Of a stretch of 64,000 bases of DNA, positions 1 through 64,000 are shown one piece after another. Under the pieces are notes generated by a model, which worked only from the letters and a program-made list of their open reading frames with translations, had not been told where the DNA came from and made no database searches. The position numbers and the translations under genes are program-made. Positions within the stretch are counted from its first letter, which is position 1; each line of letters starts with the position of its first letter. Source of the DNA: Limonium bicolor (Eukaryota; Streptophyta; Magnoliopsida; Caryophyllales; Plumbaginaceae); NCBI GenBank assembly GCA_023374045.1, contig CM041777.1, positions 460,751,827-460,815,826 on the forward strand, written 5' to 3'.

Positions 1-1555
1 GTGTCTTAGTATCAAGAATTCTAACAGGAGTCTCGACATATCTCATAGTTAGCTCAATGGATAGTCGCTCGGGCTCAAGGACATGAGAAGGATCGGCAAT
101 GTACTTCTTGAGTTGTGACACATGAAAGACATCATGGACACGCCCCAAGTCCTCAGGTAAAGCTAATATGTAGGCTCTAGATTCAACTCTCTCAGTGATA
201 GTGTACGGCCCTACAAATTTTGGGATCAGCTTGCCCTTCTGGCCAAAACGGAATACGCCCTTCATAGGTGATACGCGCAAGAACACTTGGTCGCCCACGA
301 CGAACTCAAGGTCGCATCGTCGCACATCCGTATAGGATTTCTGTCTATCTTGGGCTGCTTTCATGTTAGCTTGAATTTGTTGAACTTCCGCTTGGACTTG
401 TTCAAGATACTCCGGTCCTATGATGACCGCTTCACTCGACTCATCCCAATACAAGGGGGTACGACAAGGTCTACCGTATAGAGCTTGGAAAGGCAACATC
501 TTAATCGAAGCATGATAGCTATTATTGTATGAAAACTCGATAAGATGAAGCTTATCTATCCAACTCCCCTGAAAGTCTAAGGCACATGCTCTAAGCATGT
601 CCTCCATTGTTTGGATGGTCCTTCCTGTCTGACCGTCGGTCTATGGATGGAAGGCGGCACTCAACTTCAATTCTGTACCTAGCGCTTCCCGTGTAGCTCT
701 CCAGTATCTCGAAAGAAATCTGGTGTCACGGTCAGATACTATAGTCTTCGGGACTCCGTGGTGTCTGATAATCTCCTTGTCGAACAACTCCGCGAGCTTC
801 GCCACCTTCCAGGTGTCCTTCATCGGTATGAATCGAGCAACCTTGGTGAGGCGATCGACTACTACCCAGATCATGTTGAGTCCTCCCCTGGCAGGTGGGA
901 GTCCTACAACAAAATCCATTGAGATATCGTGAAATTTCCACTCCGGAATTGGCATAGATTGTACCATTCCGCCCGGTCTACGATGTTCAAACTTTACCTT
1001 CTGGCACGTAAGGCATCTCAATACATACTCTGTCACATCTGATTTCATTCCAGACCACCAGAAGTACCTCTTCATGTCTTTGTACATCTTGGAGGCTCCT
1101 AGATGGACGGATAGTGTAGAACTGTGTGACTCTCGCAGGATGCGATCCCTCAGCTCAGCATTGCTTCGGGGGACGCATAGCCTGCCATTCAGCCAAATCA
1201 GACCATCTTCATGCAACTTGAAGTCATACTTCTTCTTCTCAAATGTACCATCTGTGATCTTCTGTCTGATCTCGGTCATGTAAGGGTCGCTCAACTGAGC
1301 GTCTCGCACCTCGTCAACCAAGCTAGAAGAAGCGAGTAGTGAATGGAGCGAGTGTGCTCGATGGCTCAGGGTGTCGGCTACAACGTTTGCCTTCCCTTCC
1401 TTATACTGTAGGTCAATGTCGTAATCTGAGAGAAACTCCATCCACCTTCTCTGTTTCAAATTCAATTCCTTTTGTGTGAATACATACTGTAAGCTTTTGT
1501 GGTCGGAGTAGATGGTGATGCTTACCCCATAGATATAGTGTCGCCATATCTTCAA
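1..1555 (-). pseudogene. E1 RNase H end, integrase and integrase C-terminus (decayed pol)
   Basis: The frame 1555-641 opens in the RNase H domain (SDHKSLQYVFTQ; ADTLSHR near residue 60). It continues with an integrase zinc-binding region (CLTCQKVKFEH) and the catalytic core, with Asp in SMDFVVGLPP and in SDRDTRF. It stops at TAG 641-643 inside the usual FHPxTDGQT motif, where the family normally has Gln. A CAG-to-TAG change would explain the stop. Past it the frame continues to position 1 with recognisable text (SYNNSYHASIKM, LYGRPCR, VFHVSQLKKYI), which is the GPY/F-type integrase C-terminus. A chromodomain would be expected just outside the window. Confidence 0.88.
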
Positions 1556-1570
1556 GGCGAAGACAATGGC

Positions 1571-2590
1571 TCATAACTCTAAATCGTGTGTCGGGTAATT
1601 CTCCTCATGCTTTTTCAGCTGGCGGGAGGCGTAGGCTACAACCTTGCCATGCTGCATGAGTACGCATCTCATTCCCTTGCCTGATGCATCACAATATACC
1701 TCAAATCCCTCTGTGCCTTCTAGAAGAGTAAGGATGGGCGCTGAGGCCAATGAGTCTTTTAGGCTCTGGAAGGATACCTCGCACTCGTCTATCCACACAA
1801 ACGGTGCATCTTTCTTCATCAACGTAGTCATGGGCTTAGCGACTTTCAAGAAGTTCTTTACAAAACTCCGGTAATAACCGGCTAGACTAAGAAAGCTCCG
1901 AATGTCGGTAACAGTCTTAGGTCTAGGCCATGATCGTATAACTTCAATCTTAGATGGATCAACTGAAATACCCGCGCTCGAGATGACATGACCGAGGAAT
2001 GATACCTGATCTAGCCAGAACTCACATTTAGAGAACTTCGCATAAAGCTGGTTCTCGCGCAGTGTCTCAAGTACTTTTCTCAAATGAATTTCATGCTCTT
2101 CTGCTGATTTAGAGTATACGAGGATGTTGTCGATGAAGACTACAACAGAAGTGTCTAACTGATCACTGAATAATCGATTCATTAAATCCATGAACTTAGC
2201 TGGTGCGTTTGACAAACCGAATGGCATGATTGTGAATTTGTAGTGGCCATATCGGGTACGGAATGTCGTTTTCTCTATATCTTGCTCTCTGATAGCAATC
2301 TGATGATACCGAGATCGAAGGTCAATCTTGGAGAAGACTGAAGCTCCTTTCAGCTGGTCGAATAGGTCATCGATGCGTGGCAATGGGTATTTATTCTTGA
2401 CGGTGACCACATTCAATTCGTGGTAGTGAATACAAAGTCGGAGGCTACCGTCCTTCTTTTTCACGAAGAGGACCGGTGCTCCCCAGGGTGATACGCTCGG
2501 GCGTATGAACCCTTTGTCGAGTAAATCGTTCAACTGCTCCTTGAGCTCTGTCATTTCCGCTGGTGCCATACGGTACGGTGCCCTAGCAAT
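1571..2590 (-). pseudogene. E1 reverse transcriptase (decayed pol)
   Basis: The frame 2569-1571 is a near-complete Ty3/gypsy reverse transcriptase. Visible motifs are [58 protein letters not shown] and [11 protein letters not shown]. It passes into the start of RNase H ([12 protein letters not shown]). The catalytic box reads F-I-D-N where active enzymes have F-I-D-D, so the second metal-binding Asp is lost. The frame ends at TGA 1571-1573, within the RNase H motif that normally continues [13 protein letters not shown], and the sequence after the stop stays in phase. A frameshift near 2570-2600 separates it from the upstream protease/linker frame. Confidence 0.92.
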
Positions 2591-3273
2591 GGGACCAGTT
2601 CAGGTACAAGATCGATTTCAAGCTCTACTGCTCTCTGAGGTGGCATACCAGGTAGCTCCTTCAGGAATACATCAGGGAATTTGGATACAATCGGTACATT
2701 GGTATTAAACTCTGGATCTCTCTCCAGGTCTTGTGCATAACAAAGATACACATCGTTGCCCTTTCTGAGCTCCCGGTACATAGCCATATATAGCGGAGAT
2801 GACTATAGTCGAAGGCTCTCTCGGTCTCTGGCGGTAAGATACAGTTACCCCAGAAGGACTCTTGAGCAGTAATCTATGCTCGACGCAGAGGATTTGCCCC
2901 TTGTGCCGCTCCAACCAGTTCATTCCGACTATTACATCGAATCCCAATCCATTAAATTCGATGAAGGAGATGGGAACTCTTCACCCTCGATTCGGATCGT
3001 GGCTAATTTGTAATACTTGGTACATCGCACCAAGAAGTTCGGTAGCTCATCCGCATCTAGCCCCAACCTCTTCGCGAATGATGGTGATACAAAGGTGTGA
3101 GAGACGCCGGAGTCGAATAATACTAAGGCTTCAATGCCGTTCACTGGGAAGGTTCCCGTTAAGATGGTGCTGCTTTTACCGGCTTGTGCTTCGGTGAGGA
3201 TACTCAGGTTACCTTCGGTACCGAGTCCACAACCTATTGGATTCACAAGTTTATGAGTAATGATGGTGGACAC
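2551..3273 (-). pseudogene. E1 aspartic protease and protease-RT linker (frameshifted)
   Basis: Three overlapping frames make one protein segment. 3273-2932 holds the retropepsin active site (VLFDSG, Asp codon near 3112-3114) and SPSFAKRLGL. 2947-2705 holds the downstream protease text (VIVGMNWLERHKGQILC). 2787-2551 holds the linker before RT (KFPDVFLKELPGMPP). Frame changes near 2940, between 2705 and 2790, and near 2580 show that the segment is dead. About 30 residues of normal gag-pol text precede the protease (EAQAGKSSTILTGTF). Immediately upstream lies the AlkB cargo instead of the zinc-knuckle tail. Confidence 0.85.
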
Positions 3274-3301
3274 AAGTGAAATTTAATAATCAACACTGCT
3301 C

Positions 3302-3307
3302 TTTATT
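3302..3307 (-). promoter_or_regulatory. AATAAA hexamer downstream of the AlkB frame
   Basis: On the minus strand AATAAA lies about 70 nt after the AlkB stop codon (3377-3379), in an AT-rich 100-bp stretch before the protease frame. It is the canonical plant near-upstream poly(A) element. It could be a relic of the captured transcript's 3' UTR or chance in AT-rich DNA. Confidence 0.3.
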
Positions 3308-3376
3308 GATAAATCAACCATCATACATACAGTGTCTCTAATACACGTTACTAATATATTACATGATACTACACAT

Positions 3377-4135
3377 TTAATACTTTCTAAAGGTAAGGTT
3401 CAGGCGTCTTGGTTTCATGTGTATGACATTGATTATTGCCGGCGGTGCCGTATTCAACTTGATCATTTTGATCCTGTGATACAACATCCTTGAGTTTCCA
3501 CCCATGATTAGGACATCTCCTGATCTCAATACCAGTTTCTCTGCGAGGTCCACACGCTTCTGCTCGCTATACAAGAATACGGCGTCATCACCAATGGACC
3601 AAGACACTACGGGTACTCCTTGTTCAAGAGATTCCGTTGTCTCGTCCTTGTCTTGGTGTAACCCAAGTCGTCCTTCTTTCTCATAGAAGTTGACGATACA
3701 AAGGTCCGCTTCGAGTGCGGGGATCGGATCATCTTCACATTGTTGTGCAAGTTCTACAGCTTGTGTAACAAGCATCTAAAATTCAGGGGGTATTGTTGGT
3801 GGCGTCGCTCCGTCTTGTGTGCACATCTTTTGGTATGTCTTGGTATAAGGATTCCAATCCTTTCCCAAGCACATCATCTCCAGCTTCATCTTCGCTCCAC
3901 CAGGGAATTCGGGTGTATAAAATCCTCCTGGACCCGTCCCTAGTTCATTGCATCGTCGGATGAACGAAATTTGTGTTTCGGGTGTCAGGTATCCCTTTAA
4001 TAAAATCATACCTGGTCGGATGACCTGACACTGCTCGTTGGAGTAGTAGTGAGTGGTGATGTCATCGTCTTCATGGTTTGGGTTTGAAGGTATCGGATAA
4101 CAGATATTAAATCTACCTATGGTTATAAATTTCAT
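3377..4135 (-). CDS. AlkB/ALKBH1-like Fe(II)/2-oxoglutarate dioxygenase frame carried between gag and pol, split by one amber codon
   Basis: Two directly abutting frames in the same phase (4135-3776, 119 codons; 3775-3377, 132 codons) are separated only by TAG 3776-3778, followed at once by ATG. The first half has the start of the AlkB fold (RPGMILLKGYL, GTGPGGFYTPEF, MMCLGKDWNPYT). The second half has the catalytic core: NFY, then H40-Q-D42 (the HxD motif), FLYSEQKR, SGDVLIMGG, H100, and R124/R130 (RLNLTFR). That is the full iron (H, D, H) and 2-oxoglutarate (N, Y, R, R) set of AlkB enzymes, which demethylate alkylated nucleic acid bases. The text is closest to the plant ALKBH1-like subfamily as I remember it. 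The N-terminal extension typical of host copies is missing and no intron is visible, which suits capture from mRNA. It has the same orientation as the element and sits between the zinc knuckles (about 4460-4560) and the protease (3273). Activity is unknown: without readthrough only the C-terminal half, holding the catalytic core, would be made. Confidence 0.88.
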
Positions 4136-4209
4136 CTACGGTGAGTTCTAGTCTCACTAATTCATTTCATGCTCAACACATACTTCAATTTATTTACTCA
4201 TGCATCCAT

Positions 4210-5750
4210 TCAAACAATTACTTCAATACTTAGACATGCTTCACAAGGATTCAAGGTTAAGTTAGTACCTAGGCCGGACTTAGAACCGGTCCCGCCACGA
4301 TCGATGATATGCAAGGCGGGCTGCCTCTGAGGTGCGCCCTTCTGAGGACCTCGGGACCCCTGTCTCTGCGAGGCCTGCTGGGTTGGTGCATCGCCAGATG
4401 CAACCTTCTTGCCTTCCCTCTGCTTATAGCTCTGGAAGTTTCCTTTGGGCTTTGCATTTTTTGGGCACACATTAGCTCGGTGTCCCGGTTTCTGACAGTT
4501 GTAGCATCTGATTTCTCTCCCTTGGCAATCCATGCTGGGATGGTCCTGATTACACCTTCTGCAACGTAGCTGCGGCCGTCGGAGTAGTTTTTGTTGTGCC
4601 CGGAGCCAGAACCTGAGGCTTGAGTGTTAGCACATTTGGTGCGAGAATACTAATTATGGTAATTATACATGTACGAGTGTGAATTTAGAAGTTTTACCCT
4701 TAGGCGGGTGTGATCTCAGTGGCTTCGCAGCCACCGGCGCAGAATAACCTAGCTGAAGAGGCTCAGCTGCTTTGCCCTTCTCAGCATGGGCACTGCTCTC
4801 ACTCGGGGTGATCTTTTGGGATTGCTGGAAGAACTTTGCCTCCTTCTTTTTCCAGGTCTTGCCCTGGTTCTGCTCCTCTGAACTAGTGTTTTTGCTATTG
4901 GCCTTGCGCTTAAGCGCCTGCTCCTCATCTCTCAACTGACATGTAATTTCAACGTGAGATGCCGCGTGATAGCACTCTTGGAGTTTCAGGTATTAGATGG
5001 TGCTCTTACTCATAAAGATTAAGGTTTAAGCATTTTCAATGGTACTTAGGGTTCAAACCGAAGTTTACTTGAAGAGAGGTAAATCTAGTGTAGCCCATAC
5101 CGTACCGAAGGCGATGGCTCAGACCGCCATAGAAGCGATCGACCAACACCTGGCCGGGGTACCCAAGGTCGGGTGGGAGACGTAGAATGAAGGTGAAGGT
5201 GCGGTAGTACTCATCTACTGACATCTTTTCAATCATCCTCAGAGCGTCAAGCTCTAGTCGTTTCTTGGTTTTGACGTGCTCTGGATAGTATTTGGATCGG
5301 AGGATGGCGGTGAAGGATTCCCAGTCGAATGTGGGGTCGTTGGCATACTCGTGTTTTACTAGCTTCCACCAATCCATGGCAGCGTCTTTGAGGTAGTATG
5401 CTGCTACTCTCACTCGAACTCCAGCAGGATCTTCGAGGGTTTCAAAGGCCGTCTCCATTTCGGAGATGTAGGCTTCAAGCTTTGCTAGGTCACTCTCGTC
5501 TCGAAAGCACGGAGGTCGGAGTTCAACGACAGATTTCACCCAATTGACATCTCTGGGTGGAAGGGGGAGGGATTGGTCCCGCTTGAGTTTGTTGATTTTG
5601 TTGGGTTTGTTGTACTGCAGTGATTACTTGAGGTAGCATTTGTGCTACCGTGGTCGCGACGATCTCTGCTATCGTCTGCGCGCCCGGTCCATCGGCAGCC
5701 CCTCCTCTGGGTCGGCCTGGACCTCGTCCTGACATCTGAACATTTAACAT
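4210..5750 (-). pseudogene. E1 gag (capsid plus two CCHC zinc knuckles), frameshifted
   Basis: Frame 5750-5523 is the N-terminus (MSGRGPGRPRGG, then a Gln-rich stretch). Frame 5539-5036 is the retrotransposon gag/capsid domain (AAYYLKDAAMDWWKLVKHEY, KYYPEHVKTKKRLEL, VDEYYRTF). Frame 4935-4663 is the charged linker (LKRKANSKNTSSEEQNQ). Frame 4533-4210 carries the last zinc knuckle, CYNCQKPGHRANVC. An upstream knuckle (C-R-R-C-N-Q-D-H-P-S-M-D-C, about 4520-4560) is readable just before it in the same phase. Frameshifts near 5540 and stop-rich segments at about 4940-5060 and 4590-4680 break the protein. The tail after the knuckles reads GGTGSKSGLGTNLT, then leaves coding sense just before the AlkB cargo. 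Confidence 0.85.
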
Positions 5751-5955
5751 TTACATTAGGCACTGTAACACCAAGACATTGTGACCAACTGGTCTTGAAT
5801 TTAAGCAATGGTATCATCTATAAGGACGTTAAGGGTATCCGTTGTTAACAACGGTCATTCCTAGTTAGGTTTCTATATCTCCGTTTTAAAACGGTAATAA
5901 TCCTAACTCGGTAATCCCTATACTCGGTAATCTTTAGTCATCAAAGCGTAACTAC

Positions 5956-5967
5956 GCTCTGATACTA
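5956..5967 (-). other. Primer binding site of E1 (initiator tRNA-Met, one mismatch)
   Basis: The minus strand reads TAGTATCAGAGC, five bases after the LTR end. The consensus complement to the 3' end of plant initiator tRNA-Met is TGGTATCAGAGC, so there is one G-to-A change. The 5-nt spacing matches the LARD at 42940-42956. Confidence 0.85.
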
Positions 5968-7646
5968 CTTTTTGTAACACCCCTACCGCTAATCTCTTAC
6001 TTACCGTCTAATTGTCCCGTTCATCCTACTACTCGCATCGGAAATACTAATACTACGGCGGGTGGTACAACGCCGCTAATCGCCCATACGACTAGCAAGG
6101 CTTACACTACATACAGTCACGGTCTGAAGTCCAGAGAATACCGAGCTACTAACATTATTTACCAAATACAAAATACCATTTACTTACATTGTTGGACTAC
6201 CGAGTATCAAAAGCATAGTTAATTACATCATTTCTCAAGTTTACCAAAAATAATGAGTTTCAACAACTACTCATCAATACCAATTCATAATTCCCACAAT
6301 ATCCAAAAGGGTGCACCCCATGGTACACCGGCTAAACAAAAAGGCCTATAGCCATGTACAACTTGGTACACCTTTCATAGTCCACTAAGTACACAAAAAT
6401 AGATCATCTCGATCTCATCATAATCTTCACCCTTCACGAGCACCTGTAAAATTAAAAACAGTGCCTCAAGGGGTTAAGCAAAACGCTGCATATAAACTTC
6501 GCATATACCACGTGCTAACTAGGGTACGCCGACTAATTTGGTCGACTATACATGAAGTTCATTTTATACATGCATACATGCTATTACATACAACAATACA
6601 TTCATGCAAAATACAATACATACAATTGAAGGCAATACACAAGCCAAACAGTAATACAATACCATTCACAAGTCTTACTTCAATCTTGGTTAGCCAAATT
6701 ACCCATCCGGGTTAATCGGATGTACTCTTTTACTCGGTACACATTACTTACACAATCATACCCATACATTACTTACTTACTTTTCCATACTTACTTAATT
6801 ACTCTTACTTACTTACTTATACTCATGTTAAGTCGGTATGACCTCCGGGCAGGGACTACACTGTCCCACCACCGGGCTTTAGGGTGGCTCACTAATCCAG
6901 GATGCTACCCATTTAAGGGGTTTGGGCCATGGAAAAGATTAAAGCCAGGATTCGGATCCAACCTCTTGTGTCTCCTCCTCCTCACGCGTGGCCGAAACTA
7001 TATCGGACTTCTAATCATTCCAATTTACCAATTTCTTATGTTAGATTGGTTAGCTTATTAGGAATCAGTTAGAAGTCCTGTACTACATTACTTAGCCACA
7101 CAGTACACAACAAGCCACACACACTTCATTATCATCCATACATTTCATGAATTATACAAACTATAGTTTAAGATAATATTCAACAAGGAACAATATCATA
7201 TAAGCACAAGTAAGCGCAATAAATCCGATTTGGGTGTTTTATCTTGTTTAGGTGATCAATTAGCACACAAACACACAAATCAGAGTAGCCAAGGTAGCAT
7301 ACAGGGCATGTGAAGTTCATACCGTTCACCGTTGACCTTGAACTCACCGACTCCCTTCGGTGTTCGACTATTCGAATCCTATCACATACATAGAGTTGGG
7401 TGGCTAATTATCTATAATTAACCTTACTCATTACTTTCCTAATGTTTCCCGGTTTATACTTACTAACTCATTGTTACTCAAATACATTTACTTAAGTCAC
7501 TTACTTAAAATTATTTTCTAAGCTTGTTTATAGCCTTAATGACCTTTAAACATCATTAATCAAGTCTTAATTACCTTATACCATCATTACCCATCAAGCC
7601 TCTACCTTAAAATGACATTAAAATAGTTTTGTGAAGAAAATGGGGT

Positions 7647-7887
7647 GGTCCGGGTTTACAAACCCGGACCAATATGTTTGGTCAGTCTCGGGTATGATTT
7701 AGGGGTGGTCCGGGTTTATGTCCTACTTTACAAACCCGGACCACAACTTCTAAAATCTCTCGGGTGTGAAAATGGGGTGGTTCGGGTTTGTGTCCTAGTT
7801 TATAAACCCGGACCATCCGTTCTGCACTACATTCTGCCGTGATTTTTCCCTGGTCCGGGTTTCTGTACTTGTTTACAAACCCGGACC
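7647..7887. repeat. Array of four GGTCCGGG hairpins in the E1 LTR
   Basis: Units lie at 7647-7670, 7707-7742, 7779-7814 and 7852-7887, starting 60, 72 and 73 bp apart. Each is GGTCCGGGTTT, a short loop, then AAACCCGGACC. The first is a 24-bp palindrome with a 2-base centre, and the others have 14-base loops. Unit 3 has one T in the left arm (GGTTCGGG), a G:U wobble if transcribed. Confidence 0.9.
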
Positions 7888-9696
7888 AGTTGCAGTAATG
7901 GTTAATTTGCTTGTTTTTTATTATGTTTCAACTCCAAACTTCTACCAACTTCTTCCCCAACCATCCTACATATATCCTAGCATGTTTTGACACTAATTAA
8001 GCACTTAAAACTAACCTAATCCATCTCTATACAAATTTGTTACTTAACATATTTCACTGTCAGTTTTTCTCTTCTATTATAGTTTTTTTCTCCTTCAACT
8101 AATGCTACAGATTTTTCCTTTCTTCTTCCCACTAGCTAAATGATTCTCAATCTAGCATAACTTAGTTAAACACCTCACATTACCCCATTTCTAGTTTCAC
8201 TCAACTACACCTCTTCCTCCTAAATACAAACCTAGGTGAAAATCTCATTTTTTTTCTTCTCTGTACACCTCCCTGTTCTTTCCTTTCTAACAGCACTTAA
8301 GTCCCTAAATTCCTAACCAAATTTTGATAGAGTTTCCGTACATTTCTAAGTGTTCTCACCACATTAATTTTGCTCACTCAACACAGTTTACAACCTGCTC
8401 AATATATACATTATTCCCACACAAAATTCTAACACTTACTACACACTTAATACACACACTTAGCATTTTATTTACTTGTTTTCAAAAGCTTCAAACTACC
8501 AATACAGTTAAAATTAATATACTCATTCCCTTCCTACTGTTACAGTGGTTTAACCATTGCTAAAGCAATGCACTTATACATACACAAACATTAAAAACCG
8601 TACAGAGGCACTTCATTACCTTGAGTTCTTGATTCCTCTTTTTCTTTTCTCTCCTTATCCTTTCTTGCTCCTCTTTCCTTCGTTGTTCTTATTTCTTTGT
8701 TTTTTGATTTTTTTTCAAGCCAAGCTACAGCCACGGAAAAAGGCATACACACACACAAAATCTTGTAAAATTTCTAACGTAGGTTTTAAACCCTAACTTG
8801 TGAGAAAACACTTAAAGCTCTTAGGAAGTCTTACCTTGAACTTCTAAATGAAGTTTTGGGTAGAAAAATGACAATGCTTCAGCTCCTCTTTGAAATGCCA
8901 AAACTGGCTGACAAGGAACAATGAGGTCATCGTGGGTTTTTTTTTACAAGGGAAAACTAGAAAAGAGAAGAACTTTGGTCCCTTTCTTACCTTAAAACAT
9001 GAAGACGAAGATGGAGCTTTAAATGCTCATCTTTAGGCTCCAAAAGCAACTACACCCATGGAAATGAAGTTGGAGATTTTCAAGTTTTGAAAGGTGGAAA
9101 ACGATCTCCAAAGCGAGACGAATTCAACAGTATATTTTTTGTAGCATTTGGAGGTGATTTGGGGTTTCAAAGATGAGAAGGAAGAGAGCTGCTGTGAGGC
9201 TCTCTCCAATCGCCATTATTGGAACAAAAGAGGAAGAAGAAGAGTGTATGGGCAGAGAGAAAACGTGAGAGAGGGCTGGTAAGGAGGAGAGAGGTAAGTA
9301 TTTACTTTTTGCTTTATTTCATTTGTCTTTTGTGCATTAGGATAGTTAAAAAGGGAGTGTGGCTACACTAACAAAACGTGCCCCCCTTTTCAAATTAAAG
9401 AACCGGTTGCAATATTACAAAGGAGGATCAAAATTTTGCTTTATTACATTTACACCCCATAACTTCCCAATTTTTGCACTATTCACTTCCGGGACCCGTT
9501 TTTCGGAATTTTCTCGTTTAATTAATTTTATTGGTTCTAGTCCTTCATTAATGTTTAAAAATGACTATTTGGTTGACCAAAATTATTACGAGTCTATTTG
9601 ACCCGCTTAAAGTCGCGTTTTCCCGGTTTCCTCGAAAAACACGCTTTAAGGTTCGTTTGTGTTTTTAATTCATTTTAGGGAAAATTCACGAGATAC

Positions 9697-10070
9697 CCCT
9701 GTTTTCTTTCGTAATTCACAATATACCCCTGTGATTTTCGTAATTTAACTTTAAACATGTTTAAATGTTGTCCAAAATTGATGAAACTTTACATGGACGA
9801 TGCTAAAGTGTTATATTTTGGTCCAATATCAAATTTGAAGTTTTTTAAGCTCACATGTGACCTGTGGGACCCAATGAACAGTCACATATTCATTGGGTCC
9901 CACAAGTCACATGTGAGCTTAAAAAGCTTCAAAATTGATATTGGACCAAAATATAACACTTTAGCATCGTCCATGTAAAGTTTCATCAATTTTGGACAAC
10001 ATTTAAGCATGTTTAAAGTTAAATTACTAAAATCACAGGGGTATATTGTGAATTACGAAAGAAAACAGGG
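9697..10070. mobile_element. Foldback MITE with 182-bp inverted arms inside the E1 LTR
   Basis: Arms 9697-9878 and 9889-10070 are reverse complements with only about five mismatches, around the 10-base loop CAGTCACATA. The outer ends are CCCTGTTTTCTTTCG and CGAAAGAAAACAGGG. The left side extends about 17 bp beyond the inverted repeat. AGGG flanks both sides of the inserted stretch (just before AAAATTCACG on the left; 10067-10070 on the right) and may be a 4-bp target duplication. No transposase is present. The family is uncertain; long arms are typical of Mutator-type or foldback elements. The 73-codon frame across the loop is a by-product of the inverted repeat. Confidence 0.88.
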
Positions 10071-10175
10071 TTCGTTTTCTTCGGGATTTGTTCCCTAATA
10101 TTTATTTAGGCATAGTTAAGCCCTTAAAACCTTCATTAGCCTAATTAATCACTATTTTAATTTCGGGGTATTTCA

Positions 10176-10718
10176 TCTTCTAAAACCTAAGTAGTTAAAC
10201 TCACCCCCAAGCTCGTCATAAGCCCTGATTTATACCATTTCTTTCAGGCTCGTCATAAGCCCTGGGCTTTTGAACATTTTTCTTTCGGGCATGTTAAAGC
10301 ATCGACTTGCATTTGCACGTTAGGTTCTTGACACCTTAGATGCCCGACGTAGTTTATTTAGGTTTCTGACACCTTAGTTGCTTAACATAGTTTATTCAGG
10401 TTCCCGACACCTTAGATGCTTGGAGGAGTTGGTTTGGTGGTGAAAATAAGTCCCCTATCTTTGTGTCAACTCCTTAGGAAGTAACAACTAGTGGGAAGTG
10501 GCAATAATTCCCCTTGGTAAACTAGAATGTATCCCCGCACACTAGTTTTTTTTTTTTTTGGGGGGGGGGTAATGGCAATAAGTCCGCACATTGTCCAACC
10601 AGGAGCATTGGCATGGGTTTTGGTCTCCAGATGCACCAAACATCTTTTGCATATCATCCTCATATCATCTTCATCTACATGTCATTCGCATATCATCCAC
10701 ATTTGCACTCCATTCTTT
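10176..10718. other. Repeat-derived non-coding stretch with poly-T/poly-G run
   Basis: It holds two copies of CTCGTCATAAGCCCTG (near 10213 and 10249) and three diverged units of the following minisatellite (near 10322, 10360 and 10398). A run of about 14 T followed by 10 G lies near 10546-10570, then GTAATGGCAATAAGTCC, which is similar to text at 10500. No gene is seen. It probably belongs to the same old element as the arrays at 10720-11205 and 26103-26345. Confidence 0.6.
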
Positions 10719-10719
10719 A

Positions 10720-11205
10720 CAGGTTCCCGACACCTTAGATGCTCGACGTATTTATCCATTTTTTAGGTTCCCGATTCCTTAGAATGCTCAGTGTATTTCA
10801 TTCACTTTTAGGTTCCCGAGACCTTAGATGCTCGGCGTATTTCATTCACTCTTAGGTTCCCAACAACTTAGACGCTCGGCGTATTTCGTTCACTTTTAGG
10901 TTCCCGACTCCTTTAAATGCTAGGTGCATTTTGTTCACTTTTAGGTTCCCGACACCTTATATGCTCGACATATTTCATTCTCTCTTAGGTTCCCGACCCC
11001 TTAGATGCTCGGTGTATTTCATTCACTCTTAGGTTCCCGAAACCTTAGATGGTCGGCGTATTTCATTCACTTTTAGGTTCCCGACACCGTAGATGCTCGA
11101 CGTATATCATTCACCTTTAGGTTCCTGACACCCAAGATGCTCGGCGTATTTTGTTCAATTTTAGGTTTCCGACACCTTAGATGCTCGGTGTAATCAATTC
11201 ATTCA
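10720..11205. repeat. 44-bp minisatellite, 11 units
   Basis: The unit AGGTTCCCGACACCTTAGAT-GCTCGGCGTATTTCATTCAC-TTTT recurs every 43-45 bp with roughly 10-20 percent divergence. Starts are near 10720, 10763, 10808, 10853, 10897, 10941, 10986, 11030, 11074, 11118 and 11162. Arrays like this are known between pol and the 3' LTR of Tat/Ogre-type gypsy elements, and that is my preferred reading. Confidence 0.88.
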
Positions 11206-12431
11206 TAGAACAACACGACAACATCTTTACAGGTAGTAAGCACATCAGAATTGCTCGATGACATTCCAAACAAACTTTATTTTTACAGGTAGTCGATGTG
11301 AAATACCCCGGACTTAAATATGGTGATTTAATTATTCTAATATGGTATTTAAGGCCTAATAGTTCCTAAAGAATATTGGTGAAGAACGTAAAACCAAAAG
11401 GAAAGAGAAAACGCATAAAAAGCACCAAATGTAAAACGTGTGCTACGTAACCATAGGAGGTATATGACCTCGACTAGGATCCTAGATGGATTCCTAAGGC
11501 TTAATTATGCCTAAATAACATGTGGGAATAAATCCCGAAGAAACGGGTCCATATAATGGGTTAAAAACGCAAACGAAGTCCTAAAGCACGTTTTTTGAGA
11601 AAACCCGAAAACTTGACTTTAAGTGGTTAAATGGACTCGTAAAAATTATAGTTGGTCATATAAATATAATTAAATATTAATGAAGGTTAAGAGCCATTAA
11701 AATTATATAAAGGAGAAAAAATCCGGAAAACGGGCCCGATTAGTGAATAGTGCCAAACGGGAAAATTAGGAGCGTTTCTTGCAAAAAGATGAAAACGCCC
11801 CTCCCTAGCTAATTAATGGGGGTCGGTTTTTAGAGTGTCCAGCACTCTCCCCTCTCTTAATAAATAACTAGCTAATTGCTAGTAGAAGACTAAAGCTAAA
11901 AAGCAAAAAAGTAAACAAATACCCTTACTTTCCCTCTCTCTCTCCTCTCTCTCTCCTCTCACTCTCATTTCTCTCCCCCTCTTAGCCGTATTCCACCCTC
12001 TCTCTGCCGATTTCTCTCTTCTTCTCCCCCTTGCTAGCGATTTCTTCAGCCCTCTCATGGCTGCCCACCTTTCTTTGCTTGCCTAAGCTACACCAAAGCC
12101 CCAAATCAAAAACTAATTACATATTCTTGCTCCTCTCATCAAGGGCTACCTTTCCCTCTTTTTGAAATCTCAAATGGATGAAGTTGACCACCATGGGTAT
12201 AGCACCATTGAAAAAGAAAATAAGATTTTATGGAGCTAGGGAGTCTCCTCTGTCATTTAAGGTAAGAAAAAGCACAAAATTCCAATATTTCCACCATACC
12301 TTGCTCAGCCGGTTTTGGCTTCTTAAGCACCTTGTTTTTCTTCCTTGTATGAGCAATGAATCAAGCTTCAAAAGCTTAGTGGGAGCCCTCCTTTGATTCA
12401 TGACCAAAACCCCATTTTAGGGTTCCAAGGG

Positions 12432-15100
12432 TGTAACACCCTGGATTTTACCTCAAATGACAGCTTATGAAAATACAAATCCAACGGCGCAGACGGAATT
12501 AAAAACGGACTTCAAACGAGCCCTAAAAGTGCAAAACGGTATTAGTCCGAACTTGCGTCCGGACATTGAACGTTCGGACACAAGCCGAAGAAGATAAAAC
12601 TGTGAAAAGCTCCAGTCCGAACTTGTGTCCAGACATTGAAGTTCGGACACAAGTCGAGTTTCAAAATCCCAAAAATTCTTACGCTCGTGTCCGGACGTTG
12701 GTCCGAACTTGCAAGTTCGGACGTAAGTCGAGACTTGCAAGTCGAACTCGTCCTCGCATGCTGTCTGAACTTTGAAGTTCGGACAGAAGTCCGGACACGA
12801 TCAAAACAGCGAATTCTTTTAATCTTCTCGGGGCAAGTCTGAACATTGAAGTCTGGATGGACGTTCGGACACGTCCCGAGGTGTATTTTCAAAATGCAAC
12901 AGAGTTGCAAAAACCACCAAAACACTGGAAGAGTCAATATCAATACATAGCAAAACTTGTTAGCAACATTTAAAGCTGTAAACTCCATATGAGCTCATCT
13001 AAAACAATATATAGATTGCTTAACAAGGTTTTCTAAGCCAGAAAAAGTAAATGTTGAGTATTAAGCCAAATACATAACCTCAATTGCAGCGGAAAACAAA
13101 ATCCTCCAGGGTATTACTGCCACACCCAATTCCCATGGGTGCTTAGGCTAATGAACTTATTAAAACCACAACAACAAAGGTTAACTCAAAAACCAACATA
13201 TGCGAAAGCTGAAATAATGACCAAAATGTAAAATCTTAGAAAACAGTATAACAATTCTTAACCACTGTACTTTAAACATTGTCTCAATAACTCTTAATCT
13301 CCTAAACTAGGTGAGTGCGCAATCCCGATCCCCAACTTAATCATCCATACCTGCGATCATAAAACCATAGACAAAACACAGAAAGGATCGCACAAATCAG
13401 AAAAACTGAGTAAACTCTACCTCAATCTGTAAAATACGTTTTAGAAACTCGTTTGCCAGTTAACAATCAGATGAGAATGTTTGTTGAACAATTGATAAAT
13501 TTCCAGAAATTGTAATAACACCAAAACTGCAATAGGGAGCTTTCAACAGGAGTTAATTTGCAACACCAATCACGGGATCACCTATGGGATCCCAAACAAC
13601 AACACAAGGACAGTCACCTATGGGACCGTCAAACAACCACCTTAACCTAAGTCCTTAAGTGTGCACACCCCCTATGAAACAGTAGTAACATAGAGTAGAT
13701 CAGAGGGCTTAACTGCAACAATGTGTGCAGCGTAAATAATAACAATGGGGAGCACCTGTGGGCTCCAAACAGAAGAACACATCCTGTGAAAGACTCCCAA
13801 AATCCAGAACCGAAATACCACAGCACAATCCAATTCTTCTAATACCAAAACGTGGGAAACAAGCCCAAATTTCCAAACCACAACTGAGAGTCCACAAAAG
13901 CACAACAAAATCTTTTTCTAATCGTTTTGCAAAACATCAGTCAAATAACATTGAGCATAGAATTTACCTGAAGAATCAATCCACTGTAAGACCTCAACTC
14001 CACAGAACTATTGGTAGCACCCGTCGACGTCACCAGCGTATAGGTAAATAAAATCAAATCAAGAACCATCAAAACAATGAACAGAAAAATTATACCCAAC
14101 TACGTAGAACACATTACCTAATAATTCGCTAACTGGCACCAGGGAATTGATTAGACCTCGTCGGTACTAGCGTGCAATCGTCAACAGCTTGAAGAAGGTA
14201 GATTATATTTAGCGTGGTGTAATGGCGTGAATTTGGAGAAGTTGGAAGAAGAAAAGCGTAGCGGCGGTGTGAAGAGGATGAAGAATAGTGAAGGAAATCA
14301 GTCTTTAAATAGAATTGATTATATAATAAAGAGAAATACACTAATTAAGGCTTTATATTAAAAGGAAGGTGATTTAAATAACTGGGAAGGAGTTCTAGCT
14401 ATTAGTATTTAAAATATTTGCAGAAGATAGATATCGTTAAGTTAGGAAGGTTAGTAAAAGAAAATCTGTGATGTAATTTGAGAAGGAATACATCATGAAT
14501 CAGATAATCAGTAAAACGCAGTTGACCGTTGTATTAAAATAAGGATGAGAACAAATATCGAGGAGGTAATTATTAAACAATCACTAAAAAGGAATAAGTT
14601 AGAAGTAATTATTGTAAATAGGCTAAACATTTAGCAGAAAGGGAAGACAATTACGTTAAAGAGACAAGTCCAAAATACCATTATTGGAATTACTGAGAGA
14701 AGAATGAGGAGGGTTAGTAAATAATAAATTAAGTAGTCAAATTGGATATGAACTCTCGAAATTAAATAATTACAAGGAGAAAGTCAAATCGAATTTGAAC
14801 TCTGGGGATTTAGAATTCAAAGGTTTGGAAAGAAGATTCCAGAATTATATTTTGAAATTCGAATAACGGAAGGAAGTTAGAAAGATGAAGTAATATTTAA
14901 ATAGTATAATATCTGAGATATAGCTAGGGTCAATAATGGCCAAAACGTTACAAGTAATTGTAAACATTTTAAGGATAATGATTAATTCGGAAAAAGGATG
15001 TCGTTTAATTCCCTGGGCCACCTTAATATTATTGTGACGGACCTATACTTTCTTACTATATATTATACTATTCCTAGCTTGGAATTTCATGGGTATTTCA
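12432..15100 (-). repeat. 3' LTR of E2 (2669 bp)
   Basis: Plus-strand ends are TGTAACACCCTGG and GGGTATTTCA. It pairs with 20226-22900 over its whole length. It contains a GTCCGAAC hairpin cluster (12545-12880) and a repeated CACCTATGGGA(T/C)C block near 13575-13650. Open frames inside it recur in both LTRs but resemble no known protein. Confidence 0.93.
12545..12880. repeat. Cluster of GTCCGAACTT / AAGTTCGGAC hairpins in the E2 3' LTR
   Basis: At least five inverted repeats are seen. The clearest is the perfect 22-bp palindrome 12701-12722 (GTCCGAACTTGCAAGTTCGGAC, given in two arms of 11). Another at 12763-12784 has one arm change (GTCTGAAC). Surrounding units share CTTGTGTCC / GGACACAAG arms. 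Confidence 0.85.
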
Positions 15101-15120
15101 TCTCATCCCTTTAAAAGAAA
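15101..15120 (-). other. Polypurine tract of E2
   Basis: On the minus strand a purine-rich stretch (CTTTTAAAGGGATGAGA) lies directly before the TGAAATACCC start of the 3' LTR. This is where plus-strand DNA synthesis would be primed. Confidence 0.7.
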
Positions 15121-15203
15121 GCTTCGCCCTCAAAGCTAAAACTCATCCATACGGCGAAAACTGCTAACTAGATACTAATTTGTGTGGTTACCTGATCGAA
15201 GAG

Positions 15204-15720
15204 CTATGGGTACTTCTTCTTCATCTCCCCCTCTACCTCCCACATAGCCTCTTCGGTTCCATGATTAGACCATAGGACTTTGACCATGCGGATGGACTTC
15301 AATCGGGTCTCCCTGGTCTTAGTGTCCATTACTCTAATGGGATACTCCTCATAGGATAGGTTCTGCTCTAGATCCAGGACCTCTGGTTGCAGCACATGCG
15401 AAGGGTCGGGAATGTATCTCTTCAACTGGGACACATGGAACACATTGTGATCTTTCTCCAGCTCACTAGGGAGTGCTGGATGGTACGCCACCTCTCCATC
15501 CTCTCTAAGATCTCATATGGTCCAACGAACTTGGGATTGAGCTTCCCTTTCTTCCCGAACCTGGTTACCCCTATCACAGGAGATACCTTCAAAATACTCT
15601 GTCTCCCACCTCGAACTCAACCGGTCTGCACTTGAGGTCGGCATAGGACTTCTGCCTGTCCTGAGCTGCCTTCATCTAACTCTGAATCACCCGGACTTGC
15701 TCCATAGTCTCCTCTATCAA
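15204..15720 (-). pseudogene. E2 integrase C-terminus and chromodomain
   Basis: Frame 15491-15204 reads HNVFHVSQLKRYIPDPSHVL, then EEYPIRVMDTKTRETRLKS, VKVLWSNHG, EEAMWEVEGEMKKKYP and a stop. This is the chromodomain typical of Del/Tekay chromoviruses, which binds modified histone tails and steers integration to heterochromatin. Between 15491 and 15720 the GPY/F region (VGPYEIL-like text) is readable but frame-broken. Confidence 0.85.
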
Positions 15721-16400
15721 CTGTGGCCCCAAAACAACAGTCTCGCTAATGTCGCTCCAGCACAATGGTGTTCTGCACATTCTCCCATATAGAGCCTCGT
15801 AAGGAGCCATCTTGATGCTGGTGTGATAACTGTTGTTGTACGAAAATTCCACCAAGTGCAGCATATCAGCCATGAACCCTGGAAGTCCATCGCACATGCA
15901 TGAAGCATGTCCTTCAAGGTCTGGATGGTCCTCTCGGCCTGACCATCAGTGGCTAGATGAAATGTAGTACTTAACTTTAGCTTGGTGCCCACCGCCTTTT
16001 GAAATTGCTGCCAGAAATGAGCTAAAAACCTCGAGTCTTTGTTTGAAATGATGGTCTCAGGTACTCCATGATATCTCACCACGTTTCTGATGTAGGCATC
16101 CACTAACTGACTCATAGACCACGTATTCTTCATGGGTATGAACCGTGTAGACTTAGTAAGTCGGTCCACTATCACCCAGATCTGATTGACTCCTCCCTTC
16201 GCTGGTGGTAAACCCATCATGAAATCCATTGAAATGGAGTCCCACTTCACTTCGGGACCTCCAGCAGGTTATCATCTAGTCATCCTCATTCTCTTATGTT
16301 CAAATTTGACCTTCTGACAGGTAAGGCACTTCGACACAAATTATGCCACTTCCCTCTTCATCTTAGGCCACCAAAACTTCTTCTTCAAGTCCTTATACAA
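15676..16400 (-). pseudogene. E2 integrase core
   Basis: Frame 16250-15717 starts at MKWDSISMDFMMGLPPAKGG, with the first catalytic Asp. It runs through VIVDRLTKSTRFIPMKNTW to ISNKDSRF, where the second catalytic Asp of the usual SDxD motif is Asn. It then passes through FHLATDGQAERTIQ, with the catalytic Glu. Frame 15897-15676 continues with FSYNNSYHTSIKMAPYEALYG. The zinc-binding region (CLTCQKVKFEHKR-like) lies near 16270-16400 with a stop codon in between. The frame changes near 15880. Confidence 0.87.
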
Positions 16401-16507
16401 TTTATCACCACCAGGATGAACCGAATAGGGAGTATTATGGGCCTCCCTCATCAGTCTCTCCTTTACCTCTGCACACCCCTGAGGTACACACCATCGGCCT
16501 CTAAATC

Positions 16508-17185
16508 TCAGGCTGCCGTCACTGTGGATCTCGAAGCCCTCTGCTTACCTTCCTTCATCTTTTCTCTAATACGCTCTAACTTTACATCTCCGGGCTGCCC
16601 TTTGAGTATCTCTCCATAGATATCGGAAGAGACACTCATGTGGTACAACCTCACTTCTTGCTCTACGCCTCCAGACTCCATCACCTCCAGGTTCAGTCTC
16701 TGAAAGTCACGAACTAGTTCGTCTAGAAGAACCCACATCGAATTCACAGAATGACTCTTCTTCCTGCTCAGAGCATCGGCCACCAGATTAGACTTCCCTT
16801 CATGATATAAAATCTCCAAGTCATAATCCTTGATCAATTTCAACCATCTCCTCTGCCTCATATTAAGTTCCTTCTGAGTGAAGATGTACTTGAGGCTCTT
16901 GTGGTCAGTGTAGATCTTACAGGAGACACCGTAGAGGTAGTGCCTCCAGATCTTAAGGGCGAAAACCACTACTGCTAGTTCCAAGTCGTGCGTTAGGTAT
17001 CTGGTCTCGTACTCTTTCAACTGCCTCGACGCATAAGCTATGACTTTCCCGTGCTGCATCAAGACACACCCTAACCCATACTGGAAGCGTCGCTGAAAAC
17101 CTCGAATCCATCTGTCCCTGAGGGCAAAGTTAACACTGGGGATGTGGTCAACCTCTCCTTCAACATCTGGAACGCCTTCTCGCAA
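16508..17185 (-). pseudogene. E2 RNase H
   Basis: The recognisable part starts [20 protein letters not shown] (about 17075) and includes [19 protein letters not shown] (catalytic Glu), [17 protein letters not shown] (Asp) and [12 protein letters not shown] (Asp). It ends in the integrase N-terminal linker. The first about 35 residues of the frame are out of register. The true upstream text lies in the RT frame, so one frameshift separates the two near 17075. Confidence 0.87.
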
Positions 17186-18090
17186 TCATCGTCCCACTGA
17201 AATTTGGTTACCTTCTTCATGAGGTTTGTGAGGGGTCTAGCAATCTTCGAGAAATTCTTCACAAATATCCTGTAGTATCCTGCTAGACCCAAGAAACTAT
17301 GAACCTCTGTCAGGTTGCTCGGTCTCGGCCACTCTTTCACTGCTTGGATCTTGGCCGGATCCACTGAGATTCCCTTCTTGGTAACGATGTGGCCTAGAAA
17401 TGCCACTCGATCCAACCAAAAGTCGCACTTAGATATCTTGGCGTAAAGCTGTTGCTCTCTCAAGATCTGTAGGACTGATCTCAGGTGCTCCTCATGCTCT
17501 TCCTTATCCTTGGAGTAGATGAGGATATTGTCAATAAATACCACCACAAAACGGTCTAGATATGGGTTGAAGATCTGGTTCATGAGGTCCATGAATACAG
17601 CCGGCGCATTCGTTAATCCAAAGGGCATCACCAGGAACTCAAAGTGCCCATATCTGGTCCTGAAGGCAGTCTTCGGGATGTCCTTCTCTGCAACACGAAG
17701 CTGGTGGTATCCCGACCTCAGGTCTATCTTGGAAAAGACTCCTGCACCCTGAAGCTGATCGAAGAGGTCGTCGATTCTTGGCAAGGGGTACCGGTTCTTC
17801 ACAGTGATCTGGTTCAGATCCCGGTAGTCTATGCACAACCTCATGCTCCCATCCTTCTTCTTTACAAACAAGACAAGAGCGCCCCAAGGTGATACACTCG
17901 GGCGAATGTATCCCTTCTCCAATGATTCCTCCAGTTGGACTTTCAGTTCTTTCAGTTCTGATGGCGCCATGCGGTACGGGGCCTTGGAGATAGGCGCTGC
18001 TCCAGGCACGAGGTCGACGCTGAACTGCACCTCCCTGTCTGGCGGCATGCCAGGAATCTCATCTGGAAAGACGTCAGAGAATTCATTCAC
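17071..18090 (-). pseudogene. E2 reverse transcriptase (long open frame, catalytic Asp lost)
   Basis: The frame is 339 codons: [110 protein letters not shown] and [11 protein letters not shown]. It enters RNase H at [11 protein letters not shown], then shifts frame. It is complete for the RT fingers, palm and thumb. The catalytic box is FIDN instead of FIDD, the same substitution as in E1, so this enzyme should be inactive although its frame is open. Confidence 0.92.
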
Positions 18091-18132
18091 CGCTCGAATC
18101 TCTTCTAATATACTAGACGTTCGGCTCAGGTC

Positions 18133-18600
18133 CTAGACATGGCAAAGGTATGCCTGTTGTCCCTTCCTCACTTGGGAGAGGATCGTCATGGCTGAGACTA
18201 CCTTTACTCTTGGCTTCTTCTCCGCGCTACTGTAGGAGACTCTTTGGCCCGATGGTCCTCTCAGGATGATCTTCTGCTCTCCACAATCGATCTTCCCCTT
18301 ATACTTGCTTAGCCAGTCCATCCCCAGGATGATGTCGAAGTCGGGGAGGATGAACTGGATCAGGTCAGTTACAAATGTTTCCCCCTTTATGTCTACCCCC
18401 ACATCTTTTAATACATGATTGCAAGAGATAACCCACCCTGAGGGTATAGATACTGCTATGGTAGGGGACTCACAAGTTACTAGACCCAGTTCCTTAACAA
18501 AATTCTCAAAAATAACGAGTACGAATCTCTAGTATCAAACAAAACACGAGCAGAAGTACCATTAACAGAAAAGGTACCTGCTAACACCTCTGCTCCGGCC
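18133..18600 (-). pseudogene. E2 aspartic protease (frameshifted)
   Basis: 18600-18500 reads AGTFSVNGTSARVLFDT, the retropepsin active-site strand, and then changes frame. Frame 18402-18133 continues MGVDIKGETFVTDLIQF, DFDIILGMDWLSKYKGKIDC and IILRGPSGQRVSYSS, the second half of the protease. It lies about 280 bp after the zinc knuckles, the normal spacing, in contrast with E1 where AlkB intervenes. Confidence 0.85.
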
Positions 18601-19758
18601 TCAGCCTCGGCCCGGATCATAACGTTGATCCTCCCTGAGCCTGATTGTTGCCCCGGTTCTCCCCTTGACCTCGGTTGCCTCCATTTCCACCCCCGCCGCT
18701 ACCACGTTGGGGAGCATCCCCGCTGGTTCTGGTGTTGATCTCTGCCTCGAGGCTGGGAGTCTGCTGGTCTGTAGGCCCGATCTCCGCCATCCCCCCTCTG
18801 CTGAGCGCCTCCCTGAGGGCTCTGGAAGCACTCAAAAGCTCTGTGGCCCTTCCTGCCACACCGAAAGCACGCCACCAGGTTTCCTTCACAGTCTTTCCTC
18901 GGGTGGTCCTTGTGGCATCTCCTGCAGTGGAAGTGCCTGTCTCGCCCAGTCTCTCCCCTCTGAACCTGACCCTGGGGTCTATCATTCCTCCTCTGGTCAT
19001 TCCTCTAGCTCCCGTCGAACCTCCTCCGGTCATCGGAGTTATGCCTCCACCTCTTCTCCTGGTTGGGCCTCTGATGTCAGTCGTCATGAATCCGGGACTC
19101 CTCCATGTCCTCCGTCTTCCTCTTCTGACCCACCTGGACCTCCCTCCTCTTCTGCTGCACCCTAAACAGATTAGCAGCCTTTCCATAAGCATTCTGAAGG
19201 GTAGGTATCGTCAGCACGCTCAAAGCCTCCTGGAGGCTCCAGTTGAGTCCTCCTACAAACTTCTGCACCTTTGATGCTTCATCCGGGACCATCGTCGGTG
19301 CGAACCTCGCCAGCTCGAGAAACTTGGAGTGATACTCCTTCACGCTCCGGGTCTGCTGCTTGAGTTCAGAGAACTCTAGATATTTCTGCATTCGGACATG
19401 CTCGGGGTAGAACCCCCGTTCGCCTCCTTCAATGCTTCCCATCCGAAATTGGGACCCGCCAGAAGAGCGTCCTTGTTGGCAGACCACTAGATGTCAGCCT
19501 TGCTCTTAAAGTAATAAACTGCAGCATTCACTCGCCGGTCAGCAGGGCAATTGACCGCCTCGAAGATTTTGTCGAACTCTCGCAACAATCTTCCAGTAAT
19601 ACTGGGTCTTCCTCCCCCTTGAATGCAGTCAGTTTCAGATGGGCGATCCTTTTCGTGTAATCCTCTGGCACATTGTCTCACTGGGCTTGGCATTGCACAA
19701 TTTGGCCCAGGTTCAAGGCTAGCTCCTGGAGTTGTCTCATTGGGTCATTGGCTGCCAT
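18601..19758 (-). pseudogene. E2 gag (capsid and zinc knuckles), frameshifted
   Basis: The start is probably ATG at 19758 (MAANDPMRQLQELALNLGQ), followed by an early stop. 19693-19487 and 19487-19077 contain capsid text: ERGFYPEHVRMQKYLEFSEL, VKEYHSKFLELARFAP, VQKFVGGLNWSLQEAL. Near 18830-18920 two knuckles are readable: C-x2-C-x3-H-x4-C (CRRCHKDHPRKDC) and CFRCGRKGHRAFEC. A Gly/Arg/Gln-rich tail follows. Frame 19192-18617 on the same strand is mostly an out-of-register shadow. Confidence 0.82.
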
Positions 19759-19943
19759 GATAGTTCTTCTGCTTCGACTTCTGGTGTTGTAGAAGAAGTT
19801 CAATCGGTCTGCCAGTCTACCCTACTCAAGGTGGACTCCTGATTATGAGTCAAAAATTTAAAGGTTCTTTAAATGCCCCATAATGATCCCCCTTAGTTAT
19901 ACTACAGTCTCACTACCCCAATCCACGGGTAGACAATTCAGAT

Positions 19944-19946
19944 ATA

Positions 19947-19982
<36 letters not shown>

Positions 19983-20003
19983 TATATATATATATATATA
20001 TAT
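19944..20003. repeat. AT microsatellite in the E2 leader
   Basis: About 55 bp of (AT)n with one interrupting G lies between the PBS and gag. It is probably hypervariable. Confidence 0.9.
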
Positions 20004-20210
20004 AATAACAACTATAATACCAACATATAATTCACACATATTTGTAACTAGTAAGCAATATCCCCTGTATAATCTTTAAACACCACACATATGTCCAATA
20101 TAACTCAACAGCTCACAATATACAATATAATCCAACATAACTTTCCCAAACGGCTTATCCCCAAGTTTTTAATCCGATTTACTCAGATTTTATCTTATTT
20201 CAAAAACACG

Positions 20211-20222
20211 GCTCTGATACCA
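20211..20222 (-). other. Primer binding site of E2 (initiator tRNA-Met)
   Basis: The minus strand reads TGGTATCAGAGC, an exact complement to the tRNA-iMet 3' end, three bases after the 5' LTR end. Confidence 0.93.
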
Positions 20223-20225
20223 CCT

Positions 20226-22900
20226 TGTAACACCCTGGATTTTACCTCAAATGACAGCTTATGAAAATACAAATCCAACGGCGCAAACAGAATTAAAAAT
20301 GGACTTCAAACGAGCCCTAAAAGTGCAAAACGGTATTAGTCCAAACTTGTGTCCGGACATTGAACGTTCGGACACAAGCCGAAGAAGATAAAACTGTGAA
20401 AAGCACCTGTCCGAACTTGTGTCCGGACTTTGAAGTTCGGACACAAGTCAAGTTTCAAAATCCCAAAAATTCTTACGCTCGTGTCCGGACGTTGGTCCGA
20501 ACTTGCAAGTTCGAACGTAAGTCGAGACTTGCAAGTCGAACTCGTCCTCGCATGCTGTCCGAACTTTGAAGTTCGGACAGAAGTCCGGACACGATCAAAA
20601 CAGCGCATTCTTTTAATCTTCTCGGGGCATGTCCGAACATTGAAGTCCGGACGGACGGACGTTCGGACACGTCCCGAGGTGTATTTTCAAAATGCAACTG
20701 AGTTGCAGAAACCACCAAAACACTGGAAGAGTCAATACCAATACATAGGAAAACTTGTTAGCAACATTTAAAGCTGTAAACTCCATATGAGCTCATCTAA
20801 AACAATATATAGATTGCTTAACAAGGTTTTCTAAACCAGCAAAAGTAAATGTTGAGTATTAAGCCAAATACATAGCCTCAATTGCAGCGGAAAACAAAAT
20901 CCTCCAGGGTATTACCGCCACACCCAATTCCCATGGGTGCTCAAGCTAATGAACTTATTAAAACCACAACAACAAAGGTTAACTCAAAAACCAACATATG
21001 CGAAAGCTGAAATAATGACCAAAATGTAAAATCTTAGAAAACAGTATAACAATTCTTAACCACTGTACTTTAAACATTGTCTCAATAACTCTTAATCTCC
21101 TAAACTAGGTAAGTGCGCAATCCCGGTCCCCAACTTAGTCATCCATACATGCGATCATAAAACCATAGACAAAACACAGAAATGATCGCACAAATCATAA
21201 AAACTAAGTAAACTCTACCTCAATCTGTAAAATACGTTTTAGAAACCCGTTTACCAGTTAATAATCAGATGAGAATGTTTGTTGAACAATTGATGAATTT
21301 CCAGAAATCGTAATAACACCAAAACTGCAATAGGGAGCTTTCAACAGGAGTTAATTCACAACACCAATCACGAGATCACCTATGGGATCCCAAACAACAA
21401 CACAAGGACAGTCACCTATGGGACCGTCAGACAACCACCTCACCCTAAGTCCTTAAGTGTGCACACCCCCTATGAAACAGTAGTAACATAGAGTAGATCA
21501 GAGGGCTTAACTGCAACAATGTGTGCAGCATAAATAATGATAATGGGGAGCACCTGTGGGCTCCCAAACAGAAGAACACATCCTGCGAAAGACTCCCAAA
21601 ATCCAGAACCGAAATACCACAACACAATCCAATTCTTCCAATACCAAAACGTGGGAAACAAGCCCAAATTTCCAAACCACAACCGAGAGTCCACAAAAGC
21701 ACAACAAAATCTTTTTCTAATCGTTTTGCAAAACATCAGTCAAATAACTTTGAGCTTAGAATTTACCTGAAGAATCAATCCACTGTAAGACCTCAACTCC
21801 ACAGAACTATTGGTAGCACCCGTCGACGTCACCAGCGTCTAGGTAATTATAATCAAATCAGGAACCATCGAAACAACAAACAGAAAAATTATACCCAACT
21901 ACGTAGAACACATTACCCAACAATTCGCTAACTGGCACCAGGGAATTGATTAGACCTCATCGGTACTAGCGTGAAATCGTCAACAGCTTGAAGAAGGTAG
22001 ATTATATTTAGCGTGGTGTAATGGCGTGAATTTGGAGAAGTTGGAAGAAGAAAAGCGTAGCGGCGGTGTGAAGAGGATGAAGAATAGTGAAGGAAATCAG
22101 TCTTTAAATAGAATTGTTTGTATAATAAAGAGAAATACACTAATTAAGGATTTATATTAAAAGGAAGGTGATTTAAATAACTGGGAAGGAGTTCTAGCTA
22201 TTAGTATTTAAAATATTTGCAGAAGATAGATATCGTTAAGTTAGGAAGGTTAGTACAAGAAAATCCGTGATGTAATTTAAGAAGGAATACATCAGGAATC
22301 AGATAATCAGTAAAACACAGTTGACCGTTGTATTAAAATAAGGATGAGAACAAAATATCCAGGAGGTAATTATTAAATGATTACTGAAAAGGAATAAGTT
22401 ATTAATAATTATTGTAAATAGGCTAAACATTTAGCAGAAAGGGAAGACAATTACGTTAAAGAGATAAGTCCAAAATACCATTATTGGAATTACTGAGAGA
22501 AGAATGAGGAGGGTTAGTAAATAATAAATTAAGTAGTCAAATAGGATCTGAACTCTCGAAATTAAATAATTACAAGGAGAAAGTCAAATCGAATTTGAAC
22601 TCTGGGGATTTAGAATTAAAAGGTTTGGAAAGAAGATTCCAAAATTATATTTCGAAATTCGAATAACGGAAGGAAGTTAGAAAGATGAAGTAATATTTAA
22701 ATATTATAATATCTGAGATATAGCTAGGGTCAATAACGGCCAAAACGTTACAAGTAATTGTAAACATTATAAGGATAATGATTCATTCAGAAAAAGGATG
22801 TCGTTTAATTCCCTGGGCCACCTTAATATTATTGTGACGGACCTATACTTTCTTACTATATATTACACTATTCCTAGCTTAGAATTTCATGGGTATTTCA
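20226..22900 (-). repeat. 5' LTR of E2 (2675 bp)
   Basis: It pairs with 12432-15100 and has the same termini. Its hairpin cluster spans about 20338-20670. The palindrome at 20557-20578 is perfect here and has one change in the other LTR. The one at 20495-20516 has one change here and is perfect in the other LTR. Confidence 0.93.
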
Positions 22901-23972
22901 AAAGCTAATTCTCCTTCTTTGTGCTTTAAGCACCTTTCCTTGTATCCTAGCTTAATTAATAAGTCTAGATGTATTGTTTAGTGCCTAATTCCGCATTTGG
23001 GTATTGATTTAGAAGTTAGCAAGTGCATTGCCCAACTTGGCCGATTTCAGTCGAGAAAGAGAAGAGGAGAATTTTGGAAAAGAAAAGAGGAACTTATGAG
23101 CTTAAGGTACGATAATCTACCTTAATGTATGTCCTTGATGCTTTTCGAGGTTGGGATGGGTAATTAAAAGAATGAACCAAAACTTAGTTGAAATTTGTTT
23201 GGTAGTTATAAGAGAGAATTGTGGTTATGACTAGTGTGATGGTAAGATTGTTGTGTGATTTAAGGGCTTTGGAGCCAAGTCATTTATGTTTATGCATTGT
23301 ATTGCGATTGATGGAATTTTGGATGAACCTTGTGTGCTAGTAGAATCCACTAGGGATATGGCTAGTTGGAATTGATTTAGATGGATGAAATGATGCATTT
23401 GGGAATGTTAGAATTGTAGGTGAACTATGGCAAATTTTGGTAGAAATAAATTAGTTTAGGTGCTGTTATGAACTTGAGGAACCTATGTTTGATTAGGAGA
23501 AAGTGGAGTGTAAATGAGTGAATTAAACTCACCAAGCTAGAGTATAAGAAGTGAGGAGATTTGTGCAAAAATCTGTAGCAAAATTTATGCAAGAGTGTCC
23601 TAGATTACCTTGAGAGGAACTAGTGTGTAAGACCTTGGAAATAAGGCTTGAACTTAAGTAAATGGAACTGAATATGCCTAGGAATATTTGGAATGGTCAA
23701 ACTGGTTGAGGGAAAGTTGTAAACTACCATGCGAAAGTTTGGAAATGCACTAATGTGCATGAGGTGCAGAAAATGAGAAAAATAAGAGTGCAAAATTTGT
23801 AGAATTAAACAAGAATTGAGTGATAAGGTTGAGCAATGATTTCAAGAGGTTTGATGAGTGTTTAAGGTGTTATAACATGTTTGGAAACATGTGGAAAGAT
23901 TAGGAAAAGATTGGGTAAGAATTGAGGTTGAAACAGAGTTCAAAAACTGCCAAATGTAACAGACCCAGACTT

Positions 23973-24153
23973 GGTCCGGGTTTGCAAACAAGTACGCAAA
24001 CCCGGACCACCCCTTAACCTAGGCAGATTGTTTGTCGCTGGTGTTGGTCCGGGTTTACAAACCGGTACACAAACCTGGACCAACTTCAAAACATGGCAGA
24101 AAGTGATCGACTGGATTGGTCCGGGTTTACAGACCAGGACACAAACCCGGACC
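23973..24153. repeat. Array of three GGTCCGGG hairpins in the solo LTR
   Basis: Units lie at 23973-24008, 24046-24081 and 24118-24153, at 73 and 72 bp spacing. Each is 36 bp, with GGTCCGGGTTT and AAACC(C/T)GGACC arms. Confidence 0.9.
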
Positions 24154-26102
24154 AACACAAAAATGTCCCAAAATGTTGAAAAATGGAATTTAATGGTGGG
24201 GAATTGAATGGTAATGCTATTATAAGATAAATAAGACTTGTTTGGTGACATGTAAAGGTCATTAGGATGATTGAACAAGTGTGAGATTGAATGTGTAAGT
24301 GAGAACTTAAGAACACATGAGTGAAGTTAAGAGTAACAGGACAACGGGGTTAAATACGGGCGCAATAGTCATTTAAATATCATATTACCATAATGTTAAT
24401 AGAAACACTCGAAATGTTATCAGAGATTTGAGAAATATCTGAGGAGCGTAAGATGACATGCAAGAAAGGTTCCATGGTGAACGGTATGGTTTTCTTGCAA
24501 CTTGTGTCCTACCGAGTTCACTCGACTTGTGTGCTATATGTTTGTGTGTCGACCTAACAAGATAAAAGCACAAAAATGTTTATTGCATTTGATATGTATA
24601 TCTTGATGCATGCTGTGTGTACTAACCATCATTACTTGAGTGCGTGGTCTAACCAAATGTTGTAGACCGACTTGTAAATGCTGAACGATTGATTAGTGAC
24701 TCGTAGAAAGAGTCGAACCACGAAATAACTTAGTGTGGAGAACACATGTGAAATCTCAACTAGAGAACATCGATAATTAAAACTTATGAACTCACTTGAA
24801 TGTGAAAGAGATACGGGACTAAGAAACTCCCTTCCATGGTTAGTCGAGAACAACGATAATACAAACTTATGAACTCACTAGAATGTGAGAGAGTTGTATG
24901 GGACTATAGAACTCCCTTATAAATATTGGTCGACCTCCTATACGAGGATCCGACTTGGTATGAGAAAATGACCCGAATGTATAAGTATTCGAAATGTTGG
25001 GGCAACCCTTAAATTTGAGAATACAAGAATTTGAGAAAATTCCCTAAGTTATTAGAAGACATCGAGAGTGATGCTTCTAGACAATATACATAAATATGTT
25101 ATGACTCCAATGAGAGGAGTGATTGGGAATATGAGAAGTCCGAGAGAGAGTCGGACATATTTGAATGAAAGAGGAACTAAGAGTGTAGTTCCGGTTGCTA
25201 GTTGAAGCTTCCCACCATGCTAGACTCGGTGTAGGGTCGAAGCCGGGGAAGTAAGACTAGAACTTGAAAGCTCGGTGGTGAGTCTTGTGAATGTCTCTGC
25301 CCGGAGGTCATGTGTATTGACTTAAGAATTATTCGAGAGAGGAATAATTGAGAAAGTAAGATTGAGACCTGTAGTGTCTATAGAATCTAAGAGAACAAGT
25401 AAAGTATCCGAAGAGAATGGATAAGACATTGAACAATGAGAATGAGGCGTTAGTGAGGTAAAAACCCTCAAGGCCTAAGAAGTAAGATTGTGCAAACTAA
25501 CAAATTGATGTGTTAGTTGTGATTGTATTCCTTATTTGAATACTTGTGAATGCAAGCATGTTGTATGTTTATTGCACTTCATGTTTTGATTTAAATAAAA
25601 TCAACCGCATGTTAAGATGAGAATTAGTTGAGTGTGGCCCGGTAGTAGCGGGTTGCACAACTACCATACCAGCAAAGGTGCTAAGCCCCTTTGGGGCCAC
25701 CCATTCTATTTCAGGTACAATGAAGATGATCACCGTTCGAGAGTAGGACGAGGATTGCGGTTAAGCTTGGGTAGCTGATTTAGATGCATTTGTAATTATT
25801 TGTATTGTAAGACCGAAATTGTTATCGGTAATGGATTGTAGTAGACTCGGTGTGATATTGATTTGATGATTTATAAGACTCAGTTAGATTTTGAAAGAGA
25901 ATGTTAGTGTATTTGTTTAAGTGCTCGGGTATTCCGGTCCATCAGACCGTTACTGTATTTGAGTTAGACCTTGTTAGCCACGTGGGTGGCTAACGACATT
26001 GTTTCACCCACCGTAGTATTGGAAATGTCCGTTGCGATTGTAATGATGATCGAGGCGATTATGTATTAATGACGAGATTAGCGGTAGGGGTGTTACACGA
26101 TG

Positions 26103-26345
26103 CCTTAGAATAGCTCGACAAAACCCTCAACTTTTCACATTTTAGGTAGTTGGCGCCTCAGAATAGCCGCCCAACTTCAGACTTATCCTTCAGGTAGCTG
26201 GCACCTCAGAATAGCCTAACAACTTCAGACTTTTCCTTTAGGTATTTGGCGCCCTAGAATAACCCAAGAAATTTAGATTTCCCTTTTTGGTAGCCAGCGC
26301 CTCATAATAGCTCAACACGACTAGCAGATTTCAGCAGAACCTCAA
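26103..26345. repeat. 48-bp minisatellite, about 4-5 units
   Basis: The unit is AGGTAGTTGGCGCCTCAGAA-TAGC plus about 24 bp ending CAGACTTTTCCTTT. It recurs at about 48 bp with 15-25 percent divergence. Its theme resembles the 44-bp array on the other side of the solo LTR (10720-11205), so the two are parts of one repeat-rich locus split by the insertion. Confidence 0.8.
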
Positions 26346-26457
26346 GACAGGGAGCAGATTCTTTAAGACCGGGTAAAACTTTTGGGTGTCACTCAAGCAT
26401 CAAATAGTCTTTTCATCTTCACTACAAAGCCTAGTTGACCGGGGGGGGGGCAATCTA
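26346..26457 (+). other. Putative 3' end and polypurine tract of an old LTR element
   Basis: Short sequence ending GACCGGGGGGGGGGCAA (about 26437-26453), directly followed by TCTATTATACCCTAAATTTT. G-run PPTs followed by a T..TATACCC LTR start are typical of Tat-type gypsy elements. Confidence 0.45.
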
Positions 26458-28001
26458 TTATACCCTAAATTTTAAACCCGGAAAAGGGTACTTTAGGACA
26501 CAAGTGCTTTAAAAGGTAATTTGGTCAAATGGTGCAGACCAGGTTGATTAGTACGTCTCAGGACAATGGTGACAGCTTAGTCATCACAAGGGCATTTTTT
26601 AATTTTTAGGGCTCCTAAGCCATCTTGTAGACTTTCTCTCTCCTTCGAAAATGATTCAAATTAACTCAAAATGTTGTGTAATTTTAGCGCACAATAAAGG
26701 ATGACATCTAGAGCATAACGGTATTGAAATTTTGAATTTCTAATAATTTCCTACTAATTTCAGAACGAATATGATGAATAATTGAATTTAAAAATATTCC
26801 TTTATTGAAAAAAATCCAATTCTTCCTTAGAAAAATCGGAAATATCTTCCTTTACTTGCTGTTAAAATTTCATAGTCAAATTCTTTTCGGAAGTCACCCA
26901 ATAAAATCCCGGTAAACTTTAGTCTTTCACCGAGTTTACTCTATCTTTAGTGTTGTCTATATAATGAATCTTTTCCCTTGACTAAATCAGATCACCAAGA
27001 AACCTGCAATCAGAACTCTCAGCCGTCTCAAAGCTCCCACATTTTGAACTCCCGAGCCCCGATCAAGAACCAAAAATTCACCGAAATCACCACCAAAACA
27101 AGTTTTCTAACTCCCATTGTCACCACAATCATCAGATATTCATCAAACTACCACTAAAACGTGAGGAATACCACCAATAATCAAGGGTCAGAAGCTCGGG
27201 TCAAACTCAATCTAGAACCAGCATCAACAAGGCTCTTGAAGATTCCCGACGTGAAAGATCACATTAATCCCAAAGGTAAAACATGTTAGAATCCAGGTTT
27301 TCTAACTCAATTCGAATTAATTAACTCTCGGTCAAAATTTGGGATCGAATCGACCTTTTCTGGCTCCCGAGTTATTGTTTGTTTGGTTTCTAGTCAAAAA
27401 CTTATTCATTAAGTTTCAGCATTAATTCGAAGTCAAATTGAGTTCTATCAATTACTAACGTGTTTAAAATCTTTCAAGCTACATATCCATAAATTTTGAG
27501 CCAAAACACTGTCGGGAACCACTAGAGCGCCACCGTCCTAGAGCAGTGCGCACCCACGGACGCCCTGTCCGTAAGCCCGAATGCCCCCCCCGGACGGTGG
27601 CCGGGACAATAATTTTCAAAAAATTTAGGGTTTTTAATACATGTCCATGCCCACGGACACCCTGCTCATGGCCTTGGAGTTTTCAAAATTTTTGTTTTTC
27701 TACAATTTTAACTTTTTTGTACAACTTGCTTAATTAAGGTCTATAGGTTAGGAAATTAGGTTTGTGACCACGGTAGTACCAATTTGACCTGATTTGGCTT
27801 CTAAAACCATAATTCAGTTATTTCAATTTCCACTTTAATTTTCAGTAAAAAAAATTGTTTAAAAAATAAAATAAAATCTGAACCCGCACGCTTAAATTAA
27901 ACCGGCTTCATAATAATCCGTAAACGACATAAGTAAAGGAAAAATGACTAAGAAGGGTAGTGAACGTAATTTGAACCCGGAAAAGTCGAATATCAAGCCC
28001 C
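26454..28001 (+). repeat. LTR-like copy C1
   Basis: It is homologous along its length to 28002-29572. It has a TATA-like CTATATAATG near 26957-26966, a leader rich in CA/TC, and a GC-rich hairpin block near 27550-27605 (ACGGAC-gccct-GTCCGT). The 63-codon frame at 27546-27737 is a chance opening across this block. There is no gene. Confidence 0.6.
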
Positions 28002-29572
28002 TTCTTATGCCCAAAAATATACCCCCGGAGGAGAGTCTTAAGGCACAAGTGTGATGAAAGATATTTTGGTCAAGTGATGCAGAATCCCAGTTTGATCGGC
28101 GTGTTTCGGGGTGTTAGTGACAACTTGGTCATCACAAGGGGCATTTTCATAATTTTCAGGGCTCCTAAACCATCCCGTAAGCTTTCACTCTCCTCCAAGA
28201 ATGACTCAAATCAACTCGGAATGCTTTAAAATTATGAACATGACAGAGATGACAATTAGAGCATAATGGTCTTGGAATTTTAAATTTTGAATTTCCAATC
28301 ATTTCCTAGTAATTGTTGAATGAATCTGACGAGAAATTGAATTTAAAAATATTCCATTATCCGAAAGTTCTAATTTCTCTTTAGAAAAATCAGACATATC
28401 TTACTCTCATGCGGTTAAAACTTCATAGCCAGATTCATTCCAGAAATCACTCAACCAAATCCCGGTAAACTTTAGTTTTACCGAATTTACTCTATCTTTA
28501 GAGTTACCAATATAAGAGACCTTATCCCCTAATCAAATCAGAACTGCAAAAACCCTAAGCAATCAGAATACCCAGTCATCTCCACTCTCTCACTTTATTC
28601 AATTCCCAAGCACCGAAATCTCACCAAATTCTCCAAAATCACCTCCTAAACACATTTTCCAATCCCCGTTGCTATTATAATCATCAAATAGCCTCAAAAT
28701 CACCTTCAAAACATGAAGAACACTACCAATCACCAGCAATCAAAAGCCGGGATCGAGCTCAATCCGAGATCAACTCTGACGAAGCTTCAAGAGATTTCTA
28801 ACGTGGAGAATCTTATAAATTACGAAGGTAAAACAGTTAGAATTCTATTTTTCTAAATATCCTTGACTTCATTAATCCTCTGTTAAAATTTGAGTGCAAA
28901 CCGACCTTTTCCGGCTTCCGAATTGCTATCTGTTTTTGTTTCTTCCCTATTACTTTTGTTTGTTAAGTTTCACATTGAATTTGACTTCAAATTGAATTAT
29001 TTCAATCACTAACGTGTTTATAATCTCATAGGATACACACCCATAAAAAATGAGCTGAAAACACCACCGGGAACAGCCCAAACGTTGCCGTCCGAGGGCG
29101 GTCTGCACCCACGGATGCTACGTCCGGGGTCCCAGACGCCCTGTCTGTAAGCCCGGACGCTCTCAGACAGTGGCGGGATAATTTTATTTTTAAAATTTAG
29201 TGTTTTTTTAACTTATGTTCGGGCCCACGGACGCCCTATCCGTGGCCTCGAACTTTTTCAAATTTTCGTTTTCTTGTAAATTCAATTTTTCTTATTAATT
29301 AGCTTAACTAGGGTCTGTGGGTTCGGACATTAGGTCCGTAGCCACGGATAGGACCAAATTTGATGTATTTTGGCCCCAAAACCTAAATTTGGTCATTTTC
29401 AATTTCCACTTTAATTTTTAGTTAAAAAATGTTTGAAATAAAAAAATCAGAATCATGCGCACTTAGATTAAAATAACCTCGTAATAAGCAGTAAATAACA
29501 TAAGTAGAGGAAAAAAGACTTAAAAGGATAGTGAAAGTAATTTGAACCCGAAAAAGTTGAATATCAAGCCCC
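28002..29572 (+). repeat. LTR-like copy C2, directly adjacent to C1
   Basis: It repeats C1 in the same orientation with perhaps 15-20 percent divergence, starting CTTATGCCCAAAAATATACC and ending GAATATCAAGCCCC. A hairpin CCACGGA / TCCGTGG lies at 29225-29245, and a TATA-like CAATATAAGA near 28508. Confidence 0.6.
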
Positions 29573-29995
29573 CGAACCTGAACTCTACCTTTCCTAATTT
29601 ACCGTAGGTTAAAATTAGGTGGTGACTTGTAAATACGTTCCAGTGAGTTAGCTTAGGTTTTAATAATTAATGTTTTATGACATAGTTACTAACCTTAGTT
29701 TATAAGTGGACCTAGAACCCGATCAGATTCTAATTAACCCGAATCAACATAGGATAATGGTTCGAAAATTGAGGCTCACACCCTCGAACCCGAACTCTAA
29801 CCTTTCCTAATTTACTGTTGGTTAAAATTTGGTGGTGACTCATAATAGGTTCTAGTGAGGTAGCTTACGTTTTAATAATTAATGTTTTTATGACATAGTT
29901 ATTAACCTTAGGTTATAAGTGGACCTAGAACCCAATCAGATCCTAATCAACCCGAATCAACAAAGGATAGTGGTCCAAAATTGAGGCTCACACAT
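29573..29995 (+). repeat. Tandem pair of about 212-bp repeats
   Basis: 29573-29786 and 29787-29995 both start with CGAACC(T/C)GAACTCTA and end with AATTGAGGCTCACAC. An inverted relative of this unit lies near 32190-32390. Confidence 0.85.
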
Positions 29996-32160
29996 ATGTG
30001 TTTTGTTTTCTTTTTTACACTAGATTTGTTAGTTCAGTAAGCAAGCTCAGAGTAAAATAGACAAAAAGAGGAGCATGTGGGACCAAAAATAATTGAAATT
30101 AAAGCTAAAAGGTAGAAGATTGAGTGAAAACAATGATGCCGAGACCGACCTTGGTGGTTTTGACCTTCAGTTCATTAAGTTTTGCACGTGGTTTTGTCCT
30201 TTAGTGTCAACCAATCCACAAGATCGCCCCAATTGGTCGGTCAGTTTGTCAAAATTCTATTCAACTTTGGACAGACCCACAAGATCGCCCTAGTGGGTCA
30301 GTCGGGCTTAAGTTTTGCATTCAACTTAGGACCGACCCACAGGATCAACCTAGTTGGCCAGACTTAAGGTGCGCACATGGTTTCATCTTTCAGTGCCGAG
30401 TGAACCATAGGATCGCCCCAATAGATCGGTCAAACAGAAACTCTACCCATACTTTGTGCTTTAAAAGTCAAATCTTGGCATTTCACTTTCCCAATTTTTG
30501 GAGCCCGGGAATAGAAGTGGAAAGTGAAGAAAGAGACCATTTTGGAGCTAGAAGAAGAAGGAGAAACCTACCTACCATTGGAGCTCTTATTTAACCTCTC
30601 CCATGGCCATCTCTCTATCTCTCTCTATTATTTATGCTCTAATGGATGAATAGCCTTCTTGTATATAGTATGGGGATTTTACCCCAAAATCCCTAAAACT
30701 TCCATTAAAAATTCTTGAACTTGTTTATAGCTTTACTTTATTTCTTGTTGTTAATGGATGTGGATATTGAGCATTTATGACTTCTTATCTTATCAACATA
30801 TGATTTTGAGATTTTCTTGAGGGTTTTGCTTAACTTCGCTCCAAATCTATCAATATGAGATATCTTGAGATAGTTCTGGGGTTCCAATTAGTCTAGTGTT
30901 AGTCTAGGTTTCTATCAACATGGGATTGTGAGATAGAAACCTAGACCTAGGAACTAAATTAATGTAATTTATAAACATGTGATTCTATGATAAACTCCAT
31001 TGCAGCTTAGAGGGAGCTTGGGCTTAATGCTATCAATTGATCATGTATCTAAATGATTCATCGGGTTCTGACTCAATTGGTTAGAATTAATATGATCATG
31101 ATTTGGCTATTTATTGTTAAATGTTCACATTGTTTAGCTATGATTTCAAGAATCAACATATGTTGCTTATAGGTGAAAGGGGGAAAGATCCATCTCGGGG
31201 TACACTTAGCTTAGTTAGTTATCTTCATTTTAGTGCTTTCTTTTATTTCCGTTTAGCTTCAAATTGGAAAAAGATTGGAACCATATTATTACTTAAAATG
31301 GACAAAGGGTGGTGATACAACATTGGTTGAGCTGAACCATTGAACTCATAAGCAAGTCAATGAAGTTGTTTTTTATTTGCTAAATTTCTTATTACCAAAT
31401 ATGTGGTTATATTAAATGGTGTATATTTTAGGATCTACTATACTAAAGTAAGCTGATAATCAGTCATAACTTGGATGTAATACACATCATTAAGATTGTA
31501 TTTGTCAAAAGTTTAACACACTTCTAAATGTTGAAGGTAAGACAAAGTCAAAGATAAGGCAAAAGACCAAGTGAAGTCTAGAAATTAACTGAATGAATAT
31601 TGCAACCATACTGAGCTTGCATATAATTCTAGAATCAAGTCATGGACAAAGTCAACAAATATGCTGGACAAAAAATTAAAAAAGAACATTGTGAGATTGG
31701 GTGAGGACTTTGAAAGTTCCCAAGTGGTTATACTTCTAACATTGGCAATTTTGTTGACATGACTAACAACAAGGTTTGTTAAATGAAGAGTCGTGACTAC
31801 CATGTCGTCATGCATACACTACGTACACCTTATAGCTTTTCAATCACTTAGTTCACCCAAACTACTGGAAGTTGATAACTTAAGGTTTGTTCATATTTCA
31901 AGGGTATGCATTGTAATTATTTAAATTTCAAGGTTTGGCACTGTAATTTCTAATATCTCGTGAGCAATATAGTTTTTCTTTGTTTTTATTTATTACAAAG
32001 AAAATTATTAAGATGATACCAAAGGTATACAAAACAATATCCACTCATACTACCATCCCATATACTTATACAAAAGGTGAAATCAAAGATCTAAGTATAT
32101 ATATAGTGGAACATATTGACGATACAAACAATAAAGGACCTCCTAATTTTACATCATATG
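29996..32160. other. Non-coding repeat-derived stretch between inverted repeats
   Basis: It contains four loose repeats of an ACC(C/A)ACAAGATCGCCC-like block (about 30210-30430) and a CT-rich leader-like segment followed by AT-rich text (30590-31300) resembling LTR leader sequence. No protein domain is recognised in any frame. A short segment at 31265-31320 (GATTGGAACCATATT, ATGGACAAAGGGTGG) recurs near 34200-34250. Confidence 0.5.
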
Positions 32161-33560
32161 ATTTTTACTTAGGAATTGAATTGCACAAGTGTGAGCCTGA
32201 GTTTTTGAACCTTATCCTCTGTTATTATGTGATTAGGATCTGGTCAGGTTTTAAGTCCACTTATAACCTAAGTTTAACAACTACGTTATAAAATAATAAT
32301 TATTATAACCTAAGGTTAGCTCACTGGAACCTATCATGAGCCGCCACCTAATTTTTAACCTAGTTAAACTTAGAAAGGTGGATTTCGGGTTTGAGGTCTA
32401 GTTAATATAACTTTTCCAAATTCAAATTACTTTCTCTACCCTTCAAAGCTATTTTTCCTCTACTTATGTCATGAAAAGACTTATTATAAAGCTGATTAAC
32501 CTAAGTGAGCAAGCTTCTGAATTTTTTTATACTTTTATCATTTTTTATAGAAATTAAAAGTGAAACCTAAGTTAACCTAAACTAAGGTTTGAAGGTCAGA
32601 TTAGCTCAATTCGCCATCTTATGTGACCACTGACCCTAACTATCAAATTAAATAGAAAAATACAAATTTGTAGAAGATTAAAACTTTTGAGTGTTTGTGG
32701 GCACAGACTGCAGGGTGTCTGTGACCACAGACTTAACCTAATTTTCAAATTTCTGATTTCCACCGCCATATGTGGGTATTCCAGGGGCCTGAACGCACGT
32801 CTCTAGGTACAGTCACGACGCCCGTGGTCCCGGACCACTCTGAGATGACAATTTTATTGATGATCCTAATGGTGTTTTTCGCTCAAATTATATGGGTATG
32901 CGTCTAATTTGATTCTAAACTGATTAGTGGTTAATTTGTTTTCTTTTAAATTTGAAGTCTTTTCACATTAAAACTAAGCAAACAAGTATTAGATAAAAAG
33001 TTGTTAAAACTCAAATTTGTTCACCACAAAATTATAGTTTTTCCAAGAATTCACACTAAAGACTTATTGAGGTAGTAGGTTTAAGAAAGATAAGTTTCTA
33101 ACCTGATTCGGAAGCTATAACTATTTGATCCTTCACGTCGGGATTCTTTGATTACTTTGTTGGTTGACTTTAGGTTGAGGAATGACTCCTGACTTCTGGG
33201 CAGGACTCCTTGTTGTTGTTCTCCACGTTTTGCCTCTGGTTTTGTGAGGATTTGATGTGTGAAAGTTTGATGGATGATGAAAATATGTTGTTTTGGTGAA
33301 TTGAAATGATTTTGGTATGACGGTATGAAGAATGTTGGAGGCAGGCCTGGAGAGCTTGTTCCCGACTTTTGGAATGCTCTAATGTGCTCTTAGGTTGACG
33401 GAAGACCTAACTGTATAAGAAAATACTTATGCTTATAGATAAGAGAGAATCTAAGTAAAGAATCTAACTTGATCTATTTTATTGACTGGTTTATAAGCCG
33501 AGATTAGTTATGAAATTCTAACCCCGCCAACGGGGTTATGCTCTAAATACCATCCTCTAT
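32160..33560 (-). repeat. LTR-like copy C3, inverted relative to C1/C2
   Basis: Starting TGAGCCTGAGTTTTTGAACC it reads as the reverse complement of the 212-bp unit, then of the C-family 3' part (TTTTCCAAATTCAAATTACTTTC). It continues through the GC-rich block (32700-32830) into a diverged leader. The right boundary is vague. Confidence 0.5.
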
Positions 33561-34365
33561 CATGTGTTTAATTTTTTTTAACATTTTGACTTGATTTGGG
33601 TATTTTCCAAAGGAGAGTGAAAATTACAAAAATGTTTGAATTTTTCTTTTAAAACTCGGGCTTAGGTTCCAAATAATTTTTATCAGGTTTATGAATGTGT
33701 GTAGCCATTTTAATGATGTGACAATTCTATGTATTATTTATTATGGAAATTTAGATTATTATATTAACTAAAAGCTATATTTCAAGAATAAATTTTATCT
33801 GAAAATTAAAGAATGCCTTTCATAATAACTATGATGTTTGAGAATATTTTTAATGATGAATTGAGTCATATGAAAATAGAAATTCCCGACAATATCCTTG
33901 GAAAATCCTGAGCTTATGCATCTTGACCATTTTGCCCTTGGCTTTTCTTGAGGGTCAACATTTTAGATATAACAACAAGATTATATATTTTTTATTTGTA
34001 ATTAAGTACCTCTCATTCAGTTGAATCAGGTCATATAATATAATTTATGGTTTTTTCTCAATTGATTTGCATTGTCTAACTTCTTCTTTAACACCATGCC
34101 ATAGGCCCATAGCTTTGGGTTTGGCCTCCCGGGAGAAAAGATGGCTTAAAGCTCGAAAACAAGGGATGAAAAGGAATGAGGTGCGAAGCATAAAGAATAG
34201 AGATTGGAACTATATTCTTACTTAAAAATGGATAAAGGGTGGGGATAACCCTATATGTAAAACAGGTTGGACATGATTAACATACTTAGAATTCCTAAAC
34301 TATTGCATCTAAGATATTGAATCGATTACAACATGCTATTTGCAATTACAAGTATAAATAATTAT
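33561..34365. other. AT-rich stretch, no gene seen
   Basis: Apart from the short repeat near 34200-34250 shared with 31265-31320, nothing recognisable is present. It lies downstream of the BBE-like pseudogene. Confidence 0.6.
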
Positions 34366-36006
34366 CTAGTTACGAACGGGGATACTCTGCTCATTTCGAA
34401 AGAAATTGTCAGGATCAACCTTAGTCTTCACTCTGACCAACCGATCAAAATTACCCAAAAAATACTTGTCCCCATAAACCTTCCCTTGTTCATAACCACT
34501 ACTACTAGCATGACCATCAGTAACCCCTATATCAATATCCCTGTAATTTAAGAACGCCCCTCTGGGCGACTTAGACACATAGGGTTCCATAAACTTATAA
34601 AGCTCCCGTATCAACCCAAGATTCCGTACATCCTCTTCCTCCCCGGCCTCATGCCAATTCTCAGAATACTGTATCTTAAACAAATTACCCGCTCTATGCG
34701 GAAACGGTGTCGCATCCCATGGTATTTTACTCATCACACCACCGTAGGCGTTAAACACCATCCCAGTCTTCCCTAACTCAATCAGCTTCTTCCATAGCAG
34801 ATTCAACCCGTCTCTGGTGATTGGAGTGACGACGTAATCTGATTTCCGTTTTAAGTAGTTTGAGTTGTACGTCCGGTTAAGTAACATCGTTAACGGTGTT
34901 ACTTTATAGTTATCAGAATCTTCCCAGTAGAGTACTGACTTAATCCAACTCATCTCAAAACAATCACTTTTCTTCACTCCTAGTTCCGGGAAAACCGTGT
35001 TCATAACATTAACTGGTTCGCGTCTCCAAGGAAAAGGGATATGAAAGTGACTCTACATGAGCTGCTTCTTTTTACGAGTCGTTGCTGCTGCAGCTGCACT
35101 GTTTTTTAACAGTGACGGGTTGGAGAAGTAGTCCTCATGAAGATTAGTTAATCAACTTCTTTCATAACTGATTGCCATTTATACACCAACTCCGTCGTCA
35201 AATTGTCGTCGTCTTTCACAACCTCTCGATTCGGAAAACAGTTACTGTTTTCGGACTTGTACAAGATTAACTGTATAGGAAGTATAACACCAAACTACTA
35301 CCACCCCCACCACCTCTAATCGCCCAGAACAAATCCTCACCCATGGATTTTCGATTAAGTATTCGACCATTAACATCCACTATCTCCGCATCAAAATGAT
35401 GGTCAACTGATCCGTATTTTCTAATCATATTACCATACCCACCACCGGTGAAATGTTCCACCAACACCAACAGTAGGACAGACCCAGCTGGGAAACCATG
35501 GGTAGGACTTTTTTGTGCGATAGCGAAGTAGATTCACCAGAGTTGCACCGGATTGAATATAAGCGTATTAGATGAGATATTGATATTGATGGTACGGAGA
35601 TTTGAGAGGTCAAGGAGGATGAAAATTTGGATTATGGTAGAATGTATGATAGACCGTCGAAATCATGACCACCGGAACGGATTTTGATTAGAGTGTTGTT
35701 GTGTGCACGAGCGCAGATAACGGTGGCGGTAGATGAGATGGAGTGAGTGGTTTTAATGATGAGAGATGGTTTTGGTGTTGATAGAGAAGTGAAACGGAGG
35801 TTACGATGTAGGAAGTTAAGACGGTGGTGTAAGGTTGAGTTGGTTGATTTTGTGAAGAGGATGATTTTACCGGCGGTGTGGGTGTGTGGAGTTAAGGCAT
35901 TGGTAAAGTAGTGTTAGAGAGTTGAGTCGGAGGCGGAGGTGGAAGATGAGAGGATGAGGAATGTTAGTAGGAGAAAGAGGGGATGATATGATTTGGGACG
36001 GGTCAT
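34366..36006 (-). pseudogene. Berberine bridge enzyme-like (FAD-linked oxidoreductase) pseudogene, single exon
   Basis: A start at 36006 gives MTRPKSYHPLFLLLTFLILS, a secretion signal, and then a stop codon about 30 codons in. The following text is the BBE-like FAD domain. IKIRSGGHDFDGLSY contains the His that carries covalent FAD in this family. VEHFTGGGYGNMIRKYG and MGEDLFWAIRGGGGG are at 35470-35267. Decayed middle text (TTELVYKWQSV, FISLFLGDA) covers 35266-35005. An intact 212-codon C-terminal domain (35004-34366) has MSWIKSVLYW, TPFPHRAGNLFKIQYSENW, GAFLNYRDIDIG, YGDKYFLGNFDRLVRVKTK and VDPDNFFRNEQSIP. Intact members are secreted oxidases of about 520-540 residues acting on alkaloids, monolignols or oligosaccharides. 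At least four frame lesions and missing stretches in the substrate domain make this copy dead. No intron is visible, as in many family members. Confidence 0.92.
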
Positions 36007-36240
36007 TTTTGTGGCTGACTGTGGAGTGTGGAGGAGATGGGATGGGTGGTTTTATTGGGAGTTGATGAAGTTGGTCGTTTGGGTGTGCATGTGGTATGTA
36101 GGAGAGTATTGGCGAAAGAATGGACTATAATGGTCATGAAACGCAGTGGGGGTAATAGGATGGGGACACGATAAGGACGTCACAAACACTTATAAATTCC
36201 AACCGTCCCGCTTCCAGAAAGGGAAACTGTGTTGTATATA

Positions 36241-36461
36241 CCTCCATCCTGTCATAAGTGTCTTGTTTGTTTTTGGCACGTTTTCACCTCAATATTAAAT
36301 ATATAAGTAAAATAATTTATAAACTAAATTTTGTATATATAGTTTATCATATAGAAATCATATACAAAACTTAAATTTTCAAAATTAATTTATCTTATAT
36401 GTTTAAAAATTGAAGTCAAACTATCCAAACAGTAAATAGGATCAAAGTGGGACGGAGGGAG
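36241..36461. mobile_element. Stowaway-like (Tc1/mariner) MITE upstream of the BBE-like pseudogene
   Basis: The ends are CCTCCATCCTGTCATAAGTG and GTGGGACGGAGGGAG, flanked by TA on both sides (36239-36240, 36462-36463). The interior is AT-rich and the element is about 220 bp, with the CTCCCTCCGTCCC-type ends of plant Stowaway elements. It lies about 230 bp upstream of the pseudogene start. Confidence 0.8.
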
Positions 36462-36488
36462 TATGATATAAAAAGGTTTACGCGGGAT

Positions 36489-37380
36489 CCAACTATTGAC
36501 ATGTTAATTTGATGCTTGTTTTTTCTACGGAGCATTCAAGTTTAGTCAATCAAACCAAATTTGACTAGAAATTAATCACGGGTCAACCTAATAATTAAAT
36601 CATTTTAATCTATACTCACTTGTAGTTTAACTGAAAAGTACAATGGCTTATTTAAAAAAAAAAAAAGGAAAAGTAACAATGCTGGTGGAGCAAATCAGGT
36701 TTAGGTCTATCCTCATCCATTTTATAAAAGCAAATCAAGTACGTACCCAAAATTTAAACCTCACAGTATAATAAAAAATTATACTCCCATAGATGATTTT
36801 TAATTTTTTTTTCCTATTTTTAAATTATTATCTTGTGCTAGAGCAAAAATATAGTAAAAATAATGAGTTAGTACATTAAAGATTAGAAAAATGTTAATAA
36901 TCGACAAGATATAGAAACAAATAAACCTAATAAAAACAATAACTTAGTTTCCAAAAGATTATAAAAAAATAAAGCTAGTCAGTTACAGATGGGTGATCAG
37001 GTGACACCTACTTATCAAAAAATCAGGTCTTCAAAAACGTTGCTAGTAGTATCTTGTTTTTTCCCTGTTCCGGAATCTATAGTGGCTTTCGCGTGGAATC
37101 ACTATGTGAAGCCGATGATTCGTCGAAGATGGGGCTCAGATGCACTGAACCTCAAAAAGCATGTGAAGGGGTAGACGCGGGATTGGTTCACAGTGGTAGC
37201 AGCAAGTTGTACGAGAGGTCTGTGGGATATTGCAGTTAAAATTCCCAGGAAAGGTACTTAGCATGGCCCGTGAACTGCTTTTATTAGTTTATACATCTAC
37301 TATTATTTGGTACCGGATATCCTGACTTCCAATCAAGCATGTGGTAGGTCAAAGGTTGTTGGATGAAAAGGCTGTCGGGG
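36489..37380 (+). repeat. Left copy of a direct duplication (upstream flank of the BBE-like pseudogene)
   Basis: It shares ordered blocks with 56327-56963: TTAATTTGATGCTTGTT, TTAATCACGGGTCAACCTA, CTGTTCCGGAATCTAT, GTGGAATCACTATGTGAAGC and TTGCAGTTAAAATTCCCAG. This copy has about 220 bp extra AT-rich sequence near 36735-36985. The 61-codon frames within it are not recognised. Confidence 0.88.
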
Positions 37381-38443
37381 AGGGGTAGCCTTTCCCAATT
37401 GTACCCTCAAATGTATGTAAAGTTCTCATTTTATTTTTCTTCTAACATTGCATTCGCACTGTCCGGACCAGCGTACATCTCTAGTGCCTCTGCCTAATTC
37501 TTGACATCATCATAATCAAACAAACATATTGGCTGGTATTGAATATCATCTCTGGACTAATATCCCTATAACACACTCCCGTCCGCTTTTTGTCACTTTA
37601 GGGTCTTTTACTCCACCAAATTCTCATCAATTCCCTTTCAAGTGGTGAAAGTTGCATGGGATGGATTAAAATAGGGACTGAGCGATTTCAACCTCCACCA
37701 TTCGCTTCTCTGTCTGTCTAATCCATTTCTTGTTTTTCTTCTCGTGTAGCCTTTTATATATATATATCAGTAATCATGGCGGTGGAGCCGATCCTTTTTA
37801 TAGATAGTCTATCATGTTTTGCTAGCATTTTTCCATTTCTTTATCTTCTTTCGCATCATTAAGGAATGAAATAGTGCCTCGCTCAATCACTAAACCAGCA
37901 GGAACCTCCGAGCAAAAGATGACAAGAAACACCAATGTAGCAATAGATGGTATCCCTTTCCAAACATGGTCAGAGGCCACAATCCACTCCATTACCAGCA
38001 TCAGTGATCTCAATAGATAATAGCATCCAAAAGATGTCTAGGCACCCGAAGCCCCACGTACAATTAGAAGACACATAAAATGGCTATATCAATGAAGAAA
38101 ATTGTTGTTGATATTGAGGGCATAATCTGCTCAGTGGTATCGTCCGAGTATGGGTCGGAGGAGGTTTGGCCAGCACGACAGGAGGAGCACCTAGAACCAC
38201 CATCTTAGACGGTGGCAGAAACGAACAGACCGGGTGACGAAGCGCTGAACACATACACGAACCATCACACAGGCAAATGCAGAAGCAAACGGCACACGCC
38301 TTGTCGTCTTCTACTGAGCGCATTATGAACAAAGAAAAAAAGAACCTAATACCCGACTGCTTGGTGTATGCGGCTTGCAATTTTATGAGAATGGAATATT
38401 TATCATGGGGAAAAAGAAACCGTTCCATTTCATCAACACATCA
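37381..38443. other. Non-repetitive-looking stretch without a recognised gene
   Basis: Open minus-strand frames of 63 and 114 codons (38013-37822, 38428-38084) match nothing I know and have Cys-rich or low-complexity stretches, so I treat them as chance. The LARD is inserted at the right end. Confidence 0.5.
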
Positions 38444-38972
38444 CCGGACTTAATTAGGGTTAGTAAATTACTCTAATACGATATTGAGGGCCTATTAGTG
38501 CCTAATAAATTTTGGTAAAAAGAATAAATCCAAAGGAAATAATAAAAAACGCTTAAAAAGCGAAAAACGTTAAAACGAGCGTTAAGTGACCCTAGGAGAA
38601 ATACAACCTTAAATAGGGTACTAAATGAATTTAAAAGGCTTAATAATGCCTAAATAATATATGGGAACAATTCCCGAAGGAAACGGATCCAAATAATGTA
38701 ATAAAACGCTAATAAAGCTTTAACGCACGTCTTTCGAGAAAACCCAAAAACGTGACTTTGAGTGGTCAAACGAACCCGTAAAAATTATAGTTCATTAAAT
38801 AACTATAAACAAACATTAATGGGAGTATAATAGCCATTAAAATTAAAGAAACGAGAAAATTCCAGAAAACGGGCCCGGTTAGTGAATAGTGCTAAACCGG
38901 GTATAATAAACGAGCGTTTTCTGTAAAAGACGAAAAACGCTCCAGCTGGTATACATTAGAGGGGCCGGTTTT

Positions 38973-38985
38973 TAATATATAATAA
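38973..38985 (+). promoter_or_regulatory. Likely LTR TATA box
   Basis: TAATATATAATAA is followed about 20-30 bp later by the start of a pyrimidine-rich leader. It is repeated at 48657-48669 in the other LTR. Confidence 0.5.
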
Positions 38986-40526
38986 GCTCCCTCACACACC
39001 TAATAAGCTAGGAAAAAAGAAAGAAAAGAAAGAAAAGTAAAAAGGTAGAAAAGTACCCCATCTCTCTCCTCTCTCATTTCTTTTTTTTCTTTTTTTTCTT
39101 CCTTCCTTGTCGTTCTCTCTTTCTTCCTCCATTCCAGCCGATTTTTCCTCTTCTCCCATGGCTTCTTGCCATTTCCTTGCTTGCCCAAGCTTCCTCCAAG
39201 CTCCAAATGCAAAACAAATTACATATTTGAACTCCCCTCATCCTCCTCTACACTTCTCTCTTTTTAAAATTCCAAAAGGATGAAGTTGACCTCCATGGGT
39301 TTTCCCCATTTGAAGAGAAAAAGGCACCACCTTGTAGCTTGGAATCTCCTCTTTCTAACAAGGTAAAAAGTTTCAAGAGAAAAGCTCATTTTCTCCATTT
39401 TCATGCCTTGGCCGATTTTGGCTTCTTCTAATACCTTGTTTTCCTTCTTGATTTGAGCACTCATTAAACCTCCAATGGTGGTTGGAAGCCTTTCCTTCAT
39501 TGTTGATCAAAAACCCATTTCTAGGGTTTCAAGGTAATTGACCAATCTTAGTGTCTTAAGCCTTTTAATTGGTGAGTTTAGTGTTTTGATTAAACTCATT
39601 CCCTTGCGTGATGATTGGGTTGGAGTCTTGCAAATCACATTGCCCCATTTGACCGAGATGAGAAGAGAAGGAGGGAAGGAGAATTAAAAAGGAGATTTGA
39701 GGAGCTTAAGGTAAGAAATCCACCTTAAGATTTGTTTTGAATGCTTTAAGGATTTGGGATGGGTTAAATTAAACAATGAACCCAAATTGTGTAAAATGAT
39801 ATGTTGGTAGGCACTTGAGAGAGAAATGTGAAATTGTATGGAATTAAAGGCCTAAGTGCCATTGTATTTAAAGTTTGAGCTATATTGTGGTTTGAAGGGA
39901 TTTTGGTAAATTTTGGATTGATATGATGTGCTGGTAGGACCCTTATGAGTGTGGCTAGATTAGGAATGTAAATCGATGTGAATTGATGGTTTGGGAGATG
40001 TTTTTATGGGGAAACTATGGCGAAATTTTGGTAGAAAAACAAGTGTTTAAAGATGACTTAGTGTATTGAAGAACCTAGGTGTTTGTGGTGTTGTTTGGAG
40101 TGTAGTTGTAGCCTTGAAATGGCATTGGAGAACTAGTAGAGGAGAGGTGAAAATCTGTAGCAATGGAGTGTGGAATGTTTAGAAAAACTAGAAAATGAAT
40201 GTTGTGCAAGACTTAGGAAATGAGAGTTGGACTTGGGTTTTAGAATGGTGTATACCTAGGGATGAATTGGTATGGTCATTAAGTGATTTGGTAGGCTTGG
40301 TAAGATGTAAAAACTAGTAAGAAGGAGTTAGAAATGCAAGAGAGTGCAAAATGCAAAAATGTGAGAACTTGAATTGTTGGATTTAACCAAGGATTTGAGG
40401 TGGTTTAAGGAGTGTTTTGAGGTGTTAAAATGTGTAGAAAACTTGTGGGAAGATTAGGGAAAGATTAAGGGTGGTTTATGGATTGATTAGGGGCTGAAAA
40501 ATTATGTAAGTTGCAGGTTTTAGCAG

Positions 40527-40779
40527 GGTCCGGGACTTAGTCCTTGGACAAAGTTCCGGACCACCCATTAAAAACAGGCCGAGACTTTTCCCAGCATATG
40601 GTCCGGGACTTGAGAGATGGACAAAGTCCCGGACCACCCCTTGATATTAGCCGAGAGTTCTTGCAGTACTTGGTCCGGGACTTAAGGGATGGACAAGGTC
40701 CCGGACCACCTATTAAAATCATGCCGAGAGTTTGTTATGCATTGGTCCGGGACTATAGGTAGGGACCAAGTCCCGGACC
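40527..40779. repeat. Array of four GGTCCGGGAC hairpins, LARD 5' LTR
   Basis: Units lie at 40527-40562, 40600-40635, 40672-40707 and 40744-40779, at 73, 72 and 72 bp spacing. The arms are GGTCCGGGACT and AGTCCCGGACC. This is the same architecture as in E1 and the solo LTR, but the inner arm positions are changed in both arms so pairing is kept. Confidence 0.92.
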
Positions 40780-42944
40780 ACCCCCAGAATTCAACAGAAT
40801 GTGTTTTTAAGGGTTTAAATGATGGGGGTTTGAATGGTATTGGTTTTAGATGATGTTTAGGAGTTGTTTGGTGACTTTTAAAGGTCCTAAGAAGTATAAA
40901 CAAGTGTTGGAAGTGAGTGAGCAAGTTAAGGAATTAAGTACACTAAGTTAAACCGAATTAACGGGATAAAGGGGTAAGTACGGGAGTAGCGTTTATGTGC
41001 ATACCGTAATACCTTAATAATAATTGAACCATTTGACATGTAATTAGTGATTCGAGAATAAGATTCGAGGAACAAGTGTGAGCCAAAGAACATGAGAACC
41101 CCCGGTAAAGATAAACCCCGGTGAAAGGTATGATTTCCTCATGCTCTGTATCCTAACTTGGTTACCCCGATTTGTGTGCTTGTTTGATTGTGTGATCACC
41201 TAACAAGATAAATGCATGAATCGGATTGTGTGCACTCATTAGTGCTTGTGTGATATTGTTGTTGTTGGATTGTATTCTTTGACTAAAGTTTGTATAATTC
41301 ATGAAATGTGGAATGTGAATGAATTGCTTGAATGTGATTGTGTGTGGTAGTGCGACTCATAGTTGAGTCTTGTGTGAGTAGAGACTCGTAGAAAGAGTCT
41401 AGTGCAAACTAATAAAAGGTGGAACACACTACAACTATCGAAACCATACACGGTAACATAAACCTACGAACACATTCGAACGTGAGAAGGTATACGGGAG
41501 TGGTAACCTCCCGATAACGGTTAGAGAACCGAAATGACTAAACCCACTCGATAAATATTAGTGGAAGTATAAGTAACCTCTAACTAGAGGATTGGAAAGT
41601 TGTTCGAAAATACGAACCTTGAGTAAAGTAATGAATGGTAAGGGATCACCAAATCCCTTAGAAATATAGTCGAACCCCAATGAGAGGAACCGACTAACAT
41701 GAACAATGTCCCGAACTTGAGAGTATTCGATAAGTTGGTTAAAACCCTAAATCTTAGAATACTTGACATTGAAGAATTCCCTAAGCCATTAGATGCTATC
41801 GAGAGAGATACTTCTAGGCTAATCCTTGAGATTGTGAATTGACTCCGAGAGTGGAGTTTTGGGAAATTTGAGTCGCCCGGTAGTGAGCCGGACATTTGAG
41901 TATTTGAGGAGCTAACTGTATAGCCCTATTTGTATTTGAGCCCGGTGGTGGGTCTTGTGTATGACCCTGCCCGGAGGTCGTGAGATCGACTTAACATATA
42001 CCTTGAGAATTGAGTATTGACTTGAGAACTTGAGTATTGAGTATTGACTTGAGAACTTGAGTATTGAGTATTGAATCGGTTATGTGAGTGTTGAGAATTG
42101 AGTTGTGACTTGTGGAACTTGAGAATTTGAGTTGAGTAGGGAATTGAGTTGAGTGTTGTAGACCTTGTTGAGATTGTGAGTAAGAGTACCCAAGGGAGTG
42201 GGTAGTACATGAGTAGTTGAGTAAGGCATGGTGAGGTAGAAACCCTCAAGCCTAATTAAAGAACATATTGAACCAACCCTTGATGTGTGTTAGTGCTTGT
42301 GTTCAATGTTGAACTTGATTGCGAATGTGCATATATAATGTATGTTGTATGCATGCTGTTGTGATAAATGAACCGCATGCTCTCGACCAAATAGTTGGCG
42401 TACCCTCGCTAGTACGCGGGGTATGCGGAAGTCATATTCAGCGTAAGCTGACCCCCTAGGGGGAACGTTTTTAGTGTGCAGGTACCCGAGAGAATATGAG
42501 CATTGTAAGTGACCGACAGCTAAGCCGGACACCGTTCGAGAGTAGGACGGGGTCGTTATTGATATGGGTAGTGGTTAAGGAATTGTATTTATGTATTGTG
42601 GATTGGTAAGACCGAAGGGTCGTTGATGAACTTGGAAATTGTAGATACTCGGTATAGTATAGAATGGTTATTGTATTGTATATTGGGGTGTTAAAGGTTG
42701 TATTGACTTGAGAATTGTTTAAGTAAAGGAAGTATCGTTTGTATAGTGTGCTCGGTATAAGACCCATCAGACCGATATTGTATTTGTTGTTGTAATTGAG
42801 TTTGGATTGGCCTAGTTAGTCACGTGGGTGACTAACGGCAATGTTTCACCCCCGGTTGAGTTGGAACTACCGCTGCGTTGTTGTTGATATATGAGACAGG
42901 TCAGAGGATAAGGGTGTGATTACCGGTAGGGGTGTTACAAAAAG

Positions 42945-42956
42945 TGGTATCAGAGC
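42945..42956 (+). other. Primer binding site of the LARD (initiator tRNA-Met)
   Basis: TGGTATCAGAGC lies five bases after the 5' LTR end, an exact complement to the tRNA-iMet 3' end. Confidence 0.93.
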
Positions 42957-45900
42957 GAAGTATCGCTCTGATGGTCTGAATACCGAGTTTAGGAAAATAC
43001 CGAGTTAGGAATTAGAGACTTAGGGCTAAGGGTTGAGTGTTAGCGTGTGAGGTACGCTAGTTAGGAACTTCCAGTGTGATCTGGATACCTACATAGCCAA
43101 TCCCGCCCTCCGCAACCCCCGTTTTAAAGTTGGGGAAAGAACGCCAGAGAGATGGGAAGACCTCTCATACTCGGGAAAACCCGATCTGGCAGCTGTAAAC
43201 AAACTTTGTAAAGAGAAAGAACCAGTCATACGGTAGATCCCAAGAACTGGAAATCCCGAAGACGGTTCCCGTTTCAACGACAATAACAGTACTGAACGGC
43301 AATAGATTGAAGGTCCTAAATACAGGATAATGAAATTTGTGGCACCATGGGGCGACATGCTTCGCAGTCGCGAGAACCATGCGTAGCCAACAAGAAGGGA
43401 AGTATAGCTACACAATGAGCAGAAGAGCAAAGTAACAAAACCCGAGACAAGAGAGTCTACGGATTGCAACGCTTAATAATACCACTATGGTGTACGACTG
43501 ACTATGGAATTAGTCAAGGTTGGATTAACTCCAAACCTACAACGCCAAAAGAGCGGTAATACCCGAATTGCATAGTGTAGACAACTATGAAAATATGCAT
43601 GAAACTCACACCAACAGGACTACGACGTAGTTCCTAAGGATTAATCAAACCTCGGTAACCACCGTAAAGGCGTGGGAACGAGCAACGAAGTAAGGTACAC
43701 AGAGTACCTCAAGAGTCGGGAAAGCACCCGAATTAACAACAACCTTGTCAAGAGCACTGTGAATTACTCAGGAGATTGATCACCAAGATCAAAAGATCAC
43801 AGGAAGGTCCAATAAAATCACCAAATTTGGATGGAAACAGCACCGTAACCGGTGTTTGTTAACCTAAAAACCGACGTACCCGCGCACTTGCCAAGGCAAG
43901 TGCAGCAACAACAAAACAATTGGAAGACCTCTAGATGACTAACAAGTACTTTCTAAGTACCACCATGACAACGGAAGCAAATGAAGGATCACTAATCCTA
44001 AGGAATTGCAGAATCAACCTTGGAAAGGCCTAACGGCCCGACCATTATATTAACGAACATACCAGTCAGCAGGAAGCTGTACTTGGTCAAAGACTTCGAA
44101 CATGGCAATGCCATAAGGATTTCTGTCAAACTCAAGATTTCTATTTCAAAACCCGGAATTTTTCTTTCAAAAACTACAAAACTTTTCTTTTAAAACCTCA
44201 TATTTTGAAATCAAACCAGAAGGATCACGGTGAGTATCATATAGTGATACAAGAGGAGTTGACAATAGAATACTTCACCTAGGCGTGTGACGAGCACTAC
44301 GAGTGTACCCAAATACGGGATGTGGGACGACTGCACTCCGAAGGAGCTTGCGGGCCTGACAGACCCTTTTGTGAGTTGGTCAGGTAAGTGGTAACGTACC
44401 AATAAGGTACCCCACGTATGTATACATGTAGTGTACGAAACACGGGAAGTAGTCAGCTCCGTTCTACGGACCATAAGTAAATTCAAACCGAAACAAATGG
44501 ACACCTCAAATAACCGAAGGAACCCAGATTAGCTTACAAGCTAAAGGAGTCAAGAACTCCCTTCAGGTGTATAATTAAGAGTTAAAAGTGCGAGAAGCAC
44601 TAGCAATTAACCAAAGACATTGGACATGTCTCAAGGATATTGAAACAAAAGCATATTAGATGGAATGGAAATCTAGTCTAAACACACTAAGGCAATGCCT
44701 AACCTGAACACACCAATGTTCAAGGGACAAGGTAAATACCCAGAGTGATCATCTAAGGTACCAGAGGATACCGTTCCCCCACCGAAGGAAATACCAAACT
44801 GGTTAAACCATAAGAGAAGCACACCTGGTCTACCCTAAGAACGGGATACATTGTAACCTTAAACGGGACAATTTGTAATATACTCTTAAGTTAGCCAAAG
44901 GTGATGGCATCAATCAACAACACCCAGGAGCAATCCATAAAGGGTATCAAAGTCAACATAGTTGAACGAAATATCGTAATAAGAGCACCAGAGCTATAAT
45001 GAACACTCGGTTAGAACACCGAAGGGATCCCTACCCAGGGGATACCCTGAATTGTTAAAAGGTACCAATCGATACCTAGACACTTAAAGGGCTACCAATA
45101 GACGGAAGCGTGATGCACTAATCCTATCAGGGGCCCTATAATACCTCCAAGCCATTTTATGGTACAATAAGAAGTAATTATATGTGAGCCGCCTACGATG
45201 AGCAAAGCTCTAGGCAACGTGGCTAGTAAGCCAGGAACCCATTACAATACAAATTCAACGGTTGCAAAACCACTGTGAATCATAGGAAGAGTTGCCAAGA
45301 ACGAAACCAGTAAGATTGTTTAATGACCAACGAGCAGGGATACCCCTCGTTAATGTGAGACCGCGAGAGCGGTGAACATACAGATCCAAAGAAAAGGATA
45401 CCTTCAAAAAGTGACTGAAAATATATCCCTTTCAGAACCACCAAAATAGTGAAGCTTGAGCATACAAGTATTGCCAAGCAACGTGGAAATAAGCTATTAT
45501 AGCAACTGTTGGAACTGAATAAGAAGAGATACCGTATGTGGAAGGTAAGGTGGAAAATCAATAACGCTCACGTAGCTTAGAGATATAGAGAATAACATAT
45601 TCTATAATCAGCCAAGTAAACGGCAAACCATTGTCTAATGGTAGAGATACATGAGCAGAAGCTAAGATAATGGCGGATGCCAGGGAAACCAATGTCGTAA
45701 ATAAATACGAACATGGTGCGCAGCAAGCGACCAATACATGTGAATAAGTCATACAATGAGATGGAGTTGACGAATAAAGATGGTAGACAGACCGAGAAAT
45801 AAGGAAACAATATTCACTCCTATTGCAATCTCACGAGAGATTTACTGCCCAGGGGTTTACGCCTCTGCACTCTGTAGGACTGAGTGTTTTGGTATTGCAT

Positions 45901-48104
45901 TTGTGCAGTAATGATCGAGTGGGATAGCTAGGAAGTTGGGAAGATGACAATTGTGGTAAGAGTAGAGGAAAATTTGTGAAGTAAAGAGTACTTGTAAAGA
46001 ACCAGTAGGTGAGCATAGTCAGAAGCCACTGGTAATAAAGGAAGCACTACAATTAAGTAGTGGCTTAACCTCAACCGACAATGAGTCGGAGGAATCAAGT
46101 GAATAACCACGAAAATACACAACAGTATATATATATATTCCTAAAGAGCTGGATAGAGAATCCGAAGCTCATTGAATTCGCGTGCGGTAAAGGAATACCA
46201 CGCTTGATTGATAAACCTTATTCCCAAGATAAAAAAAAGGGGGGATAAAAGGATATTGTATAACACATTTGGAATAATGAGAAGGGCAATTACACCGTAA
46301 GTTACCAGGGTCGCGCAGCAGAAGCTAGTGGGCCCAGAATTTTAAGGTTTAATACACCTAGTGAATGAATGGATAATCATCAATGCCTAGAAACCTCTAA
46401 GGCTAGAACTGAACCCGGTTAGGAGTTAAACAACTCCCATGAGAATTCTTGGTGCACGGACTAACCCACAATATGGTTAAGACCCTTGGACCAGAATACA
46501 TTGTATAATAGACCGCATGGAAGTTGAACCACTCCATGACGGCTGAATGCCTTACACCCTTGTCCAATGTTGACACATGGTAGATTACGTGGGCGTAATC
46601 CCTTTTTAAGGGGGGTAGAGCGAAAATCGCAAAATGTATGTTTTACGTGATAGGGCGTAAACTACAATGCGCATAGCGCAAAAGAATTTTTTCGAATGAC
46701 TGGTACCTATGTTACATAAACATTTGTATCCACTCATTGTGTAAACTTGAGTATTTGTGAGATTTGAAGTGGGAAGGAATATTGGTTGTGAGAAATTGAG
46801 GTGAAGGGAGTATAGAAACTCCATGGGGAAAGAGAACCCTGATTGGTAATAATTTGGGAAATGAGTATGTTTGAGGAATTTGTTGAGTATGTTGGGAGAA
46901 TTGATGGGTATAAATCGGTATGAAACCGATGTTGAACCTAGTGGGAAGTGAGTTCCCTAGGTAATTTGAGTTAGTTGTATTTGTGAATAAATTGAGGATA
47001 TAAATTGATTTGACTTGTAAATGATTTGAGGATAGAAAAACTAATTGGAAAACTAACTTTTGAGATTCTTGGGTATAGAAGTTGAAGATAGGTTGAGTAA
47101 TAATTGATGAGATGACTAGTAAGTGAATATTGAATTCTAGAAATTGGTAAATGTATGGTTGTATGATTACGACTAGAAAGATTAAGAAGATAGAAAATGA
47201 AATAATGATTTACTATTTGATTGGGTGAATTGAGGTGGGAGGTGGAACTTGGTTTGCTAGCAATCAAGGGAAACTGAACACCAAAGTGGGGTGGATGGAT
47301 AGTTCAACACCAATGCTGATCACATTGGGGTTGAATGACTCTTGAAGCTCCGTATAAGTGGCCACAAGTAATCACGCTAGTAATAGGTGAAACTAACATA
47401 AATTGGAACTTGGAGTTGCATTGAAGTTTTCAAAATGAACTTCTAAATGATTTTGGCAAATGATTTTCTTCAAACTTGAGAATGAGGATTGGTTTTGAAA
47501 CCACTTCCACGGGCGCTAGTGGATCTTTCATGGCTAGGCACGGGTATCCGGTTGAATCATGGGGGTGAAGCTAGTTGTGAGTCGGTGGAGGTGTTGAATA
47601 GTTTTGAAACCACTACAACGGACGAGCAAGGGTACTAAGTGACCTGTAGGACGCTTGTAGTGTGTGTTTTGTATTTGTCCAAGGGCCGCCGGATATGAGT
47701 AGTCCGGTCAGGGAAGAGTACCCACTTTGGAGCCTGAGGATTCTCTAGAGGTGCAAATGAATTTTGATCATAACCAAAGGACCGTAGAGCCAGAAAGAGT
47801 AAGTGCTCAATGTCATGACGGCCGTGAACCAGAGAGCGTAAGTGTTCAAACGTGACCGGTACCGGAGGGATCACTCGATTTGGGGGAGGACTTAGTGCCT
47901 AATTGTCTGCGGATGGACCCCCTTTGAGAGATTTGAGAAAAATGTATTTTTGGTTGCTATGCATGCTTGACATGTTGTGTGGATACGTGGTTTGTAATCA
48001 GTCAGTTATTGGAGTCTGACAGTTGTTGAGAGAGTATAACCCTAGTATTGAGTACCTTGGTGACTAACAATCTTAGACTCACTAACTTTGTGGGCAAAGT
48101 TCTT
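42957..48104 (+). other. LARD interior without recognisable coding sequence
   Basis: I see no plus-strand frame longer than about 60 codons. Minus-strand frames up to 126 codons (43469-43089) resemble no known protein. I looked for gag CCHC, protease DSG/DTG, RT FxDD, RNase H TDHKSL and integrase motifs and saw none. Base composition is balanced, not satellite-like. A PPT-like box lies at 46603-46620. Confidence 0.7.
46603..46620 (+). other. Internal polypurine-tract copy in the LARD
   Basis: TTTAAGGGGGGTAGA matches the 3' PPT (48103-48117) over 15 bases, about 1.5 kb upstream of it. Confidence 0.6.
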
Positions 48105-48118
48105 TAAGGGGGGTAGAT
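48105..48118 (+). other. 3' polypurine tract of the LARD
   Basis: TAAGGGGGGTAGAT lies directly before the 3' LTR start TGAAATACCCC at 48119. Confidence 0.85.
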
Positions 48119-51100
48119 TGAAATACCCCAGACTTAATTAGGGTGAGTAAATTACTCTAATACGATATTGAGGGCCTATTAGTGCCTAATAAATTTTGGT
48201 AAAAAGAATAAATCCAAAAGAAATAATAAAAAACGCTTAAAAAGCGAAAAACGTTAAAACGAGCGTTAAGTGACCCTAGGAGAAATACAACCTTAAATAG
48301 GGTACTAAATGAATTTAAAAGGCTTAATAATGCCTAAATAATATATGGGAACAATTCCCGAAGGAAACGGATCCAAATAATGTAATAAAACGCTAATAAA
48401 GCTTTAACGCACGTTTTTCGAGAAAACCCGAAAACGTGACTTTGAGTGGTCAAACGAACCCGTAAAAATTATAGTTCATTATATAACTATAAACAAACAT
48501 TAATGGGAGTATAATAGCCATTAAAATTAAAGAAACGAGAAAATTCCAGAAAACGGGCCCGGTTAGTGAATAGTGCTAAACCGGGTAAAATAAACGAGCG
48601 TTTTCTGTAAAAGACGAAAAACGCTCCAGCTGGTATACATTAGAGGGGCCGGTTTTTAATATATAATAAGCTCCCTCACACACCTAATAAGCTAGGAAGA
48701 AAAGAAAGAAAAGAAAGAAAAGTAAAAAGGTAGAAAAGTACCCCACCCTCTCTTCCTCTCTCATTTCTCTTCTTCCTTCTCTTTCCTCCTTTCTTCCTTC
48801 CTTGTCGTTCTCTCTTTCTTCCTCCATTCCAGCCGATTTCTTCCTCTTCTCCCATGGCTTCTTGCCATTTCCTTGCTTGCCCAAGCTTCCTCCAAGCTCC
48901 AAATGCAAAACAAATTACATATTTGAACTCCCCTCATCCTCCTCTACACTTCTCTCTTTTTAAAATTCCAAAAGGATGAAGTTGACCTCCATGGGTTTTC
49001 CCCATTTGAAGAGAAAAAGGCACCACCTTGTAGCTTGGAATCTCCTCTTTCTAACAAGGTAAAAAGTTTCAAGAGAAAAGCTCATTTTCTCCATTTTCAT
49101 GCCTTGGCCGATTTTGGCTTCTTCTAATACCTTGTTTTCCTTCTTGATTTGAGCACTCATTAAACCTCCAATGGTGGTTGGAAGCCTTTCCTTCATTGTT
49201 GATCAAAAACCCATTTCTAGGGTTTCAAGGTAATTGACCAATCTTAGTGTCTTAAGCCTTTTAATTGGTGAGTTTAGTGTTTTGATTAAACTCATTCCCT
49301 TGCGTGATGATTGGGTTGGAGTCTTGCAAATCACATTGCCCCATTTGACCGAGATGAGAAGAGAAGGAGGGAAGGAGAATTAAAAAGGAGATTTGAGGAG
49401 CTTAAGGTAAGAAATCCACCTTAAGATTTGTTTTGAATGCTTTAAGGATTTGGGATGGGTTAAATTAAACAATGAACCCAAATTGTGTAAATGATATGTT
49501 GGTAGGCACTTGAGAGAGAAATGTGAAATTGTATGGAATTAAAGGCCTAAGTGCCATTGTATTTAAAGTTTGAGCTATATTGTGGTTTGAAGGGATTTTG
49601 GTAATTTTGGATTGATATGATGTGCTGGTAGGACCCTTATGGGTGGGGCTAGATAGGAATGTAAATCGATGTGAATTGATGGTTTGGGAGATGTTAGGTT
49701 TATGGGGAAACTATGGCGAAATTTTGGTAGAAAAACAAGTGTTTAAAGATGACTTAGTGTATTGAAGAACCTAGGTGTTTGTGGTGTTGTTTGGAGTGTA
49801 GTTGTAGCCTTGAAATGGCATTGGAGAACTAGTAGAGGAGAGGTGAAAATCTGTAGCAAGGGAGTGTGGAATGTTTAGAAAAAACTAGAAAATGAATGGG
49901 TGTGCAAGACTTAGGAAATGAGAGTTGGACTTGGGTTTTAGGAATGGTGTATACCTAGGGATGAATTGGTATGGTCATTAAGTGATTTGGTAGGCTTGGT
50001 AAGATGTAAAAACTAGTAAGAAGGAGTTAGAAATGCAAGAGAGTGCAAAATGCAAAAATGTGAGAACTTGAATTGTTGGATTTAACCAAGGATTTGAGGT
50101 GGTTTAAGGAGTGTTTTGAGGTGTTAAAATGTGTAGAAAACTTGTGGGAAGATTAGGGAAAGATTAAGGGTGGTTTATGGATTGATTAGGGGCTGAAAAA
50201 TTATGTAAGTTGCAGGTTTTAGCAGGGTCCGGGACTTAGTCCTTGGACAAAGTTCCGGACCACCCATTAAAACAGGCCGAGACTTTTCCCAGCATATGGT
50301 CCGGGACTTGAGAGATGGACAAAGTCCCGGACCACCCCTTGATATTAGCCGAGAGTTCTTGTAGTACTTGGTCGGGACTTAAGGGATGGACAAGGTCCCG
50401 GACCACCTATTAAAAATCATGCCGAGAGTTTGTTATGCATTGGTCCGGGACTATAGGTAGGGACCAAGTCCCGGACCACCCCCAGAATTCAACAGAATGT
50501 GTTTTAAGGGTTTAAATGATGGGGGTTTGAATGGTATTGGTTTTAGATGATGTTTAGGAGTTGTTTGGTGACTTGTAAAGGTCCTAAGAAGTATAAACAA
50601 GTGTTGGAAGTGAGTGAGCAAGTTAAGGAATTAAGTACACTAAGTTAAACCGAATTAACGGGATAAAGGGGTAAGTACGGGAGTAGCGTTTATGTGCATA
50701 CCGTAATACCTTAATAATAATTGAACCATTTGACATGTAATTAGTGATTCGAGAATAAGATTCGAGGAACAAGTGTGAGCCAAAGAACATGAGAACCCCC
50801 GGTAAAGATAAACCCCGGTGAAAGGTATGATTTCCTCGCTCTGTATCCTAACTTGGTTACCCCGATTTGTGTGCTTGTTTGATTGTGTGATCACCTAACA
50901 AGATAAATGCATGAATCGGATGGTGTGCACTCATTAGTGCTTGTGTGATATGTTGTTGTTGGATTGTATTCTTTGACTAAAGTTTGTATAATTCATGAAA
51001 TGTGGAATGTGAATGAATTGCTTGAATGTGATTGTGTGTGGTAGTGCGACTCATAGTTGAGTCTTGTGTGAGTAGAGACTCGTAGAAAGAGTCTAGTGCA

Positions 51101-52645
51101 AACTAATAAAAGGTGGAACGCACTACAACTATCGAAACCATACACGGTAACATAAACCTACGAACACATTCGAAACGTGAGAAGGTATACGGAGTGGTAA
51201 CCTCCCGATAACGGTTAGAGAACCGAAATGACTAAACCCACTCGATAAATATTAGTGGAAGTATATAAGTAACCTCTAACTAGAGGATTGGAAAGTTGTT
51301 CGAAAATACGAACCTTGAGTAAAGTAATGAATGGTAAGGGATCACCAAATCCCTTAGAAATATAGTCGAACCCCAATGAGAGGAACCGACTAACATGAAC
51401 AATGTCCCGAACTTGAGAGTATTCGATAAGTTGGTTAAAACCCTAAATCTTAGAATACTTGACATTGAAGAATTCCCTAAGCCATTAGATGCTATCGAGA
51501 GAGATACTTCTAGGCTAATCCTTGAGATTGTGTGAATTGACTCCGAGAGTGGAGTTTTGGGAAATTTGAGTCGCCCGGTAGTGAGCCGGACATTTGAGTT
51601 TTGAGGAGCTAACTGTATAGCCCTATTTGTATTTGAGCCCGGTGGTGGGTCTTGTGTATGACCCTGCCCGGAGGTCGTGAGATCGACTTAACATATACCT
51701 TGAGAATTGAGTATTGACTTGAGAACTTGAGTATTGAGTATTGACTTGAGAACTTGAGTATTGAGTATTGAGTATTGAATCGGTTATGTGAGTGTTGAGA
51801 ATTGAGTTGTGACTTGTGGAACTTGAGAATTTGAGTTGAGTAGGGAATTGAGTTGAGTGTTGTAGACCTTGTTGAGATTATGAGTAAGAGTACCCAAGGG
51901 AGTGGGTAGTACATGAGTAGTTGAGTAAGGCATGGTGAGGTAGAAACCCTCAAGCCTAATTAAAGAACATATTGAACCAACCCTTGGTGTGTGTTAGTGC
52001 TTGTGTTCAATGTTGAACTTGATTGCGAATGTGCATATATAATGTATGTTGTATGCATGCTGTTGTGATAAAATGAACCGCATGCTCTCGACCAAATAGT
52101 TGGCGTACCCTCGCTAGTACGCGGGGTATGCGGAAGTCATATTCAGCGTAAGCTGACCCCCTAGGGGGAACGTTTTTAGTGTGCAGGTACCCGAGGAGAA
52201 TATGAGCATTGTAAGTGACCGACAGCTAAGCCGGACACCGTTCGAGAGTAGGACGGGGTCGTTATTGATATGGGTAGTGGTTAAGGAATTGTATTTATGT
52301 ATTGTGGATTGGTAAGACCGAAGGGTCGTTGATGAACTTGGAAATTGTAGATACTCGGTATAGTATAGAATGGTTATTGTATTGTATATTGGGGTGTTAA
52401 AGGTTGTATTGACTTGAGAATTGTTTAAGTAAAGGAAGTATCGTTTGTATAGTGTGCTCGGTATAAGACCCATCAGACCGATATTGTATTTGTTGTTGTA
52501 ATTGAGTTTGGATTGGCCTAGTTAGTCACGTGGGTGACTAACGGCAATGTTTCACCCCCGGTTGAGTTGGAACTACCGCTGCGTTGTTGTTGATATATGA
52601 GACAGGTCAGAGGATAAGGGTGTGATTACCGGTAGGGGTGTTACA
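48119..52645 (+). repeat. 3' LTR of the LARD (4527 bp)
   Basis: It has full ends TGAAATACCCCAGACTT and GGTAGGGGTGTTACA. Many of its differences from the 5' LTR are single-base indels. TATA-like box at 48657-48669; hairpin array at 50226-50477. Confidence 0.93.
50226..50477. repeat. Array of four GGTCCGGGAC hairpins, LARD 3' LTR
   Basis: Units lie at 50226-50261, 50298-50333, 50370-50404 (one base missing in its left arm) and 50442-50477, all starting 72 bp apart. Confidence 0.92.
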
Positions 52646-52646
52646 C

Positions 52647-53189
52647 AACCCGAATTTATCTTGGGATTATGTGCACTCAGCCGTTATGGAGACATCCAAC
52701 CTCGGGGAACTCATCACCCAACCGGAGCAGGAACCCCATCATCTCCTGGATGCCATGATATCAGCTCCGGAAAAATAGCAACCAACGAAGCGGTTCTCTC
52801 TCTCGAAAATTTGCCACCACGTGTTGATTTAACCCCCATCACTTTATCTGAAACTATGTTGGACCAATATGGACATCAATCAGAGCATATTTTCTGAAAT
52901 GATAATATAGTGATATCCTAAAGTTCTCCAGAAATAAATTGCAGTTACGCCGCAGAAAGTAGTCAAGAAGAGGAACAGTCTGGGATTCACATTGGCTTTA
53001 CAAATATCCCAAATGATGGAAGACCAACGCCAGTAGACACGACCACACTTAAAGGAATCGATATTCAAGTAGTGCTATCCCAGAGAAATCAAGTTCACAG
53101 AAAGTCCCCCCTCACCAAGCGAATTCAAGGAAGAAAAAGCAGTCGAATAGGAGACCATCATCAGAAGCACGTAAATGTCTGAAGTATGG
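52647..53189 (+). pseudogene. Unassigned degenerate reading frame next to the LARD
   Basis: One frame stays open from the LARD junction to TGA 52897 and, after one more stop, from about 52922 to 53189 (roughly 90 codons without a stop). The text includes LENLPPRVDLTPITLSE, AAESSQEEEQSGIHIGF and SPLTKRIQGRKSSRIGDHH, a charged low-complexity linker. I do not recognise the family. It is loosely like the linker between LINE ORF1 and the endonuclease. It could also be chance. Confidence 0.3.
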
Positions 53190-54399
53190 TCAATGGCTCC
53201 GGGTGAACTAGCCCTGTCCTAGTAAGTCTCTAGCCAACCTTGATCGTATCCTAAGACACCACGACAAATCTAAAGGCCAAAGATAAGATGAGTGTAGCAT
53301 TCTACAACGTTTGAGGAATAAAGAGAATAAAAATGGGTAATGGTGAAGAAGGAATACGGAAAACAGGGGTGATGCTGATCACGATCAGGGAGACGCAACC
53401 CTTTTTTCGTGCAATAAAAATATGGCGGGGGAGTAGAAACCGTATCAATATGTTTTACACAAGAAGATTGAATCTGAGAAAAAGTGGTCACTTTCAACAA
53501 AATGCAAGTTCTTGAATGGTGCAGAAACGAAGGACCATATAGAACCCAGAGCTGTGTTGACAAACTATGTGAATCTGAAGGACATGCTCTGGCGGCTTCG
53601 CAATTGTGGGAGTTAAAGGTTACTGGGGTGTTAAAGCCGTGTTCCAAAGCATCCTAGCGATGATGTATGTCGTATGTTTCCTTTCGTTGGTGTCATACCA
53701 AGTGATGAGGTTTTGTCTTATGTTGTTGGTGTAGTACCAAGTGGTAGTTGTGTTTTTTGTTTATGTGATAAGCAAGGTGGGGTAATTACTCAGCCTGTAA
53801 ACCCTATCAATCTTTTGACACCCTGTAGCTACTTATGTAACCCCCTGATAAAAAAACTAAACAGCAGGTCCTATTTACATTTACATGGACAAGAATCATT
53901 ACTATTATATGTATAATACTCATTAATGTTAACATAATTTGTTTAGTTTAGTTAAAAGGATCTACATTATGAGTAATTAATATAGTAAACTATATCATGT
54001 CAAGTAATATACTTTGAACAAATATAAAGATCGACCAAGCATATCAGTGGAGATATATAGAACCTTAGTCATATAATATCTTAATCACACATCATTATCA
54101 CAGATTATTGAATAACCGACCACATAAGTTTATGATCCAACCACGTGCTAGCCAAACCAAGATTTGCTTGACTTTATTAAGTTGTATCTCAAAACAAACT
54201 TACCCAAAACCTGATTTGAGAGACTCGATTACCATCTCAAGCATAATAAATGTATAAATTTGCTAGTGGACTAGGAATTCATCTTCAAGAGTGAAAATAT
54301 ATGCATTGACGAGACTTGGCAGCAATATGGTAATGACATGGCAAATCAGATGGTGTGGCAATTGTGGATTAACATGACACAAGTTATTGATGTAGTAAT
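53190..54399. other. No recognised gene
   Basis: Mixed sequence becoming AT-rich after 53880. Frames at 53647-53270 (minus, 125 codons) and 53674-53916 (plus, 80 codons) show no known motif. Confidence 0.5.
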
Positions 54400-54990
54400 A
54401 GTTACTTATATACATGGTGTCACTAATGTGGTGCCGATGTCAACATTAATGGATTTGTCTAAACTTTTCATTACATATATATGAACTCCTAACTGAATTA
54501 TTATAATGCGACGCTGAATTTTCCATAATAGTACAACACTTATTTTGCATGAATATATATGACTGGACCAGGTTTCAAAAAAAAAAAAGAATATATATGA
54601 CTGGACCTTTTCTAAACTCTTTAACTTGAGTCTTCTGAACGCATATTTGGATTTACATGAACTAGAGTTTCATGAATACATTATGACTGGAATATTTACC
54701 AGAACTCTTAACTACTTTTTTAAATGTATGATTATATTTACCTGAACTCCAAAGTGGAGTTTTAAGAATGCGTTATTGAACTTCCTGATCAATATGACTA
54801 GATTTACCTTAACTCTTAACAATTTTTTCTTGAATTTATGACTATTTTTACTTGAACTCTTAGTTGGATTAATGTGAATAAATCACTAGGTTTTTGGGAA
54901 TGAATTTAAATCATTTGGATTTTTCTTGAACTCCTAATTCAGTTTAACTCATAGCTAGATTTACTTGAACTCTCAACTGAATTTTTCTAA
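54400..54990. repeat. Degenerate direct repeats (TTTACTTGAACTC theme)
   Basis: Blocks such as ATGACT-GGA/AGA-TTTACCTGAACTC and GAACTCTTAACT recur irregularly at about 60-80 bp spacing. It is probably an old satellite or repeat remnant. Confidence 0.5.
54551..54607 (+). mobile_element. Tiny poly(A) insertion with a perfect 19-bp target duplication
   Basis: GAATATATATGACTGGACC (54551-54569) is repeated exactly at 54589-54607. Between the copies are only AGGTTTC and 12 A. A long target duplication plus a poly(A) tail is the signature of LINE-driven target-primed insertion, here almost totally 5'-truncated. Confidence 0.75.
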
Positions 54991-55124
54991 TCACGAAATA
55001 TGCGGGTGTTATTTGTATTTAATTAACAGTAATTATTAAAGGTTAACATAACTAATATAATATTGAGAATGGTGCAATGGTTAAAGGAGCACCAAAATAC
55101 ATATTACGAAAAGTTTAAATCTTA

Positions 55125-55353
55125 CTCCTCCGTTCATTAATATCTGTCGTTTTAGGATATGATTCTTGTTCAAAAATATCTGTCATTCTAGCTTTTTGAC
55201 ACACTTCTTTCCACTTTTACCCCTACTATTCAATATAAAAGTAATTATTATCTAAATGGAAAAATAAAAAGTAGGGGCACATGTGTCATTGTCCTACTTT
55301 TCTTAATAATTGTGCAAGTTTCTAAAATGACAGTTACTGTTGAACGGAGGGAG
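55125..55353. mobile_element. Stowaway-like MITE
   Basis: The ends are CTCCTCCGTTCATTAATATC and AACGGAGGGAG, flanked by TA at 55123-55124 and 55354-55355. The interior has inverted ATCTGTC / TGACAGT blocks. Confidence 0.78.
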
Positions 55354-55532
55354 TACTATATAGAAATCTGTATCCATATTTGGCTAAATGATGGAGTCAC
55401 GTGTGATGGTGGGTGTCCTGTAAAAAATATGCATATTTCAAGCACACCCTCGTAATTGTCATTTTACAAAATCCTTAATACATTTTAGGAGAAAATTATC
55501 TTTTACTCTCTCCTATTCAAAATATCTGTCGT

Positions 55533-55920
55533 TTGGAGATGAAACTGGACAGATTGAGTATGATTTATCGGCGTGATCGCTCAAAACTGAGCATTTATTG
55601 GATTCGACTTGAAATCTTGGCTTCTCCTAGGGATGAAAGAGGTATGGGTAATTGTGATTTTGAGAAATACTTCCTCGCCCTCTTTGGTAAAATGGATTGG
55701 CATTCAATTTCTAATCCTGTGTCTTAAAGTCATGTTATTTCCCTTATAATGATATCGTGGCAGGGATTCTTTCTATTGAAGGTAGTCCTATTTGAAAGTT
55801 CATTCAAGCTGATCTTTATTTCATGCTCAAGGGTTGTTGGTGGAAACTGATGTCTAGTGATGCTGATATCTAGAAGGACCTGTGGCTGCCTAGACCTTGG
55901 TCTTTTCTACCCATTACTCT
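55533..55920 (+). pseudogene. LINE ORF2 3' remnant
   Basis: The reading IYWIRLEILASPRDERGMGN, then DFEKYFLALFGKMDW and SISNPVSLKS, matches the conserved region after the RT of plant L1-type ORF2, just before the terminal zinc-binding domain. Frame-broken text follows (GCWWKLMSSDADI, KDLWLPRPWSF). It is a fragment, and I cannot tell whether it is related to the LINE at 57 kb. Confidence 0.65.
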
Positions 55921-56150
55921 GTTGAAAATATAAGAATGTGGAGAAATAGTAGAAGTGAACTAAATTAGTAATAAAAAAATATCTTAAAACTTCCTCCTAC
56001 AAAGACTAATCTTCTAGATAAATCTAAATAATAATTATTAATTTCAAATCACTAAAATCAACACTTTCCTTTGATTTGAAATTCTCTAAAATAACTATGG
56101 AAAAAAAGTCTTAACAACTTAAACAAAAATATTTGAGGTACTTCTCTCCA

Positions 56151-56240
56151 AAATCTATTCAAATCTTCCACGAAGCATTTGTCTCCAAAATCTCTTCAAA
56201 TCTTCCACGGAACACTTTTCTCTAAAATCTGGATGCACCT
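56151..56240. repeat. About 37-bp tandem repeat, 2.5 units
   Basis: CCAAAATCT(A/C)TTCAAATCTTCCACG(A/G)A recurs near 56151, 56188 and partly 56222. It lies in AT-rich sequence (55920-56320) that starts TGTTGAAAATATAAG, possibly a decayed copia-type LTR. Confidence 0.55.
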
Positions 56241-56326
56241 CTCATCTTCTTCCGCAATTATGGTGCACATCTCACCAATAATCTATCCCAGGAGACATCT
56301 CTCCTTACCTCTAAAACTGGCTAAAG

Positions 56327-56963
56327 TCCAACATGTCAAGTTAATTTGATGCTTGTTAATTTCTACGGAGCATTCATAGTTTAGTCAATAAACCAAAATT
56401 TCACTGGAAATTAATCACGGGTCAACCTATTAAATTGGAAAAGTACAACGCTGGTGGAGCATAATTCAGGTTTAGGTCTATCCTCACCCATTTTTATAAA
56501 AACAATGATCAGGTATTAAAAACGTTTCAAGTGTGCTAGTATCTTGTTTTTTCTCTGTTCCGGAATCTATTAGTGGCATTCGCGTGGAATCACTATGTGA
56601 AGCTGTGATGATTCGTCGAAGATGGGCTAAAATGCACTCAACCACAAAAAGCAGATGTGAAGGGTAGACGCGGATTGTTGTCTAATATATATCACAGTGG
56701 TAGGAGCAAGTTGTACGCGAGGTAGCATGGGCTGTGGGATAATTGCAGTTAAAATTCCCAGTCCCATAGGAAAGGTACTGAGCATGGCCCGTGAACTGCT
56801 TTAAAATGGTGGGCCTCTCGGAAGTTTTGATTTGTTTTGTTTGTGTATGGATACGGCGAGGCTTTTATTAGTTTATACATCTATTACTTTTTGGTACCGG
56901 GATATCCTGAGAAATAAAGCATGTGGTAGGACAAAGGTTGTTGGATGAAAAGGGTTGTTGGGG
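56327..56963 (+). repeat. Right copy of the direct duplication
   Basis: It is collinear with 36489-37380. It lacks the AT-rich insert but has about 60 bp extra near 56800-56865 between matching CTTTT ends. The LINE begins where the match ends. Confidence 0.88.
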
Positions 56964-57122
56964 CATAATATAGTTGGAGAGAAAAAGTCCAGCTACCTTT
57001 GCTCTCTAAAGAATGCGCCATACGCGCCGCTGATCCCCAACTAAAGAATCGTCAAACCCTAATTTCTACTACCGTCAACGTATGATGTGCTGGAAGGGCC
57101 GGAGGATGATTAGCTAGCGCGG

Positions 57123-59216
57123 ATGGATTTCAACCCTATGGCGTGTTTGCAAGAAAAGGACGCGGAGACGAGACCGATTTTCCAGTTCCAATTCCAAGCA
57201 TCGGCTCCGGAGGGCGAGGTTATAGCTTCAAGTAGGAGGAAGCGATTTCGTCCGAAGGAGCGGGAGTCGCACCTTGCGGTGGCGGCAAAAGGGAAAGTAA
57301 TTGGCGATACCACTGGTGTCAACAAAGCGGGTGGGAACGGAGGGCGCTCCTTTAAAGATGTTCTCGAAGCGAAGAATAACCAAGAATTGGTGTTTGAGTC
57401 GGAAGATGACTGGCCTGAGGACGAGGAGATGATCAAAGAAAATGAGTCGGATGCGGATGACCCCCTCTGCTCGGTGATTCGCCTTACGAAGGATATGGAG
57501 CGTGAAGTCAGCAAGGAGTGGAGACTGGCCATCATTGTTAGGGGTGCCCAAAAAAACCTGTTACCACGGTACCGTACTGTAACCTGTTCATACCGTACCG
57601 TTATAATTAGACATATGTGGTTTAGGTAACGGTATGTAATTTTTATACCATGGTTAACCGCGGTTAACCGGTTATATATATAACTACTATATATTTATAT
57701 ATACATATAGTCTTCAATTTTGGTTGCTAGTCTTTTGTATATCCTTCAACTTATATTTTGATAACTTGAACAAAGATAATCAAGAATCTAGAAAATGGAC
57801 ACTCCTTACCTATGACGTAATATATTATGTGCATTGAAGAGGAAGGTAAGCATTATTGATAGTGTATATTGTAATTATGTTTTGTTAAATCTTTTAAGAT
57901 GTATTTTACTGTCACTATAAATCAGCTTGTAAATTATGTTGTTCGAATCTACGTGAATTGATTTTGCCTTATATTCTTGGATTGTTTTGTGTTATTGCGA
58001 TTATAAATGTGCAGGTTATATATTATATTATGAATTTATTAGATGAGCATTGTATAATGGTGGATTCAATATTTGTTTTATATGTTACGTATATAAACTA
58101 ATGCTTGCACATGATGCTTTCTAGTTTTTTATTGTTTTTAATTGCTCACTTTTATCTAGTTTGTTATTATTACACAAGGTTATTTACATAAAAAAAATCT
58201 ACAACCGGTTTCGGTTAACCTGAATTACCGTACCGCTCTAAATGGTTAACCTGAATGCGGTCAACCGATGTAAATGGAATGGTAACGGTATCAAATTTTT
58301 AAAAACCGTATTACCCGGTTAACCGATATACGGTTAACCGCATATACGGTTAACCTTACCGTGAACACCCCTAATCATTATGAAGCTGCTAGGTATAAAC
58401 TTTCCTATTCATATCATGTTTGAGAGACTCACGCAAAGATGGAGATTGAACAGGAAGTTCGATCTTGCTGGTCTGGGGAATGAGTATTACGTAGTTAAAT
58501 TTGGCTGTAAAGAAGATAAAGAATATGTTATCAGCGAGGGTCCCTGGATCATCTCGGACCACTACTTAACCATTAGGAAATTTGCTAAGGACTTTGACAG
58601 TGAGTCGGAGACGCTGAAGGATCTAAGTGTCTGGATCAATTTTCCTGGCTTGAAGATTGCATATCTGAATGAGATGGTTCTATCACATATTGGTAGTAAG
58701 ATCGGTAAAGTTCATAAGGTTAGACTCATTCGTTTCAGATTCGGTAGCATAGTCTTCGGAAGAGTGTGTATCAAGCTTGATTTGACCAAACCTTTAGTGG
58801 GGAAGTTTAAATTCAAGAATAATGCTCATAGGGTTGTGTACGAGGGTCTGCACCAACTCTGCTTCTCGTGTGGTAAATTTGGGCACCAGAAGGTTTCTTG
58901 TCCCATGATTAGTAAGGGTGAGAAACAACCCAATGTGGAAGGATTTAAAGTTGTACAAAATCTTGAGCTCAAGGAGGATAAAGAGCTCATTCAGCTGGAA
59001 AGTGAGCCTTTCGAACCCTGGATGAAAGTTTCAAGAAGGAAAAGAGGCCAGGGTAGGCAAGGGAAGAAAAAGGATGGTGAGGGTGCCAAGGGTAGAAAAG
59101 CATCAGAGAATATGTTTGAAGCTCTAGCTAATGAGGAAAAGGATGTGTCACATCAGTCTAAAGAAAATCCTAATTTGGTGATTCATGAGGAGTCCTATAG
59201 ATCCAGGACAATATAA
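57123..59216 (+). pseudogene. LINE ORF1 (DUF4283 and CCHC knuckle), interrupted by a MITE
   Basis: Part 1 (57123-57538) is an acidic N-terminus ending RLTKDMEREVSKEWRLAII. Part 2 (58374-59216) resumes MKLLGINFPIHIMFERLTQR, with DUF4283 text (NEYYVVKFGCKEDKEYVI, GPWIISDHYLTI), an RNA-recognition-like stretch and a zinc knuckle CFSCGKFGHQKVSC. A basic Lys/Arg/Gly-rich tail follows. Dropping 57539-58373 plus one target copy leaves the two parts in the same reading frame (about 420 codons), so ORF1 was open when the MITE landed. The product is the nucleic-acid-binding chaperone of L1-like ribonucleoprotein particles. Confidence 0.87.
57539..58373. mobile_element. hAT-like non-autonomous element (835 bp) in LINE ORF1
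   Basis: The ends are TAGGGGTGCCCA and (reversed) TAGGGGTGTTCA. The flanking 8-bp target copies ATCATTGT (57531-57538) and ATCATTAT (58374-58381) differ at one base. 8-bp target duplications and TAGGG ends are hAT features. Clustered GGTTAACCG motifs lie near both ends (57650-57675 and 58205-58360). No transposase is present. Confidence 0.88.
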
Positions 59217-59443
59217 ATCCTTTCGAACATCCTGTCTGAGATTTATAGGGTTCCAGAGACACCAGAGGACCTGCTAGCGGGGAACATTCCCTCTTCTGCA
59301 ATCCACTGTAAGTCTTGTCCCCCTCCTAATTTACCTTTAATTGGCGAGAAAGCTAACAATTCTTTGCTGCCACCAGTAGAAATGCAAAATGCAGTCTCAG
59401 GGTACAATCTAAAGGATAAAGAGCCTCCGGATGAGGGAGATAC

Positions 59444-60165
59444 TTGAAGGTTCTTTATTTCCCTAAAATAGCCAACATTAAAATGATTTCGTGGAATGTA
59501 TGTGGGGCTGCTAAGCCGAGCTTTATCCCCAGTATTAAGAATCTGGTTAAATTACATCATCCTAACATCTTGTTTGTTTGTGAACCTAGAATTAGTAAAG
59601 GGAAAGCTGACTCTGTGTGTTCCAAGATTGGCTTTTTGAACAACTATCGGGTGGATGCTAGAGGTTTTAGTGGAGGCCTTTGGTTATTTTGGGATGATCA
59701 GTGACTGTATCTATTTTAGACTCGTCTTATCAGTACATTCATGCTCGTATTGTGTGTGCTAAGAATGATTTTGAGTATACTTTTATGTATGCTAGTCCTG
59801 AGGACAATAATAGGATTGCTTTGTGGGATGATATATCTAATCTGAGAGTGAATAATTCTGGTCCTTGGTGTTTGACTGGGGACTTTAACTCTATTATTTC
59901 TCTTGATGATAAGAAGGGAGGTATTAGGCAATTGAATAGAGGTAGTAAAGCTTTTGCTAATTAGTTTAAGAACAATGGGCTGATAGACTTACCTAGTAAG
60001 GGGAACAGATTCACTTGGTCTAATAAGTCTATTTTTGTCAAACTTGATAGAACCTTAGTTTCCCATGACTGGTTTGACTTTTTTCCTGACAGCTGGTATC
60101 ATATTCTTCCTAGATTAGGATCTGATCATTCTCCTATTCTTTCTCTGTTTCAGCACAAAACCACC
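59444..60165 (+). pseudogene. LINE ORF2 AP-type endonuclease
   Basis: MISWNVCGAAKPSFIPSIK is followed by ILFVCEPRISKGKADSV (catalytic Glu), FSGGLWLFWDDQ, a TGA at 59701-59703, then PWCLTGDFNSIISLDDKKGG (Asp/Asn), a TAG near 59962, NRFTWSNKSIFVKLDRTLVS and LGSDHSPILSLF (SDH). All APE-fold catalytic residues are readable across the two stops. The domain nicks target DNA to prime reverse transcription. Confidence 0.88.
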
Positions 60166-60832
60166 TTGGCCTCCTCCTCGAAACCTTTTAGGTTCCAAGT
60201 TGCTTGGGCTACTCATCCTGAATACAACTTGTTTATTTCAAGTAATTGGCCTGATAGGGGTGATTGCTACCAAAAGCTAGGCGCTCTTGCCGCGAAGCTT
60301 TCTCTTTGGAATAAGACTGTTTTTTTGGGAATGTATATTTACAAAAAAGGAAACTTGTGAATAGACTTGTGGGAGTTCAGAAAGCCCTGGAAAGAGGCCA
60401 GTCTCCTTTTCTTAGGGACCTTGAGAATCACCTTACTAAGGAACTGGAGTCTATTCTTCTTAAAGAGGAGATTATCTGGTTTCAAAAGGCTAGAGATGAT
60501 TGGATTAAATTTGGGGATAAGAATACTAAATACTTTCATAGGAAAACTTTAATTAGAAGGGCCAGTTAGAGAATCAATAGCCTTAGGGATGATGAGGGAA
60601 ATATGGCCGAGGGAGAGGAGAATCTCATGGCCTTGGCTGTTACATACTTCAGGAAACTTTTTGAGCAAGAATGTACTGGATCATACCTAACAGTCAGACA
60701 TGGTTTTCCTTTACTCTCCAGTGATATCTTAGATCAGTGTGGTAGCTTTCCTTTGAATGAGGAGATTGATGATACCATTATGAATATGAATAGTTTTAAG
60801 GCCTCAGGACCGGATGGTTTCCAAGTTGGGTT
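60166..60832 (+). pseudogene. LINE ORF2 linker and start of the RT domain
   Basis: PFRFQVAWATHPEYNLFI and LSLWNKTVFLGMY, then with a frame change VQKALERGQSPFLRDLENHL, WFQKARDDWIKFGDKNTKYFH (conserved before the RT in plant L1 elements), a stop near 60567, LMALAVTYFRKLFEQ, and SFKASGPDGF at the start of the RT. The frame is cut at 60832 by the solo LTR. Confidence 0.85.
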
Positions 60833-63230
60833 TGAAATACCCCTAAATTTCAAAATACATATATTATGTAGTTTTATGTATATTATATAGTTACAAAATA
60901 TTACATAGTTTATGGGATCATTATAATTACAAGCATATAAAATAGATTACGGATATATTATATAGTTTGTGAGCATCATATACAGTATTTAATTAAGATA
61001 ATGCGGTTAGTAAAATAATCTGTTTTAAAACTATAGTAGTGGTGATTTTTATCTTCGTATTAATGATCCTTGTATTTCTCTAGTTAACTTGGTATATTTA
61101 TTAATTAAAAATGAAGTTATAATAATAATGATATGATTCAAATAATATTGTTGATTCAAAGTACATCTATATATAGTTTAGTAGTATATTAGTTCGCAAG
61201 TATAATAAGTAGTTTTGAGGATTATACTATGATTTACGAGCATGTTATATAGTATTTAATAAAAATGATTCATTTTAATAAATAACCCGATTCAAAATAC
61301 TTCGGTTATAATTTTTGATGTAATAATATGATCAAATGTATTTCGTATTATTTTAGCGTATTTATTTGTTTAAACTTATTATAATAATGATAGCTTTGAT
61401 TGATTACACACACTAAAAAGTTAGTTTTAGTATATGTCGGTTACACCTTTTGGTATTTTCTGATTTATTAATCAATTTAAACTTTCCATATTTCCAACTC
61501 CATTTATTAAATCATCTTTACCTCTTCACATTTCCTAACTTCTAATTTTCTATTCATTAAAAGGTTTAATATTCTTTATTGATTGAATAATTACTTTCTG
61601 TATTAATTAAACAGTTTATATTCCTCGCTCTTCAGTTACCCTCGGCCTCCTATATACACGCTCATTTGATGTTCCATTTTATCCACTCATCCTCTATACT
61701 TGAATACCTCTCTTCTCACCTAGACTAGAAAAAATAAATTCCTTCTATGTCGCGCCTCCTTTCTCTGTATCATTGATTCAAAAAGAAAAAAAAATCTCTC
61801 TTCTCACACACAGAAAAGGAAAAGATGAAAAAAGGGATCAATTAGTTTTCTTTTTCTATCTTGGGCGGCCACAATATATGAAGTAATGGTAGCATGTAGC
61901 GACAGCTAGAGTTGTTTCTTTCATTGATGATGTCAACAAATCGGTGCCAAAATGTGTAAACGAAGAGTAGTGGCTAATTATATGTTTGGTGGGTGCAAAT
62001 GATAATGTTCTTTTTGAGGTAAGTTACTACGTTCACTAATTTTTATTATATTTATAATAATGAATTTTCACGTGGATGTGAATTTTGTGTGTGATCATTG
62101 TTTGAGATTGAAGTGTTAAGTGTTAGTGATAATTTCATTTTCTTATGTGAGTGATTTATTTTATAATGGATATCAGTGGTTATTTAAATATATTTTCTAA
62201 AAGAGATTAATGGAAAATTGTTATGAGTTTATTTATGAGATCAACTGATATGGTTGTGAAATCGTTAACGAAATGGTTTTGTGAAAATTGTATTATTTAT
62301 TCAATAAGGATGATATCATAATTTATTTATGGTGAAATATGTGGATTTTGATGAGATTATATGGTAAAGAATAATAACGAATAAAATAATTTTTAAGAGA
62401 AAACCATGGTGCATGTGGGCCGCATTAGGACACATGAATGAGATGATAAATGCGGGCCGCATTAGGACGCATAAGTTTGAGATACTGTGGGCCACACTAG
62501 GACACAGTTAGCCCTAGATCTACTCCTTAGTCCTTTGAACTATTGGGGGGTGTGCACACTTAAGGATTTAGTGGCTTGGTTGGATTCCCGGCTGCGTGTT
62601 GGGGTCCGGGTTACAGCTGCGTGTTGTACCCAAAGAGAAAGTAAAGTTGTTTTGTCCTGGCTGCGCGTTGGGACAAGGAAGATAATTAAAATAATCTGAC
62701 TAATATTTTTTTTGGGTTACTAAAGAAAACCAATGTGAAGTATTTTACAGTTATGATAATTTTGTTGTTTTGTGTTAATATTGTTGAAATGTGTTGTATG
62801 TTGTGTGGTTATATTGTTAAAAATGATTTCTAAAGAGAAAATGATTTTTACGTGGTGAAGTGGTAGCTTACTCAGTTTTTCTGACTTTATCGTGGCCCTT
62901 TCTATGTTTGTTTGGATTTCTGCCACAGGTACAAATGAAGTCCTTGGGGTTTGGGAAGGCGACTCCACATAGGCTAGTTATTTGTTATTGAGTTTTATTT
63001 TAGACTTTAAGACTTGTGCATTTTTAAGAAAATGTTAATATGGACATTTGATTTTCTTGTCAAAAATAATGAATTGGTTATTCAGTTAATTGTTTAGGCT
63101 ACACACTCGTTCTTTTGCGAGTGTGGCAATAATGCCCCGGGTTTAGGTTTCGATTCCGCTGCTTACTAATATTAAACTTGAACTGTAAAAAAATTGACCT
63201 ATAAAATGTTAAAAAATCCAGGGTGTTACA
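60833..63230 (+). mobile_element. Solo LTR (2.4 kb) inserted in the LINE RT domain
   Basis: It starts TGAAATACCCCTAAATTTC and ends CAGGGTGTTACA. GGTT flanks both sides (60829-60832, 63231-63234), a 4-bp or imperfect 5-bp target duplication. The GPDGF...FYQHHWE reading of the LINE resumes after it. It contains three repeats of a G(G/C)GCC(G/A)CA(T/C)TAGGAC block (62415-62505), and GGGTCCGGGTTAC at 62599. No coding sequence and no second LTR were found. Confidence 0.85.
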
Positions 63231-64000
63231 GGTTTTACCAGCACCATTGGGAAATGCTTAAGCAAGATGTTTATAAGCTGATTCTGGATTCATTTAATTC
63301 CAAAAGAATAAAACCTGAAATCAATTCCTCCTTATTGTGCATCATCCCTAGGATTCCGGTCCCTGAACACATGAAACATTTCAGACCAATAGCACTTTGC
63401 AATATGGTCTACAAGATAATCTCAAAAATCTTAGCTAATAGGATTAAGTTATTTCTGCCTGAGGTTGTTTCTCCCACTCAGAATAGCTTTGTGCCTAGTA
63501 GGAGTATACATGATAATCATGTTATTATGCAAGAGGTTTTTCATTCCATGGATAGAGTGAAGAATAAGAAGGGTTGGGCGGTGATTAAGATTGACCTGGA
63601 AAAAACTTATGATAGAATTTCCTGGAGATTTATTAGGGATACTCTGATGTGCCTTAATCTTCCCCTTAGCTTTATCGAGCTTGTTATGTCTTGTGTAGAA
63701 TCTGTCACCATGAAAGTGCTCTAGAATGGCTGTGAATCTAGTCAGTTTACTCCATCTAGAGGCATTAGACAAGGGGATCCTTTGTCCCCTTATCTTTTTG
63801 TTCTCTGTATGGAAAGGTTTTCTCAAATGATTAACATATTTGTTCAAGAGGGTAGGTGGGAAGTTATAAGGATAGGTAGGAATGGGCCCAAGCTTTCCCA
63901 TCTATTCTTTGCGGATGATCTTGTCCTCATGGGGTCTACTTCCACTGGGAATTTATCTTCTATGATGACAGCCCTGTTTGGTTTCTGTGAGATGTCAGGG
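63231..64000 (+). pseudogene. LINE ORF2 reverse transcriptase, continued to the window end
   Basis: FYQHHWEMLKQDVYKLIL, LLCIIPRIPVPEHMKHFRPI, ALCNMVYKIISKILANRIK, IDLEKTYDRISW, a TAG at 63722-63724, then in phase SRGIRQGDPLSPYLFVLCME and HLFFADDLVLMG. The FADD catalytic box is intact, unlike the FIDN boxes in the two gypsy elements. The domain continues beyond the window. Confidence 0.9.

What the first reader, a model, noticed from the sequence alone, without database searches (positions are those of the whole stretch)
3217..4275. AlkB/ALKBH1-like demethylase frame carried in sense between gag and pol of a Ty3/gypsy element
Seen: a 251-codon AlkB frame with the full Fe(II) and 2-oxoglutarate residue set, same strand as the element, exactly between the zinc knuckles and the protease. 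In the related element E2 that junction is only about 280 bp; here it is about 1.36 kb. Known: several plant RNA viruses carry an AlkB domain in their replicase, thought to remove methyl marks from viral RNA. I know of no established AlkB cargo in Ty3/gypsy elements. Inference: the element captured a host ALKBH1-like mRNA and may have used it to demethylate its own RNA or cDNA, or simply transduced it.
Basis: partly seen in the sequence, partly recalled or inferred. Interest (0 to 1): 0.87.

Follow-up and report, generated by a model that had tools for sequence, protein, structure and literature searches.

The report
Jumping genes carrying a demethylase gene
In this plant genome a large group of virus-like jumping genes carries, between its two core genes, a captured host enzyme gene of the kind that removes methyl marks from DNA or RNA, and natural selection has kept that gene's sequence intact while the elements multiplied.

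Summary
On the minus strand an ALKBH1-type AlkB frame (4135-3377, one in-frame TAG in this copy) lies between gag and protease of a Ty3/gypsy element, probably a chromovirus. It is not a one-off: the 2.9 Gb host genome gave 150 scored close matches (very roughly 2,000 copies), and 8 of 8 copies chosen by protease carry it. AlkB dN/dS is 0.16-0.24, other sense frames 0.99-1.56. A second, diverged family has the same order. A host ALKBH1 gene has two introns inside the domain, the element frame none, so capture went through mRNA; the tree sets the element clade apart from all plant genes sampled. AlkB sits in a conserved GT-AG segment whose removal would fuse Gag to Pol in frame (splicing inferred; no RNA seen). 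Function, demethylating the element's own RNA or single-stranded cDNA, is inferred. Closest known: Phalaenopsis Ogre/Tat elements with an ALKBH5-type m6A demethylase (PMC9289625). This is an independent capture: other AlkB subfamily, lineage and position.

The parts
3380..4135 (-). ALKBH1-type AlkB (2OG-Fe(II) dioxygenase) frame, 252 codons, stop at 3379-3377; one in-frame TAG at 3778-3776 in this copy
   Evidence: open 252-codon frames in other copies
3234..4268 (-). putative GT-AG intron that holds AlkB: 5' splice site CTAG|GTACT (4269|4268), 3' splice site CAATAG|GTTGT (3234|3233); both phase 1
   Evidence: splicing inferred, no RNA evidence
4136..4138 (-). TAG just before AlkB, possible proximal 3' splice site (TAGA invariant in 30 of 30 aligned copies)
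4210..4533 (-). 3' part of gag with CCHC zinc knuckle, ending in a stop inside the putative intron
5036..5750 (-). gag capsid region (PF03732), frames 5750-5523 and 5539-5036
2682..3230 (-). aspartic protease region (RVP_2), start of pol; frame broken in this copy
1492..2569 (-). reverse transcriptase and start of RNase H
4..1092 (-). integrase; the element runs on past the window start, where 5 kb are withheld (N)
5956..5967 (-). primer binding site TAGTATCAGAGC, one base from TGGTATCAGAGC seen at the same place in copy L022 (initiator-Met tRNA: recalled)
5973..10183 (-). 5' LTR, diverged, matched in pieces (7447-5973, 9681-9512, 10175-10067); 3' end GGGGTGTTACA at 5973; outer end extrapolated by 8 bases; an inverted repeat lies inside it

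Best explanation
An ALKBH1-type demethylase mRNA of a plant was captured long ago by a Ty3/gypsy (probably chromovirus) lineage and became a permanent third gene between gag and pol. It lies inside a GT-AG segment: left in, the RNA holds Gag and the AlkB frame; spliced out, Gag and Pol are fused in frame. Selection during rounds of retrotransposition keeps the enzyme intact. The most likely role is to take methyl groups off the element's own RNA or single-stranded cDNA, escaping host m6A/6mA-based control or repairing alkylated template. Shown here: position, amplification, constraint, intronless (mRNA-type) structure, deep divergence, AlkB fold. Inferred: splicing, catalytic activity, substrate and benefit.
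For: Copies: 150 scored matches (window copy included) at 90-100% protein identity, 95 of 150 in open frames of 241 aa or more. Protease-chosen copies: 8 of 8 carry AlkB at the same place. Constraint: dN/dS 0.209 in 22 copies, 0.235 (0.14-0.36) in the half not used to choose copies, 0.168 in the 8 protease-chosen ones, 0.170 in 16 family-B copies; other sense frames 0.99-1.56; protease 0.18, RT 0.105, spacer 0.91. mRNA origin: a host gene has two introns in the domain, element none, 49-51% identity. Old: element clade apart from the plant genes sampled, 100/100; family B 57-59% in AlkB, 80-81% in RT, same order. Young activity: LTRs of copy L022 differ by K 0.0138. Intron: 5' site AG|GTA in 22 of 22 copies with that part, 3' site AATAG in 24 of 24; segment ends 30-35% GC against 51-67% in the flanks; phase 1/1; family B GTAAG 17 of 18 rows, CCCAG 16 of 19 rows. 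Fold: model of relative P0002 matches rice ALKBH1 at TM 0.89-0.91. Precedent for benefit: ALKBH9B frees ONSEN RNA (PMC12786077, passages).
Against: No RNA, protein or activity data. The empty-site search that would show intron-loss copies did not complete (15 tries). 55 of 150 matches lie in frames under 241 aa, and 3 of the 8 protease-chosen copies have AlkB frames of only 127, 165 and 208 aa, as expected of decaying copies. The AlkB start codon is not always kept in family A (ACG or ATA in 3 of 8) and the family-B frames seen have no ATG at the conserved start, so how AlkB is translated is open. In 2 of 6 copies the gag frame is closed before the 5' site. Plant ALKBH1 is known for 6mA in single-stranded DNA, not m6A RNA (PMC10469495, passages). 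Only one copy was checked for LTRs, and no target-site duplication was seen there.
Confidence: 0.65

Rival explanations
1. Passive cargo: one element picked up the mRNA by chance and it was copied along without use (transduction).
For: The window copy is broken by a TAG; capture of host genes by plant LTR elements has been reported many times (PMC7264820, passages).
Against: Codon-specific constraint in two diverged families; cofactor residues kept in 21-22 of 22 family-A copies and, for the six residues counted, 15-16 of 16 family-B copies.
Confidence: 0.04
2. The enzyme is selected, but acts on host molecules: it changes host RNA methylation or DNA 6mA around the element, weakening silencing, rather than treating the element's own nucleic acid.
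For: Rice ALKBH1 removes 6mA from R-loops and lowers H3K27me3 or its ratio to H3K4me3 (PMC10469495, passages); the orchid authors allow action on cellular RNA for their enzyme.
Against: Nothing here separates it from the self-acting reading.
Confidence: 0.25
3. AlkB is made as an N-terminal extension of Pol by frameshifting at its 3' end, not by splicing or as a separate product.
For: In 9 of the 16 copies listed the pol frame opens about 20 nt before the AlkB stop.
Against: The spacer read in the pol frame has dN/dS 0.91, is only 30-35% GC, and holds an in-frame TAA in the window copy (3285-3283).
Confidence: 0.06

Closest known systems
Phalaenopsis AlkB-bearing Ogre/Tat Gypsy elements (Gypsy_Pa_2799, PMC9289625)
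   Same: Ty3/gypsy LTR element with an added AlkB (PF13532) gene, amplified, cofactor residues present.
   Different: There: Tat/Ogre lineage, 25 kb, ALKBH5-type, separate ORF2 beside one gag-pol ORF, called recent, activity shown in vitro. Here: probable chromovirus, about 14 kb in the one copy measured, ALKBH1-type, between gag and pol inside a GT-AG segment, two diverged families, activity untested.
Ogre elements with an intron between ORFs; BARE1 (PMC6317226, PMC3735527; passages read)
   Same: A facultative intron decides which polyprotein parts are made.
   Different: The passages read name no enzyme gene inside those introns; here the segment holds AlkB.
AlkB domains of plant RNA viruses (Alpha-, Betaflexi-, Closteroviridae; as cited in PMC9289625)
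   Same: A replicating RNA element with its own AlkB.
   Different: In RNA viruses (domain of the replicase: recalled); unrelated element type.
Plant ALKBH1C/D genes, rice ALKBH1 (5xeg/5xoi)
   Same: Same subfamily by sequence and fold.
   Different: Cellular gene, with introns in the host copy examined and a longer N-terminal part; element copies are intronless and about 250 aa.

Membership tests
AlkB family, plant ALKBH1 subfamily | PF13532 domain with NxY, HxD...H and RxxxxxR | tested here: met
AlkB family, plant ALKBH1 subfamily | closest to plant ALKBH1, not ALKBH5/9/10 | tested here: met
   PDB by sequence: rice ALKBH1 1.3e-68, E. coli AlkB 1.5e-20, human ALKBH1 5.6e-11, no ALKBH5 at E<=1. 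Fold of relative P0002: rice ALKBH1 TM by target 0.89-0.91, E. coli AlkB 0.81-0.89, ALKBH5 0.58-0.61 (17% identity), human/mouse ALKBH1 only 0.41-0.51 though with better E-values than ALKBH5: it is nearer to E. coli AlkB than to animal ALKBH1
AlkB family, plant ALKBH1 subfamily | oxidative demethylase activity | not testable with these tools
   needs purified protein
Ty3/gypsy, chromovirus branch | LTRs, tRNA primer site, gag, PR-RT-RH-INT order | tested here: met
Ty3/gypsy, chromovirus branch | chromodomain at the end of integrase | tested here: inconclusive
   PF00385 E 0.0013, 19.1 bits, under the cut-off 25.1; branch name Tekay is recalled, no RT tree was made
Phalaenopsis AlkB-bearing Ogre/Tat lineage | ALKBH5-type AlkB | tested here: not met
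Phalaenopsis AlkB-bearing Ogre/Tat lineage | single gag-pol ORF with AlkB in a separate ORF2 | tested here: not met
   AlkB lies between gag and pol
Intron-bearing LTR elements (Ogre type) | conserved GT-AG sites, in-frame join | tested here: met
   family A by script (joined frame open in 4 of 6 copies), family B by reading the alignment
Intron-bearing LTR elements (Ogre type) | spliced RNA observed | not testable with these tools
   no RNA reads held; empty-site DNA search unanswered

The most novel reading that the evidence does not exclude
One 5' splice site at the end of gag is joined to either of two 3' sites, so the element makes three products: Gag alone (unspliced), Gag-AlkB (site just before AlkB) and Gag-Pol (site before protease). 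Gag-AlkB would be packed into the particle as a resident demethylase that cleans RNA and nascent cDNA during reverse transcription. Hints: TAG before AlkB invariant in 30 of 30 family-A copies; AG there in 18 of 18 family-B rows, TAG in 16; no ATG at the conserved AlkB start in the family-B frames seen; and one frame class of each family would be in frame with gag, the other not.
Probability: 0.22. Interest if true: 0.9.

Novelty: new variant of a known kind. Interest (0 to 1): 0.74.

Why it matters
It is a second, independent case of a plant gypsy lineage acquiring an AlkB demethylase, from another AlkB subfamily and at another place in the element. Convergent capture suggests that methyl marks on nucleic acid are a real battlefield between retrotransposons and plants, and the ALKBH1 type points to DNA (single-stranded cDNA, R-loops) as a possible target besides m6A RNA. 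With many intact frames in one genome, substrate, packaging and splicing can be tested directly.

Tried and rejected
Rejected: chance frame (PF13532 E 1e-31 and homologues); single insertion; neutral passenger; AlkB-Pol frameshift fusion (spacer dN/dS 0.91); recent descent from the host gene examined (tree); membership of the orchid lineage.

Led nowhere: viral-contig scan gave only two 29-residue matches at 53% (L031-L032 not used); P0121 scored like an element-type protein but has the domain twice; no LTR pair inside the first 10-kb loci; no 3' LTR for the window copy, as 5 kb of that flank are withheld and the stretch beyond showed no match; no target-site duplication seen in L022; no named plant proteome showed an element-type AlkB in the two capped lists of 120, which says little because annotation tends to drop transposon ORFs (recalled). 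The copy-number estimate (148 x 150 / 11 = about 2,000; 2 of the 150 AlkB hits, on small contigs, were left out) assumes independent samples and is rough. Family-A copies L003-L028 were chosen by similarity to the AlkB C-terminal half, family B by similarity to A. thaliana AlkB; only the 8 were chosen without AlkB, and those from the best-scoring proteases. Of the 93 matches only 20 were fetched; overlap was not counted. Control against: one antisense frame of AlkB, the one sharing its codon phase, also gives a low ratio, 0.28.
Full report
What is there. The element lies on the minus strand: 5' LTR (ending at 5973), primer site, gag, AlkB, protease, RT, RNase H, integrase, then the window start. 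AlkB covers 4135-3380 in one frame with a single in-frame TAG at 3778-3776. Pfam gives 2OG-FeII_Oxy_2 for both halves, the N-terminal one under its cut-off. The next 5 kb beyond the window start are withheld as N, so the 3' LTR of this copy could not be seen.

It is a family trait. With the C-terminal half as query the host genome (2.92 Gb, 2,686 contigs, window at C2:460751827) gave 150 scored matches, the window copy among them, at 90-100% identity from 41,029 first-look candidates. Of the 150, 95 lie in open frames of at least 241 aa and 54 in frames of exactly 252 aa; 55 are shorter. A separate search with protease gave 150 copies; 11 were shared with 148 of the AlkB hits, which on the naive capture-recapture formula means about 2,000 copies. 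Copy L022 has LTRs of about 3.87 kb with TG...CA ends, K2P 0.0138, which at recalled rates of 0.7-1.3e-8 means 0.5-1 million years, and an internal region of 6.5 kb.

Constraint. Across 22 family-A copies dN/dS is 0.209 (dN 0.042, dS 0.203); 0.235 in codons 2-119, which were not used to choose copies (100 resamplings 0.14-0.36), and 0.164 in the half that was. Other sense frames give 1.05 and 1.56; antisense frames 1.02, 0.28 and 1.83, the 0.28 being the one that shares the codon phase. The 8 protease-chosen copies give 0.168, other sense frames 0.99 and 1.43. On 19-24 copies of the same set protease is 0.18, RT 0.105, RNase H-integrase 0.30, and the AlkB-protease spacer read in the pol frame 0.91. 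So AlkB is held about as tightly as protease.

A second family. The A. thaliana homologue P0146 as query gave 93 matches. Twenty were fetched and none is a close family-A copy: 17 match the family-A AlkB at 65-68% in DNA over parts, 3 had no DNA match, and all align as one family (B) by protein motif. In protein, A and B are 57-59% alike. L053 shows gag with CCHC, AlkB, protease, RT in the same order; in L054 a gag frame, AlkB, protease and RT are seen in that order, the CCHC pattern was not matched in the frames listed. RT is 80-81% alike between A and B and 71-77% between either and E2. Family-B AlkB has dN/dS 0.170 in 16 copies, other sense frames 1.44 and 1.56, one of the 16 with an in-frame stop.

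Origin. A host gene was found on C3 (two weak exon matches, E 0.32 each; one fetched). It is split inside the domain after YISVPEQV and after GRLGLHQ; the element frame runs through both places, so the captured copy came from spliced RNA. Identity of element AlkB to that gene is 49-51%. In trees of 53, 42 and 43 proteins the element AlkBs, with the unnamed P0001, P0002, P0003 and P0005, are apart from all plant genes sampled, the host's included in the last (100/100). P0001 and P0003 group with family A, P0002 weakly with family B (84/76; unresolved). P0002 and a pol protein, P0172, are both listed on a contig of 26,561 bases, so most likely on one contig; P0172 is 75% identical to L022 pol over 1,094 residues and 57-68% to E2 in pieces.

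Expression. In family A the end of gag has AG|GTA in 22 of 22 copies with that part (24 looked at; L008 not alignable, L011 truncated) and AATAG|G before protease in 24 of 24; in the 8 protease-chosen copies 7 of 8 (none matched in L055) and 8 of 8. The segment is 1,033-1,037 nt in the six copies measured; its ends are 30-35% GC against 51-67% in the flanks, and AlkB itself 45-47%. Both sites are phase 1. In four of six copies checked (window copy, L022, L021, L016) joining them gives an open Gag-protease frame; in L018 and L025 the gag frame is closed upstream. Family B has GTAAG in 17 of 18 rows and CCCAG in 16 of 19 rows, again phase 1 by reading the alignment; L033 has a 1-nt loss just after. 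Directly before AlkB, TAG stands in 30 of 30 aligned family-A copies; in family B there is AG in 18 of 18 rows, TAG in 16. Whether that is a second 3' splice site is open: one frame class of each family (about 259-aa frames) would be in frame with gag, the other (252 aa) would not. Splicing between polyprotein parts is known for Ogre, and within gag for BARE1 (PMC6317226 and PMC3735527, passages read).

Function. By sequence the nearest solved structure is rice ALKBH1 (1.3e-68), then E. coli AlkB (1.5e-20) and human ALKBH1 (5.6e-11); no ALKBH5 at E up to 1. An AlphaFold model of P0002 (pLDDT 85.8) matches rice ALKBH1 with TM 0.89-0.91 by target length, E. coli AlkB 0.81-0.89, ALKBH5 0.58-0.61 and human or mouse ALKBH1 0.41-0.51: plant ALKBH1 and the element protein are nearer to E. 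coli AlkB than to animal ALKBH1. Rice ALKBH1 acts on 6mA in single-stranded DNA and R-loops (PMC10469495, passages). In plants m6A on LTR-element RNA holds it in stress granules and ALKBH9B frees ONSEN RNA (PMC12786077, passages). The element's AlkB could therefore serve on RNA, on nascent cDNA, or on host molecules; none was tested.

Known or new. Searches for AlkB, ALKBH or 2OG-FeII with retrotransposon terms gave, among the papers listed (20 of 80, 8 of 8, 15 of 57, 12 of 182, 12 of 773, 2 of 2; titles and abstract starts seen), one report of AlkB in an LTR element, PMC9289625, and a review that cites it, PMC12786077; only open-licence PMC papers are held. That study screened 121 plant genomes and found the domain only in two Phalaenopsis species. 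The present case differs in AlkB subfamily, gypsy lineage, position and probably age, so it is a new variant of a known kind. The host plant was not identified; its contigs C1-C8 are chromosome-sized, 136-540 Mb.

Noticed in passing
window 9697-10070: Inverted repeat with 182-nt arms, 97% complementary, 10 nt apart, lying inside the 5' LTR of the element; looks like a foldback or MITE insertion.
   Followed up: partly
window 7643-7888 and 23971-24163: Tandem units of about 72 bp with the palindrome-like GGTCCGGGTTTRTAAACCCGGACC; arrays of about 72 bp also lie in the LTR part of many family-A copies and, with another core, at 40527-40783 and 50226-50481.
   Followed up: partly
window 38609-42473 and 48293-52178: Two stretches about 9.7 kb apart that share pieces (73-76%) with the family-A LTR and share 27-bp and 72-bp tandem arrays: probably the LTR pair of a related element.
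   Followed up: no
window 10721-11192: Tandem array of a 44-bp unit, about 10.7 copies.
   Followed up: no
window 15717-19487: Degenerate related gypsy element (E2) without AlkB; gag and pol join directly.
   Followed up: partly
window 34366-35004: 212-aa frame resembling the C-terminal part of a berberine-bridge-enzyme-like oxidase (name recalled, not searched).
   Followed up: no
family A and family B copies, AlkB start (L013, L015 against L018, L022; L034, L041 against L043, L046): Both families show two frame classes at the AlkB start that differ by one A in a short A run (GAA/GAAA), as if the same slip happened twice or was inherited.
   Followed up: partly
L053 pol against P0172: One stretch (P0172 residues 203-597) is 90.6% identical while neighbouring parts are 68-81%, which may mean recombination between families.
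   Followed up: no
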